From Thalassotalea sp. HSM 43 (GTDB lineage Bacteria; Pseudomonadota; Gammaproteobacteria; Enterobacterales; Alteromonadaceae): DNA of 64,000 nt. The position numbers and the translations under genes were made by a program. Under the pieces are notes generated by a model. The model was not told the origin of the DNA, did not search any database, and saw only the letters and a program-made list of their open reading frames with translations. Positions 1 to 64,000 of this stretch are shown here, in pieces. Position 1 is the first letter of the stretch. Each line of letters opens with the position of its first letter. The DNA lies in contig NZ_CP038493.1 of the NCBI RefSeq assembly GCF_004752005.1, forward strand, positions 1,512,302 through 1,576,301. The letters are read 5' to 3'.

Positions 1-138
1 GTCTTCAGCAAGTTCTAAATCTGTTTTCTTTTCTGCAACGTTTTCAATACCATTGCTGTCAACACTACTATCACAGCCGACCAACACAATTAGCGCGAAA
101 AACGCCAGTTTCAATCGGAATTCAAATAATATTCGCAT
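1..138 (-). CDS. Lipoprotein, N-terminal part (gene runs off the window)
   Basis: The minus strand from an ATG at 138 reads into the window edge, giving 46 residues with no stop. The start MRILFEFRLKLAFFALIVL is a positively charged, hydrophobic signal peptide followed by a lipobox (LVGC), so the protein should be lipidated at Cys21 and anchored in the envelope. After the Cys it becomes acidic and polar (DSSVDSNGIENVAEK). The remainder is missing, so no function can be given. The opposite-strand 73-codon frame over the same bases has no family resemblance. Confidence 0.7.
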   Translation of the reverse strand, partial: MRILFEFRLKLAFFALIVLVGCDSSVDSNGIENVAEKKTDLELAED

Positions 139-622
139 AATTTTAGTCCTTTTATATTTGAGTCATCTTTCGCATCAAGCTGCTAACATTTGCGAATCCA
201 TAACTCGCTTACTTAGTCGAAATGTTATGAATACAATCGGAATTATTGCCCCACCCCAACTGTTCAATTATTGACCAGACATCTATTAATGTAAATATTA
301 ATGACTCTAAACTTCATTGGGTACCTAACAATTTAATAGTGCGCGATTTGCGCATTTTCCTGAATATAGGGGAAACTTGTTTCAGTTGTATGTTTGTACA
401 GTTTCTATTGAAAATAATTATTTGAAATGTAAATTCTTGGTTTTAAGGGGACTATCGATACTTCTCAGTAACATGACTCGAATAATTTAGTAGAAAATAT
501 ATGGGAAAAAATTTTAAATTAATTTCCGCTTTGCGTATAGACAAGTAATAAAAACGAAATAGTAAAACTTCCGCTATCGTATCATTGCTGTCTTAATCGC
601 TAAGTCTCTCAAGGTCTGCTTC
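139..622. other. Intergenic stretch, AT-rich, no gene seen
   Basis: No convincing reading frame lies between the lipoprotein start and the dispersed repeat at 623. The first part should hold the lipoprotein promoter. Short AT-rich words resembling parts of the repeat family (ATTTCCGCTTTG near 530 and ACTTCCGCTA near 570) suggest decayed repeat material. Confidence 0.5.
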
Positions 623-670
623 TGGCACAAAGCGGAAATAATTAGTTTCAAGTGATCTGACCCCTTGAAG
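623..670. repeat. 48-bp dispersed repeat, copy 1
   Basis: This 48-bp stretch is an exact reverse complement of 42650-42697. It contains the core TTCAAGTGATCTGACCCC, which recurs twice more at 63744-63806. The core ends in TTGAA/TTCAA arms, so it can fold imperfectly. The remnant of a rarD-like gene follows directly, so the repeat sits at a deletion or insertion junction. This looks like a REP-like or miniature mobile element, but the family is not identified. Confidence 0.8.
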
Positions 671-814
671 CACGTATTGGCAATCACCGTCTATAACGAG
701 CAACTCATTTTCGAGAAAATGCTAACCTTCGCGTTTATCTGGAGCGCCTTGGTAATCTATAGCATCGACTCATTAAAAAAACGCCGTCAACGCAAGCGTC
801 AAGCCCACAGTTAA
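671..814 (+). pseudogene. 3' remnant of rarD-like EamA transporter gene
   Basis: Reading from about 671 to the stop TAA at 812-814 gives a fragment of about 47 residues. It contains VYNEQLIFEKMLTFAFIW followed by SALVIYSIDSLKKRR, which resembles the last transmembrane helix and basic tail of RarD-type EamA transporters. The other roughly 250 residues are absent and are replaced by the 48-bp dispersed repeat immediately upstream. There is no start codon or ribosome site, so it is a broken gene. Identification is from memory of the family and was not checked by alignment. Confidence 0.65.
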
Positions 815-908
815 GGTGACACACGGTTAGGTCATACCCTGTGTTATCTAGCTCATTCAATCGCATATCGGTACGCTGAGTTAGCGATTTAATGTATTTA
901 TTCTGGCA

Positions 909-939
909 TAAAAAAAGCTCCTGTTTAAAGGAGCTTTTT
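909..939 (-). terminator. Rho-independent terminator of the S8 protease gene
   Basis: An AAAGCTCC / GGAGCTTT stem with a short loop is followed on the minus strand by a run of T. It lies 20 bases beyond the stop of the subtilisin-like gene. It also has an A/T run on the other side and could work in both directions. Confidence 0.8.
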
Positions 940-958
940 ACTATGTAGAAATCGGATG

Positions 959-2359
959 CTAGTGAGGTGAGACAACACGGCCAGCACCGTGAACGTCATC
1001 ATTGCCTGGCTTACCAAGATCGTCCGCTAAACGACGCATTTCTTTCTCAACGTCATTTGGCGACATATCACCACCATTTGCACTGATGATAAGAGCTGCA
1101 ACACCAGCGGCGTGAGGCGATGCCATTGACGTACCGACAGACCAGTACCATGAACCATTACCGCCGGTGCTAAACACGAAGTCAAACACATAACAAGGAC
1201 GGGTAATAAAACCAACAGTACAATCATCAAAACCACCTGGCATAAACGCACTGCTGTAATCGCCGCCTGGAGCAGAGAAATCAACCAATGATTGACCATA
1301 GTTGGTGTAAATCGCTTTGTGATCCAAGTTGGTGTATGAATCCATTGCCCACATCATAGGGCCTGTTGCCGAGATGCTTAATACCGCAGGAAGCTCTGCC
1401 GGTAGTGCAATCAACGAGTCAGCATGGTCATAATCAACACCATCATTACCCGCGGCAGCAATTAAGATAACACCGTTGTTACGAGCGTATTTTGCCGCTT
1501 TGCCGTATGCGTTCTTAAATTGGGCAATACCGTCTTTACCACCTGGTGCAAAACGGATGTCATCACTGATGTCTTCTGGCGTGCCTTCAACATCGTAATA
1601 ACCATTTTTACGGATACTCAAACCCAAACTCATGTTAATAACATCAACATCGTTTTGCGCTGCGTAAACCATTGCCGCCATGGTGCCATAACTGTCACCT
1701 GAGCCAGTGTATGCTGATAATACTTTTAAAATCACCAATTCAGCTTCCGGTGCAACACCTATGGTACCAAAACCATTATCAGCGGCAGCGATCGTACCTG
1801 CAACGTGGGTACCGTGGTTACCGACTTCACCGGCGTAATCAAACCAGTCTTCATCGGCAATAAATGAACGGCTAAGGCTGTAATTGATATTCGGTGATAA
1901 ATCTGGGTGAGACGCGTCAGCGCCAGAATCTAGAACCGCAACTCGTACGCCTTGACCTCGGTGACCCGCTGCCCAAGCTTGTTGAGCCGACACCGCATCA
2001 TGCCCCCATTGCAAACCGAAAAAGAAGTCATCTTCTTGTTGTTGCATATCCATCGCTTCATTAGACGTTAAGGTCATATCCGCCACAGGCAAAGACGAGG
2101 TGTCCATCTTTGGTACAAAGGTAGATACATTTGGCACCAAACCTAAATCCGCATCCATTGCTTGTTGGTGTGTATCAAACGAGACCTTACAAACACCAAT
2201 TTCTGCTAAACAATCAACAACCTGACCACCTTTGGCGGCGACTTGTTTTTCAACCTTGTTGGCATCGAAGTGTTTGTTGGTAGAGTATAGGTAAGAGCCT
2301 GCAATAGACGGTGTAGACACAGCCGCTAGCATAGCTATCGAGATAATCTTAGTTTTCAT
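959..2359 (-). CDS. Secreted subtilisin-like serine protease (peptidase family S8)
   Basis: This 466-residue exported protease has a signal peptide (MKTKIISIAMLAAVSTPSIA) and a prodomain-like region of about 90 residues. The S8 catalytic domain shows all the key residues: Asp144 in VAVLDSGAD, His182 in NHGTHVAGT, the oxyanion Asn305 in AAAGND and Ser411 in GTSMASPHAAG. Four cysteines (about 50, 57, 380 and 389) could form disulfides. There is no long C-terminal extension, so it is probably released rather than surface-attached. AGGGAAG lies just upstream of the ATG. It is transcribed alone with its own terminator and probably degrades external protein. Confidence 0.95.
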   Translation of the reverse strand: MKTKIISIAMLAAVSTPSIAGSYLYSTNKHFDANKVEKQVAAKGGQVVDCLAEIGVCKVSFDTHQQAMDADLGLVPNVSTFVPKMDTSSLPVADMTLTSNEAMDMQQQEDDFFFGLQWGHDAVSAQQAWAAGHRGQGVRVAVLDSGADASHPDLSPNINYSLSRSFIADEDWFDYAGEVGNHGTHVAGTIAAADNGFGTIGVAPEAELVILKVLSAYTGSGDSYGTMAAMVYAAQNDVDVINMSLGLSIRKNGYYDVEGTPEDISDDIRFAPGGKDGIAQFKNAYGKAAKYARNNGVILIAAAGNDGVDYDHADSLIALPAELPAVLSISATGPMMWAMDSYTNLDHKAIYTNYGQSLVDFSAPGGDYSSAFMPGGFDDCTVGFITRPCYVFDFVFSTGGNGSWYWSVGTSMASPHAAGVAALIISANGGDMSPNDVEKEMRRLADDLGKPGNDDVHGAGRVVSPH

Positions 2360-2671
2360 TTTAACTTCCCTAATATTGTTATTTTCAACGGATAATGAAT
2401 CACCATTACTGAATCAATTAGACCCATTAATTCAGTACCTTACGGTGTTCGTTGAGTTTTATTTTTTACCAAATTAAGATCTCATACTGCCGAGATATTA
2501 CTTTTGCAAAGATATTGGTATAACAAATAAAGTGAAGAGAAGTGAAAAATTGATTAAATATTGCACAAAAATCCTAACCGGTATTTCGTAACATGGTATT
2601 TACAAACGCAATAACGAATGACATAGCTTATAACCAAAAGATTAATCGTGTTGTGATGCAAATAGACAGAG
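2360..2671. other. Intergenic, holds the protease promoter
   Basis: This 312-base AT-rich gap follows the aconitase X operon and precedes the protease gene, both on the minus strand. It should contain the protease promoter. I see no hairpin with a T run that would end the upstream operon and no small gene. Confidence 0.45.
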
Positions 2672-3112
2672 TTAATCATCTATTAAGATGGTGCCGCAGG
2701 ATTTAACCGTTACCATCTGTTGATTATGTATTTTATCGAATAACTTGTCGTCATCGACTTCAATGATGGCGATGGACTTGTGATACCAGACATCTGCTAA
2801 CACCACGCCTGACACCAATAATGAATCGGCATGTTGCACAATGATTGCCGCCGGTGCTCTATCAAAACTGACTAAATCCAACAACACTAAACCGGTATGT
2901 GTCGAGCCAATACAACTTGGGAATACCAGCACTTTGCCGGCAATATTTTGTTTAAACAGTTCATGATGCGCATCACGAACTTCCGCCCGTTTGCTTGGCA
3001 ACATATTCGGTACTTTACACATAGACGCGGTAAAGTTGATGGGCTGTTCGGTCACCAGCGCTGGTGCGCGAGCTTGTCCAGGGACGATAGCTTTGCCTTG
3101 AATTTTTTGCAT
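2672..3112 (-). CDS. Aconitase X small (swivel) subunit, DUF126 family
   Basis: This 146-residue protein is the swivel domain of aconitase X (AcnX), here separate from the catalytic subunit. Known AcnX enzymes dehydrate cis-3-hydroxy-L-proline in bacteria or phosphomevalonate in archaea. The stretch LVFPSCIGSTHTG matches the conserved VFPxGxGSS region, with Thr-His replacing part of the usual Ser-Ser-Thr, which may alter the substrate. I place the start at the ATG at 3112, which shares one base with the stop of the large subunit gene (TAATG). A longer frame to 3133 would overlap the partner needlessly. Translational coupling fits an equimolar complex. Confidence 0.85.
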   Translation of the reverse strand: MQKIQGKAIVPGQARAPALVTEQPINFTASMCKVPNMLPSKRAEVRDAHHELFKQNIAGKVLVFPSCIGSTHTGLVLLDLVSFDRAPAAIIVQHADSLLVSGVVLADVWYHKSIAIIEVDDDKLFDKIHNQQMVTVKSCGTILIDD

Positions 3113-4287
3113 TACTGCTCCACCACGCCACACGCCGCCAGCACATCATGCAGATCACCGTAGCGTGTACCTTCCAAATAGTAATAAAGCTTACCCGACG
3201 GGGTTAACACCTCTTTATTACCGATGCTAATACGCAAACTCAATCCGGCCAATGGACAATGCTCTAATACCTCAACACCAGCGTCGATTACTTGTTGATA
3301 TAATTCACTTTGCTCAAACTCTCTAAGTGCTTGCGGAATCAAATGGAACAAAGTGCGTTTTTTAACTTTTTTGCCGACAAAGTACGGCGCGATTTCCATG
3401 GTTTCTTGCAAGGTCATTTGCGGACAACCGAAAGCAATGATTTTTGCATCCTGTTGAATCTCCTTAGCACTGCGCACTTGCGTTAAATCATCTTGGCTGA
3501 TGGTCACGCTTTGTTCAGGCTGCTGACCGGCAAACGCGGTTTGCTCATCACTCGCTTCAGGGGTTAAACCAATGACATGAAATAAGCTAACACCGCCGCT
3601 TGAAGCCATGGCAGCGCCCATGTTTTTTAATTGATCATCAGTAAACGGGTAGTAATCGAGTACCGGTACCTTATCGACGGCAATTTTGCCGATTAGAAAC
3701 CCTAACGCCGGCGCGTCCATAACGTCAATATCAAGGTTTATCTTTACCTGTCCACGGCGATTTTCATCCAATAAGTAACCAAACTCAGGCGTTAAACCAG
3801 TCACCGCCTGACAAATATCGACCATAATCGAATTGCGATTTGAACGTGCGCCAATCACCGAGTTTGCATAGATAATCGCCGAGCTTTCAGCCCAACCAAG
3901 AACATCACCAAATTCGGGAATGTTGTCATAGCGATAACAAACACAAGAGTAATTGGCGATGATGCCTAAGGCTTCTAACTGTTGTTCATGCCATTGCTGT
4001 GATTTAAAGATCAATCGATTTTGCGGTGTATAGTCATAGCCCGGCCGTGGATTTAATGTGGTAGGGACTTTGACTTTAATGCCAGCGCTAACCAACTGCG
4101 AAATGATTTCATAGTACGCGGTGTAAAAGAATATTTTAAAACTTCCGGTTAAATGTGCGCTTTTAATTGGCACCAAACGGGGCGCATTAAATGCTTTACC
4201 ATAATTCACTAGAGTAAGCAGACACTTAGCCATTTCAGGGCCTTCACTGCCATCAAGAATCGCCTGTTGTTGTTCTGTTAGCTGCAT
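3112..4287 (-). CDS. Aconitase X catalytic (large) subunit, DUF521 family
   Basis: This 391-residue AcnX catalytic subunit carries the family signature ESSAIIYANSVIGARSNRN, preceded by the SCVCYRYDNIPEFGD segment whose cysteines are candidates for binding an iron-sulfur or metal centre. AcnX enzymes are hydro-lyases. The best-known bacterial role is cis-3-hydroxy-L-proline dehydratase, yet no proline-type reductase or ornithine cyclodeaminase gene lies nearby, so the substrate is open. The gene overlaps the DUF2185 gene upstream by 10 bases and the small subunit gene by one base, so the four minus-strand genes form one operon. Confidence 0.88.
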   Translation of the reverse strand: MQLTEQQQAILDGSEGPEMAKCLLTLVNYGKAFNAPRLVPIKSAHLTGSFKIFFYTAYYEIISQLVSAGIKVKVPTTLNPRPGYDYTPQNRLIFKSQQWHEQQLEALGIIANYSCVCYRYDNIPEFGDVLGWAESSAIIYANSVIGARSNRNSIMVDICQAVTGLTPEFGYLLDENRRGQVKINLDIDVMDAPALGFLIGKIAVDKVPVLDYYPFTDDQLKNMGAAMASSGGVSLFHVIGLTPEASDEQTAFAGQQPEQSVTISQDDLTQVRSAKEIQQDAKIIAFGCPQMTLQETMEIAPYFVGKKVKKRTLFHLIPQALREFEQSELYQQVIDAGVEVLEHCPLAGLSLRISIGNKEVLTPSGKLYYYLEGTRYGDLHDVLAACGVVEQ

Positions 4288-4583
4288 TGTTGCTGCTCAT
4301 TTACGTAGGGTTGCCATTGGCCATGCTTAAATTCAAAACAACTCCCGACCGGTAAATCGAGTTGAAACTGCGCACATCGCGTTAAGTTATTTGCTAGATG
4401 GCCAAGTTGTTCAATATCAAGCATTAAGATGTTGCTGGGTTTGGCTAAAAACTCACCGGTTTCTTCGCTGGTAAATACCCGCCAGCCACTGTCTTGATTA
4501 GAAAAGGGCTTTTCACGATACGCAAGTCGCGCAACATTGTCATTGCTGACCAATTTCGATATCAAAAAAAATTGTTGGCTCAT
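4278..4583 (-). CDS. DUF2185 (Imm33-like) domain protein
   Basis: This 101-residue cytoplasmic protein has the pattern seen in DUF2185/immunity-protein-33-like domains: a VSN...AYREKP segment followed by QDSGWRVFTSEETGEFL. The family is often found near toxins or as a stand-alone domain and has no known enzymatic role. Here it lies between a PLP enzyme and aconitase X with overlapping ends, so it probably serves the pathway, perhaps as an accessory or chaperone, and not as a toxin antidote. ATG at 4583 follows a GAGGAT ribosome site. An in-frame TTG two codons earlier is less likely. Confidence 0.7.
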   Translation of the reverse strand: MSQQFFLISKLVSNDNVARLAYREKPFSNQDSGWRVFTSEETGEFLAKPSNILMLDIEQLGHLANNLTRCAQFQLDLPVGSCFEFKHGQWQPYVNEQQQCS

Positions 4584-4585
4584 TA

Positions 4586-5800
4586 TCAATCCTCGTTACG
4601 CTGTCGTTGCATGCGTCCCGGCAAAGGCTTGGCTTTGTGTTGTGACATAATCGACCAACGGTGCTGTAAACGTACTTGCTCATTCTTACGACGTAACAGC
4701 AAAATATCGCCAAACTGCAACAATACCGCTTCACTTTGGCTTGGCCTAAAAAAGACAAAATCATCAACGTCAATTGGCTGCTTGCTATCGACCATCATAA
4801 ATTGTTGATTTGAGCTCAAGCCATATAAGTAATTGCGCATCAGGTTTGGATACACCGCTTTAGCCAGCCAGCGACCACCGTACAAAAACAACGTATCTTT
4901 GTATTTTTCCGTCCACTGACAATACTTGTCAGGCACAAAAGGAATGCTGATGCCTTTTAATCGCTTTAACACCTGAGTAGCAATAAAACAGGCACATTGA
5001 TACTGGCGCAGTCCGGCCAAATCAAAGTCTGTCGGTTTCAAAAAAATCGAACCCACCGATATTTCATTGGTACACGATTGTTGGTGCATGGCATGAGTGG
5101 TACTGCCGCCGCCGTTGAATATCAGCTCTTCACCATTGAGCAGCAAGGCATCAATAAATTGTTGGTATCGTTGTTCTGTTTGAGCGAATGCTTTTTCTAC
5201 AGACATAAACGGTCGAGGCGCTTTTACCACATGCGCGTCATACCCCATCAAGGCGGTGAGTTTGACGTGCTTCTTATTTTGATTCACAAACGCCTGCAAT
5301 TGTTGCAGTTGCTCAGGTTCACCAAGACCGCCACGATGCATGCCTACATCAATTTCGATGGCAATTTTAAAGCACACATTGTACTTACGGCCTAACATCA
5401 ATAGCTGATCAAGGCGCTGCTTACTGTCTATCAACCATTGGATTTGCGCCAGCTTTGGCAACTGCTCATGTTGCGCCAAGTATTTAATGATGTGCTCGAC
5501 ACTATTACTTGGTAATGGCTTACCCATCAAGATATCGGCATTTTCAAAAGCGTCGAGAATTTCCAACACAAATGGGGTGTGAAAACACATAAAGCGGCGA
5601 CAATCGAGTTGTTCACCCAAATACGCTAACAAATCGAGACATGGTAATGACTTAACCACCAATCGCAAATCTTTGCCGTAAGTGGCCGCACGTACTTTTT
5701 CAACATTAGCATCAAGGACATCCAAATCAATGAACAAACTTGGGCTATTTACCGCCGCCACTTTCAGACATTTTTCATACTGCTGATATTGATTACTCAT
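4586..5800 (-). CDS. Fold-type III PLP enzyme (alanine racemase N-terminal / D-threonine aldolase-like)
   Basis: This 404-residue protein starts like the DSD1/D-threonine aldolase branch of alanine-racemase-fold enzymes: FIDLDVLDANVEKV, then the PLP lysine at about residue 50 in LRLVVKSLP. GGGSTTH is a candidate phosphate-binding loop. The C-terminal region has SQSEAVLLQFGDILLLRR where family members usually have a His-x-Cys metal site near a GD motif, and I cannot find that His/Cys pair. It may therefore be a metal-independent racemase, aldolase or dehydratase of an unknown amino acid. I chose ATG 5800 over GTG 5806. It leads the operon with DUF2185 and aconitase X. Confidence 0.75.
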   Translation of the reverse strand: MSNQYQQYEKCLKVAAVNSPSLFIDLDVLDANVEKVRAATYGKDLRLVVKSLPCLDLLAYLGEQLDCRRFMCFHTPFVLEILDAFENADILMGKPLPSNSVEHIIKYLAQHEQLPKLAQIQWLIDSKQRLDQLLMLGRKYNVCFKIAIEIDVGMHRGGLGEPEQLQQLQAFVNQNKKHVKLTALMGYDAHVVKAPRPFMSVEKAFAQTEQRYQQFIDALLLNGEELIFNGGGSTTHAMHQQSCTNEISVGSIFLKPTDFDLAGLRQYQCACFIATQVLKRLKGISIPFVPDKYCQWTEKYKDTLFLYGGRWLAKAVYPNLMRNYLYGLSSNQQFMMVDSKQPIDVDDFVFFRPSQSEAVLLQFGDILLLRRKNEQVRLQHRWSIMSQHKAKPLPGRMQRQRNED

Positions 5801-6077
5801 ATCCACTCTTCTCTGACCAACAACATATTATTGGCTCACCCGTTAAATATCAGACTATACTTTATTGTACATATATACAATTTAAGATTGACTTGTCTCG
5901 AACAATAGTTCAATTTACTTTGAAACAGCATAGCCTTCTTACTTATAACAGACGAGCTTTTTGTTGAAGCAAAAAGTTATAAAGATTGGGCTTGTGTACA
6001 AATTCATATTCGGTCACTATGCGCCAATCATCGCTGTTAACATTTTATTAACATAGTGGAAATTTACGGAGTTTTAA
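5801..6077. promoter_or_regulatory. Divergent promoter region of the aconitase X / decarboxylase locus
   Basis: This 277-base AT-rich gap separates two divergent operons whose products look like one pathway. Both promoters must lie here, so shared regulation is likely, but no regulator gene is adjacent. I found no clear operator palindrome by eye. Confidence 0.5.
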
Positions 6078-7604
6078 ATGAAGTTTCCAGAACAAGGTCA
6101 AGACACAGGAACAGTACTCACTAAATTAGAGTTAATGAAGAGTGAAGACCTGCCTTGGGAAGAAGGCAAAGTATTCGCCTATGTATATGATGCTGGCCCA
6201 CAAGCGATGAAGCTTATAAAAGACTCATTTAGTCTGTTTTTAACCGAAAATGGTCTTGACCCAACGGCGTTTCCAAGCGCCATGCAACTGGAGAAAGAAG
6301 TCATCGGTATGGCCATTGATTTGATCAATGGTGGCGATAAAGCTGAGGGCAGTTTTACCTCCGGTGGTACTGAATCAATTATATTAGCGGTCAAATCGGC
6401 GCGAGACTTTGCCAAAGCAGAACGCAACATTAGCGAACCGGAATTGCTATTACCGGAAACCGCTCACCCAGCCTTCACTAAGGCCTGTCAGTACCTAAAA
6501 ATTAAGCCGGTCGTGGTTAAAGTTAATGAACAAAACTTTCAAGCCATTGGCAGCGAAATGGAACAAGCAATTAACGATAACACCATCATGATGGTGGCAT
6601 CGGCACCGGGTTACGGCCATGGTGTTATTGATCCCATTAGTGAGTTAGGTCAGATCGCTCTCAAGCACGACATTCTATTTCACGTCGACAGCTGCGTTGG
6701 CGGTATGTACTTACCGTTTGCTAAACAATTAGGCTTCGACATTCCCGATTTTGATTTATCGGTGCCCGGAGTGACATCAATTTCCATGGATTTTCATAAG
6801 TGGGGATATGCGGCAAAAGGTGCGTCAGCGGTGATCTACAAAGACGGTGCCAAGATGCGCAGCTATCAAATTTTTGCTTGGTCAGGCTGGACCGGTTACT
6901 CGGTGATAAATCCAACGGTGATGTCAACCAAATCCGCCGGACCGATCGCTGCGTGTTGGGCAATTCTCAACCATATGGGCAAGCAAGGTTACTTAGATTT
7001 GGTGCAAAAGAGCCAAACCGCTGCCAACAAAATCATGGACGCCATTACCAACGACATTGAACCACTGCGACTTATGGGTGAGCCAAAAGCAAACTTATTT
7101 GCCATTACATCCGACACGGTCGATATATTCGCGCTAGCCGATGAAATGAAAACTCGAGGTTGGTACATTCAACCCCAATTTGGTTACTCATCATCTAAGG
7201 GCAACGTACACCTGTCGGTAGGCGCGCATAATGCAGATAAAGCCGATGAATTTATTAGCGATCTAAAAATGATGACAGCCAAGCTGGTGGCCGAACAAAA
7301 AGGCCCATCAATGCAACAGTTACCCGATGACATCGCCGAACTGGTGGCTAACCCTGATGAAAGATTACTGGAAAAGCTCAGTGAACTTCTTGGCTCAGAC
7401 GGCACCAACTTACCGGAGCGTATGGATGCGGTAAATAACGTGCTTAACCTGATGGAGCCAAAGCTTAGAGACAAACTGCTGGCCGACTTTCTTAACCAAC
7501 TGTATTCAAGCGCCGATAAGAGTGTATTTGAAGGAGTGAAAATTCCTAAGATTTATCGCCTTTACCGTTATTTCAAAAAACTGTTAGGCTACAGTGATAA
7601 ATAA
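6078..7604 (+). CDS. Group II PLP-dependent decarboxylase / sphingosine-phosphate-lyase-like enzyme
   Basis: This 508-residue cytoplasmic PLP enzyme has fold-type I motifs. FTSGGTES (93-100) binds the cofactor phosphate, HVDSCVGG has the ring-binding Asp204, and SMDFHKWGYAAKG has the Schiff-base Lys241. The DFHKWGYAAKG form is closer to sphingosine-1-phosphate lyase and related group II decarboxylases than to glutamate decarboxylase GadB, so it could cleave a C-C bond of a beta-hydroxy amine or decarboxylate an amino acid. About 90 C-terminal residues extend beyond the core. ACGGAG precedes the ATG. The MFS gene follows after 15 bases. Confidence 0.85.
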   Translation: MKFPEQGQDTGTVLTKLELMKSEDLPWEEGKVFAYVYDAGPQAMKLIKDSFSLFLTENGLDPTAFPSAMQLEKEVIGMAIDLINGGDKAEGSFTSGGTESIILAVKSARDFAKAERNISEPELLLPETAHPAFTKACQYLKIKPVVVKVNEQNFQAIGSEMEQAINDNTIMMVASAPGYGHGVIDPISELGQIALKHDILFHVDSCVGGMYLPFAKQLGFDIPDFDLSVPGVTSISMDFHKWGYAAKGASAVIYKDGAKMRSYQIFAWSGWTGYSVINPTVMSTKSAGPIAACWAILNHMGKQGYLDLVQKSQTAANKIMDAITNDIEPLRLMGEPKANLFAITSDTVDIFALADEMKTRGWYIQPQFGYSSSKGNVHLSVGAHNADKADEFISDLKMMTAKLVAEQKGPSMQQLPDDIAELVANPDERLLEKLSELLGSDGTNLPERMDAVNNVLNLMEPKLRDKLLADFLNQLYSSADKSVFEGVKIPKIYRLYRYFKKLLGYSDK

Positions 7605-7619
7605 TAACAAGACGTCATC

Positions 7620-8861
7620 ATGCAATATTTGAAAGAAAACTATCGTTGGCGAATATGTCTGGTGCTGTTCGTCACCGTGTTGGTTGGTTTTTACGACCGC
7701 TTAAATATCACCTTTGCCATCCCCTTAATGGCGCAAGAATATGGCTGGAGCGATCAGCAAGTTCGCGATAACGGCTCTTTGCTAATGGGCATATTCTATT
7801 TGGGTTATGGCTTAGCCAATATCTTTTTAACCCCAATTGCCAGCCGTTTCGGCCCACGCAAAACCTTACTGGTGGTTATTGTGTTATGGAGCCTGTTTAC
7901 TGCGCTGGGTGCGTGGGTAAGCCAATTTATGATGCTGCTCATCGCCACCCGAGTATTACTTGGCCTCAGTGAAGGTGTGCATTTTCCGATGATGGCGCAA
8001 CTCACCAAAAACTGGTTCGCGTTGCATGAGCGTGCCAAGGCGAACAGCATATGGGTCAGTGGTATATTCGTCGCGGTATTAACCGCACCGCTGTTATTGG
8101 TGCCAATGATGGCCAATTTTGGCTGGCGTTCGGGCTTTGTCGTACTGGCGTTAATCGGCCTAGTGATCTCCTTACCTTTGGTTTACCTAACCATTCAAGA
8201 CAAACCCGCGCAACATAACAAAGTCTCATCACAAGAACGGCAATACCTAGCCGACCATCATGATTACGAAGATGGACTCACCGATAATTCGCTGCTTTGG
8301 CAAGTCATGACCAAACCTGGCTTTTTGTTATTGATGGCGATAGGTATCTGCAACAATATTGTCGCGCTCGGCGTCTCAAGTTGGTTACCGACCTATTTTG
8401 CCACCGAAAAAGGCATCCCATTTAATGACATCGCTTGGTTGGTTGCCACCCCCTATGTATTTTCATTGTTCGGTATTGCGCTATGGTCTTACCTTGGCGA
8501 CAAACACAATAAGCGCACCATAGTAGCCGGGGTTGGTTATTTTATGTGTGGCATCATGCTGTATTTGGCCTTAGACAGCGACACTATATGGCAAGTGGCG
8601 TTATTGTTTTCTGCTGCGGTATTTTTTATCTCGTCTTACAACGCCTGCGAATTTGCCATGGTACAACGGCTGTTACCGAAACATAAGGTTGCCACAGGCG
8701 CTGGTATTTATAACGGCTTAACCACCATGATTGGTGGTGGCTTAGGACCGGTCATTGTCTCGCCAATCATAGGCGATGGCGAAGGCACTTGGATTGTATC
8801 TGTGGTGTGTGCCATTAACGCCTTAATGCTCATCGCCGTTTATCGCACAGTTAAATATTAA
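7620..8861 (+). CDS. MFS transporter, probably anion:cation symporter family
   Basis: This 413-residue membrane protein has about 12 hydrophobic helices and the MFS loop signature after helix 2 (ASRFGPRKT). An acidic/aromatic start (FYDRLNITFAIPLM) and the RVLLGLSEGVHFPMM helix-4 segment are typical of the ACS family, which carries hexuronates, phthalate, sialate and other organic anions with protons or sodium. It lies between the decarboxylase and aminotransferase genes (15 and 9 bases apart), so it is probably the uptake system for the substrate of this locus. The substrate cannot be read from sequence. Confidence 0.88.
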   Translation: MQYLKENYRWRICLVLFVTVLVGFYDRLNITFAIPLMAQEYGWSDQQVRDNGSLLMGIFYLGYGLANIFLTPIASRFGPRKTLLVVIVLWSLFTALGAWVSQFMMLLIATRVLLGLSEGVHFPMMAQLTKNWFALHERAKANSIWVSGIFVAVLTAPLLLVPMMANFGWRSGFVVLALIGLVISLPLVYLTIQDKPAQHNKVSSQERQYLADHHDYEDGLTDNSLLWQVMTKPGFLLLMAIGICNNIVALGVSSWLPTYFATEKGIPFNDIAWLVATPYVFSLFGIALWSYLGDKHNKRTIVAGVGYFMCGIMLYLALDSDTIWQVALLFSAAVFFISSYNACEFAMVQRLLPKHKVATGAGIYNGLTTMIGGGLGPVIVSPIIGDGEGTWIVSVVCAINALMLIAVYRTVKY

Positions 8862-8870
8862 GGTACAGCC

Positions 8871-10190
8871 ATGACACGTATCATCTACCCACAAACCAAC
8901 CCTAATGAAACCGAACAATTAATCATTAGCCGCGGCCAAGGTGCGTATGTTTATGATGATAAAGGCAAGCAATACATCGAAGGACTTGCTGGTTTATGGT
9001 CAACATCTTTGGGTTATGGCAACGAAGAGCTTATAGAGGTCGCCAATCAACAAATGCGCGAGATAGCCTATACGCCGATGTTTGCCGGAAAAAGCCATAA
9101 CATAGGCATTGAGCTCGCTGAAACGCTCTCAGACATGCTACCGATGGACGATGCGCGGATATTTTTTGGTAACAGCGGCAGTGATGCCAATGACACCCAT
9201 TTAAAATTATTACGATATTATTTTAATGTCATCGGCAAGCCAGAAAAGAAAAAGGTGATATCACGGCATCGTGCCTATCATGGTGTCACTATGGCCGCAT
9301 CATGTTTAACCGGCTTACCGGCGTTTCATCAGCATTTTAATTTGCCCATTGACGAGCTCAACATCTTACACACCGATTGCCCACATTATTATCGCAATGG
9401 CTTGCCCGGTGAATCCGAAGCTCAATTTTGCCAACGCTTGGTCGATAATCTTGAGCAACTCATTTTAACCGAAGGCCCAGACACTATCGCCGCGTTTATC
9501 GCAGAACCCATAAATGGTGCCGGAGGTGTGGTGCTGCCACCACAAGGCTATTTTGATAAAGTGCAGGCCCTGCTAAACAAATATCAAATATTTTTTATCT
9601 GTGATGAAGTGATTACTGGTTTTGGCCGAACCGGTCATGATTTTGCCAGTCGCGCCTTTGACATTGATGCCGATATGATGACCTTGGCCAAAGCCTTATC
9701 CTCGTCATACTTACCTATCAGCGCCGCTGCCGTGAGCGCTAATATTCACGAAACAATTCGCGAGCCGGCCAACAAAGTTGGCGCATTTGCCCATGGATAT
9801 ACCTATTCTGGTCACCCTGTTTGTGCAGCAGTTGCATTAAAAACCTTGCAAATTTACGAACGTGATCAATTATTTATACATGCAGGACAATTAGGGTGCT
9901 ATTTTCAACAACGCCTAAACGAGCTCATAAAATTTGAGTGTGTTGGCGAAATCCGCGGTATGGGATTAATCGCCGGGCTAGAAATTGTCAGTGATAAAGC
10001 GAACAAAACTGCTTGTGCAGAGCTCGCCGCTAACATCGCTGCCAGATGTCTTGAAAATGGTCTGATCCTGCGACAAGTATACGGTAATACGCTGGCTTTA
10101 TGCCCGCCTTTGATCATCAACAAATCACAGGCGGATGAGATAGTCGATAAGTTAACGCTGTCAATTGAACAAACGTTAATTCATCGCTAA
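8871..10190 (+). CDS. Class III PLP aminotransferase (omega-transaminase-like)
   Basis: This 439-residue enzyme shows class III aminotransferase motifs: GLWSTSLGYG near the N-terminus, FFGNSGSDAND at 98-108 for PLP phosphate, ICDEVITGFGRTG with ring-binding Asp245, and Lys274 in TLAKALSSSYLPI for the Schiff base. Relatives transfer amino groups from beta-alanine, taurine, putrescine or other terminal amines to pyruvate or 2-oxoglutarate. It follows the MFS gene by 9 bases with AAGG ahead of the ATG, so it is in the same operon. A role after a decarboxylase, removing the amine it makes, is a reasonable inference. Confidence 0.88.
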   Translation: MTRIIYPQTNPNETEQLIISRGQGAYVYDDKGKQYIEGLAGLWSTSLGYGNEELIEVANQQMREIAYTPMFAGKSHNIGIELAETLSDMLPMDDARIFFGNSGSDANDTHLKLLRYYFNVIGKPEKKKVISRHRAYHGVTMAASCLTGLPAFHQHFNLPIDELNILHTDCPHYYRNGLPGESEAQFCQRLVDNLEQLILTEGPDTIAAFIAEPINGAGGVVLPPQGYFDKVQALLNKYQIFFICDEVITGFGRTGHDFASRAFDIDADMMTLAKALSSSYLPISAAAVSANIHETIREPANKVGAFAHGYTYSGHPVCAAVALKTLQIYERDQLFIHAGQLGCYFQQRLNELIKFECVGEIRGMGLIAGLEIVSDKANKTACAELAANIAARCLENGLILRQVYGNTLALCPPLIINKSQADEIVDKLTLSIEQTLIHR

Positions 10191-10253
10191 CTGGCCAGCA
10201 TGGTATAACGCTACCGTACAAAAATAATTGGTATCAGACATAAAGGAATTGTC

Positions 10254-12608
10254 ATGAAAACCTTGTTAAAGTTACTGCTTGCGATGATGATCATGTTGGT
10301 CATTGTCATATACGGCACCTTATCAGGTTCGAACGTGAAACTTGACGGTATCGAATTAGTTAAAGGCGCAAAGCAGGACATTGAAATCCAATTTGATGCG
10401 GCGCAACGACCATTCGTTTACGCTGACTCTCTCGACGACGCCCTGTTTGCGCAGGGGTACTTGCATGCTGCCAATCGCCTTTGGCAAATGGAGATGTTTC
10501 GCCGTGCAGGCTCTGGTCGTCTAAGCGAACTGCTTGGTAAGGATATGATCGCCACCGACATCGAATTGTGGCGCCTTGGTATTCCTAAATTAGCACAAAA
10601 ATTACAAGCCAACGCCAGTGATGTGATGCAACAGCGTGTGCAAGATTACATCAGCGGTATCAACAACTTTATTTATGCTAACCCAATTCTGCCACCCGAG
10701 TTTTTATTACTTGGCTCAAAGGTATCTCCATGGCAAGCGGAAGATGTCTATGCAGTCGGCGCGTTAATGGCATTTCAAAGCGGTAATAATTTTCGCAACG
10801 AGTTGTTGCGCATGGCCATATACAATGAAGTGCAACCCGAGCTTGCGCGGATGTTCCTTACTCATGACGGCAACAAGCAAGAATTCCCATATGTTATGCC
10901 GATCCCCGCAGCCAATCATAATATCGTAGATACGGTCGCCAGACTCGATAACACCGATGCCAACGAAAACCCTTTAATGCCAAGATTTGCTTTTGGCTCA
11001 AATGGCTGGGTGGTTAGCCCCGAGAAAACCGAAAATAAACGAGCATTATTTGCCTTTGATTCTCATGATTCCTTGGGCCTACCGAACTTATTTTATGAAG
11101 TGCATTTGTTTTTTAACCTCAATAACCAACCTCGACAAATACGGGGTTGGTCTGTAGCAGGGCTACCTGGGGTGATTAATGGCTTTAATGAACACATTGC
11201 TTGGGGCTTTACCAATATTGGTGATACCCAAGATGTATTTGTCGAAACTCCGCATCCAGAACAAGCCTTTACCTACAAAGACGGAGAAACTTGGTATAAA
11301 GCCGACACCGAGCAAGTCAGTATCAAGGTCAAAGGCGAGCAGAAGCCAACCAAGGTGACGTTAGTTAATACTTTAAACGGCGTGTTAATCGCCGAAAACC
11401 CGTCGTTGTCATTACGCTGGACCATACAAGATATTGGTGACAAAGGCTTAGACGCTATTTTGCAGTTTAACCTTGCTCGCAACTGGCAGGAATTTAACAA
11501 GGCCTTGGATCAGTTAGCCGCGCCATCGTTAAATGCCACGTATGCCGATACCAAGGGCAACATAGGTTTTCGTACCGCAGGTGTATTACCACTTAGAGGT
11601 GAAGGGGTCGGCTTAGTGCCACTCGCTGGCGACATCGCCGAAAATCGCTGGCAAGGCATGGTAAAAGAACAAGATATGCCACGTATTTATAACCCCAAAG
11701 CCGGATTTATTGCGGCCGCCAATGCGAGGGTTAACGCCGAAGGTCAAGGTGTCTTGGTATCCGCAGATAACGCCGCACCGTATCGCATCCAGCGTATACA
11801 ATCGGTCTTGCAGGATAAACAGCAGCTCACCTTAACCGATATGCAAACACTGCAAGTTGATTACTTTGATACGCAAGCACAGTTATTGTTACCAACCATG
11901 CTTGCCGACCTCACGCCGAGGAAGTCTACTGCTCATATTGGCGCACAACGCTTATTAAAACGATGGCTAGAACAACCTACTGCCGATAAAGACAGTGGCG
12001 CCGCATTGGTGTTTCAGCTTTGGTATAAGCAACTCGCTAACGATTTATTAGCGAGTCGATTACCAAAACCGCTACTCAATAAAGTATTAAAGAAAAGTTA
12101 TTTGGTAAATCACACTCTGGATCAATTGCTACTATCTGAGACAGAGCATTTATGGTGGCAAGATAAGCGCAAAAAGTTTGTATCTGATGCATTCACTACA
12201 GCGGTGAAAAGCCTGGTCAAAACACAGGGTCAAGATCCACTAAAGTGGCGTTTGGGTAATATGCATACCGTAAAGCTTAATCACGAATTAGGTAAAGCGA
12301 TATCCGTTTTAGACCCTATGTTTAATTCTGACAGCCAGCCAATGTCCGGCTCAACCAGTACCGTTGGCCGAGCCAATTATGATTATTTAGGCGACCTTAA
12401 AGTCAAGCATGGTGCTACCGTCAGGGTTGTTGCCGAAATGGCTGATGACATTACCGTCAAATCAATCATGCCCGGTGGGCAAAGCGGTCATCCCATGTCA
12501 GCACATTATGATGATCAATTTACTCAATGGTTGAATGGCGAGTTGACGGTTATTGAAGAGCCTCAGCAACAAGCATCAATGAGCTTATTGCTTAAGGCAT
12601 ACAACTAA
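10254..12608 (+). CDS. Penicillin acylase family N-terminal-nucleophile amidohydrolase
   Basis: This 784-residue precursor has an N-terminal hydrophobic helix (6-24) that should target it to the periplasm. An alpha-chain region (DALFAQGYLHAANRLWQMEMFRR) is followed by the autoprocessing site before Ser249 in FAFGSNGWVV, the nucleophile that becomes the N-terminus of the beta chain. Family members cleave amides such as penicillin G, cephalosporin side chains and acyl-homoserine lactones. Placement 63 bases after the aminotransferase gene, same strand, suggests it releases an amine or amino acid from an N-acyl compound for import. Quorum quenching is an alternative. AAAGGAATTGTC precedes the ATG. 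Confidence 0.9.
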   Translation: MKTLLKLLLAMMIMLVIVIYGTLSGSNVKLDGIELVKGAKQDIEIQFDAAQRPFVYADSLDDALFAQGYLHAANRLWQMEMFRRAGSGRLSELLGKDMIATDIELWRLGIPKLAQKLQANASDVMQQRVQDYISGINNFIYANPILPPEFLLLGSKVSPWQAEDVYAVGALMAFQSGNNFRNELLRMAIYNEVQPELARMFLTHDGNKQEFPYVMPIPAANHNIVDTVARLDNTDANENPLMPRFAFGSNGWVVSPEKTENKRALFAFDSHDSLGLPNLFYEVHLFFNLNNQPRQIRGWSVAGLPGVINGFNEHIAWGFTNIGDTQDVFVETPHPEQAFTYKDGETWYKADTEQVSIKVKGEQKPTKVTLVNTLNGVLIAENPSLSLRWTIQDIGDKGLDAILQFNLARNWQEFNKALDQLAAPSLNATYADTKGNIGFRTAGVLPLRGEGVGLVPLAGDIAENRWQGMVKEQDMPRIYNPKAGFIAAANARVNAEGQGVLVSADNAAPYRIQRIQSVLQDKQQLTLTDMQTLQVDYFDTQAQLLLPTMLADLTPRKSTAHIGAQRLLKRWLEQPTADKDSGAALVFQLWYKQLANDLLASRLPKPLLNKVLKKSYLVNHTLDQLLLSETEHLWWQDKRKKFVSDAFTTAVKSLVKTQGQDPLKWRLGNMHTVKLNHELGKAISVLDPMFNSDSQPMSGSTSTVGRANYDYLGDLKVKHGATVRVVAEMADDITVKSIMPGGQSGHPMSAHYDDQFTQWLNGELTVIEEPQQQASMSLLLKAYN

Positions 12609-12624
12609 TTTAATTCGCTAGACG

Positions 12625-13680
12625 CTAATGAGTTTGTTTTTCAGCGGCGCGTTTGGCCTTATTAATACGTTCGATTAACGCTGGGTGAGTACTGAAGTAC
12701 TTGCCCAAGTTATCCTCATCAGCAGCATCGCCCTGTTGCTCAAATAAGCCTTGCATCGCCTTAGCAAAATCATCCGCCGAGCGATCCAGTCGGTCTAGTC
12801 CTTCAAGGGCAAAGTCATCGGCTTCAGCTTCTAAGTCACGAGAAAAGTTATTCTGAATTACCGTTAATGCGGTACCCGAGAATAATTCAGCCATGCCTTG
12901 TAGATCACCAAAGAAATACGATAACAACAAAGTGGTCGCTAACGATTCAGCCATCGCTTGCATACCATGACGATGTTCAACATGAGCAATTTCATGCAGC
13001 AATATCGCCGAGATAACTTGCGGTTGTTCTGCAAATAAATTAACCAAGTCATCAGTAACAACGATGGTGCCACCAGGTAAAGCAAAGGCATTTGCACCAA
13101 ACGCTTCACTTTTGTAAAAGCGCAAATCATAAGGGTATTGATTGAGTTGCAATCGCTGCAACATATAATCAAAATCATCGTTTATAAGCCGCTGTGTTTG
13201 CTCGCTGATTTCAGTTTCATCAAGAACGTGTTCGGCAATAAACTCTATCGATTCTTGGTCAACATTGTGCAAGAACGACACCGGTAAAATATGCGCCACT
13301 GAACGCGCTGCACCCGGTACCACAACATTTATCAACAGATAAAATAATATCGGCACCAAAACAAGCGCCGGCAGCCAATATCGCTTGCTACGTTCGAGTT
13401 TATCAACCAGGTGAAATACGCTGTTTTTTTGCTCGAGTAAAAAACGGCACACCGGATCGTCTCTATCCAAGCTAATGTGATTGCCATCACTCAACAGCAC
13501 ATCACAAGGAATGCTGCCAAGCGGCTCCGACACCTTCAGGTTTTGATATTCGCTTTGATAAATCGTCTCGCTATTGTCCGTATCTAAGATCACTAATTGC
13601 TCATTTTCGATGCGTACCTTAACGTCGCGCACAGCATCCTGTCCGCGACTCATTAATTTACCGTTGCCGTGTAATTGCAT
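12625..13680 (-). CDS. M48 family zinc metallopeptidase, membrane-anchored
   Basis: This 351-residue protein has a cytoplasmic N-terminal domain, one transmembrane segment (about 102-122) and an M48 peptidase domain with the zinc motif HEIAH at 229-233, inside LLHEIAHVEHRHGM. The third ligand is probably a Glu in the LEAEADDFAL segment. It resembles HtpX/BepA-type envelope quality-control proteases, without the tetratricopeptide repeats of BepA. The ATG is 3 bases beyond the stop of the DUF898 gene, so the two are co-transcribed. The gene ends 16 bases from the converging acylase gene. Confidence 0.9.
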   Translation of the reverse strand: MQLHGNGKLMSRGQDAVRDVKVRIENEQLVILDTDNSETIYQSEYQNLKVSEPLGSIPCDVLLSDGNHISLDRDDPVCRFLLEQKNSVFHLVDKLERSKRYWLPALVLVPILFYLLINVVVPGAARSVAHILPVSFLHNVDQESIEFIAEHVLDETEISEQTQRLINDDFDYMLQRLQLNQYPYDLRFYKSEAFGANAFALPGGTIVVTDDLVNLFAEQPQVISAILLHEIAHVEHRHGMQAMAESLATTLLLSYFFGDLQGMAELFSGTALTVIQNNFSRDLEAEADDFALEGLDRLDRSADDFAKAMQGLFEQQGDAADEDNLGKYFSTHPALIERINKAKRAAEKQTH

Positions 13681-13682
13681 AG

Positions 13683-14759
13683 TTAACCTAACGCAACATC
13701 AACATCAAAAACATTGGCAACTTCATCACCAATAGCGGTGGTTTGCTCGCCAATTTCATCAATGACTTCGCTACGGTTATCTACCGCCATGACGCCGGTG
13801 TTATCGACGGCATAGTTAACCATACGGATTTTGGTCCAAGGATAAGCCAAGCCAAAGCTACAGATTAACGCAATGATATTGGTTAGATAGATATAGCACA
13901 GGCCATTAAAGCTAAAGGTAGAGCCAAAGTTAGCAACGCCTTGCAAGAAGGTACTTTCAAAAATATGGTTGCGTACACGAGCCTTATAGAAGGCACGCAC
14001 AATGGTAAACGCCAACAGGTATACGGCAAACGTCGCAAACGTCATGATATTCATCGCTTGCTCGCTGACACTGGCATCTGGTGCCACGGTGCTAACCACA
14101 AACATTGCCACAGCAAAAATGATGGCAAATAAAATACCCGAGATAAAACTGGCGACAAAATATATTTCGCCAGACAATTCGGTACTAAATGCTTTGTTGC
14201 CGTATTTGGTGTTATTGACTATGTATTGATCCATATTCTTCAATACCCACGGCATGGCCAGATACAAGGTAAATATCGACGCAAATGGCAACACCACACA
14301 ATACAGCAAGGTTTGCCAATAGGTGCCGGTGTAATCGAAACGCACATTACGATAACTGGTCATGCGCATTTTAAAACGCAAACTTGAGCAAATTAGAAAC
14401 GGCGTTAAAAACACCATCACCGCCATAAAACCAAACATAAATTCAGGTGACTGCATGCTTAGCCAGTAATACGCGGCGAACAAGATCACCGCCAGTATGC
14501 GCCCTTTAAGGATCTGCATTGGCTCAGCTAAATAGTTAAAACGATGACCGTCTAGTTCGGTGCTACCATACAGGTAACGAAAGGTGCGAACTTTGGCCCA
14601 AGCAGAATATATCCCCAAAGTAATAATACTGAGCAGGACATTGACGATCCAAATGCCGAAAAATTCTTTTGATTTGCCGTGAAAACGAAAGTCCACCGGT
14701 GACAGGCTCATTAACGCAGGTGACGAAGACTCAGTCTCGTCCTTGTGTTCGTGTTCCAT
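13683..14759 (-). CDS. DUF898 (YjgN-like) inner-membrane protein
   Basis: This 358-residue multi-pass membrane protein matches the DUF898/YjgN family. FRFHGKSKEFFGIWIVNVLL and LGIYSAWAKVRTFRYLYGST are characteristic, and a second copy of the Gly-Xaa-Trp-like motif (SFGLAYPWTKIRMVNY) is in the C-terminal half. At least six hydrophobic segments are visible. The function of the family is unknown. Pairing with an M48 peptidase is a known neighbourhood, suggesting a joint envelope role. AAGGATAAAAT precedes the ATG at 14759. The C-terminal 45 residues are acidic and cytosolic in character. Confidence 0.88.
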   Translation of the reverse strand: MEHEHKDETESSSPALMSLSPVDFRFHGKSKEFFGIWIVNVLLSIITLGIYSAWAKVRTFRYLYGSTELDGHRFNYLAEPMQILKGRILAVILFAAYYWLSMQSPEFMFGFMAVMVFLTPFLICSSLRFKMRMTSYRNVRFDYTGTYWQTLLYCVVLPFASIFTLYLAMPWVLKNMDQYIVNNTKYGNKAFSTELSGEIYFVASFISGILFAIIFAVAMFVVSTVAPDASVSEQAMNIMTFATFAVYLLAFTIVRAFYKARVRNHIFESTFLQGVANFGSTFSFNGLCYIYLTNIIALICSFGLAYPWTKIRMVNYAVDNTGVMAVDNRSEVIDEIGEQTTAIGDEVANVFDVDVALG

Positions 14760-14925
14760 ATTTTATCCTTGTTTTAAAACCTAATTATTATTATTCCTAG
14801 TGAGATCAGAATGCCAATAAATAGAGTCCTGATCCATCAGAGGCTCATTATGTTAATAAAACAATAAGGATTGCAAGTGGGTAACAACAAAGGCTAAACA
14901 CGGCTAGGTGCTTAGCCCTAATTTA

Positions 14926-17094
14926 CTATATCGCTTGTAGGTTTGCGTAGGCGACAACCAACCATTTACTGCCCGATTGCTCAAAGTTAACCTGCACTCG
15001 AGCTTGCTTACCGGCGCCTTCAAAATTTAATACCACGCCTTCACCAAACTTGTTGTGCATTACACGTTGACCAAGTTTAAAACCGGTATTTTCAAATGTT
15101 TCTAAGCTAATGGTATTGCTAAAACGGCCGGTGGTTTTCGGCTTACTGACTTGGTTGCGCATGCGAATTTCTTGCAGAAATTGATCCGGTATTTCTTTTA
15201 AGAATCGACTTTGGCGATGATACTTTTCTTGACCGTATAAGCGACGTGTTTCGGCATGGGTTAAAAACAGCTTTTGCATGGCTCGGGTCATCCCGACATA
15301 ACATAAACGACGCTCTTCCTCGAGACGGACAATGTCTTCAGCCGATTGCTGCGACGGAAACATGCCCTCTTCCATGCCCACCATAAACACCATTGGAAAC
15401 TCCAAGCCTTTGGCGGAGTGTAAAGTCATTAGTTGCACCGCGGCTTCGTATTCATCGGCTTGCGACTCACCCGCTTCCAACGCTGCATGGGTTAAAAACG
15501 CTGTTAAAGGCGTCATGTCTTCAACCTCATCGTTCACCTCAAATGTTGAGCAAGCGGTCACCAGCTCATTAAGGTTTTCGATACGCGCGGCAGCACGTTC
15601 ACCTTTTTCCGCCTGATACATCGCATGCAAACCAGTATGGTGAATGACTTTTTTCGCCTGTTCATCAAGGTTAAGCTCGATAATGTCATCTTCAAGTTGG
15701 TCAATTAACTCAACAAAGCCTTGTACGGCGTTTTTTGCTCGACCACTTAATTCATCGTGTTTCAACAAATGGCGACAGGCATCCCAGAGCGTCGCACCAT
15801 GACTGCGCGCCGCATCACGAATGTAAGTCAACGCCTTATTACCAATGCCGCGGGTTGGGGTGTTAATAATTCGCTCAAATGAGGCATCGTCATTACGATT
15901 GTTGATCAGTCGCAGATAGGCCAATGCATCTTTGATTTCTTGGCGTTCGAAGAAGCGCAAACCGCCGTAAATGCGATATGGGATCTGCCCCTGCAATAAT
16001 GCTTCTTCAAGTAAGCGTGATTGCGCATTTGAACGATACAGCAAGGCGACGTCATCTAGACTATTGCCCTCTTCAACCCATTGCTTTATGCGTGAAGCAA
16101 CAAATCGAGCTTCATCTAATTCATTAAAAGCGGTGTACACAGAAATGGCTTCACCATCAACACCGTCGGTCCACAAGTCTTTGCCTAAGCGATTGTTATT
16201 GTTATCGATTAGTGCATTAGCGGCATTAAGAATGTTTTTTGTTGAACGATAATTTTGCTCAAGGCGTATGGTTTCGGCGTCAAAGTCTTTGCTGAAGCTT
16301 TGGATGTTCTCAATACGAGCGCCACGCCAACCGTAAATGGATTGGTCATCATCACCAACTATCATCATGTTGCCATGTTTTTGCCCGAGCAAACTTAACC
16401 AGGCATATTGAATGGCATTGGTATCTTGGAATTCGTCGACTAAGATGCGAGTGAATCGTTGTTGATAATGCTCAAGTAGGATTGGGTTATTTAGCCATAA
16501 CTCATGAGCGCGTAATAGTAACTCAGCGAAATCAACTAAACCGGCGCGATCACAGGTCTCTTGATACACTTGATAAATCTTAATGTAGGTGGCTTCTGTT
16601 GGATCATATTGGTTATCAATGTGCTTAGGACGTAAGCCTTCATCTTTTTTACCATTGATGTACCACATCGCTTGTTTCGCCGGCCACTTCTTCTCATCAA
16701 GCTGTAACGAACGAATCACTCGCTTAATTAGTCTCAGCTGATCATCTGAATCAAGTACCTGAAAACTTTGTGGTAATTTTGCTTCTTGAAAGTGCATGCG
16801 CAATAAACGATGAGCCAAACCATGGAAAGTACCAACCCACATGCCATGAACATTACCGCCAACCGCTTGCTCAACACGACCACGCATTTCTGCTGCAGCT
16901 TTGTTGGTAAAGGTTACCGCCAATATACTGTGTGCCGATACGTCTTCGACTTGCATTAACCAAGCGATACGATGCACTAATACTCGAGTTTTACCCGACC
17001 CGGCACCGGCCAATACCAATAAGTTTTTACTCGGTGCAGCAACCGCTTCACGTTGCTTATCATTTAACGAATCGAGGAGTTCTGATACATCCAT
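14926..17094 (-). CDS. uvrD: DNA helicase II UvrD
   Basis: This 722-residue superfamily 1A 3'-5' helicase acts in mismatch and nucleotide excision repair. Visible motifs are Walker A AGAGSGKT at 29-36 after the Q-motif LNDKQREAV, motif Ia TFTNKAAAEM, Walker B VDEFQDTN, motif III GDDDQSIYGWRGA, motif IV QNYRST, motif V TLHSAKGLEF and motif VI YVGMTRA. The C-terminus ends with a Tudor-like domain (GQRVMHNKFGEGVV...). Length and order match E. coli UvrD, and Rep would lack the same C-terminal form. In enterics uvrD follows yigB directly, whereas here an S10 peptidase gene intervenes. Confidence 0.95.
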   Translation of the reverse strand: MDVSELLDSLNDKQREAVAAPSKNLLVLAGAGSGKTRVLVHRIAWLMQVEDVSAHSILAVTFTNKAAAEMRGRVEQAVGGNVHGMWVGTFHGLAHRLLRMHFQEAKLPQSFQVLDSDDQLRLIKRVIRSLQLDEKKWPAKQAMWYINGKKDEGLRPKHIDNQYDPTEATYIKIYQVYQETCDRAGLVDFAELLLRAHELWLNNPILLEHYQQRFTRILVDEFQDTNAIQYAWLSLLGQKHGNMMIVGDDDQSIYGWRGARIENIQSFSKDFDAETIRLEQNYRSTKNILNAANALIDNNNNRLGKDLWTDGVDGEAISVYTAFNELDEARFVASRIKQWVEEGNSLDDVALLYRSNAQSRLLEEALLQGQIPYRIYGGLRFFERQEIKDALAYLRLINNRNDDASFERIINTPTRGIGNKALTYIRDAARSHGATLWDACRHLLKHDELSGRAKNAVQGFVELIDQLEDDIIELNLDEQAKKVIHHTGLHAMYQAEKGERAAARIENLNELVTACSTFEVNDEVEDMTPLTAFLTHAALEAGESQADEYEAAVQLMTLHSAKGLEFPMVFMVGMEEGMFPSQQSAEDIVRLEEERRLCYVGMTRAMQKLFLTHAETRRLYGQEKYHRQSRFLKEIPDQFLQEIRMRNQVSKPKTTGRFSNTISLETFENTGFKLGQRVMHNKFGEGVVLNFEGAGKQARVQVNFEQSGSKWLVVAYANLQAI

Positions 17095-17183
17095 AGTGCT
17101 GATATTTTGCCAATGCCAATAAGATTTTGCTTTAGTATAACGCAGTCACTGTATGTAAAAACAGTAAAAAATAAAAAATCATT

Positions 17184-17212
17184 AAAAAGGGGAGCTAGTG
17201 CTCCCCTTTTAC
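17184..17212 (-). terminator. Rho-independent terminator after the S10 peptidase gene
   Basis: AAAAGGGGAGC / GCTCCCCTTTT forms a strong stem with a short loop about 30 bases past the stop of the S10 peptidase gene, with A/T runs on both sides. It separates that gene from the uvrD promoter. Confidence 0.85.
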
Positions 17213-17241
17213 TGTTTTATTAGGCTGCAAACCATGGCCAT

Positions 17242-18756
17242 TTAGTACTTAGCGGCCTGCTCCTTCGCTGGAATGGAGTCTTTAATAAATTGACGTAAGT
17301 CGTCATTAGATTGCTTCAAGTCATCATGACGCAAGTACATCATGTGACCGCTGCGGTAGCCTTTAAAGCTCAAGCGTTGTTTCATCTTAGAACTTGGGTC
17401 GAGCTGCCACATGGTGTATTTGGCATCAAAGTAATTGGTCGCGCCATCGTAATAGCCAGCTTGCACCATAACATTTAGATATGGGTTTTGTGCCATCGCT
17501 TGGCGCAAGTTTTCACCGGTATTATTGTTGTTACGATCCCAAGGGTGAACATTACCAAACATATTGTATTTAACGTCGGTTTTATAGTTCAATTCTTCGC
17601 GGATATAGTAATTAATTGCCGGCGTAAATGAGTGCAACCATGAAGTCAGCTCGGCGTTGTAATCTGGGCTGTCACCAACATCTTTCTTATCGATACCCAA
17701 GTAACGAGAATCAAGTCGGCCAACGGTTTGACCACGATCGCGCAATAACTCTTTCCAGAAAAAGCGAGTATCGACATCTAAGTTAGAGCGCAATACCACT
17801 TGCTCACTTAGACCGGCGTATTCGGCAACTTTTGCGGCAATACGCGCTTTATGCTCAGGCGAGATAAAACCGCCCATCGCCAATGCCGGTAAATATTCAT
17901 TAATGGTGAAGTCTTCAACTTCAGGTAAGAACTCCAATAAGTCCATGTTTTGATACTTGTCAGCTAGGGCTTTGTGATACCACGCCGTTGCCGCAAAGTA
18001 AGGTAAACGGTTTGCTGCTTTGACCGGACCTTTACGGTCGATACCAATGTCAGTCGGTGATACCAACACCACACCGTTTAAGTACATCCATTGGCGATTC
18101 TGCAGCTCTAGTGCCAAACCAGATACACGAGTTGTACCATAGCTTTCACCAATCAGATATTTAGGTGAGCGCCAGCGATTGTTGCGGGTAACAAAGGTAT
18201 TTACCCAGTCCGCCAAATATTTAACATCGGCATTAACGCCAAAGAACATTTTCTGTTGTTCTTCTTTTGACGGCATTTTACCGTCTTTATTTGGTAGCAC
18301 GCGCGAATAGCCGGTATTAACTGGGTTCACAAAGACGATATCGGCAGTATCTAGCACTGAATATGGGTTGGTTTTCACCCCATACGGTTGTAACGGATAA
18401 CCTTCATCATCGACATTTAACACGCGAGGACCGGTATATGCGACGTGCATCCATACCGACGCTGAGCCTGGACCACCATTAAAAGAGATTAATAAAGGTC
18501 TTGATGCTCTGTCTTTGACGTCATCACGTTGATAATAGGTGTAGTACAAGGTGGCAACAGCGTCACCGTTGTCATTCCATACCGGTTGGGTACCTGTGGT
18601 TGCGGTGTACTCAAAACGCTCACCATTAACCTTGGTTTTATGTTCACTAACAACACTTGAGTCGATATCAATTTTACGACCAAAATCTTGGTCTGCGGCA
18701 ATTGATGCATGACTAACAAGGGCCATTACAGTAAAAATTAGGCTTGTTATTTTCAT
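17242..18756 (-). CDS. Serine carboxypeptidase-like peptidase, family S10
   Basis: This 504-residue exported protein has a signal peptide (MKITSLIFTVMALVSHASIA) and the S10 motifs: oxyanion loop FNGGPGSASVW at about 92-102, nucleophile Ser205 in GESYGTTR, a candidate Asp in GYYDGATN and catalytic His in YRSGHMMYL near the C-terminus. These enzymes remove C-terminal residues from peptides, often at acidic pH, and are widespread as secreted peptidases in marine Alteromonadales. It is transcribed alone between yigB and uvrD, unlike the usual enteric order. Together with the S8 protease it suggests a protein-degrading lifestyle. Confidence 0.92.
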   Translation of the reverse strand: MKITSLIFTVMALVSHASIAADQDFGRKIDIDSSVVSEHKTKVNGERFEYTATTGTQPVWNDNGDAVATLYYTYYQRDDVKDRASRPLLISFNGGPGSASVWMHVAYTGPRVLNVDDEGYPLQPYGVKTNPYSVLDTADIVFVNPVNTGYSRVLPNKDGKMPSKEEQQKMFFGVNADVKYLADWVNTFVTRNNRWRSPKYLIGESYGTTRVSGLALELQNRQWMYLNGVVLVSPTDIGIDRKGPVKAANRLPYFAATAWYHKALADKYQNMDLLEFLPEVEDFTINEYLPALAMGGFISPEHKARIAAKVAEYAGLSEQVVLRSNLDVDTRFFWKELLRDRGQTVGRLDSRYLGIDKKDVGDSPDYNAELTSWLHSFTPAINYYIREELNYKTDVKYNMFGNVHPWDRNNNNTGENLRQAMAQNPYLNVMVQAGYYDGATNYFDAKYTMWQLDPSSKMKQRLSFKGYRSGHMMYLRHDDLKQSNDDLRQFIKDSIPAKEQAAKY

Positions 18757-18897
18757 TTAATTATCTGATTTTGTATGCAAAGAGTAATCAAACCATTAAA
18801 AATCGTTTGCCTTCAAGGCGCAACATAAATTGGTTGATTGACCGGAATTATAGGTTAAATGGAAGTATAGCTGTAGATAAGGTGAGCAATTGGCGAA

Positions 18898-19611
18898 TTA
18901 ATAAAACATCGCCAGCTGTTCAACATGGTCAAATTCGGCATTTGGTAACACTTTCAATGGCTTCTTACGAATGCCAAATTCATCGTTGTTGATCCAAATT
19001 GTTTGGCAACCCGCTGACAGCGCACCGTAAATATCGGCATGAGTGCAATCACCAATATGCAGCAAATCTTTGCGTTCAATCGACAAAGCTTGACTCGCCT
19101 GCTCAAACATATCCGCTTCTGGTTTTTGCAAATTACCGTCACCGGCAAAAAAGCTGTGACTGAAATAGTCACTGATACCGATTTCTTCGATACTGACATT
19201 ACCGTTTGAGATGGCCACTAATGGGTACTTTTCGCTTAAGCCTTGCAACAGTGCTTTTACTCGATCTGGCACTTGCAAATTATTACGATGACTTAAAAAG
19301 TAATCAAACGCATTTTGCGCTTTTTGCTTTGCCTCTAGCTCACTATAACCAAGGGCTTCAATACCCGCTTGCATACAGGCTAAGCGCAGCGCAGTGACGT
19401 CGTGACATAACTCAGGCTGATTGGTTAAACAGACGTTCCGATGTTGCCACCAAAACTCTCGGCCCAAATTGGCACACTCTGGCGCAATCTGTTGCAAATG
19501 TGACTGCAATTCAGCCTCAGCTTTGGTTATGACAGGATGGTTGTCATAAAGGGTGTCATCTAAATCAAAGCTAATCGCCTTGAACGATGACAACCTTTTG
19601 TAGAATCGCAC
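18898..19611 (-). CDS. yigB: HAD-family hydrolase YigB (FMN / pyrimidine nucleotide phosphatase)
   Basis: This 237-residue HAD-superfamily phosphatase has the nucleophile motif FDLDDTLYDN near residue 15, motif II in AISNGN, and motif III/IV LHIGDCTHADIYGALSAG. In E. coli YigB hydrolyses FMN in riboflavin metabolism and lies between xerC and uvrD. Here its ATG is 2 bases beyond the stop of the DUF484 gene, so the two are co-transcribed without xerC. Confidence 0.88.
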   Translation of the reverse strand: MRFYKRLSSFKAISFDLDDTLYDNHPVITKAEAELQSHLQQIAPECANLGREFWWQHRNVCLTNQPELCHDVTALRLACMQAGIEALGYSELEAKQKAQNAFDYFLSHRNNLQVPDRVKALLQGLSEKYPLVAISNGNVSIEEIGISDYFSHSFFAGDGNLQKPEADMFEQASQALSIERKDLLHIGDCTHADIYGALSAGCQTIWINNDEFGIRKKPLKVLPNAEFDHVEQLAMFY

Positions 19612-19613
19612 CG

Positions 19614-20333
19614 TTATAAACCTACTTTTAATAACTGTTGTATTAATAGTTTAGCAATCAATGTGCGAAATTGGTTTAATAACAGGGTATCCATTGTTGG
19701 ATGAAAATGTTCGGCATCTTGTGAGCTGATGGCGATAAAACCAAGCACCTTTTCACGCTCGGTTAATTTCACCAATACCACTGAGCCGACGTCTGTTGAT
19801 GCAAACAGGCTCTCTTGTTCTGATTTTTGGATACGACCAAAGTAATATTCTTTATCACCAAGGCGATTTTCAAGAATTTCAGAGCAGTCGGTTTTAACGA
19901 TAGTTGGATGACCAATTTCGAAATCTTTGTTGGTCAAATACAGTTTAAAGCCAGCAAGATTAAGTAGTTGCGTCGTGGTTAATTGCAGTTTACTGAGAAA
20001 GTCAGACAAATCTGGGCTTTCAATCAAGCTCAAATACAAGTCGTTATAGACCGTGAATAATTGCTCGTTGTAATTGGCAACCGTCAACAATTGGGTAATT
20101 TCTTCTTCTAACGCATGAATTTTTTGGCGCTGAATTTGTTGTTGGCGCTCGACTAATGAGACCACGCCACGCTTGTTATCGCTGAAACGAATTGACGCCA
20201 GCAATTGCGGATTACGTGCGAAAAAATCTGGGTTATCTTGTAAGTAAGTGGCGATCAACTCATCATTAAGCAGTTGGGTTTCTTCGTTCACATTGATATC
20301 AGTATTATTGTTGTTATTCAAAATGGTATCCAA
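19614..20333 (-). CDS. DUF484 family (YigA-like) GAF-domain protein
   Basis: This 239-residue protein begins with ATYLQDNPDFFARNPQLLASI, the signature of DUF484, followed by a coiled coil (about 60-95) and a GAF-like domain to the C-terminus. The family usually sits between dapF and xerC and its role is unknown. An asparagine-rich start (LNNNNNTDINVN) is a low-complexity feature. It lies 9 bases after dapF in the same operon. Confidence 0.88.
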   Translation of the reverse strand: MDTILNNNNNTDINVNEETQLLNDELIATYLQDNPDFFARNPQLLASIRFSDNKRGVVSLVERQQQIQRQKIHALEEEITQLLTVANYNEQLFTVYNDLYLSLIESPDLSDFLSKLQLTTTQLLNLAGFKLYLTNKDFEIGHPTIVKTDCSEILENRLGDKEYYFGRIQKSEQESLFASTDVGSVVLVKLTEREKVLGFIAISSQDAEHFHPTMDTLLLNQFRTLIAKLLIQQLLKVGL

Positions 20334-20342
20334 GATTCAGTT

Positions 20343-21173
20343 TTAAAGATGTAAATGGCCGTCAAAAACATGATCTGCAGGACCGGTCATTTTTACCGGG
20401 TGGCCTGGGCCTTTCCAGAATATTTTAAGTTTGCCACCTGGCAGTTCAACGGTCACGTTATTAGCAAGTTTCTTTTGCGTTATGCCAACAACGACAGCAC
20501 CACATGCACCACTACCACAGGCTAAAGTCTCTGCCGCACCACGTTCGTATACGCGCAATTTAATGTGCTTTGGTGAGACAACTTCCATGAAACCAATATT
20601 CGCGCCTTCGGGGAATCGTTCATGCACGGCTAACTCCGCACCTAAGGTGTCAACCGGCGCATCTTGCACCGAATCGACGGTAAGTACGCAATGAGGGTTG
20701 CCCATAGAAACAGTGCCGCATAATACGGTTTGCTGCTCTGTGCGAATAATATAAGTGCCTTCAACTTTTTGCGCATTGAAGGGGATTTTTGCCGGCTCGA
20801 GCTCTGGCACAGGCATGGTCACCGTCACTTGCCCATCACGCTCAATGTGCAAGGTCATTTTACCGGAAGCGGTTGATACTTTGACTTTGTTTTTATTGGT
20901 TAGGCCTTTCATTTTCACGAAGCGGGCAAAACAACGGGCACCGTTACCACATTGATTCACTTCACTGCCATCGGCATTATAAATGCGATAATGAAAGTCT
21001 AAATCCGGGTCATATGGTGGCTCTACAATCAACAGCTGATCAAAGCCTACGCCAAAATTGCGATCCGCCAGACGGCGAATTTGCTCATTCGACAAAAAGA
21101 TGTTTTGGGTAACGTTATCCAATACTAAGAAGTCGTTACCTAAACCGTGCATTTTAGAAAAATTCATTAACAT
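20343..21173 (-). CDS. dapF: Diaminopimelate epimerase DapF
   Basis: This 276-residue cytoplasmic enzyme interconverts LL- and meso-diaminopimelate for lysine and peptidoglycan synthesis. The two catalytic cysteines are Cys75 in NQCGNGARC and the one in LACGSGACG (about residue 219). The start [15 protein letters not shown] matches the family, with MNF at the third codon the usual beginning. It directly follows lysA, whose substrate it makes, giving a lysine module lysA-dapF. Confidence 0.97.
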
Positions 21174-21198
21174 GTAAAGGTCTACTCGTCAGCTTGCT

Positions 21199-22446
21199 CT
21201 ATGGCAAGACCTGTTCACCCATCCAAAGGGACTCAATGCTTTCTCGTTGGCGAATCAAGTGATGTTGATCACCGTCAACCATGACTTCAGCCACGCGCGG
21301 ACGAGAATTATAATTCGAGCTCATGGTAAAACCATAAGCACCAGCGCTGCGAACAGCAAGCAGATCGCCGGCAGAAATTGCCAAGCTACGCTCTTTACCA
21401 AGAAAATCACCGGTTTCACAAACCGGACCAACCACATCATACAATTTTTCTTCTACCGAGTGATTGTATTGTACTGGCACGATTTCCTGCCACGCCTGAT
21501 ATAACGAAGGACGTATTAAATCATTCATCGCACCATCGACGATAGCAAAATGTTTGTCTTCATTGGTTTTTAAAAATTCAACTTCGGTAACCAGAATGCC
21601 GGCATTGGCCATAATTGCTCGTCCTGGTTCATAAATAAGCTGCAAATCATAGCCTTGCATTTTATCAGCAATGGCTTTGGCATATTCACTCGGATGTGGC
21701 GGAGTTTCACCTTGATAAGGCACACCTAAACCACCACCAACATCAAGATGGCTTAATTTAATACCATGCTGCGCTAGGCTATCAACCAATAACAACACTC
21801 TATCAAGTGCATCAAGGAATGGCTGTACTTCGGTAAGTTGCGAACCAATATGGCAATCTACACCTTTGATAACTAAATGTGGCATCGCCGCAGCTTTTTG
21901 ATAGACCTCGATGGCAGAGTCAATGGCAATACCAAACTTGTTGTCTTTTAAGCCTGTCGAGATATACGGGTGTGTGCCGGCATCGACATCTGGATTAACG
22001 CGCAATGAAATTGGCGCTTTTAAACCCATTTTCCCGGCAACGTCATTAATGCGAGATAATTCAGCTTCCGATTCTACATTGAAGCAATGGATGCCCTTTT
22101 CTAATGCATAGGCTATTTCATCGGCTTTTTTACCAACACCTGAAAACACCACTTTAGCGGGATCGCCGCCAGCTTGTATGACGCGCGCCAACTCACCTTT
22201 AGAGACGATATCAAAACCGCTTCCTAAACGAGCTAACACATTTAGAATGGCAATATTGGAGCTGGCTTTTACCGCATAGCAAATTAAGTGTTCTGTTGCC
22301 GCAGCAGCTTGATCAAAGGCATGCCAATGACGCTCTATCGTTGCTCGAGAATAGACATATAAGGGAGTTTGATATTTGGCGGCCAAGTCTTTGACTGAAC
22401 ATTGTTCCGCATACAAAACATCGTCTTGACGATTGAAAAAATCCAC
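21199..22446 (-). CDS. lysA: Diaminopimelate decarboxylase LysA
   Basis: This 415-residue fold-type III PLP decarboxylase makes lysine from meso-diaminopimelate, the last step of the pathway. Lys60 in CYAVKASSN is the PLP lysine, HIGSQL is the family motif, LDVGGGLGVPY contributes to phosphate binding, and CETGDFLG supplies the active-site Cys from the partner subunit. Length is normal. The gene precedes dapF by 25 bases and follows lptM, all on the minus strand. Confidence 0.97.
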   Translation of the reverse strand: MDFFNRQDDVLYAEQCSVKDLAAKYQTPLYVYSRATIERHWHAFDQAAAATEHLICYAVKASSNIAILNVLARLGSGFDIVSKGELARVIQAGGDPAKVVFSGVGKKADEIAYALEKGIHCFNVESEAELSRINDVAGKMGLKAPISLRVNPDVDAGTHPYISTGLKDNKFGIAIDSAIEVYQKAAAMPHLVIKGVDCHIGSQLTEVQPFLDALDRVLLLVDSLAQHGIKLSHLDVGGGLGVPYQGETPPHPSEYAKAIADKMQGYDLQLIYEPGRAIMANAGILVTEVEFLKTNEDKHFAIVDGAMNDLIRPSLYQAWQEIVPVQYNHSVEEKLYDVVGPVCETGDFLGKERSLAISAGDLLAVRSAGAYGFTMSSNYNSRPRVAEVMVDGDQHHLIRQRESIESLWMGEQVLP

Positions 22447-22513
22447 GCTTTAAATCCTGAAAATTGACTGCTTGTGATAACTGTTTAGAGCCGACGTGTA
22501 TGTCACAAAATCG

Positions 22514-22660
22514 TTAGGATTTTGCTTCCGGCTGCTCTTGTTCTTGCGGTTTATTGCTCGCTTCTGGCTGTTCTTCATACAATGGCCCTTTCTGGCCACA
22601 AGCCGCCAAGGTAAATGTAAGCGAGGTTAATACAATAACTAACAGTTTTTTATTAAGCAT
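22514..22660 (-). CDS. lptM: Small lipoprotein LptM (YifL)
   Basis: This 48-residue protein was found by reading the gap between lysA and cyaY. It has a short signal peptide (MLNKKLLVIVLTSLTF) and a lipobox LAAC, then GQKGPLYEE, the invariant LptM/YifL motif, and a polar Gln/Glu-rich tail. In E. coli LptM helps LptD mature by mimicking lipopolysaccharide at the LptDE translocon. Position upstream of the lysine genes and divergent from cyaY matches gammaproteobacteria generally. Confidence 0.9.
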   Translation of the reverse strand: MLNKKLLVIVLTSLTFTLAACGQKGPLYEEQPEASNKPQEQEQPEAKS

Positions 22661-22822
22661 TTTATTGATCGCATTGATGAGATAATAGCATTATAATCGC
22701 ACTTAACCGCTAAAATACCAAGCCAAAAAAGCGTTAAAAATTGTGATTTTAGCGTTCAATTACCAAATTAATCATTGGTATAATGAAAATATGTCCGACT
22801 TGACAATAAATAAGGTTTCCAG

Positions 22823-23143
22823 ATGAACGACAGCCAGTACAACCTAATGGCCGATGAACTCTTGCTCGCGGTAGAAGAAGCCATAGATGAATGTGATCAT
22901 GATATCGATTACGAGTCTGCCGGTGGGCTGTTAACTTTAGCCTTTGTAAATGGCACAAAAATTATCATTAACAAACAAGCACCGCTGCATGAAATTTGGG
23001 TCGCAACCAAATTTAATGGTCACCATTTTGCTTATACTGACGAGCAATGGGTAGACAAACGTGGCGGTGACGAATTCTGGCAATTCCTATCAAACGCGGT
23101 CAGCGTTCAGGCGGATGCAACCATCACTCTGGCTGCGCAATAA
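22823..23143 (+). CDS. cyaY: Frataxin homologue CyaY
   Basis: This 106-residue frataxin-fold protein regulates iron-sulfur cluster assembly by binding IscS and iron. The N-terminal acidic helix ([20 protein letters not shown]) and the sheet with [17 protein letters not shown] and [15 protein letters not shown] are typical. Length is normal. It is the first gene of a plus-strand run with hemC 25 bases downstream, divergent from lptM. Confidence 0.95.
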
Positions 23144-23168
23144 TTGCCACAACATAAAGACCAAGGTC

Positions 23169-24098
23169 ATGACTGAACAAACGTTAAAAATTGCCACTCG
23201 TAAAAGTGCTTTAGCCATGTGGCAGGCAGAATATGTAAAAGCACGACTGGAACACTTTCACCCAGAGCTTACCGTTGAGCTATTGCCTATGGTGACCAAG
23301 GGCGACATCATTCTTGACTCGCCACTGTCGAAAGTGGGCGGCAAAGGCCTGTTCGTCAAAGAACTCGAAGTGGCCATGCTCGAAGGCCGTGCCGACATTG
23401 CCGTGCATTCTATGAAAGATGTACCGGTTGAGTTCCCGGACGGTTTGGGCCTGCACGTTATCTGTGAACGTGAAGATCCACGTGATGCTTTTGTGTCTAA
23501 CAGCATCAACAGTTTTGCCGAGCTTCCACAAGGTGCCGTCGTTGGTACCTCAAGTTTGCGTCGCCAGTGCCAAATCAAAGCCATGCGCCCAGATCTGCAA
23601 GTGCGCGATCTACGCGGTAACGTAAATACCCGCTTAGCAAAGCTTGATGATGGCCAATATGATGCCATCATTCTTGCCGCAGCCGGTTTAATTCGCTTGG
23701 AGATGCCAGAGCGCATCCGTGAGTTTATTGAACCAGAAGTGATGTTACCTGCCAATGGTCAAGGTGCCGTTGGTATCGAATGTCGTAACCAAGATGAACG
23801 CGTCAAAGCGTTGTTGGCACCACTTGAGCACAGTGAAACGCGTCATCGCGTTATTGCCGAGCGCGCCATGAATAGAAAGCTTCAAGGTGGTTGTCAGGTG
23901 CCGATTGGCAGTTACGCGACGATAGACGGCGAGCAATTGTATTTGCGCGGCCTTGTCGGCGCCACTGACGGTAGCACGATTTTACACGATGAAATATCGG
24001 GTCATATCGAACAAGGCGAAGTATTAGGCCAACAATTGGCGCAACGTCTGCTTGATAAAGGCGCTGAGAAAATCCTCAAGCAGGTTTATGGCGACTAA
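23169..24098 (+). CDS. hemC: Porphobilinogen deaminase HemC (hydroxymethylbilane synthase)
   Basis: This 309-residue enzyme joins four porphobilinogens into hydroxymethylbilane. It begins [17 protein letters not shown], has SMKDVP and [10 protein letters not shown], and attaches its dipyrromethane cofactor to the Cys in [10 protein letters not shown] (about residue 240). I use the ATG at 23169. A longer frame starting at 23061 would run inside cyaY and add 36 residues not found in the family. It overlaps hemD by 11 bases. Confidence 0.96.
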
Positions 24099-24837
24099 CC
24101 CGCTTAATATCCTGCTTACCAGGCCTCAACCCAAATCTCAGGAGCTAGCGACTGTGCTAGCTCCGATCGCCAACCTCATCGAAATTTGCCCTTTATTTGA
24201 ATACGCTGCGTCTGCGCAGGCGTTATCTGATCACAGCCAGTTTAGTGACATCGCCGCTGACATTATTATTTTTGTCAGCCCTGCGGCGGTTGAGTTTGCC
24301 TTAAAAACCATAACCATTGAGATGCTGAGCAGCACACAGGTATTTGCCGTCGGTCAAGCAACCGCCACACGATTGCAGCACCGTGGTCTTAGTAATATTA
24401 GCGTGCCTGAGCGAGAAACCAGTGAAGGTTTACTGCAGCTTGTAACATTGCAACACGTTAAAGATAAACGGGTTATCATTGTGCGTGGTAATGGTGGTCG
24501 AGAGCATCTTGCGCAAGAGTTGACTAATCGCGGCGCAATTGTCACCTATAATGAAGTATATAAACGCCAATGGTTGCCGCTAAATGCAGAGCAAACCATT
24601 GAAAAATGGCGAAAACAACAAATTAATTGTATTGTAGTGACATCCACTCAAATTCTTGAAAAGCTGTTTGCGCTCATTGATGATTTGCACTTTGCCAATC
24701 AATGTACCTGGTTGGTAGTCAGTGAACGCACACGACAAAATGCCCATGCCCTTGGTTTAACCAAGGTCATCAATTGCCAGGGAGCAAGTCATCAACACAT
24801 TCTGGCGAGCATAAAAGCACAGTTAATGGAAAACTAG
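24088..24837 (+). CDS. hemD: Uroporphyrinogen-III synthase HemD
   Basis: This 249-residue two-lobed enzyme closes hydroxymethylbilane to uroporphyrinogen III. It starts [15 protein letters not shown], has [10 protein letters not shown] in the first lobe and [12 protein letters not shown] in the second, all typical of this poorly conserved family. Start ATG 24088 overlaps the end of hemC, indicating coupling. The longer frame from 24052 is rejected because it lies deeper in hemC. The gene order hemC-hemD-hemX-hemY is conserved in gammaproteobacteria. Confidence 0.93.
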
Positions 24838-24838
24838 C

Positions 24839-26245
24839 ATGACTGAAAAAGACGACAAAAAGCAGCCTACAGCCGATAACAAACAACAAAATAAGACGGT
24901 TAGCGCAGCAGACGCGGCGAAAATAGCAGCACAGGCAAAATCAAACCTGAGCAGCAATGCCGATGCAAAACCTGCTGAACAGGCGAGCCCGAAAGCTGCC
25001 GATAAAACAACGGCGAAAGAGGCCAGCAAAGCAAGCGAGAAACCCGCTGCAAAAGCAACGGAGCAAGCTGTTAGCGCAGGCAGCGCAGGCAAAACAAAAG
25101 TAACATCGCCGCCAGTTAAAAAACCACCGACTCGACCTACAACAAGCAATAGCAATGCTGGCAAGCCAGGCATTTCCAAAACCGCAGTATTAGCCTTATT
25201 ACTCGCCATTGGCGCCGGTGCAGCGGTTGGCTATTTATATCAATATCAAAACACCACATTGGCGCAACAAGGCCAACAACTGAATCAACAAACCAAACAA
25301 AGTTTGGCTGAATTGGATCAGCACCTGCAAAAACAAATTTCCGATTTACAAAGCACACAGCAAAAGCGTGTCAGCGAAGTCATTGAGCAATTTGAACAAC
25401 GCAATAAAAGTAAAATTGCCGAGCTTGAAGGCGAAATAAAACAACTGCTTGAGCGTCAACCACAAAACTGGCAGATAACCGAAGCAGAGTATTTAACTCG
25501 CATGGCTGGACGCGTGCTTTGGTTAGAGAAAGATACACAAACGGCAATCAGTCTTTTACACGATGCCGATGCCCGTATTAAAGAATTAAAAGACCCACGA
25601 CTACTGGCTATTCGTGAGATGATCCATCAAGACATTGAATCACTGAAAACATTACCTAAGTTAGAGCGCCAAGACATTATTTTGTCGCTTATGGCGCTCA
25701 GTCAACAAGTCGACAAATTGCCTTTATCCTCCGTGCAAATCCCGGAGCCAATTGAAGTGACCGAAAGTAACGCACTGAGTGAAGACATTGGCGACTGGAA
25801 ACAAAACTTGGCCAAATCATGGCGCAAATTCAAAGACGAATTTATAACGGTGCGCTATCGCACAGCAAACGTCGAACCTTTAATGGCCCCAGATCAAGAG
25901 CAAAACTTACTGCAAAATATGCGTCTTAAGTTTCAACTGGCACAGTGGGCAGTAAGCAAGGGTGAAAGCGAGCTATACGTTGAAAGCATGAACGATATTA
26001 GCCAATGGCTAAACGATTATTTTGATATGACTGAGGCTGCGACGCAGAAGTTTAATATGCGTTTGTCCCAGCTGCGTATAAAGCCGGTTGATGTTGAATA
26101 CCCTCAGCAAATGCAATCGCAACAAGCGTTACGCAAAATGCTTGATAATAAAAGCTATGATCAACGACCGCCAACAAAGTCGCCAAGCCAACCAAAGGAT
26201 GAACCGAAAGATAACGCGTCGGAGACAACAGAGGGTAACGTTTAA
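24839..26245 (+). CDS. hemX: HemX-family membrane protein
   Basis: This 468-residue protein has a long Lys/Ala/Pro-rich cytosolic tail (about 1-115), one transmembrane helix (ISKTAVLALLLAIGAGAAV), a coiled coil rich in Gln (about 140-200) and a periplasmic HemX domain. Relatives are often mislabelled as uroporphyrinogen-III methyltransferase, but no methyltransferase motifs are present. Its exact role in heme synthesis is unsettled. The gene starts one base after the hemD stop and shares a base with hemY (TAATG). Confidence 0.9.
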   Translation: MTEKDDKKQPTADNKQQNKTVSAADAAKIAAQAKSNLSSNADAKPAEQASPKAADKTTAKEASKASEKPAAKATEQAVSAGSAGKTKVTSPPVKKPPTRPTTSNSNAGKPGISKTAVLALLLAIGAGAAVGYLYQYQNTTLAQQGQQLNQQTKQSLAELDQHLQKQISDLQSTQQKRVSEVIEQFEQRNKSKIAELEGEIKQLLERQPQNWQITEAEYLTRMAGRVLWLEKDTQTAISLLHDADARIKELKDPRLLAIREMIHQDIESLKTLPKLERQDIILSLMALSQQVDKLPLSSVQIPEPIEVTESNALSEDIGDWKQNLAKSWRKFKDEFITVRYRTANVEPLMAPDQEQNLLQNMRLKFQLAQWAVSKGESELYVESMNDISQWLNDYFDMTEAATQKFNMRLSQLRIKPVDVEYPQQMQSQQALRKMLDNKSYDQRPPTKSPSQPKDEPKDNASETTEGNV

Positions 26246-27417
26246 TGAAAAAAACTCTGTTAGTTATCGCGGTATTGATTAGTATCGCTATAGCGCCTTT
26301 TCTTATTGACGAAAAAGGCTACATACTGATCGCCATGGGCGACCTAACCTTAGAAATGACGGTTGTAAGTGCCTTGCTGATGTTAGTCATCGCCGGCTTT
26401 ATAGGTATCTTGATATATTGGATGGTGCGCCTTGGATTTCGCCTAACCTCTAGCACTTGGCGCAAAATGTTGTTTGCCAGTAAAGCCAGAGCCAAACGGG
26501 AATTTCAACAAGGTTTGGGGGCATTTTTGCTTGGTGATTACCAGCGTGCAGAAAAGCTATTGGCCAGCAGCGCCGAAAACAGCGAACTCAGCAACAGCGC
26601 TTGGTTGCTCGCGGCAAAAGCCAGTCACCAAATTGGCGACAGCGCCAGCACGCAAAACTTTCTGCAATTGGTTGATGAGCATCCAGCGGCCAAACAAAAC
26701 TTTAGTTTTGAAACCCTATTACTCGCCGCTCGATTGCAAATGCAAACTGGTCATTTAGATAAAGCCCGTCGTTTACTTGATGATCATCACACCTTAATTG
26801 GCCATGACGCGCGATTAATAGCCCTAGATTGCGAAGTGAATATCGACTTAGATAAATATGATGCTGCCATCGAAGGCCTTAAACGTTTACGTAAACAAAA
26901 AAATGCTGATGCCGATGTATTATATACGCTAGAGTTTGACGCCTACCGTGGCCTATACCAACAGCTGGCACGCAGCAAAAGCATCGATGCGGTTGGTAAG
27001 CATTACAAAGGTCTGTCTCGTAAAGAGAAGCAAAGCGAAGGCCTTATTATCGCCTACGCCGACACATTAATGGCCAATGGCTTGACCGAAAACTTTGAGA
27101 ACTTGGTTTTGCCACGCATTAATGCCAAGTCATCAGCAAGCTTTATCAATGCCGTTAAGCAGTTACCGATAAGTCATGCGCAACATATTATTGACGCCAT
27201 TCAAAAAATACTGCAAAAAGACCCGCAAAATATCATGTGGTTGAGTGCCTTGGCGCATATTTGTTATGCCGACAATCAAACGGAAAAATCCCACAAAGCC
27301 TTTATCAGTTTGTTTAAAATTGAAAAGCACAAGGATGACTTACTAACCTACGCACACCTACTAGAAGACATGGGTGAATACCAACAAGCAAACCGGGTTT
27401 ATCAGGAAATCGTATAA
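26245..27417 (+). CDS. hemY: HemY-family tetratricopeptide membrane protein
   Basis: This 390-residue protein has two N-terminal transmembrane segments (about 5-20 and 38-60) and a tetratricopeptide-like helical domain (for example FLLGDYQRAEKLLASSA and YAHLLEDMGEYQQANRVYQ). It is the HemY of proteobacterial hemCDXY operons, not the protoporphyrinogen oxidase of the same name. In E. coli its loss affects heme intermediates, probably as a scaffold. The ATG overlaps the hemX stop. Confidence 0.92.
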   Translation: MKKTLLVIAVLISIAIAPFLIDEKGYILIAMGDLTLEMTVVSALLMLVIAGFIGILIYWMVRLGFRLTSSTWRKMLFASKARAKREFQQGLGAFLLGDYQRAEKLLASSAENSELSNSAWLLAAKASHQIGDSASTQNFLQLVDEHPAAKQNFSFETLLLAARLQMQTGHLDKARRLLDDHHTLIGHDARLIALDCEVNIDLDKYDAAIEGLKRLRKQKNADADVLYTLEFDAYRGLYQQLARSKSIDAVGKHYKGLSRKEKQSEGLIIAYADTLMANGLTENFENLVLPRINAKSSASFINAVKQLPISHAQHIIDAIQKILQKDPQNIMWLSALAHICYADNQTEKSHKAFISLFKIEKHKDDLLTYAHLLEDMGEYQQANRVYQEIV

Positions 27418-28545
27418 GTGTTAAAGTTTTTCGCAACGGCACTGTGTCTATTCAGTGCCAGCTGTTTTGCCAGCTCCGCCAAGTTTGTCTTAGAAGCGAA
27501 TCCACAGCTTGGACAAATGCAACTGCAAAAAACCAGTGACCTGTGTTACGTCGCTGAAAACACCCACAAATACCTCAGCGATCCGCAGCTAAGTCAGACC
27601 GACAAGCAAGCTATTCAAGCCGGTAAGGTGTTTGATAAAAGCATCACGCTGGATAGAGTTAAGCAAACCTTAACGTTTCTCTGTAAGGTCTACCGCGAAG
27701 ACGTGCGAGCAAACAGACAAAGCCGTTTACACGACAGTGACTTTGTAAAACAGCACTTTGATTTTTATCGCTGGTACCCAGACAAACTCAAAGCTGACAG
27801 CATTGCCGACAACAGCAGCAATGAAGTCAAACAAAGACTCTTAAAACAAATCCCAGATGAAAAGCTGTTTATCACCAAATACTATACCAAGCGATTACAG
27901 GCCAGCACGGTAAAAACAGCGCAGCATAATCAAGCCTTGTATGCATTACCCTTTGATGAGCAAGGGATGACTAAAGAGCAAGCGTTAGAAAAGAAAAACT
28001 CACTGACCCGCTTCAAATATACCCGTCAAGACATCATCAACGGTGCCTTAGACAAACAAAATTTAGCCAAGCCATTGGTATGGCTAAGCGAAGACGCCTT
28101 GCATGACGTGTTACTGCAAGGCACGGGTGTACTCGATGTCGATGGCAAAATCCGCTATTTCAATGTTCATCGTAACAATGGTATTAGCTATGATTATGCG
28201 CTAGGGAAAACCGAACAAAAACGTTATTGGTACTTTGCAGAAGTGCCGGGCATCATGGGCTATGGAGAGCAAATTGAGCAAAAAATCGCGGTTCGCCCAC
28301 ACGTTACCTTTGCAGGCAACGTCAACGATTTAGGCTTAGGCAAGCTTATTATGATCAGCTACCCGCTCAACCAACAACAGACCAGTCAATTGGCGATATT
28401 AGCCGATACCGGTGGCGCCTTTGATAACAACTTATTCCAACTCGACTTGTTGGTAGACAGTTACTTTGGTTGGCAAGATTACCACGCCGCCAACAAGCAC
28501 CTACCGGATTACGCAAACGCTTGGATCATGCTGCTTAAGCAATAG
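27418..28545 (+). CDS. MltA-family (lytic transglycosylase A-like) exported protein
   Basis: This 375-residue protein starts at a GTG immediately after the hemY stop. It has a signal peptide (LKFFATALCLFSASCFA) lacking a canonical lipobox. The middle segment KYYTKRLQAS...TRQDIINGALDKQ...LQGTGVLDVDG aligns by eye with E. coli MltA (GYYTPVVQAR...RAEIYAGAL...VQGSGYIDF). The end has the 3D-domain Asp in LADTGGAFDN and the FGWQDYHAAN segment. MltA cleaves peptidoglycan glycan strands. The LQGTG variant and the short connecting loops are departures. Co-transcription with hem genes is unusual. Assignment is from motif reading only. Confidence 0.7.
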   Translation: MLKFFATALCLFSASCFASSAKFVLEANPQLGQMQLQKTSDLCYVAENTHKYLSDPQLSQTDKQAIQAGKVFDKSITLDRVKQTLTFLCKVYREDVRANRQSRLHDSDFVKQHFDFYRWYPDKLKADSIADNSSNEVKQRLLKQIPDEKLFITKYYTKRLQASTVKTAQHNQALYALPFDEQGMTKEQALEKKNSLTRFKYTRQDIINGALDKQNLAKPLVWLSEDALHDVLLQGTGVLDVDGKIRYFNVHRNNGISYDYALGKTEQKRYWYFAEVPGIMGYGEQIEQKIAVRPHVTFAGNVNDLGLGKLIMISYPLNQQQTSQLAILADTGGAFDNNLFQLDLLVDSYFGWQDYHAANKHLPDYANAWIMLLKQ

Positions 28546-28828
28546 TCTTTAATAAACACCGGCATCAATTAATATTCTAGCTATTTAAAGTGTTCAAACT
28601 ATCTTGTTTTGACCGTCGAAAAAGCCGCCAAAGCGGTCACTGTAGAAAATGCATCGAACATTAACTTTGTGCAAGAAACAACTATACGTTTAGTTGTCTT
28701 TATTTTTAATTTGTTCTACTCAGCAGACGTTAGCATTATATTAGGGGGTAATATGAAAAAATAACGAGGACATCTATGTTAATATCTTTCAATTAACAAG
28801 GATGCCCTAGATAAGAACAAGCTTGAAT

Positions 28829-30364
28829 TTACTTTTTACCCTTATGTAGCGGATCTATCACCAACGATGGCTCAACATCAACAACACCGCCATTTTCTTC
28901 AACAATCGTTTCTGGGCCTGTAGCACTACCCCACCAATTATTTATTGCAGATATTGTCATGCCATATGAATAGATATCAGTTTCAGTAGTACCGTCACTT
29001 AAAATACGATTTTTACCTGCACTACCCAAAGAACCTAAACCTGCATCTACTTGTACATTAGCAATTGGGTCTACGCCTTGTTCAAGATATATATTCGCTT
29101 CACCAGAATTCTGGATGGTGTTTTCTTCCATCATAATTTCCAGAGAATCCATTGGCCCATTGTACATGCCCGCTCCAACTTGCAGCCCAAACCGTGTTGA
29201 ATTACTGATAATATTATTTCTTATATCAACAAAACTACTACTGTATGGGTTAGCGGTATTAAGCAGCCATATGCCACGTCCACTGTTGCTTATTTCATTG
29301 TTATTCAGTTCAACGTTTAAAGTATTGTTTCCTCCACTGGGGCCATTTACAACTTGTATACCTGTCTGGTATGCACCATCTATCCGACTATTTTTAACAA
29401 TACCTGTAAAACTACCACCACCATCAGCGTCCCAAAAACCCATCTCAATGCCAGTTGAACTCCAAATTGCACCACCTCCATCAGGATTGGTAAAATGATA
29501 ACCATCTACTGAGGCTTCCATGTGGCCAGTTCCGTCATTTAATAACAAAAGGCCATCAGAGTTTGAAATATAGTTACTGCCAATATTATCCACTTTAGTA
29601 TCTTTAATATTGACAGCCAGATCGGAAGATCCACTAGCGATTATGAAGATCCCCGGAGAGAATTCGGGATTATCTGAAGATAACTGCGCTTGATCGTGAA
29701 TGATAGTATCTTTAATTTGAACACTGCCATTGCTATTTTCTAGCGAGACATACAATGACATGACGTTTGCTTGTCCTATATCACTGTTGTTAATGGAAAC
29801 ATCCATATCCTCATCTGAAATGATTGTAAGACTTGGTGACCCGACAGCACTCAATGGGTTAACAATACCTGCCTGATTCGCACCACTTACCACAAGATTA
29901 TCAAAATCTATTTTCCCACCCACTGGCTGGGCTAAATTAAACCCTAAAATACTTGTATTTTGAGTATCTTTAAAATGTAGATTCTTTAATTTATTATCTT
30001 TTGCTAGAACTACAGCAATACCGTCAAGTGAACCGAACCAATATGGCGTTAGACTATTAGTTATAACAGGAAGCTCACCATTCTTTCCTTTTTTTCCGAA
30101 TATCTTCTGACCATCTCGTAATATGATTTGACCATCTAACTCTGTATCAGAATAGAGTACATGTATAACATCACAACTCGTATCAGCTTGGACATCATCC
30201 AATGAGCTATAGGGGTTGTTTTTACTGCCTAATGTTGCTTGAGTTTTGTTTGCCTCAGTATTTGCAATAACAAAGCATCCTGTTTCTGTTGCGGCAAAAA
30301 TATTTGTCGTAGCAAAACTTGATGCCAATAAAAGAATAATTCCCTTAATTATATTTGTTTTCAT
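28829..30364 (-). CDS. Exported right-handed parallel beta-helix repeat protein
   Basis: This 511-residue secreted protein has a signal peptide (about 1-25, KGIILLLASSFATTNIFA) and a start like parallel beta-helix proteins: KNNPYSSLDDVQADTSCDVIHV. Many short strands with Asn/Gly turns follow (NNNEISNSGRGIWLLNTANP, RNNIISNSTRFGLQVG). It ends NNWWGSATGPETIVEENGG, a common cap motif. Such folds occur in polysaccharide lyases and adhesins, but I see no catalytic pattern. AGGAAGAAAA precedes the ATG. Its AT-richer codons differ from the hem genes, suggesting acquisition. Confidence 0.8.
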   Translation of the reverse strand: MKTNIIKGIILLLASSFATTNIFAATETGCFVIANTEANKTQATLGSKNNPYSSLDDVQADTSCDVIHVLYSDTELDGQIILRDGQKIFGKKGKNGELPVITNSLTPYWFGSLDGIAVVLAKDNKLKNLHFKDTQNTSILGFNLAQPVGGKIDFDNLVVSGANQAGIVNPLSAVGSPSLTIISDEDMDVSINNSDIGQANVMSLYVSLENSNGSVQIKDTIIHDQAQLSSDNPEFSPGIFIIASGSSDLAVNIKDTKVDNIGSNYISNSDGLLLLNDGTGHMEASVDGYHFTNPDGGGAIWSSTGIEMGFWDADGGGSFTGIVKNSRIDGAYQTGIQVVNGPSGGNNTLNVELNNNEISNSGRGIWLLNTANPYSSSFVDIRNNIISNSTRFGLQVGAGMYNGPMDSLEIMMEENTIQNSGEANIYLEQGVDPIANVQVDAGLGSLGSAGKNRILSDGTTETDIYSYGMTISAINNWWGSATGPETIVEENGGVVDVEPSLVIDPLHKGKK

Positions 30365-30811
30365 TTTTCTTCCTTTTTTACAAATTTTAGTGGTTGGTAA
30401 TCGACGAACGACTGATAGTCACCAGGGCGGAAAATAATCTGACCTAACGACCGACAACCAATTAACTGTACAATAAATGCACAACATCGATGGTAACACT
30501 AAAGAAACAGGAATATAGAAAATATTCAATATATTGAACATCTTACAAAGGATTTATTAATTTGCTGATTTAAGGCTGGTATCGAACAAAGCTTCATTGA
30601 ACGCTAGTAACTCAAAAGTTAACTTCCGCTTATGGCTAACTGAAGTCATAGTATAATCATTGATTATAATGCATTCTTGAGTAAGGAAAATGACTGTTAA
30701 TGAAGCAAGCGCGAACGTCAGCTTTAGAGAAAAAGCGATTACTATCAGAAGAGCTTGTGCGTTCGTTGATCGCTCATACCTGACATTTCCTTTACAGGCA
30801 TTGTCCGTCAA
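30365..30811. other. Intergenic stretch with decayed repeat material
   Basis: No supported gene is present. An 84-codon frame on the minus strand (30557-30811) looks like translated repeat DNA, with AACTTCCGCTTATGGC and similar words that echo the repeat family near 623 and 42690. The beta-helix gene promoter should lie at the start. Confidence 0.5.
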
Positions 30812-30820
30812 CTTTGTGCC
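30772..30820. repeat. Short repeat, copy 1 (TCCGTCAACTT type)
   Basis: About 49 bases around ACATTTCCTTTACAGGCA and TTGTCCGTCAACTTTGTGCC match 32051-32097 with a few changes and the same orientation. The two copies bracket the outer-membrane barrel gene. Confidence 0.65.
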
Positions 30821-31294
30821 AATTTAAGACCAAAATGTAATCTGATAAAAAGTGCCGAAGAAGCGCGCACACGGTTAAAAAATAGCACCGTCATTCCCGC
30901 GAAGGCGGGAACCTCCATCAGGTTCGAAGTGACTTTAAATGGCAACTTTGTGCCATTGAGAGACGGTCACAATACATATTAAAAATCACCAAAGATGTAC
31001 GCACATAATTGGAAAAGTTGCACCGTCATCCCACCGTGTTTTTGGGTGGGATCTTCTCCAGTTTCGAAGTGACTCAATATTGCGGTGTTAAAGGCACACC
31101 TATACGGTACGGGGTTGCGGCCTTCGCCGCAATGACGTACAGGATCTGCGAATGCAATTAGCTTCATGGATGAAGGTTGTATATTTGTGAAGGTGTTATT
31201 TGTCAGAGACAGCGTATAGCCGCTTATCCCTCTTTTCTGCCGTTAGGTGTTTGATTTAACTTACGTGATTTTATCATCTGACTCATGTGTGCCA
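30812..31294. repeat. Long direct repeat A, about 483 bp, built of hairpin modules
   Basis: This block matches 42101-42583 in the same orientation over most of its length. It contains hairpin modules, most headed by CGTCAT: ATTCCCGCGAAGGCGGGAA (near 30893), ATCCCACCGTG...GGTGGGAT (near 31027) and GCGGCCTTCGCCGC (near 31117). The end TATAGCCGCTTATCCCTC to GATTTTATCATCTGACTC is also shared. A roughly 50-base submodule (31140-31190) is inverted and moved in the other copy. No coding capacity is credible. Confidence 0.88.
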
Positions 31295-31315
31295 CTTGTA
31301 CTCAGTCACCAACTA

Positions 31316-31990
31316 TTAAAAATTCCAACCTGCAATGAGGGATAAATCTTCGACTTCATGAGAAAATTTACCAAAACTCCCTAGATTATCACCACTGGTA
31401 TCGTCCCAGTTATCGGTTGCTTCAAAAAATGAATACTCTAATCCGACGTATATATTTTCAGTAATATGGTAATCTGCCCCTACTGAGTAATATACGTCAT
31501 TACCTGTGTCACCATCATCATGTGAATAATGAGGGGTGCTATCATCGTATTCCCAATATGCAATACCTATGCGAGTATTGATAAATAAATCTGACCATAA
31601 GTTATATTCTAATTTGAACCCCAACTTAGTTGATTCAATATCAAATGAATGGTCGGCAGTAATAGCCTGAGTTTCCGACGGTATTGTGCCACCACCAGGT
31701 ATACCTGGCGATTGAGTGTAGTATGTATATGTAAAATTACTTTCAACACTACCATGAACATTTCTTGAAAGCTCAATAGATATATTGTCAGTGAATTTAA
31801 CTCCTAATCTAATACCATATGACTCAGAGTTTTCAGAATTAGAAAACTTATTATTTTCACCTCTAATATGTGAGCTAGTTGTAAGGTTATTGTGAGTAGT
31901 ACCAACTAAAATTTCAGACACTATAGTTGTTTCAGCATTCGAAAAAAAAGGGAGAGTTACTAATGCTATCCCTGCAATATATTTATTCAT
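31316..31990 (-). CDS. Outer-membrane beta-barrel protein (OmpA/OmpX-like fold)
   Basis: This 224-residue protein has a signal peptide (MNKYIAGIALVTLPFFSNA) and alternating amphipathic strands such as YGIRLGVKFTDNISIELSRN, TKLGFKLEYNLWSDLFINTR and YHITENIYVGLEYSFFE. It ends in an aromatic residue (LSLIAGWNF), the signal read by the BAM complex. This fits an eight-stranded outer-membrane barrel of the OmpX/OmpW size class. Ligand and role are unknown. No good ribosome site is seen. It is bounded by repeats on both sides and is AT-rich, so horizontal gain is plausible. Confidence 0.78.
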   Translation of the reverse strand: MNKYIAGIALVTLPFFSNAETTIVSEILVGTTHNNLTTSSHIRGENNKFSNSENSESYGIRLGVKFTDNISIELSRNVHGSVESNFTYTYYTQSPGIPGGGTIPSETQAITADHSFDIESTKLGFKLEYNLWSDLFINTRIGIAYWEYDDSTPHYSHDDGDTGNDVYYSVGADYHITENIYVGLEYSFFEATDNWDDTSGDNLGSFGKFSHEVEDLSLIAGWNF

Positions 31991-32050
31991 TACGTTTAAT
32001 TTAACTTAAAATTTGGGTTTATAATTATTATTTGTAACGGCTGCTGTTCC

Positions 32051-32097
32051 CGCATACCAGACATTACCTTTACAGATAATGTCCGTCAACTTTTGCC
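32051..32097. repeat. Short repeat, copy 2 (TCCGTCAACTT type)
   Basis: GCATACCAGACATTACCTTT and the following bases to TTTTGCCA match 30772-30820 with a few changes. ACATTACC...AATGT and TCCG...CGGA give it imperfect fold-back potential. Confidence 0.6.
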
Positions 32098-32173
32098 AAC
32101 AGCGGACATTTATTCTGACAATGCGTACGTTATGACTTTTTAGTAAAGTTTATATTTTACCCAATCCGTGTGC

Positions 32174-33106
32174 TCAAAAATCCAAATTGACTTTACTTAG
32201 ATTGGATTTTACTAATGAGCGTATCAGCTCTGCTAATTGTCTATAGAAACTGCGATTAGGCGAATTTATTCGCCATGCCAAGACATGAGTGCGATAGAGT
32301 TGTAATTGCTCCACTTTTCTGACGCTCAGATTTTGTAGATGGTGTATTTCAGAGTGTATGTAAAGCTCGGGTAGAAAGGTTATTCCCATTTTCATCATCA
32401 CCATTTGACGTAAAGCATCCAGGCTGGTGCCCTCGTAATCTCTGGCAATATTGGCGCCCAACTCTCTACACAGAAACTCTATTTGGTGATAGCTACTATA
32501 TTCTTCTTCCAGCGTCAGTATATTCTGCCCGCTGAGGTGGTGGGTTTGTATTTTCTTTAACTTAGCCAGCTGATGATCCTCAGGGATAGTTAATTGAAGT
32601 GGTTCATGAAATAGCACTTCGGTCGTCAAGCGGGAGTTGCTAAAAGGCAGAGGGATCATTACCAAATCCAGACGCCCTTCCAATAGGTCGAGTTCTAATT
32701 TTTTGGGCATATTTTCCCTAACATAGAGCTTCAATGATGAGTAGGCATCTTGTAGGCCGGGCAAAATATGTGGCAGCAAGTAGGGCCCAACCGTGGGGGA
32801 TACACCGACACGGAATGTGCCTCCTGGCCCGCGATTGATCATATCCGCTTGATCCATAAATCCACGCATTTGCTCAATAACTTGTCGAGCATTACCCAAT
32901 AAATCTTTACCTGCTGGCGTTAAGGTCGCGCCGCTGCGACTACGCTCAATCAAGGTTAGATTTAACGTTTTTTCCAAGCTATAGATTTGAGCTGTCAGAG
33001 TCGGTTGGCTGATATTCAGGCGCTCTGCTGCACCACGAAAAGTAGTCGATTCTGCCAGGCTGACAAAGTATTTCAGCTGCTTAATAGTCGGGGTGTTTAG
33101 CGCCAT
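32174..33106 (-). CDS. LysR-family transcriptional regulator
   Basis: This 310-residue regulator has the LysR N-terminal winged helix (IKQLKYFVSLAESTTFRGAAERLNISQPTLTAQI, about 9-42), a linker helix and an effector-binding domain from about residue 93. The DNA-binding part resembles OxyR-type members, but I find no OxyR-like pair of redox cysteines. It is divergent from the universal stress protein gene, the usual arrangement for a LysR regulator and its target, so it probably controls the stress protein and perhaps the antiporter operon. The inducer is unknown. Confidence 0.92.
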   Translation of the reverse strand: MALNTPTIKQLKYFVSLAESTTFRGAAERLNISQPTLTAQIYSLEKTLNLTLIERSRSGATLTPAGKDLLGNARQVIEQMRGFMDQADMINRGPGGTFRVGVSPTVGPYLLPHILPGLQDAYSSLKLYVRENMPKKLELDLLEGRLDLVMIPLPFSNSRLTTEVLFHEPLQLTIPEDHQLAKLKKIQTHHLSGQNILTLEEEYSSYHQIEFLCRELGANIARDYEGTSLDALRQMVMMKMGITFLPELYIHSEIHHLQNLSVRKVEQLQLYRTHVLAWRINSPNRSFYRQLAELIRSLVKSNLSKVNLDF

Positions 33107-33401
33107 TCTAATACCTATTTCAGGTGAATTTTACTTATAGGTGATAGATAGATACTATCAATAAAATGTAATAAGTTCTATTGTCCTATCATAGCTTGCT
33201 CTTCATAGTAACCTTTGTACTAACTTTGAAGATGATAAGGAAACGACCTTGAATCAACTGGTTAAAGGCGTTCAGACGTTCCAGCATCAAGCCTTTGCCC
33301 TGTGCTACAGAACTGAGTAATTTTACTTTTTTATTGTTATTGTTTGGGAGTGTGATTATGAGCCAATTATTTGTTGTCATCCTGATTAAGGGGCTTTGCA
33401 C
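33107..33401. promoter_or_regulatory. Divergent LysR / stress-protein control region
   Basis: This 295-base gap should hold the LysR operator and both promoters. GGTGATAGATAGATACTATC near 33140 is partly palindromic (GATAG...CTATC) and a candidate LysR T-N11-A box. The right half carries two tiny frames with good ribosome sites (33249-33320 and 33358-33405). Confidence 0.45.
33249..33320 (+). pseudogene. Possible remnant of a beta-carbonic anhydrase start, or leader peptide
   Basis: A TTG preceded by AAGGAA (7-base spacing) opens a 23-residue frame beginning MNQLVKGVQTFQHQAF, which resembles the N-terminus of beta-class carbonic anhydrases (pattern L-x-x-G-V-x-x-F-Q-x-x-x-F), then stops at TAA 33318. 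The rest of such a gene is absent. Carbonic anhydrase and universal stress genes do co-occur next to LysR regulators, so a deletion is plausible. Sixteen residues are too few to be sure, and it may be a plain upstream frame. Confidence 0.35.
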
Positions 33402-33405
33402 GTGA
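33358..33405 (+). CDS. 15-residue upstream frame overlapping the stress-protein start
   Basis: ATG 33358 follows GGGAGTGTGATT and encodes MSQLFVVILIKGLCT before TGA 33403-33405, which overlaps the GTG start of the next gene. It could be a translationally coupled leader or the scar of a deleted gene. No homologue is recognised. Confidence 0.3.
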   Translation: MSQLFVVILIKGLCT

Positions 33406-34271
33406 CCAAATCAATACTTGTCGTTGCAGACGAAAATGACAACTTACCTATCAAAAAAGCTAAGAGCATAGCTGATTCACTAGATGTAACATTAGACATC
33501 GTGCGGTTCTTAAGCGGCCTAGATACTGAAGACGAAAGCCAACGCCAGCAAGCTGTAAGTGAAGCTAAAAAAACTCTGATTGATGACACTTCCAACATCT
33601 GTGGTGAACACACTCAAGTAACTTGTGATGTAATCGCCACCGATGATATTGCCGATTGGATGGTGAACGCATGTCAGCAAAAGAAGTATGAATTTGTAGT
33701 CAAAGCTAGGCATCAAACAGAAAGCCTTTTTGACACGTCATTAGATTCGCTGCTCATGCAAAAGCTTCCATGTTCTATATTTATAGCAAGCGATCGCAAA
33801 TGGAAAAGCAAACCCGTTATCGTCGCAGCCGTTGATTTGTCAACAAAAGCAAAGCTGAAAAAAGATTACAATAATATAGTATTAAAGTGGACAGCACTGC
33901 TGTCTAATGTTTTTAATTATGAAGCACATATTATTTATAGCATTCCCGTTGCAAGGCCCTTATTAGAATTTGACGTTGTTGATAAACAAGAAGTTCTAGT
34001 AAATAAACAGCCTGAAGCAGAACAAAATCTGTTATCGCTGACAACGAAATTTAATTTAGGTGATGCTCATACCCACATCACAATAGGCCCTGCGGAAAAA
34101 AACATTCCATCTATTGCTAACAAAGTAAAAGCTGATTTAGTCATCATGGGGAGTGTTGGGCAAAAAGGGCTGAAAGATTTTCTCTTCGGTAAAACCGCAG
34201 AAAATACCTTGCATCATTTACGCACCGACATCCTAATATGTAGAGGCCGCCGAGCCAAAACTAGAAAATAG
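33402..34271 (+). CDS. Universal stress protein, tandem Usp domains
   Basis: This 289-residue protein has two Usp domains. The first starts KSILVVADENDNLPIKKA. The second ends with the ATP-binding pattern G-x2-G-x9-G in MGSVGQKGLKDFLFGKTAEN, followed by TDILICRG. It resembles UspE-type tandem proteins that act in stress survival. The start is best placed at GTG 33402, seven bases after AAGGGG. A TTG two codons earlier is less well spaced. It is the first full gene of a run leading into the antiporter operon 120 bases on. Confidence 0.88.
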   Translation: MTKSILVVADENDNLPIKKAKSIADSLDVTLDIVRFLSGLDTEDESQRQQAVSEAKKTLIDDTSNICGEHTQVTCDVIATDDIADWMVNACQQKKYEFVVKARHQTESLFDTSLDSLLMQKLPCSIFIASDRKWKSKPVIVAAVDLSTKAKLKKDYNNIVLKWTALLSNVFNYEAHIIYSIPVARPLLEFDVVDKQEVLVNKQPEAEQNLLSLTTKFNLGDAHTHITIGPAEKNIPSIANKVKADLVIMGSVGQKGLKDFLFGKTAENTLHHLRTDILICRGRRAKTRK

Positions 34272-34299
34272 ATTTTGGTATCGTATGCTTGGAGTATTT

Positions 34300-34395
34300 A
34301 TGAAAGAAAGTCAAAAGCGCGTTACTAAAGGCTTTGCAGGTCTATTAATCCCTGCTAGCCATAATTTACATGATAATAAAATCGGTTCTTATTAA
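34300..34395 (+). CDS. 31-residue small frame coupled to mrpE
   Basis: GGAG lies 5 bases ahead of ATG 34300, and the frame (MKESQKRVTKGFAGLLIPAS...) ends at TAA 34393-34395, sharing its last base with the mrpE ATG. Good initiation site and TAATG coupling argue that ribosomes translate it. It has no long hydrophobic segment. It may set mrpE translation or be a gene remnant. Confidence 0.45.
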   Translation: MKESQKRVTKGFAGLLIPASHNLHDNKIGSY

Positions 34396-34871
34396 TGTAT
34401 CTGACTAAATGGGCAATATTACTGTCAATGTTCTGGCTGTTGCTTTCAGGCTACATCCAACCTTTGATGCTTGGTTTCGGCGCCGCATCGGTCGCTGTCG
34501 TACTTGTGATCTTAAAGCGCATGGATGACATTGATAAAGAGCCACTGCAAAACGGTACAGGCCTGCAAATTATTCGCTACCTTCCGTTCTTGATCGGACA
34601 AATTATTCGCTCTAGCCTTCAGGTAACTCAACTCATTTGGAGATCACCTGTGACGTTGACGCCAGCCTTGGCCAAAGTAAAAACGAAACATGTTCCTCGA
34701 CACAAGCGTGTTCTCTATGCAAATTCAATAACACTGACTCCCGGCACATTGGCCGTGGACTTGGTTAATGACGAACTAACTGTTCATGCGCTGCAAGAGT
34801 CATCGATTGATGAACTAGCGGAAGGTGAGATGGAAAAGAAGATCGCCAGCATATGGGGTAAAAACAAATGA
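34395..34871 (+). CDS. mrpE: Mrp-type Na+/H+ antiporter subunit E
   Basis: This 158-residue subunit has an N-terminal pair of hydrophobic helices (LTKWAILLSMFWLLLSGYIQPLMLG) and the conserved YANSITLTPGTLAVDL motif of MrpE/MnhE, also found as the first subunit of archaeal Mbh hydrogenases. It belongs to a large membrane complex exchanging monovalent cations for protons. It heads a nine-gene operon in which every junction overlaps or nearly touches, and overlaps mrpF by four bases. Confidence 0.93.
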   Translation: MYLTKWAILLSMFWLLLSGYIQPLMLGFGAASVAVVLVILKRMDDIDKEPLQNGTGLQIIRYLPFLIGQIIRSSLQVTQLIWRSPVTLTPALAKVKTKHVPRHKRVLYANSITLTPGTLAVDLVNDELTVHALQESSIDELAEGEMEKKIASIWGKNK

Positions 34872-35134
34872 CTATAGTTTATGCCGTGGTATGTATCGCC
34901 ATTTTGGTTGTTATGGCATTAGCGCTAGCAAGAGCGTTTATCGCGCCAACCGTGTATGACCGCATTTTAGGTGTCAATATGTTTGGCACAAAGACAGTGT
35001 TGTTTATCGCTGCTCTTGGTTACCTGATGGGACGCCCTGAATTTCTCGACATTGCTATTGTTTATGCACTTATCAACTTTATAGGAATGGTCGCGGTACT
35101 GCGTTTTTTTGAGGATACGACACCTGTTGAATAG
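34868..35134 (+). CDS. mrpF: Mrp-type antiporter subunit F
   Basis: This 88-residue protein has three transmembrane helices and the family segment ALARAFIAPTVYDRILGVNM followed by FLDIAIVYALINFIG. MrpF/MnhF is a small structural subunit of the antiporter. ATG overlaps the mrpE stop (ATGA), so translation is coupled. Confidence 0.93.
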   Translation: MTIVYAVVCIAILVVMALALARAFIAPTVYDRILGVNMFGTKTVLFIAALGYLMGRPEFLDIAIVYALINFIGMVAVLRFFEDTTPVE

Positions 35135-35157
35135 GTACCTTACCAATAAGGAAGAAT

Positions 35158-35487
35158 ATGCTTTTTTTAGACATTGTCAGTAGTATCCTGCTAATTGCAG
35201 GCGTATTTTTTGGCTTGAGTGGAGCGATGGGGATTTTCAAATTCCCTGACTTTTTCACGCGCATTCACGCTGCAAGTATTACTGACTCGATCGCCACTAT
35301 ATTGATTATCGGCGGATTGCTGCTGCAAACCTCTTTCGACTTAAATACTGCAAAGCTCCTGTTTATTCTAGTGTTTCTAATGATCACTAGCCCTACTGCT
35401 TCTCATGCTCTTGCTAAATCCGCCCGCCATGGAGGTTTACTCACCCTCGCGGAAGCTAAAGAGAAACAACAGGAGAAAACGCGTTAA
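35158..35487 (+). CDS. mrpG: Mrp-type antiporter subunit G
   Basis: This 109-residue subunit has three helices and the signature GAMGIFKFPDFFTRIHAAS, typical of MrpG/MnhG (GxxRFPDxxxRxHAxT). AAGGAAGAAT lies upstream of the ATG. The last base of its stop is the first base of the next gene. Confidence 0.94.
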   Translation: MLFLDIVSSILLIAGVFFGLSGAMGIFKFPDFFTRIHAASITDSIATILIIGGLLLQTSFDLNTAKLLFILVFLMITSPTASHALAKSARHGGLLTLAEAKEKQQEKTR

Positions 35488-36467
35488 TGGATGAGCTGAT
35501 TAATTTAGTGTTGCTAGCAATGCTGGCACTTACCGCTTTACGGATTATATTCTTAAAAGACTTATTTGCCGTCGTCATGCTGTTCGGCATTTTTAGCTTT
35601 TTATCTGCGTTGATATTCATAAACCTTGATGCTGTTGATGTAGCCTTTACCGAAGCGGCAGTGGGTGCAGGCATTTCGACCGTTTTGATGATTGGGACTT
35701 TGACCCTAACTGGCCGGAAGGAAAAAGAAAACTCTCATTCTTCGATATTACCTTTACTGGTTGTATGTGTCACTGGAGCCGCACTGATATACGGTACTCT
35801 CGACATGCCCGCTTTCGGCGACTTAGATAACCCTATACATCAACATGTTGCCCCTCGATATATAGAAGAGTCACCAAAAGAAGTTGGATTACCCAATATG
35901 GTGACCTCCGTTTTAGCCAGTTACCGTGGTTTTGATACCCTTGGCGAAGTAGTGGTTGTGTTTGCCGCCCTCATTGCCGTACTTTCTTTGTTAGGCGTTA
36001 GAAGGGAAAATAAGAAAGATGCTGCTGAGTCGGGCTTAACAAGCCATCACGTACTGCACGTCGTCGCCAAAATGATTATTCCCCTTATCATTCTTTTCGC
36101 GCTTTATGTACAGTTTCATGGCGATTTTGGTCCCGGTGGCGGCTTCCAGGCCGGAGTAATAGCGGCTGCCGCACTTATTTTATACGCCCTTGTTTTCGGC
36201 TTACCCAATGCATTCGCCGTGATCGGTCCCAAATTTTTGCATTTTATGGCCTCCGCGGGGGTTTTACTGTACGCAAGCGTGGGGTTGTTCAGCATGTACA
36301 AAGGCGGCAACTTTTTGGATTACGACAAACTCACAACGCAGCCATTAGATGGTCAACACTACGGCATTATCATTATTGAGCTAGGTGTTGGTATTACAGT
36401 TTTTGCCGTTATGCTAAGTATTTTCTATGCCTTTAGTAGCCAGGTAGAGAGGTCAAACATCAAGTGA
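35487..36467 (+). CDS. Fused MrpA C-terminal (DUF4040) and MrpB subunit
   Basis: This 326-residue protein has an N-terminal DUF4040-like region (ALTALRIIFLKDLFAVVMLFG and VDVAFTEAAVGAGISTVLMIG), which in bacterial Mrp is the end of MrpA and in archaeal Mbh is separate MbhD/MbhE. It then has an MrpB domain with HGDFGPGGGFQAGVIAAAAL. The region around 110-165 (FGDLDNPIHQHVAPRYIEES and GFDTLGEVVVVFAAL) is typical of the MbhE/MrpA tail. Fusion of these parts is the key feature of this operon type. It overlaps mrpC by four bases. Confidence 0.88.
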   Translation: MDELINLVLLAMLALTALRIIFLKDLFAVVMLFGIFSFLSALIFINLDAVDVAFTEAAVGAGISTVLMIGTLTLTGRKEKENSHSSILPLLVVCVTGAALIYGTLDMPAFGDLDNPIHQHVAPRYIEESPKEVGLPNMVTSVLASYRGFDTLGEVVVVFAALIAVLSLLGVRRENKKDAAESGLTSHHVLHVVAKMIIPLIILFALYVQFHGDFGPGGGFQAGVIAAAALILYALVFGLPNAFAVIGPKFLHFMASAGVLLYASVGLFSMYKGGNFLDYDKLTTQPLDGQHYGIIIIELGVGITVFAVMLSIFYAFSSQVERSNIK

Positions 36468-36820
36468 ATTTTATTCTCGATCATTATAACTACTGGATCG
36501 TCGTGTTTTTAATGATGACTGGTTTTTACATCGTTATTTCTGCAAGCAACCTTGTTAAAAAAATTGTTGGTTTGAATGTATTTCAAGTTTCTGTGTTCAT
36601 GTTTTATATCACTATGGGAAACGTCAGTGATGGCACAGCGCCTATTGTCGTTGACGGGGCAACACATTATTCCAACCCGCTACCTCATGTACTTATTCTT
36701 ACTGCGATTGTTGTCGGTGTAGCCACAACCGCGGTCGGACTAGCACTCATTGTTAGAATCAAACGCGCTTATGGCACCGTTGAAGAAAATGAATTTAAAG
36801 ATCAGAGTGACACCATATAA
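36464..36820 (+). CDS. mrpC: Mrp-type antiporter subunit C (NuoK-like)
   Basis: This 118-residue three-helix protein is homologous to NuoK of complex I. LVKKIVGLNVFQVSVFMFYI and the Pro-rich NPLPHVLILTAIVVGVATTAVGLAL are the MrpC/MnhC motifs. It starts at GTG 36464 overlapping the upstream stop (GTGA) and shares its last base with the next ATG. Confidence 0.93.
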   Translation: MNFILDHYNYWIVVFLMMTGFYIVISASNLVKKIVGLNVFQVSVFMFYITMGNVSDGTAPIVVDGATHYSNPLPHVLILTAIVVGVATTAVGLALIVRIKRAYGTVEENEFKDQSDTI

Positions 36821-38337
36821 TGCTTGAACAACATTTAGCTGCACTACCTATAATAATTCCATTAATTGCAGCACCTATCACATTAGTTATGGGTCGCTCA
36901 TTGTTTACGTGGCTTTTTGCAACGTCAATCAGTGCATTAGCCTGTTTTTTCTCTTGGCAATTGTTAGTTACTGCGTTATCTGATGGCGTGCTAAGTTATG
37001 CACTTGGTGGTTGGCCGCCGCCATGGGGTATCGAGTTACGTGTCGACGCTGCCAATGCCTTTGTGCTGTTAGCTGTGTCTGCACTTTCAACGCTGGTATT
37101 GCTTTATTCAAAAGACAGCATTGAAAAAGAAATCGAGTCTTCCAAACATACCTTGTACTACACGGCACATTTACTTTGTCTTGCAGGCCTGTCGGGAATG
37201 TTGTTAACAGGCGATGCTTTTAATCTATTCGTTTTCTTAGAGATTTCCTCACTCGCAACTTACACGCTGGTTAGCCTAGCATCTGATCGTCGTTGTCTAA
37301 CTGCCGCATTCCGTTATCTGGTGATGGGCACCATTGGCGCCACCTTTATTTTGATTGGTGTCGGCATGCTCTACATGATGACCGGTACTCTTAATATGCT
37401 CGATCTGGCGAGTAGAATAGATATCTACGAAAGCAGCCGCACGATCAACACTGGCTTGGCGTTTATTATGGTTGGCGTCAGTATAAAGCTTGCCTTATTC
37501 CCGTTACATATGTGGCTACCCTCTGCTTATACCCACGCACCGTCTGCCGTTACGGCTTTTTTAGCCAGTACTGCGACTAAGGTCGCTGTATACGTAATGA
37601 TTCGTTTTGTGTTCACGGTATTTGGGGTGGAGCATGTGTTTGAAGAAATGAGGATGGAACTGATTTTGATGGTGCTGGCCATTGTTGCTATCTTCAAATC
37701 TTCATATACGGCAATCGTACAAAGTAACGTCAAAACCTTACTTGCCTACAGTAGTGTCGCTCAGATCGGTTACATGATTCTCGGCCTCAGTCTCGTCAGC
37801 GTAACAGGGCTGATGGCTAGCTTTATCCATATATTTAATCACGCACTTATGAAAGGCGCGCTGTTTATGGCCGCTGGCGCGGTGTTTTATCGTGTTGGCT
37901 CCGTTGATATAAAAGCATTCAGGGGGTTAGGGAAGCAAATGCCCCTCACTATGGCAGCATTTACCATCGCAGGTCTCAGTATTATAGGTGTACCTCTGAC
38001 TGTTGGCTTTGTGAGTAAATGGTACTTAGTCACCGCAGCACTAGAGCAAAACCATTGGTTGATCGCGGCTCTAGTTTTGGCAGGTTCATTATTGGCTGTC
38101 GTTTATATCGGTCGCGTTTTAGAAGCTGCCTATTTTCAAAAATTACCTGAATCGCAAGCCCCAGATAAGGTCAAGGAAGTCTCCTGGCTTATGCTGGCTC
38201 CAATGTGGATATTGGTGTTAGCCAACATTTATTTTGGCATTGATACAAGCCTGACTACCGAAGCCGCTAGTACTGCATCTGAGTGGCTATTCCAAAACAC
38301 AGACGTGGTAACTAGCAGCCAGGAGATGCTCAAATGA
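36820..38337 (+). CDS. mrpD: Mrp-type antiporter subunit D (first NuoN/M-like copy)
   Basis: This 505-residue antiporter-like subunit has about 14 hydrophobic helices. The proton-path residues include the Glu in GDAFNLFVFLEISSLATY and the Lys in GVSIKLALFPLHMWLPSAYTHAP (helix 7 region). HIFNHALMKGALFMAAGA has the second Lys. These match MrpD/MnhD and complex I NuoN/NuoM. Position after mrpC fits MrpD (MbhH in archaea). It overlaps the following gene by four bases. Confidence 0.9.
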   Translation: MLEQHLAALPIIIPLIAAPITLVMGRSLFTWLFATSISALACFFSWQLLVTALSDGVLSYALGGWPPPWGIELRVDAANAFVLLAVSALSTLVLLYSKDSIEKEIESSKHTLYYTAHLLCLAGLSGMLLTGDAFNLFVFLEISSLATYTLVSLASDRRCLTAAFRYLVMGTIGATFILIGVGMLYMMTGTLNMLDLASRIDIYESSRTINTGLAFIMVGVSIKLALFPLHMWLPSAYTHAPSAVTAFLASTATKVAVYVMIRFVFTVFGVEHVFEEMRMELILMVLAIVAIFKSSYTAIVQSNVKTLLAYSSVAQIGYMILGLSLVSVTGLMASFIHIFNHALMKGALFMAAGAVFYRVGSVDIKAFRGLGKQMPLTMAAFTIAGLSIIGVPLTVGFVSKWYLVTAALEQNHWLIAALVLAGSLLAVVYIGRVLEAAYFQKLPESQAPDKVKEVSWLMLAPMWILVLANIYFGIDTSLTTEAASTASEWLFQNTDVVTSSQEMLK

Positions 38338-39866
38338 ATCTCTGGCAGGGCGTAGAACCTTCACAACTGATCAGTCTATCTATTTTGGTGCCGTTGGTAG
38401 GTGCATTACTTGTTATCTCGACAGGCAAAATACCGAACCTAAGAGAAGCCGTAACCTTAACAACGGCAACTATCTTATTTACTGTTGTACTGGCCATCAC
38501 AGACTACACCTTCCAGGGTGTAGAGATGCATTTGCAGTTGGTAGAGATATTTCCAGGGCTAGGCATTAGCTTTGATGTTGAGCCCCTTGGCGTACTGTTC
38601 GCGCTGGTGGCGAGCTTCTTGTGGATTATTACCAGCATCTACGCCATTGGCTACATGCGGGGACACAATGAGCAAAATCAAACACGATTTTTCTGTTGCT
38701 TTGCACTGGCGATTAGCTCCGTTATGGCGATTTGTTTTTCAGGCAACTTGCTAACCCTATTCATATTTTATGAAGTGCTGACCCTTTCGACTTACCCACT
38801 TGTGACCCATGCCGGAAACGAGGCAGCGAAAAAAGGTGGTCGAGTTTATCTGGGTATTTTACTCGGTACGTCAATCGCGTTTTTACTCTTTGCGGTGCTC
38901 GCTACCTACAGCCTAACTGGAACCTTAGATTTTCGTGCTGGCGGAATTTTTGATGACTCCCACAACAAAGTCATTCTTGGTGCTCTGCTTGTTTTATTTT
39001 GCTACGGCATTGGTAAGGCAGCAATTATGCCCTTCCATCGTTGGTTACCTGCGGCGATGGTTGCACCGACCCCAGTGAGCGCACTGTTGCATGCGGTAGC
39101 GGTGGTCAAAGCCGGTGTGTTTAGTATCTTAAAAGTTGTTATCTATATCTTTGGTTTGGACGAGCTTAAAAACCTCGCGACAACAGATATCATGCTTTAT
39201 ATCGGCGCCGCGACCATACTGCTTTCTTCTTGCATTGCAATGACCAAAGATAACCTTAAGGCGCGTCTAGCGTACTCTACCGTCAGTCAGTTGAGCTATA
39301 TTGTGGTTGGCGCATTGCTGGCGTCTTCGGTAGCGAGTGCTGGTGCGGCATTACACATCGCAACGCACGCTGTGGGTAAAATCACGCTGTTCTTTTGTGC
39401 TGGCGCGATCATGGTTGCTAGTCACAAAAAAAATATCAGTGAGATGGTTGGTTTGGGAAGACAGATGCCGATCACCATGATTGCTTTTGCTATCGGCGCC
39501 ATCAGTATCATTGGCTTACCACCGATGGCCGGAACCTGGAGTAAGTGGTACCTCACCATAGGCGCACTTGAAGCAGATAAACTATTCATTGTCGCCACAT
39601 TGATGATCAGCTCGCTGCTTAATATTGCTTATCTGCTACCCATTCCTATCAAAGGTTTTTTCATTACCTCGGCTGGAGACGCAAAACCTTGGTCATGGGC
39701 AGATACCAAGGAAGCTCCTCTGCCAATGTTGATTGCACTTAGTGTGACTTCTGTGGGCTGCCTTGTGTTGTTTTTCTATCCTCAGCCCTTGATCGACTTA
39801 ATTAATCTGATTCCGGGCGTTTCGACCGAAGTTGAGATTGCTAACAATTTAAATGGAGAGGGCTAA
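38334..39866 (+). CDS. Second MrpD/NuoM-like antiporter subunit
   Basis: This 510-residue, roughly 14-helix subunit is a divergent relative of the preceding one. It keeps FSGNLLTLFIFYEVLTLSTYP with the helix-5 Glu, GKAAIMPFHRWLPAAMVAPTPVSALLHAVAVVKAG and THAVGKITLFFCAGAI. The HAVAVVKAGVF form is closer to NuoL/NuoM than MrpD. An extra ion-translocating module of this sort is not part of the standard seven-gene Mrp set. ATG overlaps the previous stop (ATGA), and the next gene starts right after its stop. Confidence 0.88.
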   Translation: MNLWQGVEPSQLISLSILVPLVGALLVISTGKIPNLREAVTLTTATILFTVVLAITDYTFQGVEMHLQLVEIFPGLGISFDVEPLGVLFALVASFLWIITSIYAIGYMRGHNEQNQTRFFCCFALAISSVMAICFSGNLLTLFIFYEVLTLSTYPLVTHAGNEAAKKGGRVYLGILLGTSIAFLLFAVLATYSLTGTLDFRAGGIFDDSHNKVILGALLVLFCYGIGKAAIMPFHRWLPAAMVAPTPVSALLHAVAVVKAGVFSILKVVIYIFGLDELKNLATTDIMLYIGAATILLSSCIAMTKDNLKARLAYSTVSQLSYIVVGALLASSVASAGAALHIATHAVGKITLFFCAGAIMVASHKKNISEMVGLGRQMPITMIAFAIGAISIIGLPPMAGTWSKWYLTIGALEADKLFIVATLMISSLLNIAYLLPIPIKGFFITSAGDAKPWSWADTKEAPLPMLIALSVTSVGCLVLFFYPQPLIDLINLIPGVSTEVEIANNLNGEG

Positions 39867-40121
39867 ATGGCTGAACAGCATGAACCCACAGGCTTCTTCG
39901 ACAAGCCTGAAAACATTAAGAAAATGCTAATCGTTTTCTATGTAATCTGCGGCCTTTTAGTTGTCGCCGACTTTATTGTCCATCGCCATATTTATCATGA
40001 CTGGGAAAATATACCTGCTTTTTACGCTATCTATGGCTTTGTGGGCTGTGTCGTTCTGGTTTTAATCGCCAAAGAAATGCGAAAAGTGATAATGCGTGGG
40101 GAAGATTATTACGATGAATAG
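39867..40121 (+). CDS. Small two-helix membrane protein of the Mrp-type operon
   Basis: This 84-residue protein has two predicted transmembrane helices (KKMLIVFYVICGLLVVADFIV and FYAIYGFVGCVVLVLIA) and a charged end (MRKVIMRGEDYYDE). I do not recognise a named domain. It begins immediately after the stop of one antiporter-like subunit and overlaps the next by eight bases, so it is probably a stoichiometric subunit of the complex, perhaps packing between the two NuoL/M-type proteins. Confidence 0.85.
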   Translation: MAEQHEPTGFFDKPENIKKMLIVFYVICGLLVVADFIVHRHIYHDWENIPAFYAIYGFVGCVVLVLIAKEMRKVIMRGEDYYDE

Positions 40122-41838
40122 TGTCATACCATTTCTTCCTTTGATGATCGGAGCTTTTGCTGCGATTCTGTTACGAGGCTGGGCGCGTAATATCATCATG
40201 TTGGTTGCTCCCATAGCCGGCGCTCTAAACCTATTGGGCATGGAGCATGGCGTTTTTTGGGGCATGGAGTTTATGAGCTACAGCCTTGAACCAGTGAAGG
40301 TAGATAAGCTCAGCTTGATGTTTGGTTATCTCTTCCATCTAGCGGCTTTGATCGCCGTCATATACGCCTTACATGTTAAAGATACGGTCCAACATGTGGC
40401 GGGCTTGGCTTACGCAGGCAGCGCGGTAGGCGCCGTGTTTGCGGGAGATTTGCTGACCTTATTTGTGTTTTGGGAGCTGTTAGCCCTAACCTCAGTATTC
40501 CTCATTTGGGCTCGTCGAACTGATCGAGCTTATGCCGCGGGCCTACGCTACTTGATCATTCAGGTGCTGTCTGGGGTGCTATTGCTGGCAGGTCTACTGA
40601 TATTTGCCCAAGTGAATAACAGCCTGCTATTCACGCATATTGGCTTGGCCCATGATGGTATTGCTGAAGTTGGCGCATGGTTAATCTTTGCCGCTTTTGG
40701 TATCAAGTGTGCCTTCCCATTTGTGCATAACTGGCTTACCGATTCGTATCCAGAATCAACCCCATCAGGCACCATCTTCTTAGCGTCCTTCACGACTAAA
40801 GTTGCTGTCTACGCATTTGCTCGAGGTTTCCCAGGTGAAGAAATCCTGGTTTGGATTGGCGTGACCATGGCGTGTTTCCCAATTTTCTTTGCGGTTATCG
40901 AAAACGACCTTCGTCGAGTGTTAGCTTACAGTTTGATTAACCAAATCGGATTTATGATCGTTGGTATCGGTATTGGTACCGCTATCGCATTAAATGGTGC
41001 CGTTGCTCATGCCTTTAACGACGTTATATTTAAAGGCCTGCTGATGATGACAATGGGAGCCGTGTTGCACATGACCGGCAAGATTAATGGATCCGAGCTC
41101 GGTGGGTTGTATAAGAGTATGCCCAAAACCACCATTCTCTGTATTGTCGGCGCCGCTTCAATCTCAGCATTCCCTCTTTTCAGTGGCTTTGTATCGAAGT
41201 CGATGATCATGGCTGCCGCGGTTGCTGAAGGCTATGACGTCGTTTGGTTATTATTACTGTTTGCTGCCGCAGGTGTATTCCACCATGCCGGTATAAAAAT
41301 TCCATTTTTCGCATTTTTCGCCCATGATTCTGGCATTCGCACAACAGAGCCTCCTAAGAACATGCTTATTGCCATGACCTTAGCTGCAATTGCGTGTGTT
41401 GTAATAGGTAGTTTCCCAGCACAAACGGTTTACGCCCTATTGCCTTGGGAGCATAACTATCAGCCCTATGATGTCACTCACGTTTTAACCCAGCTGCAGC
41501 TGCTATTCTTCTCGGCACTCGCTTTTGTGTGGTTAAACCAACGCAATATGTACCCGCCTGAGTTACCATCAACTAATCTCGATGCTGACTGGTTTTATCG
41601 TAAGCTAGCGCCTAACTTTGTGCGAACTATTGCCTGTAGAACCTACGGCGCCTACGAGAAACTGGAGATGTTTGCGATTATTTCGATCAAGCAAATGATC
41701 CAGAATTCATATGATTCGGAGTCAGGCAAACCCAAAGGATACTTCGCAAAGCTTTGGCCTATCGAAACCATGGTCGTTTGGGTGGCGGGATTACTAGCGA
41801 TCTATTTAATGCTCTACTACATGCTTGGTCTGCTTTGA
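40114..41838 (+). CDS. Third NuoL/MrpD-like antiporter subunit
   Basis: This 574-residue protein has the core proton-pump fold. GDLLTLFVFWELLALTSVFL carries the Glu, FGIKCAFPFVHNWLTDSYPESTPSG carries the helix-7 Lys, and HAFNDVIFKGLLMMTMGAV the second Lys. About 110 extra C-terminal residues, including an amphipathic stretch and a final helix, recall the lateral helix of NuoL. ATG 40114 is preceded by GGGGAAG. The GTG at 40096 would place the ribosome site within the gene. It ends the operon, with a terminator about 115 bases on. Confidence 0.88.
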   Translation: MNSVIPFLPLMIGAFAAILLRGWARNIIMLVAPIAGALNLLGMEHGVFWGMEFMSYSLEPVKVDKLSLMFGYLFHLAALIAVIYALHVKDTVQHVAGLAYAGSAVGAVFAGDLLTLFVFWELLALTSVFLIWARRTDRAYAAGLRYLIIQVLSGVLLLAGLLIFAQVNNSLLFTHIGLAHDGIAEVGAWLIFAAFGIKCAFPFVHNWLTDSYPESTPSGTIFLASFTTKVAVYAFARGFPGEEILVWIGVTMACFPIFFAVIENDLRRVLAYSLINQIGFMIVGIGIGTAIALNGAVAHAFNDVIFKGLLMMTMGAVLHMTGKINGSELGGLYKSMPKTTILCIVGAASISAFPLFSGFVSKSMIMAAAVAEGYDVVWLLLLFAAAGVFHHAGIKIPFFAFFAHDSGIRTTEPPKNMLIAMTLAAIACVVIGSFPAQTVYALLPWEHNYQPYDVTHVLTQLQLLFFSALAFVWLNQRNMYPPELPSTNLDADWFYRKLAPNFVRTIACRTYGAYEKLEMFAIISIKQMIQNSYDSESGKPKGYFAKLWPIETMVVWVAGLLAIYLMLYYMLGLL

Positions 41839-41863
41839 TCACACGGAGTAATGCATTAGCTAA

Positions 41864-42020
41864 TATTCGCTACACAGTTTAGTCATTTACAGACTAATAT
41901 CTGCAAGTCAAAGCAAATGCATTTAACGACAATGCATTCAAATAGCACTAGAAAAAAGGAGGCTTAGCGCCTCCTTTTTTGTTTCTCTTCGTAGGGTTGT
42001 TGCATACTCCACAGCCATTT
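41864..42020. repeat. Truncated duplicate of the hydrolase gene 3' end and its terminator
   Basis: This block repeats 43507-43640 (ATTCGCTACAC through the terminator to GTAGGGTT), then jumps to a match with 43723-43755 (GGTTGTTGCATACTCCAC...AGCCATTT), skipping about 85 bases. It is therefore a copy of the alpha/beta hydrolase gene's last codons and terminator with an internal deletion at a short GGTT-type repeat. It now ends the Mrp operon. Confidence 0.85.
41952..41981 (+). terminator. Terminator after the Mrp-type operon
   Basis: GGAGGCTTAGCGCCTCC forms a strong stem with A run before and T run after, so it works both ways. The same sequence recurs at 43594-43623 behind the alpha/beta hydrolase gene. 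Confidence 0.88.
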
Positions 42021-42100
42021 GCATTAGCACATCCTTAGCGTCATTGCGGCGTGCTTTTGGATGGGAACTCAATCAGGTTAAAGGTGACATAGAAGGACTG

Positions 42101-42583
42101 CTTTGTGCCAATTTAAGACCAAAACGTAACCTGATAAAAGTGCCGCAGAAGCGCGCACAAGGTTAAAAAATAGCACCGTCATTCCCGCGAAGGCGGGAAC
42201 CTCCATAAGGTTCGAAGTGACTTTAAAGGGCAGCTTTGTGCCAATCAGAGACGGTCACAATACATATTAAAAAATCACCAAAGAAGTACGCACATAATTA
42301 GAAAAGTTGCACCATCACACATATACAACCTCCATCCATGAAGCAATTTGCATTAGCACATCCTGTGCGTCATCCCACCGTGTTTTTGGGTGGGATCTTC
42401 TCCAGTTTCGAAGAGACTCAGTATTGCGGTGTTAAAGGCAAACCTATACGATACGAGGTTGCGGCCTTCGCCGCAATGACGGTGTTATTTTTGAGAGACA
42501 GCGTATAGCCGCTTATCCCTCTTGTCTGCCGTTAGGTGTTTGATTTAACTTATGTGATTTTATCATCTGACTCTTGTGTGCCA
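42101..42583. repeat. Long direct repeat B, about 483 bp
   Basis: This matches 30812-31294 in the same orientation, from CTTTGTGCCAATTTAAGACC to TGTGTGCCA. Differences are scattered point changes plus one submodule: the bases 42312-42365 (ATACAACCTCCATCCATGAA...) are the inverse of 31140-31190 and sit before the GGTGGGAT hairpin instead of after the GCCGC hairpin. The two copies flank an 11-kb segment with the barrel, LysR, stress and antiporter genes. Confidence 0.88.
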
Positions 42584-42649
42584 TTAGCCGCCATAACTCC
42601 CTTTGTATTCGGCTGTGCTCTGTATGTCATATTAGATAGGGTGGCTTTG

Positions 42650-42697
42650 CTTCAAGGGGTCAGATCACTTGAAACTAATTATTTCCGCTTTGTGCCA
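42650..42697. repeat. 48-bp dispersed repeat, copy 2 (inverted)
   Basis: This is the exact reverse complement of 623-670, including the core GGGGTCAGATCACTTGAA and the AATTATTTCCGCTTTGTGCC arm. Perfect identity across more than 40 kb argues for recent spread or gene conversion. Confidence 0.8.
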
Positions 42698-42786
42698 TTA
42701 GCGGAAGTAGAAACTATGATTTTTCACCGTCATTGCGGCAAAGACAGCAACCCCGATGACTGCTCTGTGACTGTATATACACGCAC

Positions 42787-43074
42787 TTAAATAATATCAA
42801 AATATAAATCTCGCCAATCTGGATTCATTTCACCAATTAACCTCTCTTGCCATCGTCTATGCCATTGTTTTAATCTTTTCTCTCTTGTAATTGCGTTATC
42901 CATATCATCAAAAGTTTCAAAGTAAACTAATTTAGTTAGGTTATATTTGGCACTAAAACCTCTAATTGTCTTATGCTTGTGCTGATAGACGCGCTGAATT
43001 AAATTGCTGGTTACGCCAATGTATAGAACAGTATTTCGCTCGTTAGAAAGAATATAAATTACAGGTCGTTTCAT
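42787..43074 (-). CDS. GIY-YIG domain nuclease-like protein
   Basis: This 95-residue single-domain protein has the GIY-YIG signature (VIYILSNERNTVLYIGVTSN), then RVYQHKHKTIRGFSAKYN and the catalytic-region Glu in AITREKRLKQWHR. It belongs to the short UPF0213/YhbQ-like group, which may act on DNA or RNA ends but has no settled role. The start MKRPVIYIL at 43074 matches relatives. ATG 43092 would add six residues. No strong ribosome site is seen at either. It is often found as a mobile stand-alone gene and here is surrounded by repeats. Confidence 0.82.
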   Translation of the reverse strand: MKRPVIYILSNERNTVLYIGVTSNLIQRVYQHKHKTIRGFSAKYNLTKLVYFETFDDMDNAITREKRLKQWHRRWQERLIGEMNPDWRDLYFDII

Positions 43075-43152
43075 AATTGAAGTCCATTTCAAAAAATGAA
43101 CTTTAATTATAGTTTAGATTTGTTTTTGAAAACGTAGTGGTGGGGATTTAGA

Positions 43153-43232
43153 GGCACACTTTTACAATACGGGGTTGCGGCCTTCGCCGCAATGACGGTG
43201 TTATTTTTGAGAGACAGCGTATAGCCGCTTAC
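43153..43232. repeat. Third, partial copy of the long repeat
   Basis: About 80 bases from GGCACACTTTTACAATACGG through the GCGGCCTTCGCCGC hairpin to AGAGACAGCGTATAGCCGCT match the ends of repeats A and B in the same orientation. Confidence 0.8.
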
Positions 43233-43287
43233 CGCTCATTTCAGCCTGTTGTGAACTTACTTGCGACCACTAGTAACAACCCAACAA

Positions 43288-43470
43288 TCAATGCATGCAA
43301 CTTGTATGCAACTTGTATGCAGACCAAGATATTGAATCATTACTAACTGATTTAATGTACTCGTTTTCGTTCGAATGATGAAACATGTCAACGGGAAGAA
43401 AATCTATAACATACATCACTACGCCGTATGTCATTAATACTAAGCCAAAAATAAAAAATACCTTACTCAA
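43288..43470 (-). CDS. Possible 60-residue membrane protein
   Basis: A TTG-start frame encodes an N-terminal transmembrane helix (KVFFIFGLVLMTYGVVMYVI) and a polar tail. AAGGAAAG lies about 6 to 13 bases upstream. The coherent helix favours a real small gene, but the start codon is weak, the tail is unrecognised and the region is repeat-rich. Confidence 0.35.
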   Translation of the reverse strand: MSKVFFIFGLVLMTYGVVMYVIDFLPVDMFHHSNENEYIKSVSNDSISWSAYKLHTSCMH

Positions 43471-43593
43471 CTTTATCTTTCCTTGGCTGGCTCTAGTTCG
43501 CTCTTATTCGCTACACTATTTATGTAATTTACAGACTAATATCTGAAAGTCAAAGCAAATGCATTGAACGACAATCTAATCTAATAGCACAAG

Positions 43594-43623
43594 AAAAAAG
43601 GAGGCTTAGCGCCTCCTTTTTTG
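43594..43623 (-). terminator. Terminator after the alpha/beta hydrolase gene
   Basis: A GGAGGCTTAGCGCCTCC stem with flanking A and T runs lies 21 bases beyond the stop. It is identical to the hairpin at 41952-41981. Confidence 0.88.
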
Positions 43624-43644
43624 TTTATCGTCGTAAGGTTATTG

Positions 43645-45669
43645 CTATTCGCTCTGTTGCTTGTCTTGCGTGGCTTGCGTGTCTTGTTTGTCTTGTATTA
43701 GTGTTGTTGCAACTTTCTTCTTAGGTTGTTGCATACTCCACTGCCACAGCCATTTACCTTGCTGTAATACGCGACTAACGTCTCGTGGTAACAACCAACC
43801 ACTTTTTACACTCTTATCAGACATATTTTTAAGGTGATTTTGATACGCTTTTTCGTTGCTGTAGCGTTGCAATATTTTGTCCTTACTCCAACGTAAAGTT
43901 GCACCGCGAAAATCACTGATTTCATTACTGGCGAATTTATTGTATCGCAAGCTCCATGGCATAAAGGTCGCAATCGGTGCTTGAATCAAAGGGTGCTTAA
44001 TACCGCCCAGCTCATGACCGTTATTATCGACCTTAGGCACCGCTGGCATGATTTCAGCCAATATCACCGGTGGTTGATTATCGATAATGCCTTGTTGCCA
44101 TTGATCGCCGTAATCGACTTCATAGGCAGTATGAGGCTTGTATGGTTTATCAATAGGCAACCAAGGTGGTAATTGAAAGTGTGAAAACGTGATAAGGGTT
44201 TGGTTGGCAAACCTTGGAAACGCACTACGCGGTGGCGCGTTTTCTTTTACAACCCAATTGGCAAGGTGCGCCAATAAGGCACGTAATTGCACGCGAAAAT
44301 CGATTGGATTGCCTTGGAATAAGTTATCAACCTGACTTATTGCATTTAAATTTTGATGACCTTCTACATAGTGCTGCGCAGAGGCTAAGTGATAAATACG
44401 TTCGTTTTTCTTTGGTTCAACATCGTAAATATCATGAGTATGTATCAACGCTGCAGCTCGGCCCCAATACTCATAGCCCGTATTGGTGTAAAAGATGTTC
44501 GGGTAAAAGTCTTCGTGATGACGTTTTAACAAGCCCTCTTTCTTATTGGTAATCGACGAGCGCACACGTTCACTGGTAAACGGGAATATATCGGTTGGGT
44601 AAAAGAAGGCGGTCATGCGATGGCCGTCGCGGGACGGTTGCGCAAATCGGTGATTAAAACTGCCTCGGCCGGCGCCAGCGGTATGGATAAACATACCATC
44701 AAAAGCTTTTTCTCCGCCTTCTGTTTCATTGAAACCTTGGTATAAAAAATGACGTAAAAAGCGGCCAGTTTGTGATACCCCAAAGGCGATGGTTTTATCA
44801 ACTTGATATGGGCTGTCGGCTTGTTTTACGTAATCGGCGGTATCACGCAATATCGCTAAACCAACACCTGCAACGAGTGGGTCTTTGGTTGGGTATACTA
44901 ATTCATAAATGCCTGGTTCAAAGTTGCCCGCAATCGACTTGCCGTCGGAGCTAAATTGCCAACTGTCGCGTGGCACCACGCTTTTCAAACTGTCACGCCC
45001 CATACGACGCGTCAGCCACGCTTGAGATTCTTTACTAAATTCGACGGGATAAACCGTATCTATTTGGGGGCGATGAGCAAGGGACAATAACGATTTAGGC
45101 GTATCTACCGTCCAGTCGCTGCGAGCCCAACCGGCTTGGCCTAATGCTTTCGGTAATTGCGCACGTAAAACATGCTCACCGGCATTCAAATCGCCTTGCC
45201 AACCAACCCAGATCATCGACATTCCCAACTCCTGAATCAAACCATCACCAAGATGTGATGCTTGAGTTGGCATGGCGCTGCGGGGGGCAAAATTGAAATA
45301 GCGTAGCGAGGCTTTCGAGCCACGATTAGACACTTCAATTAATGCGCCGTTGCGCAGTTTAGGATCTTGGTGCTGAATGACCACGTAGTTGGCTTTGGCG
45401 CGCACCATACCGTCGTTGTCTTTGCTGGCATGCTGCAAATCAACAATGGCTGTATTGGCAGCATTTAATGGGTCGAGCGCAAATTCAAATTCACCACTGA
45501 TGATCTCCAGCGATTGGCCTTTGAAATTGATTTGTTTGGTCGTTTTTACCGAGTTGGCAATAACTTTTGCCTGAGCCGTTAATGGTAGCACCACCAATAG
45601 TGTTGCTACAGCTAGCCTGGTCACATTCGCCGTCGCTTTAATAAGCCCGGCATACAATTGCCCTAACAT
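43645..45669 (-). CDS. Large secreted alpha/beta-hydrolase domain protein (Abhydrolase_10-like)
   Basis: This 674-residue exported protein has a signal peptide (VTRLAVATLLVVLPLTAQA, about 16-34) and the features of the large alpha/beta-hydrolase-domain family: IEVSNRGSKASLRYFNFAP and GMSMIWVGWQGDL near the N-terminus, and GVSQTGRFLRHFLYQGFN as nucleophile elbow (Gly-x-Ser-x-Thr-Gly). The His in AGAGRGSFNHRF is conserved. Substrate is unknown, probably an ester. The last 20 residues are a Gln/Asp/Lys tail (DKQDTQATQDKQQ) that is low-complexity and made of near-repeated codons. It is monocistronic with a terminator. Confidence 0.82.
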   Translation of the reverse strand: MLGQLYAGLIKATANVTRLAVATLLVVLPLTAQAKVIANSVKTTKQINFKGQSLEIISGEFEFALDPLNAANTAIVDLQHASKDNDGMVRAKANYVVIQHQDPKLRNGALIEVSNRGSKASLRYFNFAPRSAMPTQASHLGDGLIQELGMSMIWVGWQGDLNAGEHVLRAQLPKALGQAGWARSDWTVDTPKSLLSLAHRPQIDTVYPVEFSKESQAWLTRRMGRDSLKSVVPRDSWQFSSDGKSIAGNFEPGIYELVYPTKDPLVAGVGLAILRDTADYVKQADSPYQVDKTIAFGVSQTGRFLRHFLYQGFNETEGGEKAFDGMFIHTAGAGRGSFNHRFAQPSRDGHRMTAFFYPTDIFPFTSERVRSSITNKKEGLLKRHHEDFYPNIFYTNTGYEYWGRAAALIHTHDIYDVEPKKNERIYHLASAQHYVEGHQNLNAISQVDNLFQGNPIDFRVQLRALLAHLANWVVKENAPPRSAFPRFANQTLITFSHFQLPPWLPIDKPYKPHTAYEVDYGDQWQQGIIDNQPPVILAEIMPAVPKVDNNGHELGGIKHPLIQAPIATFMPWSLRYNKFASNEISDFRGATLRWSKDKILQRYSNEKAYQNHLKNMSDKSVKSGWLLPRDVSRVLQQGKWLWQWSMQQPKKKVATTLIQDKQDTQATQDKQQSE

Positions 45670-45899
45670 AAACCCTTACCCTTTTTCTTGTTATCAATTC
45701 GATATTAACCTTGCGACAGCGAATTGCAAGGAATAAGCCGATATGTTGCGTATATCGCGGCTATTTTAGAAGGGTTTGCTGAAAATATTGATTTAGATAA
45801 GAAAAAGCGATGCCACAAAGCCTTTAGAGAAAGGTCATGAATTGACATCGCCAAAAATTAATTTACCCGAGGGAGATAAATTATGTGTTAATAAGAGAA

Positions 45900-46028
45900 T
45901 TACAAATCACCGTTTATGTGTTTTATAAAAAAGTACACGTAGTAGCTGCAAATAACCAATACGGTTGTTAATCCAATAGCTGAGATCCAGACAATAGGAT
46001 CGTTTAGTAGAAAGCTTAAATTGTCCAT
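45900..46028 (-). CDS. 42-residue single-helix membrane protein (DUF3149-like)
   Basis: This gene was found by reading the gap. AGGAGAG lies 3 bases before ATG 46028, a near-ideal ribosome site. The protein has a short acidic start (MDNLSFLLNDPIVWIS), one transmembrane helix (AIGLTTVLVICSYYVYFFI) and a KHINGDL end. Size and pattern fit the very small DUF3149-type proteins of proteobacteria, function unknown. An overlapping 68-codon frame on the same strand is a shadow. Confidence 0.7.
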   Translation of the reverse strand: MDNLSFLLNDPIVWISAIGLTTVLVICSYYVYFFIKHINGDL

Positions 46029-46141
46029 GACTCTCTCCTGTGTTATCCCGTTTATTTAAACTAACTAAAGCATAGGAGATGGCCGCAGGATTGATACTGA
46101 TCCAGATCAACAAATATTTAAAAAATGTTAGATGATGTTGT

Positions 46142-47200
46142 TTACGGTAATGGAGTGTTATCTGACCATATCGTGACTTTATCTAACACTTGCTGATTGG
46201 TTGTCATGCCGCCAATGGTAAGCAATTGATCATTAAGCTTAATTAAGCCTCGGTGGTCCATGGTTAGGTGCTCAGTTGATATTACCTGCCAGCTATTATC
46301 GCTTGGCTCAAACAACCATAATTTAGCATCAGGCTCAGATGGCTCGCCATTATAACCGACGCCATTGTAGTTATATGGGTTACTTGAACCACCAGCAAAG
46401 GCAATTTTGCCAGCCACATCTATGGCTGCCATTCGATAGCGTCCCTGACCGGTAGGATGTTCAACCAATTGCCAATCAATCTTAGCTGGGTTTTTCTCAT
46501 CTATGCTGCCTTTAAGGCATTGTGTTGCCATGGCATAGCTGCGTCTTTTTAACAGGTTAGCCTGAACTTTTACGCCATCACACACCAGCATAACGTTATC
46601 GACCAAGCCCGCTGCTTGACCAAAAACAGGCTCACCTAAAAATGGCGCGCCTTGTTGCCAGCTGTCAGTCTTGGTGTCGTAAATTTGCACCAAATTGACA
46701 TTGCCCGCGTTGTGCCAGCCACTGATCAGATAAATATAACGCTGCTGATACACCAAGGCGACACTGTCATCGACGGGTACCGGCATAGGTGCAATCGTCT
46801 CATAACGGTCGTTGATAACGTCATAGCGAAAGCTATCAGGTGAGGAGATTTCCGAATGGTCTTTAGCAACCGTATAGCCACCAAAGATATAAGCCTTATC
46901 GTTAATACCAACCGCAATTGCCGCCAAACGCCCTTTTAGTGGCAAGCTTGAAGGTACAGGTGTTTTCGCCTGCCAAGCATCACTGCCCACTTGCCACGCC
47001 CAAACCTTGTTGTGCACATCTTGATATGTCTTGCCGGCCGCCAAGCCCATAAAGCTAATAATAAACTCACCTTGCTTGGTTTGTACCTTAGCGACGGCAT
47101 TATTGCTGACCGGCTCCGGCAGCGCAGGAACATCAACAGACGGCTGTGCTGCCTGAGCAACAAGTGGCAAAAACAAAGTAAATAATAAGGCTAAACGCAT
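46142..47200 (-). CDS. Exported kelch-repeat beta-propeller protein
   Basis: This 352-residue secreted protein has a signal peptide (MRLALLFTLFLPLVAQA) if started at ATG 47200. The frame extends 17 residues further, but those lack a ribosome site and would bury the signal. Kelch repeats are visible: GRLAAIAVGINDKAYIFGGY, VYQQRYIYLISGWHN, GQAAGLVDNVMLVCDG, YRMAAIDVAGKIAFAGGSSN and GLIKLNDQLLTIGGM. This makes a six-bladed propeller similar to NanM sialic-acid mutarotase, but no sialic acid genes are near, so the ligand is unknown. Confidence 0.82.
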   Translation of the reverse strand: MRLALLFTLFLPLVAQAAQPSVDVPALPEPVSNNAVAKVQTKQGEFIISFMGLAAGKTYQDVHNKVWAWQVGSDAWQAKTPVPSSLPLKGRLAAIAVGINDKAYIFGGYTVAKDHSEISSPDSFRYDVINDRYETIAPMPVPVDDSVALVYQQRYIYLISGWHNAGNVNLVQIYDTKTDSWQQGAPFLGEPVFGQAAGLVDNVMLVCDGVKVQANLLKRRSYAMATQCLKGSIDEKNPAKIDWQLVEHPTGQGRYRMAAIDVAGKIAFAGGSSNPYNYNGVGYNGEPSEPDAKLWLFEPSDNSWQVISTEHLTMDHRGLIKLNDQLLTIGGMTTNQQVLDKVTIWSDNTPLP

Positions 47201-47294
47201 AACAATGGCTTTAAAAAAGTGATTTGCCACAAACGTTAGCATGTTGACCAAAAGATACCAAAATTTAATGGCTAATTATGCTGCAAACAGACAC

Positions 47295-47324
47295 AAAAAA
47301 GGCCGGTATCTACCAGCCTTTTGT
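47295..47324 (-). terminator. Terminator after plsB
   Basis: AAAGGCTGG / CCGGCCTTT pair on the minus strand with a short loop and a T run, 13 bases beyond the plsB stop. Confidence 0.8.
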
Positions 47325-47336
47325 CATTTGTTTCGA

Positions 47337-49763
47337 TTAAGTATGCAAAATACTTTGCAATACATCTGGCTCAATCAAATGCTCTAGGGTTTCATCTAGG
47401 CTGGCCAATTTATCGGTTTTGATAAAGCTACCGGTATCATCGGTTTCAATATAACCATAATCACGCAGGGCATTAACCACGGCGGTTTGTGCCTTGCGAT
47501 CGATAAACTCTGGTGCATTGATGTTATGCAACTTCGACATGCGCTCTGCCAACGTTGTGGCATCGCTTTCTAATGCTGAGCGAGCGATTGGTGACGAGCT
47601 ATTGACGATATTCAAAACAATGGTGTAACGCTGTACCGTTTCACTGATGCACGATGACATTAGGTTAAGCATATGGCTACTTTTGTTCTCAGCATTAATG
47701 CTCCAGTAACCCGCTTTACTCTGCTTAATCAATTGCTGCAGTTCAAAGTACTTAAGTATCGTCTCTGTTTGTTCAACAATGTCATCATGGCTATGCCATA
47801 AGAACAACTCAGCCTTAATTAGCTGCATCAATTGTTCTACTTTCGTGTCAATTTCTTCGGTGGTTAATTTGTCGTAGGTGTTTAATAAACGACAGACCAC
47901 TGACGGCAACATATAGGTGTGCAAAATATTGTTACGGTAATAACTCATCTCTAAACAAGCTTGATCAGTTAACGAGATTAATTGCCCCATTTTATCGTCA
48001 GTCACATCGACTTTATTAAGACTGATAACCGAGTCGACTAACTCTTTACCGGATTCATGCGGAATATACACTTCCTTACTGAACGGCGCGGCTTTTTGCA
48101 CCTCAATAAAGAAGTCTAGTTGCGCTTCTAACTCTTTACGCGTGAGCGCTTTGTTCTCAGACGTTAATAAAATAAGCGCCGTTAAGGTCACCGAATTCAA
48201 TGCCGCGGCTTTGTTGATTTCGGTCATAACCTGATCTGCTAGGCCATTTACCGTTGGTGTTAACCATTTTGGTTTAGGCGGGTCGATAGGATCGATGCTT
48301 TCTTTCCATTCCGGCACATTGCTGTCTAAGTAATCATTGATACTGATCGGCTCACCAAAGTTGACGTAACCTTTACCATAGTTGCGCAACTTACGAATCG
48401 CTTTAATAATACCGAATACCGACTCTTTCTGTTTGCCGCTGCCTTTCAGTTCTTTGTGGTAACTGGCGACTTCCATAACGTGCTCATAACCAAGATAAAC
48501 AGGCACTAAGGTTAGCGGACGTTCGATGCCTTTAAGCATGCTTTGCACCGTCATCGCGATCATACCGGTTTTTGGTTGCAGTAAACGACCGGTGCGGCTG
48601 CGACCACCTTCGGTGTAGTACTTAACAGGGTAACCAAGGGTAAACAGTAAGCCTAAATATTCACGGAAAATCGTTGAATATAAGCGGTTGCCACGAAAAC
48701 TACGACGAATAAAGAATGCACCCGCTTTACGGAAAATTGGCCCAGCAGGCCAAAAGTTAAGGTTGATACCCGCGGCGATTCGCGGTGTCGCGACTGCCTG
48801 ATGATAAATCACATAGGTCAGTAATAAGTAATCCATATGTGAGCGATGACACGGTACATAAATGATTTCATGGCCGGCTTGTGATAACTCACGCAAGCGG
48901 TCGCCATTTTTCACTTCGATACCGTTGTATAAACGATTCCATAACCAGGTCAAAACACGGTCACCAAGTCGTATGGTTACCGGGCGATAATCCGCGGCGA
49001 TTTCTTTCATCATGCCGCGCGCCTGTTTTTTGATCTCTTCTTCGCTCTTACCCTTGGATTTTGCTTCTTCTTTAATCAGACGCTTGATCGCTGGATTGGC
49101 AAATAAGGCGGTAAACTTTTGGTGCAAATCCATTAAACGTGGGCCGGTCGTTGCGACCGATTGGCGATGAAAATGAATACGCGCCATACGTATCAATTTT
49201 CGCGCGGCGATGTCGTCACTGCCTTGCGTATCGACCACTTGACGTAATGATACGGGCTCGCTAAAACGCACTAAGGCATCACGACCCAAAAACAAAACGA
49301 TAAAGAACTTACGTAAAAAGTTAGGCGAGGTCTCATCGGCAATCATGTCGCTGACATTGACTTTGGCTTTGCCCGGTTTACGTCCCCACAACAGGTTCGC
49401 CGGAATAAGCTTCGCGTTGCGCTCATGATCTTTTTGGTGCGCCTTAAGTAACGCCGACCCTGAACTCATAGCGCGCGTTTTTCCAGGTTTCATCCAAGGA
49501 AAAATAGAGCTTGGCTTTTCCAAACAAATGCAACGTTCCATTTGTTGGCCATCTACGACAACGCTTTCTAATGGATCAGGCATGTTTAAAGACTTACAGG
49601 CCATTCGTAATGCCAATAAGTCACTCGCCGATTGATGACGGACAATATAAAACACGTCTTTGTTGTCGCCCAACTCGAACGTTTCAGCGTTGTCAGGAAT
49701 TACCTTACACTTGACCAACAAGCGTACAGGTAAAGATAATAAAAAATAGAACAAGGCTCTCAT
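47337..49763 (-). CDS. plsB: Glycerol-3-phosphate acyltransferase PlsB
   Basis: This 808-residue inner-membrane enzyme adds the first acyl chain to glycerol-3-phosphate in phospholipid synthesis, using acyl-ACP or acyl-CoA. The acyltransferase motifs are block I HRSHMDYLLLTY (His-x4-Asp), block II region GAFFIRRSFRGNRLY, block III YYTEGGRSRTGRLLQPK and block IV LVPVYLGYE. Length and the N-terminal region match E. coli PlsB. It is transcribed alone, and no diacylglycerol kinase gene or other lipid gene is adjacent. Confidence 0.96.
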   Translation of the reverse strand: MRALFYFLLSLPVRLLVKCKVIPDNAETFELGDNKDVFYIVRHQSASDLLALRMACKSLNMPDPLESVVVDGQQMERCICLEKPSSIFPWMKPGKTRAMSSGSALLKAHQKDHERNAKLIPANLLWGRKPGKAKVNVSDMIADETSPNFLRKFFIVLFLGRDALVRFSEPVSLRQVVDTQGSDDIAARKLIRMARIHFHRQSVATTGPRLMDLHQKFTALFANPAIKRLIKEEAKSKGKSEEEIKKQARGMMKEIAADYRPVTIRLGDRVLTWLWNRLYNGIEVKNGDRLRELSQAGHEIIYVPCHRSHMDYLLLTYVIYHQAVATPRIAAGINLNFWPAGPIFRKAGAFFIRRSFRGNRLYSTIFREYLGLLFTLGYPVKYYTEGGRSRTGRLLQPKTGMIAMTVQSMLKGIERPLTLVPVYLGYEHVMEVASYHKELKGSGKQKESVFGIIKAIRKLRNYGKGYVNFGEPISINDYLDSNVPEWKESIDPIDPPKPKWLTPTVNGLADQVMTEINKAAALNSVTLTALILLTSENKALTRKELEAQLDFFIEVQKAAPFSKEVYIPHESGKELVDSVISLNKVDVTDDKMGQLISLTDQACLEMSYYRNNILHTYMLPSVVCRLLNTYDKLTTEEIDTKVEQLMQLIKAELFLWHSHDDIVEQTETILKYFELQQLIKQSKAGYWSINAENKSSHMLNLMSSCISETVQRYTIVLNIVNSSSPIARSALESDATTLAERMSKLHNINAPEFIDRKAQTAVVNALRDYGYIETDDTGSFIKTDKLASLDETLEHLIEPDVLQSILHT

Positions 49764-50219
49764 TTTGTATTTAAAATCCTTGGCGGATTAATCACTTAAA
49801 AATTTGCGGCAATTCTACCATTATTATCGATGCTGTTGCTACATTCGCCACTATTTGAGCATAAATATCGATAAAAAGGCTGCTATATCGCGAAATAGCA
49901 GGAGCGTGAAGCAACCCATTTGCGACTCTCTAAAGAAAATCCAATCACTAAATCGGCCAAAATCAGCCAATGCTTGCGAGTTATTAAATGCCAGTATTGG
50001 GCAATCCCAACAGCAGCAAAACCGCCGCCTTTTTTATTAGCACAAATAGCGAAAGTTCCCCCGCCAAATGTAAAGCAACGTAAAGTTTAAAGCCGTTTCG
50101 TAAAGTACTGTAAATAGGCGTTACCCAAGTGAACAATTTGTTAATACCGTTATCTATTTTGGGTGTTGCCATATCGACAATATGGCTTGTTCTTTTTTTA
50201 ATTTAATAGGGTAGGAACC
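49764..50219. other. Intergenic gap between plsB and the DUF4397-like lipoprotein
   Basis: This 456-base divergent gap holds both promoters. No supported gene was found. A 78-codon frame at 49804-50040 has Tyr/Cys-rich, gene-unlike composition. The right end carries a terminator-like hairpin (next entry). Confidence 0.5.
50168..50199 (+). terminator. Terminator-like hairpin in the leader of the lipoprotein gene
   Basis: GCCATAT-CGACA-ATATGGC is followed by TTGTTCTTTTTTT on the plus strand, ending 20 bases before the ATG at 50220. It has the form of an intrinsic terminator although no gene is seen upstream on this strand. It may end an unseen small RNA or act as an attenuator. Confidence 0.5.
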
Positions 50220-51746
50220 ATGAATTTACATAATAAGACACTCTCTTTAAACAGCATAAAACCTGTGCTTTGCGCCAGTGTATTAGCCAGTTTATTGACC
50301 GCGTGCAGTTCAGACGATGAACAGAGCGATTCTGACAATGCCTTTGTGCAGTTTTACAATGCCTCAAACAACGCGCCTAGCATTTACTTTACTGTCGATG
50401 AAAACCTCGACGAAGATGACGATGACGACGATTTTGAAATCACCTTTTCACCGTTAGCATTTGCTGATGCAAACAACCGTTACGAGCTCGAAGCTGACGA
50501 CTATTATGTGGAGCTTGCTTGGCAAGATGATGCTGACAGCAGCAGTCGCGAAGATCTACAAATCATCTATCAACAAAGCCATAAATTCAGTAAAGACAGC
50601 ATTCAATTTTTTGCCCTAACAGGTGACGTCCAGGCGCCGCAAGTGATGTCCTTTGAAATTCCAGTCATTGATGATGATAACGACAATGACGAGGAGTTGT
50701 TTAATATCCGCCTGCTCAACTTACATGAAGCAATGCAAGATATTGATGTCTACATGTCGAAAGCCGATGAAACCTTCAATGAGGCGATTGCGCTTGAACA
50801 ACTTAATTACGGGGTGATCAGTGAAAATCAAAAACACGATCAAGACGACTATACCTTTTATATTACCCAAGCTGGCAGTGACCAAGTGTTATTTCAATCG
50901 ACCCAAGCGCCTATGCAATACACCTCGCAATATATTGTCGTGGTGCGACAAAACCAAGGTGCAGGCTCGTCGCCGTTTGCCATCGATATGATTTCAAAAT
51001 ACGACTTTATGACATTACAAAGCGATGGGGATGATTCTAAACTGCGACTGTTCAACAGTATTACTGAGCACGACCTAATACCTGATTATGACCATTCTAT
51101 AGATGCCACCTTGCGTTCAATTGATGAAACCATTGCTATCGATAACATCGGTTTTGGTCAATACAGTGACACCTATATTGTCAGCCAAGGTGACTACAGC
51201 ATTGATTTGCTCAGCTCGTCGCAACAACAACCCTTGCTAACCAATCATTTGTTGACCCTAGCTGAAAACGAAGAGAAAACCATCTTCTTTTACCTCAGCG
51301 AAGAAGACGTTGATCATGATGGCGACGGCGATGTAGATGAAGATGGCGATGGACTGGTCGATGAAGTAGAAATAAAAATCAATTCATTAGCGGTTGAAAC
51401 CACCCAAAGTAGCAGTATTTATAGTCACCAAATTGACATCATAAACCTTGTTGAAGATGATGATTTCAATAGCGTCAGTGTCTACTTTGTGCAAAGTGAT
51501 GAGTTGATCGAAACTTCAACGAATTATCGCCATATCAGTTACGCAAACGCCAGTAATATCGAGCTGTTAAACAATACCTACACTGTATATGCCGTTGCCA
51601 AGCGCGACAGCAGCGACATACTGCTCGCCTCACAAGCAATTACCTTAGACGAGTCCAGCCAAGCCATGTTCTTGTTGCTGCAAAAAAATGAGCAATCGGC
51701 TAGCGGATACGACATGACCTTTGCAAACCAAAAAGACAGCAACTAA
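50220..51746 (+). CDS. Acidic DUF4397-like lipoprotein
   Basis: This 508-residue lipoprotein has a signal peptide ending in LLTAC (lipobox Cys29) and then a very acidic chain. FVQFYNASNNAPSIYFTVDE at the start and later VQIYNA/IRLLNLHEAMQDIDVYM-like segments fit the DUF4397 domain, an Ig-like fold of unknown role, possibly in three or four copies. Runs of Asp (DEDDDDDDFE, IDDDNDNDEE) and an EF-hand-like stretch (DHDGDGDVDEDGDGLVDE, about residue 366) suggest calcium binding on the cell surface. AGGAACC precedes the ATG. Confidence 0.75.
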   Translation: MNLHNKTLSLNSIKPVLCASVLASLLTACSSDDEQSDSDNAFVQFYNASNNAPSIYFTVDENLDEDDDDDDFEITFSPLAFADANNRYELEADDYYVELAWQDDADSSSREDLQIIYQQSHKFSKDSIQFFALTGDVQAPQVMSFEIPVIDDDNDNDEELFNIRLLNLHEAMQDIDVYMSKADETFNEAIALEQLNYGVISENQKHDQDDYTFYITQAGSDQVLFQSTQAPMQYTSQYIVVVRQNQGAGSSPFAIDMISKYDFMTLQSDGDDSKLRLFNSITEHDLIPDYDHSIDATLRSIDETIAIDNIGFGQYSDTYIVSQGDYSIDLLSSSQQQPLLTNHLLTLAENEEKTIFFYLSEEDVDHDGDGDVDEDGDGLVDEVEIKINSLAVETTQSSSIYSHQIDIINLVEDDDFNSVSVYFVQSDELIETSTNYRHISYANASNIELLNNTYTVYAVAKRDSSDILLASQAITLDESSQAMFLLLQKNEQSASGYDMTFANQKDSN

Positions 51747-51916
51747 CCACGCACATAGCTGTCATTCCCGATAGCAAGGTCACGGCAAATTGTCGTGGCC
51801 TATTCGCGGATTAACAGCCATAACTCAGTGGTGAGTTATCTATTGAGTGATCTTCTGGCAGCGAATTACCGTAACTACTCCATCACTATCAACGTCAAAA
51901 TAAACAGAGGAACACT

Positions 51917-52480
51917 ATGATGAATACGGTAATGAGTTCATTAACAAAAACCATTGCAACACTATCAGTTGCGACTTTTTTATGTGCATCGGCTTACGCA
52001 GAAAAACCTAAGTGGACAGAAAAATCCGATGTAAGTATCGTCGATTTCGCTGTTGGAGCGTCTGGCGAACCATTTGATTTTGACAGTAACGGCGAAGATT
52101 TTGACGTATTAGTCGCCGCGCTGATTGCTACCGGCACCGTAGCCGCGTTCGATGGCAGCGATTTAACCGTATTTGCGCCTAATGACAACGCTTTTTATAT
52201 GCTAACCAACACCACCAATGATGCCGATGCGTTTAATGCCGCCGTGAGTTTACTTGGCGCCGATGGCGTTGCTGATGTATTGAAGTATCACGTTACTGAA
52301 GGCGTGCGCAATTCACGTTCTGTGACCCGTGCGAAAATGGTCGAGATGCTTGATGGCAACAGTATTTATTACGATGATGGCCTGATCATTGCCGAAAAAT
52401 CAGAAGCGAAGATCATCAGCGAAGATAATCGCTTGTCAGACGGTATGGTGCATATCATTGATACGGTATTAAAGCCTTAA
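51917..52480 (+). CDS. Secreted fasciclin (FAS1) domain protein
   Basis: This 187-residue exported protein has a signal peptide (LTKTIATLSVATFLCASAYA) and a single FAS1 domain: FDVLVAALIATGTVAAF, the H1 motif DLTVFAPNDNAFYML, VLKYHVTEG and the closing GMVHIIDTVLKP. FAS1 domains mediate adhesion. One domain in a small secreted protein is common in marine bacteria. It has its own terminator downstream. GAGGAACACT precedes the ATG. Confidence 0.9.
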   Translation: MMNTVMSSLTKTIATLSVATFLCASAYAEKPKWTEKSDVSIVDFAVGASGEPFDFDSNGEDFDVLVAALIATGTVAAFDGSDLTVFAPNDNAFYMLTNTTNDADAFNAAVSLLGADGVADVLKYHVTEGVRNSRSVTRAKMVEMLDGNSIYYDDGLIIAEKSEAKIISEDNRLSDGMVHIIDTVLKP

Positions 52481-52514
52481 CCACCCCTGTACCTGAACAA
52501 CCTTACTACAAGCT

Positions 52515-52541
52515 AAAACGCCCTCAATGAGGGCGTTTTTT
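52515..52541 (+). terminator. Terminator after the fasciclin gene
   Basis: AACGCCCTC-AAT-GAGGGCGTT stem followed by six T, about 35 bases beyond the stop. Confidence 0.92.
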
Positions 52542-52647
52542 ATGTGCCAACATATGTATGTCGCTGTCTTAATTCGATTTATACCTTCGATGATTAGCAC
52601 AAGCATATTCAGGCATAAACAAATAATCGGTTGCGATTCTTGCCAAG

Positions 52648-52663
52648 CTGTATATACTGACAG
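52648..52663. promoter_or_regulatory. LexA (SOS) box 1 of lexA
   Basis: CTGTATATACTGACAG fits the SOS operator pattern CTG-N10-CAG with an AT-rich alternating centre. It lies 49 bases ahead of the lexA ATG. Confidence 0.88.
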
Positions 52664-52666
52664 TTA

Positions 52667-52682
52667 CTGTACGGATAAACAG
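52667..52682. promoter_or_regulatory. LexA (SOS) box 2 of lexA
   Basis: CTGTACGGATAAACAG also fits CTG-N10-CAG. Its start is 19 bases from the first box, close to the paired-operator spacing of E. coli lexA, and it is 14 bases from the ATG. Confidence 0.82.
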
Positions 52683-52696
52683 GCTGTAAAAATATC

Positions 52697-53311
52697 ATGC
52701 GAGCATTGACTGCCAGACAACAACAAATCTTTGATTTGATCAAAGAAAAAATAAACGAAACCGGCATGCCACCGACACGAGCGGAAATTGCCAACTTTTT
52801 TGGTTTTAAATCGGCGAATGCTGCGGAAGAGCATTTAAAAGCGCTGGCCAAAAAGGGCTTTATTGAAATGCTGCCGGGTACCTCCCGTGGTATCAAACTA
52901 GCCGAAGAACATATTGAAGAAGAAGGCTTGCCATTAATTGGTCGAGTTGCGGCAGGTGAACCTATTCTTGCCCAAGAGCACGTTGAAGACAGATACAAGA
53001 TCGACGGTAGTCTATTTCACCCTGCTGCTGATTACTTATTGCGCGTTAATGGCGAGAGCATGAAAGACATTGGCATATTTGATGGCGACCTCTTAGCAGT
53101 GCATCAAACGACCGATATTCACAACGGTCAGGTTGTTGTTGCTCGTGTCGAAGATGACGTGACGGTCAAACGCTATAAACGAGAAGGTAATGTCGTTTAT
53201 TTACACGCTGAGAACGAAGCATTCTCACCGATTGTTGTCGATTTAGCCAATACACCTTTTAATATTGAGGGAATCGCCGTCGGTGTGGTTCGCAATGCAG
53301 ACTGGATGTAG
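52697..53311 (+). CDS. lexA: LexA repressor / self-cleaving protease
   Basis: This 204-residue SOS repressor has an N-terminal winged helix ([16 protein letters not shown]; recognition helix in [22 protein letters not shown]), the cleavage site Ala86-Gly87 in RVAAGEP, and the Ser121/Lys158 catalytic dyad in [10 protein letters not shown] and VTVKRYK. Length is normal. Two SOS boxes lie in its promoter, so it represses itself and is induced by DNA damage through RecA. No sulA-like gene follows. Confidence 0.97.
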
Positions 53312-53353
53312 CCCAGCAAAACTGTACAAACTTTAAGCAGTCAAACATCTTCT

Positions 53354-53380
53354 AAAAGCGCCCAAATTAGGGCGTTTTTT
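53354..53380 (+). terminator. Terminator after lexA
   Basis: AAAACGCCC-type stem (GCGCCC-AAATTA-GGGCG with flanking bases) followed by six T, about 43 bases beyond the lexA stop. Confidence 0.85.
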
Positions 53381-53786
53381 GTATCTCAAAAAAACCTCCA
53401 TCGCCTTACCTCGCCTATAACCCATTAAAACACAAGAGTATTTACTCTAGCCCCATTTATAATCTGGATTGTAAAAAAGATTTACAAATTTCTAACAAAG
53501 CGCTTTACCTTGTATAAAAATTAAGTAATTCTAGAACATGAAATAAACAAAAACAGGCCGATTGTTTGCCACCTGGTGACACCAGCCGATTACAACAATA
53601 AGAAAATGCGCTAAATCTACCACGTCAAAACTAAACGTAGATTTGCAGTACGTAAATGGCCGAGTTAATCATTTAACCGGTATAAAACAATAACAATAAT
53701 TTACGGAAATTTGCGACATCGAATGAAGATGTATCTTGTCCCTTTTTCTGTATTTTCTTTGGCTTTGCAAGCAGAGGAGATGTCGA
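53381..53786. promoter_or_regulatory. Upstream region of the cytochrome oxidase locus
   Basis: About 400 bases with no credible gene should contain the promoter of the coxB-led operon. It is AT-rich in its first half (53450-53560). No well-defined FNR or ArcA site was picked out by eye. Confidence 0.45.
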
Positions 53787-55340
53787 GTGAAAAGACGTAA
53801 CCTGGGTTGGCTGTTGTTGGCAAGTACGTTTGCCAGTTCAGCTTGGGCAGAATCGCAATTAAATTTGACTAAAGGTGTGACGGATGTCAGCCAAAATGTC
53901 TATGATTTGCATATGTTGGTTCTATGGATCTGTACCGTCATTGGTATCGTAGTATTCGGTGCCATGTTCTGGTCCATGATCTTCCACCGTAAATCGAAAG
54001 GCGTAAAGCCAGCCGATTTTCATGAAAGCACTAAAGTAGAAATACTTTGGACCGCTATTCCTATTCTTATTCTGATTGGTATGGCATGGCCAGCAACCAC
54101 GGCCTTGATCGATATGGAGGATAACTCCAATTCCGACCTAACCATTCAGGTCACCGGTTCCCAATGGAAGTGGCATTACAAATATTTTGATCAAGGCATC
54201 GAATATTACAGTGTGCTGTCTACCCCACGCGAACAGTTTGATAATCGCGAAGGTGAAGGTGAAGCAAAAGGTGAAAACTACTTACTTGAAGTAGATAAGC
54301 CTTTGGTCATACCGGTTAACCGTAAAGTACGCTTCCTAATTACCTCAGATGACGTAATTCACTCTTGGTGGGTTCCAGCGTTTGCCGTCAAGCAAGACGC
54401 AAACCCGGGCTTTATCAATGAAGCTTGGACCAATGTCAATGAACCTGGTATTTACCGTGGCCGTTGTGCCGAGCTATGTGGTAAAGACCACGGCTATATG
54501 CCAATTGTTGTCGATGTACGCAGTGAAGAAGACTATGAGCTTTGGATCAATGAACAAAAGATTGCCATGACTCAAGCCAAGCAAGCAGAAGCAGCTTCGC
54601 TTAATGCGGAAATGTCTATGGACGATTTGATGGCATTGGGTGAAACAACCTATACCGCGCATTGTGCCGCATGTCACCAACCTAATGGTCAAGGTCTACC
54701 GCCTGCATTCCCAGCTCTCGCGGGTTCAGGTATTGCTGTGGATGCTGAAAAAATGGCTGAACACATCAGTGTGGTATTCAATGGTCGTGCTGGCACCGGT
54801 ATGCAAGGTTACGGCAAGCAACTTAGCTTGAAAGAGATTGCTGCTGTTGTTACCTATGAGCGTAATGCTTGGGGTAATAATATGGGTCAAACCATACAAG
54901 CCAAAGACGTTCAAGAAATTGGTCAAGGTGCGAGTGGCGCCAGTGCTCAACCGGTTGCTCCAGATGGCGCAAGCGACAGTGCAGCAGCCACACCTGAAGC
55001 AGAACCTGCACCAGCGGCTGCAGTGAACATGGACGATTTGGACATGGCCAAGCTTATGGAGCTCGGCGAGCAAGTTTACGTCGCTAAATGTGCCGCGTGT
55101 CACCAAGTAAATGGTGAAGGTATGCCGCCAGCATTCCCTGGTTTAAAAGGCAGCGCTATGGCCACCGGTGACATTGCCGCTCATATTGACATGGTTGCTA
55201 ACGGCAAACCAGGTACCGCTATGCTAGGTTTTGCCGCTCAGCTAACGCCACAAGAGATGGCCGCAGTGGTTACTTACGAGCGCAACGCCTGGGGTAACGA
55301 TACCGGCGATGCTGTGCAAGCCAAAGATGTAGTCAAATAA
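53787..55340 (+). CDS. coxB: Cytochrome c oxidase subunit II with two C-terminal cytochrome c domains
   Basis: This 517-residue protein carries electrons from cytochrome c to subunit I. It has a signal peptide (MKRRNLGWLLLASTFASSAWA), two transmembrane helices (about 38-70 and 84-106) and a CuA domain with His192 and Cys227, Cys231, His235 and Met238 in CAELCGKDHGYM. It ends in two tandem cytochrome c domains with CAACH at 293-297 and 435-439, joined by an Ala/Pro linker. One such domain is usual in caa3 enzymes, so two is notable. GTG 53787 follows GAGGAG. A TTG start at 53736 is unlikely. Confidence 0.93.
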   Translation: MKRRNLGWLLLASTFASSAWAESQLNLTKGVTDVSQNVYDLHMLVLWICTVIGIVVFGAMFWSMIFHRKSKGVKPADFHESTKVEILWTAIPILILIGMAWPATTALIDMEDNSNSDLTIQVTGSQWKWHYKYFDQGIEYYSVLSTPREQFDNREGEGEAKGENYLLEVDKPLVIPVNRKVRFLITSDDVIHSWWVPAFAVKQDANPGFINEAWTNVNEPGIYRGRCAELCGKDHGYMPIVVDVRSEEDYELWINEQKIAMTQAKQAEAASLNAEMSMDDLMALGETTYTAHCAACHQPNGQGLPPAFPALAGSGIAVDAEKMAEHISVVFNGRAGTGMQGYGKQLSLKEIAAVVTYERNAWGNNMGQTIQAKDVQEIGQGASGASAQPVAPDGASDSAAATPEAEPAPAAAVNMDDLDMAKLMELGEQVYVAKCAACHQVNGEGMPPAFPGLKGSAMATGDIAAHIDMVANGKPGTAMLGFAAQLTPQEMAAVVTYERNAWGNDTGDAVQAKDVVK

Positions 55341-55352
55341 GGGGGAATGATT

Positions 55353-56942
55353 ATGAGTACAGCTACAGAAACATTAGATCATCATGATGATCACCATGAT
55401 CATAAAATGACCGGCCTGAAGCGCTGGTTATACACCACTAACCATAAGGATATTGGTACCCTTTATCTTTGGTTCAGTTTCATCATGCTACTTACCGGTG
55501 GTGCGATGGCTATGGTCATTCGCGCCGAGCTATTCCAGCCCGGTTTGCAAATTGTTGAACCAGACTTCTTCAACCAAATGACCACAGTACACGGTCTTAT
55601 CATGGTATTTGGTGCCATCATGCCAGCCTTTACGGGTTTGGCAAACTGGATGATACCGATGATGGTCGGTGCACCAGATATGGCGCTACCACGATTGAAT
55701 AACTGGTCATTCTGGATTTTGCCATTTGCGTTCAGCATCTTATTGGCATCATTGTTTATGGAAGGCGGTGGTCCTAACTTCGGTTGGACATTCTACGCGC
55801 CATTATCGACAACCTACTCAAATGGCAGTACTGCATTCTTCGTGTTTGCCGTACATATTATGGGTATTTCATCGATTATGGGTGCGATTAATATCATCGT
55901 GACCATCATGAACATGCGTGCACCAGGTATGACCTACATGAAGATGCCATTGTTTGTATGGACATTCTTCATCACCGCTTACCTTTTGATTGCGGTTATG
56001 CCGGTTCTCGCCGGTGCGGTTACCATGGTATTAACCGATACCTATTTTGGTACCTCATTCTTTAACGCCGCCGGTGGTGGTGACCCGGTTATGTTCCAGC
56101 ACATATTCTGGTTCTTCGGTCACCCTGAAGTGTACATTATGATCTTACCGGCATTCGGTATTGTATCGACCACCATTCCAGCCTTTACCCGTAAAAAACT
56201 GTTTGGTTACAGCTCTATGGTTTACGCGACCGCATCCATTGCGTTCTTATCGTTTATCGTTTGGGCTCACCACATGTTTACCACGGGCATGCCGCTAGCG
56301 GGTGAGTTGTTCTTTATGTACTGCACCATGCTAATCGCCGTACCAACGGGGGTTAAGGTGTTTAACTGGGTCGCAACCATGTGGCAAGGAGCAATGACCT
56401 TTGAGACACCTATGTTGTTCTCAATAGCCTTTGTTATTTTGTTTACCATTGGTGGATTCAGTGGTCTGATGCTGGCGATGACGCCGGTTGATTTCCAATA
56501 TCATGATACCTACTTTGTTGTAGCTCACTTCCATTATGTACTGGTTACCGGTTCGCTGTTCTCATTATTCGCAGCCGCCTATTACTGGTTACCAAAATGG
56601 ACGGGCCACATGTATGACGAGAAAATCGGTAAGATACACTTTTGGTGTTCACTGATTTCTGTCAACGTTCTGTTCTTCCCTATGCACTTTATCGGTCTAG
56701 CTGGTATGCCGCGTCGAGTACCGGATTATGCCCTACAGTTTGCCGACTTTAATAAGTGGATCAGTATTGGTGGTTTCGCCTTTGGTTTATCACAGCTGAT
56801 TTTCTTATACGTGGTTATCAAGTGTATTCGCGGTGGCGAAAAAGCCGAAGCGAAATGTTGGGAAGGTGCCGAAGGTTTAGAATGGACTGTGCCGTCGCCA
56901 GCGCCATATCACACCTTTGAAACACCACCAGAAATAAAATAG
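55353..56942 (+). CDS. coxA: Cytochrome c oxidase subunit I
   Basis: This 529-residue, twelve-helix catalytic subunit of an aa3/caa3-type oxidase starts with a His/Asp-rich tail (DHHDDHHDHK). The heme a ligand is in TTVHGLIMVF. The CuB ligand and cross-linked Tyr are in WFFGHPEVYIMILP, with further CuB His pair in WAHHMFTTG. The heme a and a3 ligands are in VVAHFHYVLVTG. ATG 55353 is six bases from GGGGGA, whereas ATG 55347 would touch it. It lies 12 bases after coxB. Confidence 0.97.
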   Translation: MSTATETLDHHDDHHDHKMTGLKRWLYTTNHKDIGTLYLWFSFIMLLTGGAMAMVIRAELFQPGLQIVEPDFFNQMTTVHGLIMVFGAIMPAFTGLANWMIPMMVGAPDMALPRLNNWSFWILPFAFSILLASLFMEGGGPNFGWTFYAPLSTTYSNGSTAFFVFAVHIMGISSIMGAINIIVTIMNMRAPGMTYMKMPLFVWTFFITAYLLIAVMPVLAGAVTMVLTDTYFGTSFFNAAGGGDPVMFQHIFWFFGHPEVYIMILPAFGIVSTTIPAFTRKKLFGYSSMVYATASIAFLSFIVWAHHMFTTGMPLAGELFFMYCTMLIAVPTGVKVFNWVATMWQGAMTFETPMLFSIAFVILFTIGGFSGLMLAMTPVDFQYHDTYFVVAHFHYVLVTGSLFSLFAAAYYWLPKWTGHMYDEKIGKIHFWCSLISVNVLFFPMHFIGLAGMPRRVPDYALQFADFNKWISIGGFAFGLSQLIFLYVVIKCIRGGEKAEAKCWEGAEGLEWTVPSPAPYHTFETPPEIK

Positions 56943-56954
56943 GCAGCACTTCAT

Positions 56955-57539
56955 ATGAGTACAGAGCAACAACAAAACGAGCCGCAAACTGAAACAGCAG
57001 ACGCAAACACCGATCACCAAAAAAAGGTGAAGAAAAGTGTCGGCAAGTTGGTGTTAACCGTGTTTGCCATGTTCGCCTTTGGTTTTGCTCTGGTACCGCT
57101 TTATGACGTGTTTTGTGATATCACCGGGTTAAATGGCAAAACGGCCAGTACCGCTGCCGAGGTTAATGACAACGGCATCGATACCTCACGTACCATCAAG
57201 GTTCAGTTTCTTAGTCGCACCGCACAAGGTGCGCCATGGAAGTTTGAACCTGAGATGAACTTTATTGAGGTTCACCCGGGAGAAATGAAGTTTGTAAAAT
57301 TTTACGCCAAGAATCAATCAGGCCGCTATGCTGTTGCCCAAGCTGTACCTTCGGTATCACCTGGACAAGCGGCAAATTACTTTCAAAAGATTGAGTGTTT
57401 TTGCTTTAACCAGCAGCCGCTGGAAGCAGACAATGATGTTTGGATGCCATTGCAGTTTTATGTCGATGTCGATTTACCCGACCACATTGAAGAGCTGACA
57501 TTGTCATATACCTTGTATGACATCACTGACAACAGTTAA
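56955..57539 (+). CDS. ctaG: Cytochrome oxidase copper-B assembly protein CtaG (Cox11)
   Basis: This 194-residue protein inserts the CuB copper into subunit I. It has a polar cytosolic start, one transmembrane helix (KLVLTVFAMFAFGFALVPLYDVFCDITG) and a periplasmic domain with the copper-binding CFCFNQQPL motif. It begins 12 bases after coxA, the conserved place for cox11. Length is normal. Confidence 0.95.
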   Translation: MSTEQQQNEPQTETADANTDHQKKVKKSVGKLVLTVFAMFAFGFALVPLYDVFCDITGLNGKTASTAAEVNDNGIDTSRTIKVQFLSRTAQGAPWKFEPEMNFIEVHPGEMKFVKFYAKNQSGRYAVAQAVPSVSPGQAANYFQKIECFCFNQQPLEADNDVWMPLQFYVDVDLPDHIEELTLSYTLYDITDNS

Positions 57540-57591
57540 GCACAACGAAAGATTGGCCTTGAGTTAAGAATCAGGTGTAGAGGAAAACACT

Positions 57592-58473
57592 ATGAGTACA
57601 ACAAAAGAATACGAAACCTATTATGTGCCAGCGCAAAGTCACTGGCCAATAGTCGGCGCGATTGCGCTGTTTATGATTGCCGTAGGCGCTGGTAGCTATG
57701 TGGCAAATCTTGATACCGGAGAAGGCTTTGGTGGCTGGGTGTTACTGGCTGGTATTGCGCTGATCATCTATATGGTGATTGGTTGGTTCTCCAATGTTAT
57801 TGACGAGTCAATGGCTGGCAAATACTCCGGGCAAATGGACAACTCATTCCGCCAAGGTATGAGCTGGTTTATTTTCTCTGAGGTGATGTTTTTCGCCGCT
57901 TTCTTTGGTGCCCTGCTATACGCTCGCGTATTGTCGGTTCCATGGTTAGGTGGTGATGGTAATAACCTTGAAACAATGCAAGTGTTATGGCCACAGTTTC
58001 AGGCGGCATGGCCTTTAACGGTTACTCCTGATGGTACCGAGACCACCGCTATGGGTTGGTATGGTTTACCTCTTATCAACACCTTGTTGCTTTTAACCTC
58101 TTCGTTTACAGCGCATTTTGCCCACGTTGCATTAGAGCAAAACAAACGTAAAGCATTAAAAGTTTGGTTGGCGGTTACCATTCTACTTGGCTTGGTGTTC
58201 CTTGGCTTGCAGGTTGAAGAATACATCATTGCCTATACGCAAATGGGTTTGACCTTAGCCAGTGGTATCTACGGTAACACTTTCTTTATGCTGACCGGCT
58301 TTCACGGCTTACACGTAACCTTAGGTGCGATCATGCTTATCGTTATGTTCTTCCGCGTATTGAAAGGACATTTTAGCCCAGATAATCATTTCGCATTCCA
58401 GGCCGCTAGTTGGTACTGGCACTTTGTTGATGTGGTTTGGGTACTGTTGTTTCTTTTTGTCTATATCTTGTAG
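57592..58473 (+). CDS. coxC: Cytochrome c oxidase subunit III
   Basis: This 293-residue seven-helix subunit stabilises subunit I and its proton uptake. Typical segments are GMSWFIFSEVMFFAAFFGALLYAR, with the conserved Glu, GFHGLHVTLGAIML and the end AASWYWHFVDVVWVLLFLFVYIL. It follows ctaG by 52 bases with GAGG before the ATG. Confidence 0.96.
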   Translation: MSTTKEYETYYVPAQSHWPIVGAIALFMIAVGAGSYVANLDTGEGFGGWVLLAGIALIIYMVIGWFSNVIDESMAGKYSGQMDNSFRQGMSWFIFSEVMFFAAFFGALLYARVLSVPWLGGDGNNLETMQVLWPQFQAAWPLTVTPDGTETTAMGWYGLPLINTLLLLTSSFTAHFAHVALEQNKRKALKVWLAVTILLGLVFLGLQVEEYIIAYTQMGLTLASGIYGNTFFMLTGFHGLHVTLGAIMLIVMFFRVLKGHFSPDNHFAFQAASWYWHFVDVVWVLLFLFVYIL

Positions 58474-58591
58474 CAAGAGATAGGAAATTTCGGTGTTGTC
58501 GGCTTTTTAAGCACGCTTTAAAAGACGATAACACCAACTTCCGATTAATCCTTTAACGCTTTAATTAGTGTTAAGCAAAGGCGTTAAAGGA

Positions 58592-58810
58592 TTAAAAAGG
58601 TTTCGGATTTGGGGTAATTAACCCAGTTAAGATGCCAATAGCCATAAGCAGTACAATCAAGCCTGAGATAATCACTCGGCGACCAATGTACTTAGACATG
58701 GGTGGTTTGTTTTTTTCGTTTTTATTCATCATATAACCGGCTCGAAACAAGTTATAGATCATTAAAAACGCCAACACCACCAAGACAACTTTAAAAATTA
58801 TTTCAAACAA
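58592..58810 (-). CDS. DUF2909 family twin-helix membrane protein
   Basis: This 72-residue protein has two transmembrane helices around FKVVLVVLAFLMIYNLFRAGYMM and GRRVIISGLIVLLMAIGIL, the pattern of DUF2909 proteins found beside cox genes in gammaproteobacteria. It lies on the opposite strand between coxC and SURF1, as in relatives. I choose the TTG at 58810 because GGAG precedes it and the product then matches family starts. An in-frame TTG at 58831 is the alternative. Function is unknown but an oxidase assembly role is suggested by context. Confidence 0.78.
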   Translation of the reverse strand: MFEIIFKVVLVVLAFLMIYNLFRAGYMMNKNEKNKPPMSKYIGRRVIISGLIVLLMAIGILTGLITPNPKPF

Positions 58811-58851
58811 GGAACGCTCCGTTTTTACCAATTGTGTAGTATAGGTAATCG

Positions 58852-59679
58852 ATGACCCGCGTTAATAAAAACACACATATTATTCAATACTTAGCCAGCT
58901 TTAAGTTGGCCTGGGTAGTTATTACCTTGGCGGTATTTTGTGCATTAATCAAGCTAAGTTTTTGGCAATATGAACGTGGTGTTGAAAAACAACTTCGCGT
59001 TGACCGCATTGCCAAATTGGGCAACCAACAAGCCATCCCTTTAGCCACCTTACTTAAGCAAGTAAACGACAGTGACAACAGCTTTGCCGACGTTAATGAT
59101 ATTGCCATTAGGGTGATTGGTGAGTTTGTCCAACCTATGGTGTTTTTATTGGATAACCAGGTCGACAGTGGCAAAACCGGTTACAAAGTATTTGCGGTGT
59201 TCAACGACCAATCAAGTGGTCGTCAATTGTTGATCAATTTAGGATGGGTGGCCGGTTCGTTGGACCGCAGTTACATTCCCGAGATAAGCATACCAAAAGG
59301 CCAATTAGAGCTTAACGGAAGAGTGCGTTTAGATAGCCAAGGCATTGTATTACAAGAACAAGTTTTCGATGAACTTAACTGGCCAATTCGAGTGCAACAA
59401 ATAGACAGTGAAAAATTTTCACAACTAATTAACACTCCCCTCTTGCCCTTTAGTCTTATCTTGGATAAAAAAGAATCTATCGGTTATAAAAAAAGCTGGC
59501 AACCGATAGTGATGCCACCAGAGAAACACTTTGGTTATGCAACACAATGGGGATTACTAGCCCTTGCCTGGCTAAGCCTAATGCTAGTCGCCAGCTATAC
59601 GTCTTTTAAGCGCCAAAATAATAATAATTTTCAAGACGCCAACAGCCAACACAATACAGATAATAAAGGCATGTTATGA
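58852..59679 (+). CDS. SURF1-family oxidase assembly protein
   Basis: This 275-residue protein has two transmembrane helices (about 15-37 and near 240) around a periplasmic SURF1 domain. FWQYERGVEKQ after the first helix, NLGWVAGS in the middle and HFGYATQWGLLALAW at the second helix are the family motifs. SURF1 helps put heme A into subunit I. It overlaps the next gene by four bases (ATGA), so it heads the assembly-factor part of the locus. Confidence 0.92.
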   Translation: MTRVNKNTHIIQYLASFKLAWVVITLAVFCALIKLSFWQYERGVEKQLRVDRIAKLGNQQAIPLATLLKQVNDSDNSFADVNDIAIRVIGEFVQPMVFLLDNQVDSGKTGYKVFAVFNDQSSGRQLLINLGWVAGSLDRSYIPEISIPKGQLELNGRVRLDSQGIVLQEQVFDELNWPIRVQQIDSEKFSQLINTPLLPFSLILDKKESIGYKKSWQPIVMPPEKHFGYATQWGLLALAWLSLMLVASYTSFKRQNNNNFQDANSQHNTDNKGML

Positions 59680-60242
59680 CAAGTGAAGTAAACAAAAACC
59701 GCCGTAGCCTTATCCTGCTGCTACTCGTATTCGTTGTTCCGGTAATTCTCGCCAAACTGGCGCTGGACAATCAGTGGTTTAATTATGGGGTAACCAATCA
59801 AGGGCAATTGCTTAACAATAAGCTTACCTTGGCAGATATTGGTCTGAGTAAAGATGACAACAAACAATGGCTGGTGATCTATTCGATGCCAGACAATTGC
59901 GACCAGCAATGCCAATTCACCTTATCAGGCATTGAAAGTACCTATATGGCATTGGGCAAAGAAACACCGCGTGTGACGCCTGTGGCCATTAGCTTATCGC
60001 CATTTAATGCCGAACAATTAAAGCTAGTCAATGAAAATCATTGGCGCATCGTCAGCAAAGCCGAACAAGCAGCAGACGACTCGGCTTCTTCTTTGTCGCC
60101 GTTAAAAATCTATATTGCCGACCCACTTGGTAATATCGTCTTAACCTATGACCAACCACATCAAGCAGACGCGGTGCCAGCCTTTGGTAAATCGATGTTG
60201 AGTGACTTGAAGAAGATGTTGAAGTACTCGAGGATTGGCTAA
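59676..60242 (+). CDS. Oxidase-associated membrane thioredoxin-like protein
   Basis: This 188-residue protein has one N-terminal transmembrane helix (SLILLLLVFVVPVILAKLAL) and a periplasmic thioredoxin-like domain with CDQQC (Cys-x3-Cys), similar in spacing to SCO proteins but lacking a clear downstream His. It sits between SURF1 and ctaA with four-base and one-base overlaps, the common place for this poorly named family in marine gammaproteobacteria. It may reduce or deliver copper to the CuA site. Confidence 0.75.
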   Translation: MTSEVNKNRRSLILLLLVFVVPVILAKLALDNQWFNYGVTNQGQLLNNKLTLADIGLSKDDNKQWLVIYSMPDNCDQQCQFTLSGIESTYMALGKETPRVTPVAISLSPFNAEQLKLVNENHWRIVSKAEQAADDSASSLSPLKIYIADPLGNIVLTYDQPHQADAVPAFGKSMLSDLKKMLKYSRIG

Positions 60243-61234
60243 TGAACAGCACCCGTAGACTGGTTTTTATTGCCATTTTATTGGCTATTACGGTTATCAC
60301 CTTAGGTGCGTATACCCGTTTAACTCATGCTGGTTTGGGCTGTCCAGACTGGCCTGGTTGCTATGGCTTTATTGATGTACCACAAACATCAACCGAAATA
60401 GAAAAAGCCGAAGCCGCGTTTCCACAACGCCCTGTCGAAGTACAAAAAGCTTGGAACGAAATGATCCATCGCTATTTCGCTGGCACACTGGGTTTATTGA
60501 TTGCGGCAATTTTTATTCTCGCTTTTAAAAATCGTGACAAAGGCATGCCACTGTTTTTGCCGATAATACTGGTGGCGACGGTGATATTTCAGGCCGCGCT
60601 GGGGGCATGGACGGTCACCATGAAACTGATGCCGGTGGTGGTTATGGGGCACTTATTAGGTGGCTTTGTGACCTTATGCCTGCTCTATTTATTGTATTTG
60701 CGGCTTACCCCCTATCGCGTACCCGGCGGTGATTTTAGTCTGCGTAAATACCGCGCCTATGCGTTATTTGGTATTTTCATTCTGACCTTACAAATTGCAC
60801 TGGGTGGATGGACATCAAGTAACTATGCGGCGTTAGTATGTACTGAGTTGCCAATATGTCAGGACGGTTGGGCTGCCCAGTTAACCTTTAGCAATTCATT
60901 TGATTTGATCCCACCAGAGCGTGAGACATACGAGTTTGGTTTCTTAACCCATGCCGAACGCGTCACCATTCATGCGGTTCACCGTATCGGTGCCATCGTC
61001 ACCGCCTTGTATTTAGGCTGGTTAGCGATATCGGTAATGATGAAAGCCCAGTCGAAATTTTTCCGTCGCAATGCAACCCTGATATTGGTCATTCTTGGCG
61101 TTCAGGTTGGCTTAGGCGTAAGCAACATCGTGTTTAACTTGCCTTTACCTGTCGCGGTTGCCCACAACGTCGTCGCCGCGGTGTTAATGCTTTCCCTTAT
61201 CACCCTCACATACAGCTTGCGCCGCAAGATTTAG
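60242..61234 (+). CDS. ctaA: Heme A synthase CtaA (COX15)
   Basis: This 330-residue eight-helix membrane monooxygenase oxidises the C8 methyl of heme O to make heme A. Motifs are TRLTHAGLGCPDWPGCYG in the first loop, EMIHRYFAGTLG, MGHLLGGF and HAVHRIGAIVTALYLG, holding heme-ligand His residues, plus the second cysteine pair in VCTELPICQDGW. It overlaps the previous stop by one base and precedes ctaB by 9. Confidence 0.95.
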   Translation: MNSTRRLVFIAILLAITVITLGAYTRLTHAGLGCPDWPGCYGFIDVPQTSTEIEKAEAAFPQRPVEVQKAWNEMIHRYFAGTLGLLIAAIFILAFKNRDKGMPLFLPIILVATVIFQAALGAWTVTMKLMPVVVMGHLLGGFVTLCLLYLLYLRLTPYRVPGGDFSLRKYRAYALFGIFILTLQIALGGWTSSNYAALVCTELPICQDGWAAQLTFSNSFDLIPPERETYEFGFLTHAERVTIHAVHRIGAIVTALYLGWLAISVMMKAQSKFFRRNATLILVILGVQVGLGVSNIVFNLPLPVAVAHNVVAAVLMLSLITLTYSLRRKI

Positions 61235-61243
61235 GAGACTGTT

Positions 61244-62158
61244 ATGGCCAAATCTTCAGCACCATCTATCGCTCTTGAGCAAGACTCACCGGTTAGCTGG
61301 CGAGAATATTATGAAATCACCAAGCCTAGGGTCGTGGCGTTACTGGTATTAACCGCACTGGTTGGCATGAGTTTATCTGTGCCGGGCGCGATTCCATGGC
61401 AGATATTGATTCCGGCCATGTTGGGTATCGGCTTACTTTCGTCGGCATCGGCGGCGATTAATCACATTGTTGACCAACGTATCGATGCGGTTATGGCACG
61501 AACCCATAATCGCCCATTACCTAACGGTCGCATCAGTAACAGTAAGGCCATTGCCTTTGCCGCATCATTGGCGCTGATCGGCTTCGTGATGTTGTATGGC
61601 TTAGTTAACCCGCTCACCGCGTGGTTAACATTGTCAGGCTTGGTTGGTTACTCGGTGGTTTACACCATGTATCTTAAACGCGCGACACCGCAAAACATTA
61701 CCATAGGCGGTTTAGCCGGTGCCATTCCACCATTACTTGGTTGGACGGCGATGACCAATGAAATTCATCCTCATGCGTTGTTGTTGGTATTGCTGGTCTT
61801 TACCTGGACACCACCGCATTTTTGGGCGCTGGCGATTCACCGTCGTGACGATTACGCCAAAGTAAATATCCCAATGCTGCCGGTTACCCATGGTATCGAG
61901 TTCACCAAAACGCAAATCCTGTTGTATACCATCTTGTTATTTGTGGTCGGCTTGATCCCGTATTTGGTGGGTATGAGTGGTTGGATTTATCTCATTGGCG
62001 CTTGTGCATTGAACATTATTTTCTTTGCTTATAGCTGGAAATTGAAGTTTAATGCCGACAAACAAACGGCGATGCAAACCTTTCGTTTTTCCATCGTCCA
62101 CTTAATGTTGTTGTTTATAGTGTTATTGGTTGATCACTACGCGCTTCCGGCGGTGTGA
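61244..62158 (+). CDS. ctaB: Protoheme IX farnesyltransferase (heme O synthase) CtaB/CyoE
   Basis: This 304-residue UbiA-superfamily enzyme transfers farnesyl to heme B to make heme O for CtaA. It starts [20 protein letters not shown], has the Asp-rich [21 protein letters not shown] site for farnesyl diphosphate and [20 protein letters not shown]. About eight helices are visible. It is the partner of ctaA and uses heme from the hem genes elsewhere in this window. Named ctaB because it is in a cox locus. Confidence 0.95.
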
Positions 62159-62187
62159 TCATCATTTGCAGATAAGAAGTAGCAAAG

Positions 62188-62823
62188 ATGAATAAAGTTT
62201 TAGTCGTTATTATTGCCGTTATTGCTGTTGCAATGGGGGCATTTCTCTACCAAAGTCAACGCCAGATGGCAGAGCCTAAACACGCCCTGTTGTATCAGCA
62301 GCCGCGATCAATCGCTAACTTTAATCTTACCGACCATAACGGTGAGCAGTTTGATAACAGCAATTTGCAAGGCAAATGGAGCTTGTTCTTCTTTGGCTAT
62401 ACCTCGTGTCCTGATGTTTGCCCGATGACATTGCAAGAGCTTAACTACATCTATCCACAGATGCAGGAAATCACCGGCAATCAGGTACAAGTTGCCATGG
62501 TCACCGCCGATCCAAAACGTGATACCGTCGAGCAGTTAAACAATTACATTAATTATTTTAATGACGACTTTATTGCATTGCGCGGTGGTCACGATACGCT
62601 GTTTCCGTTTTCCCGCAGTCTTGGCTTAATGTATGCCATTACCGAGGATACCAACCAAGAGTTTTATTTGGTTAATCACAGTGCGTCTATTGTTATGACC
62701 AATCCACAAGGGCAAATCCAAGCCATTTTCAAGCCTATTCAAGGTGAGCCCGGCACTGTGCCGGCGATTGATTCTGAGCGTATGCTGGAAGATTTTAAGC
62801 TAATTTACTCGCAAGTTAATTAG
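62188..62823 (+). CDS. SCO-family copper chaperone
   Basis: This 211-residue protein has an N-terminal membrane helix (VLVVIIAVIAVAMGAFLY) and a thioredoxin-like domain with the copper-binding CPDVCPM motif and a downstream His in LVNHSASIVM. SCO proteins prepare the CuA site of subunit II. It ends the cox locus, 29 bases past ctaB. Confidence 0.93.
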   Translation: MNKVLVVIIAVIAVAMGAFLYQSQRQMAEPKHALLYQQPRSIANFNLTDHNGEQFDNSNLQGKWSLFFFGYTSCPDVCPMTLQELNYIYPQMQEITGNQVQVAMVTADPKRDTVEQLNNYINYFNDDFIALRGGHDTLFPFSRSLGLMYAITEDTNQEFYLVNHSASIVMTNPQGQIQAIFKPIQGEPGTVPAIDSERMLEDFKLIYSQVN

Positions 62824-62970
62824 TCTCATTTGCGGCTAAGCATTGAAATTATAAAAAATATCCTCATTTAATTGATATCTAACAAGTAGAGTCACAATTG
62901 TGGCTCTACACACTAACGTCAATCCTTGCTAAAATTGGCGCAAATGAATTCAAACGAAGAGACATGACTA

Positions 62971-63696
62971 ATGGGTAGAGCGTTCCAAAACCGTAAAGAG
63001 TCTATGGCGAAAACCGCCGGCCAAAAGACCAAAGTGTATTCAAAATACGGTAAAGAAATCTATGTGTGTGCGAAAAACGGTGGCCTCGACCCTGATGGCA
63101 ACCTAGCATTGCGTCGTCTGATCGATAAAGCCAAAAAAGATCAAGTACCAACACACGTAATCGACAAAGCAATCGACAAAGCCAGCGGTGCCGGTGGTGA
63201 AAACTACGAACCAGCTCGTTACGAAGGTTTTGGCCCTGGCGGCTTTATGGTGATTGTTGACTGTCTAACCGACAACCCAAACCGTACCATCAAAGATGTG
63301 CGTATTGCGTTCACTAAGACCGACTCAAAAATTGGTGCCCAAGGCTCAGCTGCGTTCATGTTTGACCACGTTGCGCTATTCTGTTTCGCCGGTGATGACG
63401 ATGAAGCCATTTTCGAAGCCCTAATGATGGCTGACGTAGATGTGACTAACGTTGAGAAAGAAGACGGTATCATTACCGTAACAGCGCCACATACTGAATA
63501 CTTCAATACTAAAAATGCATTAGCTGAAGAACTTGGTGACGTTGAATTTGAAGTCGACGAGATCACGTGGATCCCACAAGATTACAAAGAAATCAGCGAA
63601 GAAGACGACATCAAGATGTTCGACAAGTTTATGGACATGCTGAACGACAGCGATGATGTACAAAACATCTACCATAACGCAGAAGTAAAACGCTAA
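62971..63696 (+). CDS. YebC/PmpR family regulatory protein
   Basis: This 241-residue protein matches the YebC/TACO1 family: [21 protein letters not shown] at the start, [19 protein letters not shown] in the middle and WIPQDYKEI near the end. Members bind DNA or assist translation at polyproline stretches. The MGRAFQNRK start places it in the YeeN-like/second YebC group and not the RuvC-linked YebC. No ruv genes are nearby. A terminator lies 20 bases downstream. Confidence 0.92.
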
Positions 63697-63712
63697 CGAC
63701 TCGCCTAATAAA

Positions 63713-63743
63713 CAAAAAGCCAACTCATTGAGTTGGCTTTTTT
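63713..63743 (+). terminator. Terminator after the yebC-like gene
   Basis: AAAAGCCAACTC-ATT-GAGTTGGCTTTTTT stem followed by T run, about 17 bases past the stop. The dispersed repeat pair begins immediately after it. Confidence 0.92.
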
Positions 63744-63806
63744 CTTCAAGGGGTCAGAACACTTGAAATGACAATGAACTTTCAAGTGATCTGACCCCTT
63801 GAAAAG
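63744..63806. repeat. Inverted pair of the dispersed repeat core
   Basis: CTTCAAGGGGTCAGAACACT at 63744 and its inverse ending CCCCTTGAAAAG at 63806 surround an 11-base centre, making a long palindrome of about 25 bases per arm with one mismatch (AACAC against ATCAC). The core is the same as at 623 and 42650 but the AATTATTTCCGC arm is missing. It lies between the terminator and the next gene's stop. Confidence 0.85.
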
Positions 63807-63807
63807 A

Positions 63808-64000
63808 TTACAGCAATTCTTTTACGATCAGCTTTAGTAAAAACGTTTCCCTTTCAATCGACATACCCTTTTTCTCACTGTTGGCCATGGTATGTTCATT
63901 GTGGGCAATGGCTTGATAAATATTGATCCATACCGGACGCATGCCATTGGCAATTTCGTGGGCTTCCAGTTCGGTGTTGGCTAACTCATCGTCAATTTCA
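63808..64000 (-). CDS. 3' end of an unidentified gene
   Basis: A minus-strand frame open from the window edge ends at TAA 63808-63810, giving at least 63 residues. It includes EIANGMRPVWINIYQAIAHN and SIERETFLLKLIVKELL. It is soluble, helical in character, and I do not recognise a family. The uninterrupted frame and normal composition favour a real gene. Confidence 0.65.
   Translation of the reverse strand, partial: EIDDELANTELEAHEIANGMRPVWINIYQAIAHNEHTMANSEKKGMSIERETFLLKLIVKELL

Follow-up and report, generated by a model that had tools for sequence, protein, structure and literature searches.

What might a bacterium degrade with a locus that sets both subunits of aconitase X (AcnX) beside two PLP enzymes, a carrier, an aminotransferase and an acylase? 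The locus lies in a window of 64,000 nt, the whole stretch of DNA analyzed here, from Thalassotalea sp. HSM 43 (NZ_CP038493.1, 1,512,302-1,576,301; GCF_004752005.1). It is proposed, as a serious possibility that falls short of a probable one, that this cluster serves the breakdown of an N-acylated compound carrying a beta-hydroxy amine.

Organization of the locus

All eight genes that the first-pass annotation had placed at 2672-12608 are present at the positions and on the strands it gave, each confirmed by Pfam (Table 1). Its claim that overlapping genes show each arm to be an operon is wrong for the right arm, where gaps of 15, 9 and 63 bases separate the genes; overlaps occur in the left arm only. 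Co-transcription is nonetheless plausible for both arms, and no sigma-70-like match was found in the divergent intergenic region. The genes flanking the cluster in the window (S8 protease, M48, DUF898 and UvrD, all but S8 labelled by eye) have no match in the cluster stretches of any of seven relatives, which sets the cluster borders.

Table 1. Features of the AcnX locus (window positions).
Feature	Position	Strand	Evidence
Aconitase X small (swivel) subunit	2672..3133	-	Pfam PF01989 AcnX_swivel_put 3.9e-20; alignment with TkAcnX/AtAcnX and relatives
Aconitase X large subunit	3112..4287	-	Pfam PF04412 AcnX 3.8e-102; PDB 7cnr 2e-47
Small Imm33/DUF2185 protein, accessory	4278..4589	-	Pfam PF09951 Imm33 2.2e-12
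Fold III PLP enzyme, D-threonine aldolase / D-3-hydroxyaspartate aldolase-dehydratase group	4586..5806	-	Pfam PF01168 Ala_racemase_N 5.7e-17; profile versus PDB; AF2 model and fold search
Divergent intergenic region, 32% G+C	5807..6077	.	Base composition
Sphingosine-1-phosphate-lyase-like PLP enzyme	6078..7604	+	Pfam Pyridoxal_deC 4.7e-20; PDB 8ayf 1.6e-78, 3mad 7.9e-77
MFS carrier	7620..8861	+	Pfam PF07690 MFS_1 2.1e-68; TIGR00893 177.5 bits versus cut-off 395
Class III (omega) aminotransferase	8871..10190	+	Pfam PF00202 Aminotran_3 3.3e-90; NF004767 582 bits, cut-off 517
N-terminal-nucleophile acylase	10254..12608	+	Pfam PF01804 Penicil_amidase 4.3e-178; PDB D-succinylase 5.3e-55

Conservation of the gene set

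The seven relatives, from four families, were picked by AcnX alone and together with the window give eight clusters. Profile searches found the sphingosine-1-phosphate (S1P) lyase-like enzyme (worst E 2.9e-199) and the fold III PLP enzyme (worst E 4.2e-125) in all eight; since the two profiles were built including five of the eight, the clean tests are G660, G664 and G665, all of them positive. The acylase, searched with the window protein only, as was the single-sequence comparison table, was likewise found in 8/8 (worst E 5.7e-145). The MFS carrier adjoins the lyase in every cluster, and the fold III gene stands immediately before the acylase gene in seven of the eight genomes. In Ferrimonas marina the gene set is rearranged yet kept, split into three parts that lie inside about 65 kb of a single contig. 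The first-pass annotation had made its reading depend on the neighbours being conserved together, and the core set is indeed kept in all seven relatives, which amount to about five independent observations because the lyases of the three Halieaceae are near-identical. Cluster-type AcnX occurs in one of 15 genomes of the genus and in one of 398 of a phylum sample, the Thalassotalea genome itself being counted in both, and AcnX is found in none of six genomes carrying more distant lyase homologues. The gene set is rare and conserved, and its co-occurrence is beyond chance.

Other genes vary. Imm33 (PF09951), which we take to be the former DUF2185, had been counted as a locus member; it is present in the window and is found in four clusters, adjoining AcnX in three relatives, and was not found in three, so it looks accessory (the contig of the eighth cluster ends inside AcnX). 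Class III aminotransferases occur in four of the eight clusters, as two types in different clusters with 33% identity. The cluster stretches also hold a TetR regulator (7/8), aldehyde dehydrogenases (4/8), a TonB receptor (3/8; 42-43% identity) and a hydroxyaspartate-dehydratase-like (BhcB-like, fold II) gene (2/8); genes of these four kinds, in the types seen in the relatives, were not found within the 64-kb window. A TPP enzyme has an orthologue in four of the eight whole genomes, the copy of Thalassotalea sp. HSM 43 lying at C1:202213.

Aconitase X

The large subunit carries the Fe-S cysteines C115, C288 and C344 and a substrate pocket with T47, S49 and F50. Residues kept across the AcnX superfamily are invariant among ten sequences (C115, C288, E134, S135, K366 and Y370) or nearly so (C344, paired by eye with Cys342 of TkAcnX, whose alignment ends before that site). 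In the small subunit Ser-Thr-His occupies the catalytic-loop position, with the catalytic Ser retained in the alignment. With residue equivalences taken from PMC8184944, Thr47 and Phe50 are found in all seven large subunits that could be aligned (a contig end truncates the eighth), which does not match the cis-3-hydroxyproline dehydratase signature, and all eight small subunits have His at the Thr72 position and Thr at the Trp35 position. The phosphate site of mevalonate 5-phosphate dehydratase (Ser50/Asn53) is likewise lacking, position 50 being Phe in 7/7 and position 53 Phe in five and Ser in two (Halieaceae). In the tree the cluster type is split from six other AcnX sequences with support 0.998.

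The characterized type II (heterodimeric) AcnX share with the cluster enzyme two subunits, the Fe-S cysteines and the active-site Glu, Ser, Lys and Tyr (PMC8184944). They are cis-3-hydroxyproline dehydratase (IIa) and archaeal mevalonate 5-phosphate dehydratase (IIb), whereas the cluster AcnX has neither substrate signature. PMC8184944, the study in which the AcnX structures were solved, assigns to subclasses IIc-IIf no landmark residue of either function and describes them as awaiting characterization. Retention of the Fe-S cysteines together with loss of the residues that bind 3-hydroxyproline or phosphomevalonate suggests, at the level of sequence, that the specificity of the cluster AcnX has changed.

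PLP enzymes, carrier and acylase

The protein first annotated as a group II decarboxylase-like enzyme is instead closest to S1P lyases, its best solved match being among them (Table 1). Its PLP lysine is K241; K247 is also present, and the head-group pocket is altered by Y35 and D61. Equivalents of the S1P lyase residues Lys311 (PLP), His201, Asp274, Cys276, His310 and Lys317 are kept in 8/8. At the phosphate site Tyr105, Asn126 and Lys317 are retained, and Tyr and Asp replace Ala/Thr103 and His/Gln129 in every cluster. Compared with the S1P lyases of S. thermophilum, human and yeast, as given in PMC6148460, fold I, the PLP lysine, the PLP-sandwich and PLP-aspartate residues and the three retained phosphate-site residues are common, whereas the cluster enzyme has Thr at Ser353 of the PLP cup and belongs to a clade of its own. 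This Tyr-Asp type forms a single clade (support 1.000) that includes sequences from G406 and Nonomuraea. Conservation of the catalytic residues with replacement of phosphate-site residues suggests a changed specificity; given the altered phosphate site, the substrate of the clade is probably something other than that of S1P lyase. No kinase was recognized among the window genes at 1-18000 (Pfam on nine genes, the remainder by eye).

For the fold III enzyme (PLP lysine K52), profile comparison with the PDB and a fold search give D-threonine aldolase, D-3-hydroxyaspartate aldolase and D-hydroxyaspartate dehydratase as the closest solved structures. Alanine racemases rank lower, so that the epimerization step of the first-pass scheme has no special support. 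With D-threonine aldolase, BhcC and D-threo-3-hydroxyaspartate dehydratase it shares the fold and the PLP-lysine region at 14-18% identity (fold search), and it scores 43.7 bits against the BhcC model NF045642, whose cut-off is 690. The D-threonine aldolase / D-serine dehydratase group binds metal through a His-x-Cys/Asp motif in the C-terminal domain. Gln-Ser-Glu (357-359), conserved in 8/8, stands at what is likely the place of that motif, the profile-versus-PDB alignments ending before it.

The best NCBIfam model for the MFS carrier is the D-galactonate transporter subfamily (TIGR00893), below its cut-off. The acylase has an N-terminal hydrophobic segment and predicted processing before Ser249, the residue at which several known acylase beta chains begin, with Gly-Ser conserved in 8/8; its likeness to D-succinylase is weak.

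Proposed pathway and alternatives

From these parts we infer the following reactions, their order and the class of substrate. A TonB receptor, in some relatives, would take the compound into the periplasm, where the probably periplasmic acylase would strip the acyl group, and the MFS carrier would bring in the freed polar amine. The S1P-lyase-like enzyme would then cleave, by a PLP-dependent retro-aldol reaction, the C-C bond next to the amine of a substrate with a non-phosphate head group. The aldehyde could be oxidized by the aldehyde dehydrogenases of the relatives, and the class III aminotransferase may take the amine off the small fragment. AcnX would dehydrate a beta-hydroxy acid, and the fold III enzyme, with the hydroxyaspartate-dehydratase-like enzyme in two relatives, would act on a beta-hydroxy-D-amino acid. 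Where present, the TPP enzyme may act on a 2-oxo acid or acyloin that results. The chemistries of the lyase, the fold III enzyme and the fold II enzyme of the relatives overlap, and the scheme could do without some of them. A more specific version is possible, on balance doubtful: a new pathway in which a kinase-free, non-phosphate Tyr-Asp subfamily of S1P lyases and an uncharacterized AcnX subclass degrade an N-acylated sphingoid- or beta-hydroxy-amino-acid-like product, with TonB uptake in some hosts.

Several other readings use the same genes. Catabolism of cis-3-hydroxyproline or another hydroxyproline, which has the AcnX family membership in its favour, is barely credible: the equivalents of Asp203, Ile206 and Trp35 are replaced in all cluster subunits aligned; NF051439 gives 184.8 bits for the large subunit and 69.9 for the small against a cut-off of 700, a harsh test of split subunits because the model describes a fused form; and an AcnX that does have the hydroxyproline-type Asp, that of G141, falls with AtAcnX in the tree and away from the cluster type. 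As first annotated, proline racemase-type and imine reductase genes are missing: a search of the complete genome at E<=0.001 returned neither PF05544 nor OCD/mu-crystallin PF02423 (the one imine reductase type covered), which makes hydroxyproline use unlikely. This null result and the 7/7 core conservation bear out the earlier view of a candidate undescribed, non-hydroxyproline catabolic locus. The exact scheme offered with it (deacylation, import, epimerization, dehydration, C-C cleavage and transamination of one beta-hydroxy amino acid) is improbable: the parts list is identical and the fold III fold matches racemases too, but that enzyme is closer to aldolases and dehydratases, and the lyase belongs to the amine-releasing kind represented by S1P lyase. 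A beta-hydroxy amino compound remains plausible as the substrate class, shorn of the epimerization and plain decarboxylase steps.

Phosphorylation-independent catabolism of sphingoid lipids, with a ceramidase-like acylase and a lyase splitting the free long-chain base into fatty aldehyde and ethanolamine, is unlikely. It would account for the nearness to S1P lyases with two phosphate-site positions changed and the catalytic ones kept, the aldehyde dehydrogenases, a FadD11-like acyl-CoA ligase (below cut-off, in Paraferrimonas only) and the TonB receptors, but it gives no role to AcnX and the fold III enzyme, both in 8/8, and the closest model for the MFS protein is that of a sugar-acid carrier. 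To our knowledge, moreover, known ceramidases belong to other families. In another reading the substrate is a lipopeptide or amphiphilic siderophore that contains beta-hydroxyaspartate; its breakdown, in which the acylase would free the N-terminal D-beta-hydroxyaspartate for the fold III enzyme and the BhcB-like dehydratase, fits the fold III-acylase adjacency, the D-threonine and D-3-hydroxyaspartate enzymes and D-succinylase as nearest solved structures, and the BhcB-like genes and TonB receptors of some relatives. We regard it as improbable nonetheless, since AcnX and the lyase are left unexplained, the cut-offs of the BhcB and BhcC models are not reached and no conserved peptidase was recognized in the clusters by eye. 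A biosynthetic or tailoring role is distinctly improbable; here the acylase, like PvdQ, would mature a lipidated precursor, the MFS protein would export, and the PLP and TPP enzymes would build an amino alcohol. The Ferrimonas TPP enzyme matches solved BbmA and CsmA and the PvdQ model matches the acylase weakly, but no NRPS or PKS was recognized in the clusters (by eye, from gene starts), and the TonB receptor, sugar-acid-type MFS carrier and aldehyde dehydrogenases better fit uptake and breakdown.

Comparison with known systems

The cluster gives a functionally uncharacterized AcnX type tight, testable partners (acylase, carrier, lyase and fold III enzyme) and delimits a clade of S1P-lyase-like enzymes with an altered phosphate site. 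If true, the catabolic reading would add a physiological role of AcnX to the two that we know of, in the metabolism of hydroxyproline and of mevalonate; should the substrate prove to be an N-acyl amine or lipid that is abundant, these genes would serve as markers of its turnover.

With the beta-hydroxyaspartate cycle (bhcABCD) the cluster shares a fold III lyase, joined in two relatives by a BhcB-like dehydratase of fold II; its scores against the BhcB and BhcC models are both below cut-off. We know of no AcnX, S1P-lyase-like enzyme, acylase or TonB receptor in that cycle, nor of an AcnX or S1P-lyase-like gene in the fumonisin (fum) cluster of Sphingopyxis MTA144. The first step of the fum cluster is ester-cleaving, whereas that of the cluster here is predicted to be amide-cleaving. 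In outline the two are alike, a hydrolase being followed by an aminotransferase acting on a 2-amino-3-hydroxy compound, as described for FumD and FumI in PMC2933618 and PMC4843849.

Gene organization

The eight genes are arranged in two divergent arms, and the Pfam family of every product was confirmed. The first-pass annotation had described overlapping genes in each arm; this holds for the left arm, in which neighbors overlap or abut, but not for the right arm, in which gaps of 15, 9 and 63 bases separate the genes. If an inner ATG start is used, the small subunit gene of aconitase X (AcnX) overlaps the large-subunit stop by 1 base. Between the arms lies an A+T-rich intergenic region of 271 bases (5807-6077). 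A search for sigma-70-like promoters returned 13 matches, none within 5807-6077, against 21.2 in shuffled sequence, and is therefore uninformative; the Rfam scan of positions 1-20000 of the window gave no match at gathering score.

Genes of the AcnX/lyase cluster in Thalassotalea sp. HSM 43 (window positions)
Feature	Position	Strand	Order of transcription	Family
Fold type III PLP enzyme	4586-5806	minus	first	Pfam family confirmed
Imm33 (former DUF2185) protein	4278-4589	minus	second	Pfam family confirmed
AcnX large subunit	3112-4287	minus	third	Pfam family confirmed
AcnX small subunit	2672-3133	minus	fourth	Pfam family confirmed
PLP lyase	6078-7604	plus		Pfam family confirmed
MFS carrier	7620-8861	plus		Pfam family confirmed
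Class III aminotransferase	8871-10190	plus		Pfam family confirmed
Acylase	10254-12608	plus		Pfam family confirmed

Conservation and distribution

A contig scan with the AcnX large subunit, which detects close relatives only, returned ten loci. Seven are close (64-77%) and belong to Ferrimonas marina, Paraferrimonas sedimenticola, one Woeseiaceae, three Halieaceae and one Lysobacteraceae MAG, representing four gammaproteobacterial families, each from a different order; the remaining three are clostridial (36-37%), and of the window genes only the AcnX pair was matched there. The seven relatives were thus selected by AcnX alone, and counts out of eight include the window, the case itself. The earlier proposal that the neighboring genes belong with AcnX is borne out: the lyase, the fold III enzyme and the acylase each occur in 8/8 genomes, with one match apiece at the limits used apart from Ferrimonas, where a weaker acylase match accompanies the main one. 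The MFS gene adjoins the lyase gene and the two AcnX genes are adjacent in all eight, and the fold III gene is immediately upstream of the acylase gene in every cluster except that of the window (7/8). The lyase and fold III profiles include sequences from five of the eight genomes; plain tblastn with the window proteins gave the same 8/8, and the counts are those of tblastn, an earlier all-against-all comparison having been inflated by antisense frames. Against the window proteins the relatives show 52-59% (lyase), 38-45% (fold III), 38-52% (acylase, covered over only 56% at a contig end in G664) and 48-55% (MFS); the fold III match of the relative G662 has one TGA flagged inside, and a separate frame reading is open over 409 codons. 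Imm33 is present in four of the seven clusters with sequence upstream of AcnX and was not found in the other three.

In Ferrimonas a single contig carries the parts at three sites (about 66-70, 108-111 and 127-132 kb), so the joint presence of the genes is likely due to shared function rather than mere linkage. The genes flanking the cluster in the window have no tblastn match in the relatives' stretches. Since the three Halieaceae lyases are near-identical, the seven relatives amount to about five independent cases. We conclude that the cluster is a real, conserved gene set.

It is also rare. Own genome included, the AcnX family is over cut-off in 2/295 genomes of the order, and cluster-type AcnX is found in 1/15 genomes of the genus (E<=1e-60) and 1/398 of the phylum sample (E<=1e-80). 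Lyase homologues (E<=1e-60) occur in 7/369 of the class sample, and none of the six other genomes holding one has AcnX, a count slightly weakened by two incomplete genomes (81 and 88%). Such a patchy distribution by itself cannot tell transfer from loss; base composition gives no sign of recent acquisition, the G+C content of the cluster being 44.8% and that of window pieces of the same size averaging 43.7% (sd 1.1%).

The S1P-lyase-like enzyme

The label of group II decarboxylase-like enzyme had to be replaced. The top NCBIfam model is MfnA, at 225 bits under its cut-off of 299, whereas the ten top matches among solved structures are all sphingosine-1-phosphate (S1P) lyase or sphinganine-1-phosphate aldolase (first 8ayf, 1.6e-78), and the MfnA structure 3f9t reaches only 2.9e-27. 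Mapping onto the residue table of PMC6148460 shows that the PLP lysine, His201, Asp274, Cys276, His310, Lys317, Tyr105 and Asn126 are kept in all eight cluster lyases. At the phosphate site, all eight have Tyr in place of Ala/Thr103 and Asp in place of His/Gln129, and the PLP-cup Ser353 is replaced by Thr. These kept residues and the altered phosphate site suggest that the enzyme probably runs S1P-lyase-type chemistry on a substrate whose head group is not a phosphate. The sulfonolipid capnine was weighed as a substrate: Lys247 is kept, but the acquired Asp at the anion site argues against it, and the papers listed from the open-licence PMC literature gave no support for it.

Two non-cluster homologues in which both positions are readable, from G406 and Nonomuraea, share the Tyr and Asp, and the partial homologue of G522 has the Asp; none of the further homologues inspected has the pair (G332, G436, two of G414, one Rhizobium and one Rhodobacteraceae). 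In a tree of 18 rows, without G522, the Tyr-Asp lyases form a single clade with support of 1.000. The genomic contexts of the distant homologues point to no shared pathway. In Nonomuraea gerenzanensis (L049, 9001-10446), where the actinobacterial enzyme (41%) has the Tyr-Asp pocket, neither an AcnX nor an acylase gene was recognised by eye within the surrounding 19 kb. On a Rhodobacteraceae M382 plasmid (L047, 386-12047), a gene with the annotation 'class V aminotransferase' is a distant S1P-lyase-like gene; its neighbors are annotated as N-deacylases, CoA-transferases and a member of the aspartate aminotransferase family, and the locus is perhaps another unassigned N-acyl amine pathway.

Aconitase X

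The AcnX large subunit keeps the cysteines that bind the Fe-S cluster in TkAcnX (C115 and C288; C344 was paired by eye) and the active-site Glu, Ser, Lys and Tyr. Its specificity residues are different. In the alignments with TkAcnX, the position of Asp203 in AtAcnX, the cis-3-hydroxyproline dehydratase (Ala47 in TkAcnX, the archaeal mevalonate 5-phosphate dehydratase), is Thr, and that of TkAcnX Ser50 is Phe, in all seven of the cluster large subunits in the alignment, from which the eighth (L011), truncated by its contig end, was omitted. In the small subunit, the residue following the catalytic Ser-Thr is His in 8/8. By contrast, the AcnX of genome G141 carries the Asp and groups with AtAcnX. 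The cluster AcnX separates from six others (two from Clostridia, Rhodococcus, TkAcnX, AtAcnX and G141) with support of 0.998, in a tree into which the two solved enzymes were entered as fragments. PMC8184944 describes AcnX subclasses IIc-IIf, which are without the landmark residue of either known function; with neither landmark set, the cluster AcnX matches that description.

Other AcnX loci have different surroundings. In G141 (L002, 1501-4072) the AcnX with the hydroxyproline-type Asp adjoins a dihydrodipicolinate-synthase-like gene, so labeled by eye, and the locus looks like an ordinary cis-3-hydroxyproline locus. Immediately upstream of the clostridial AcnX pairs (37%; L012 and L014, about 7910-11720) is the gene of an old-yellow-enzyme-type FMN oxidoreductase, assigned by Pfam in L012 and by eye in L014; an enoate reduction after the dehydration would pair naturally. 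On a Rhodococcus opacus PD630 plasmid (L050, 8001-16182), an annotated acetolactate synthase catalytic subunit lies about 5 kb from an AcnX pair, a second AcnX/TPP-enzyme neighborhood with an AcnX of another type.

Accessory genes

The accessory genes were counted in stretches whose total per genome ranges from about 11 to 60 kb. A TetR regulator is present in 7/8, the window being the one without. Ferrimonas, Woeseiaceae (in the order receptor, lyase, MFS) and Lysobacteraceae have a TonB-dependent receptor, matched at 42-43% identity over nearly its full length; two Halieaceae gave weaker, partial matches, which are left out of the count. Class III aminotransferases of two types occur in 4/8: those of the window and Lysobacteraceae are one type (50%), and those of the two Ferrimonadaceae are of the AptA type (Paraferrimonas, 649.8 bits, over the cut-off of 500). 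Aldehyde dehydrogenases are likewise found in 4/8; both Ferrimonadaceae have them next to the lyase, and in three clusters they adjoin the fold III gene. A FadD11-like ligase, below cut-off, is found in Paraferrimonas only.

A TPP enzyme adjoins Imm33 or AcnX in 3/8; the window's genome has one elsewhere, and the remaining four whole genomes have none at E<=1e-80. It was rejected as a 2-hydroxyacyl-CoA lyase (113 bits to a protein of that kind against 226 for acetolactate synthase I, the best solved match) and as Xsc (no Xsc model among the best 25 of 48-49 models per protein). The Thalassotalea genome has an orthologue (56% to Ferrimonas) far from the AcnX cluster, at C1:202213-203943 (L039, 8509-11950), adjoining a FAD_binding_2 gene and near a gene labeled AraC-like by eye; the pathway may have its second locus here.

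A BhcB-like dehydratase gene is located 3' of the acylase gene in Ferrimonas and adjoins AcnX in Lysobacteraceae, both under the cut-off of 550 bits (430 and 204, the latter a partial gene). In the Lysobacteraceae genome (G665) a BhcB-like gene is split between the right ends of L010 and L041, each end carrying the part that the other lacks; this cluster is therefore probably one continuous block.

Proposed pathway and comparison with known systems

Hydroxyproline and mevalonate roles, the known functions of AcnX, are disfavored by its active-site residues together with the missing partner families, and on the tests applied the cluster does not classify as a hydroxyproline, mevalonate or beta-hydroxyaspartate pathway. 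We propose instead that the acylase, probably periplasmic judging from its hydrophobic N-terminal segment (by eye) and conserved processing serine, would remove an acyl group by amide hydrolysis in the periplasm. The MFS carrier, whose nearest model is a D-galactonate transporter (177.5 bits, below the cut-off of 395), may take a small polar acid or amine as its cargo. The lyase would cleave beside an amine to give an aldehyde, in agreement with the aldehyde dehydrogenases adjoining the lyase and fold III genes. AcnX would dehydrate a beta-hydroxy acid, the solved members catalyzing loss of a beta-hydroxyl adjacent to a carboxylate. The fold III enzyme falls among the beta-hydroxy-D-amino-acid lyases (its AF2 model has a mean pLDDT of 71, below 50 over most of residues 282-341). 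Taken together, these features suggest a putative substrate, an N-acylated beta-hydroxy amine or amino acid, and a putative order of steps.

The cluster is most likely catabolic, and it is built from known families, two of which, the lyase and AcnX, have substrate pockets predicted from their residues to be changed. It is apparently undescribed, no AcnX and S1P-lyase cluster being described in the titles and abstract openings listed from the open-licence PMC literature. The strong gene context offers a clear path to function for an orphan AcnX type. In outline the cluster would resemble the fumonisin route of FumD and FumI, hydrolysis followed by attack on the 2-amino-3-hydroxy end, but would use amide hydrolysis and S1P-lyase-type cleavage.
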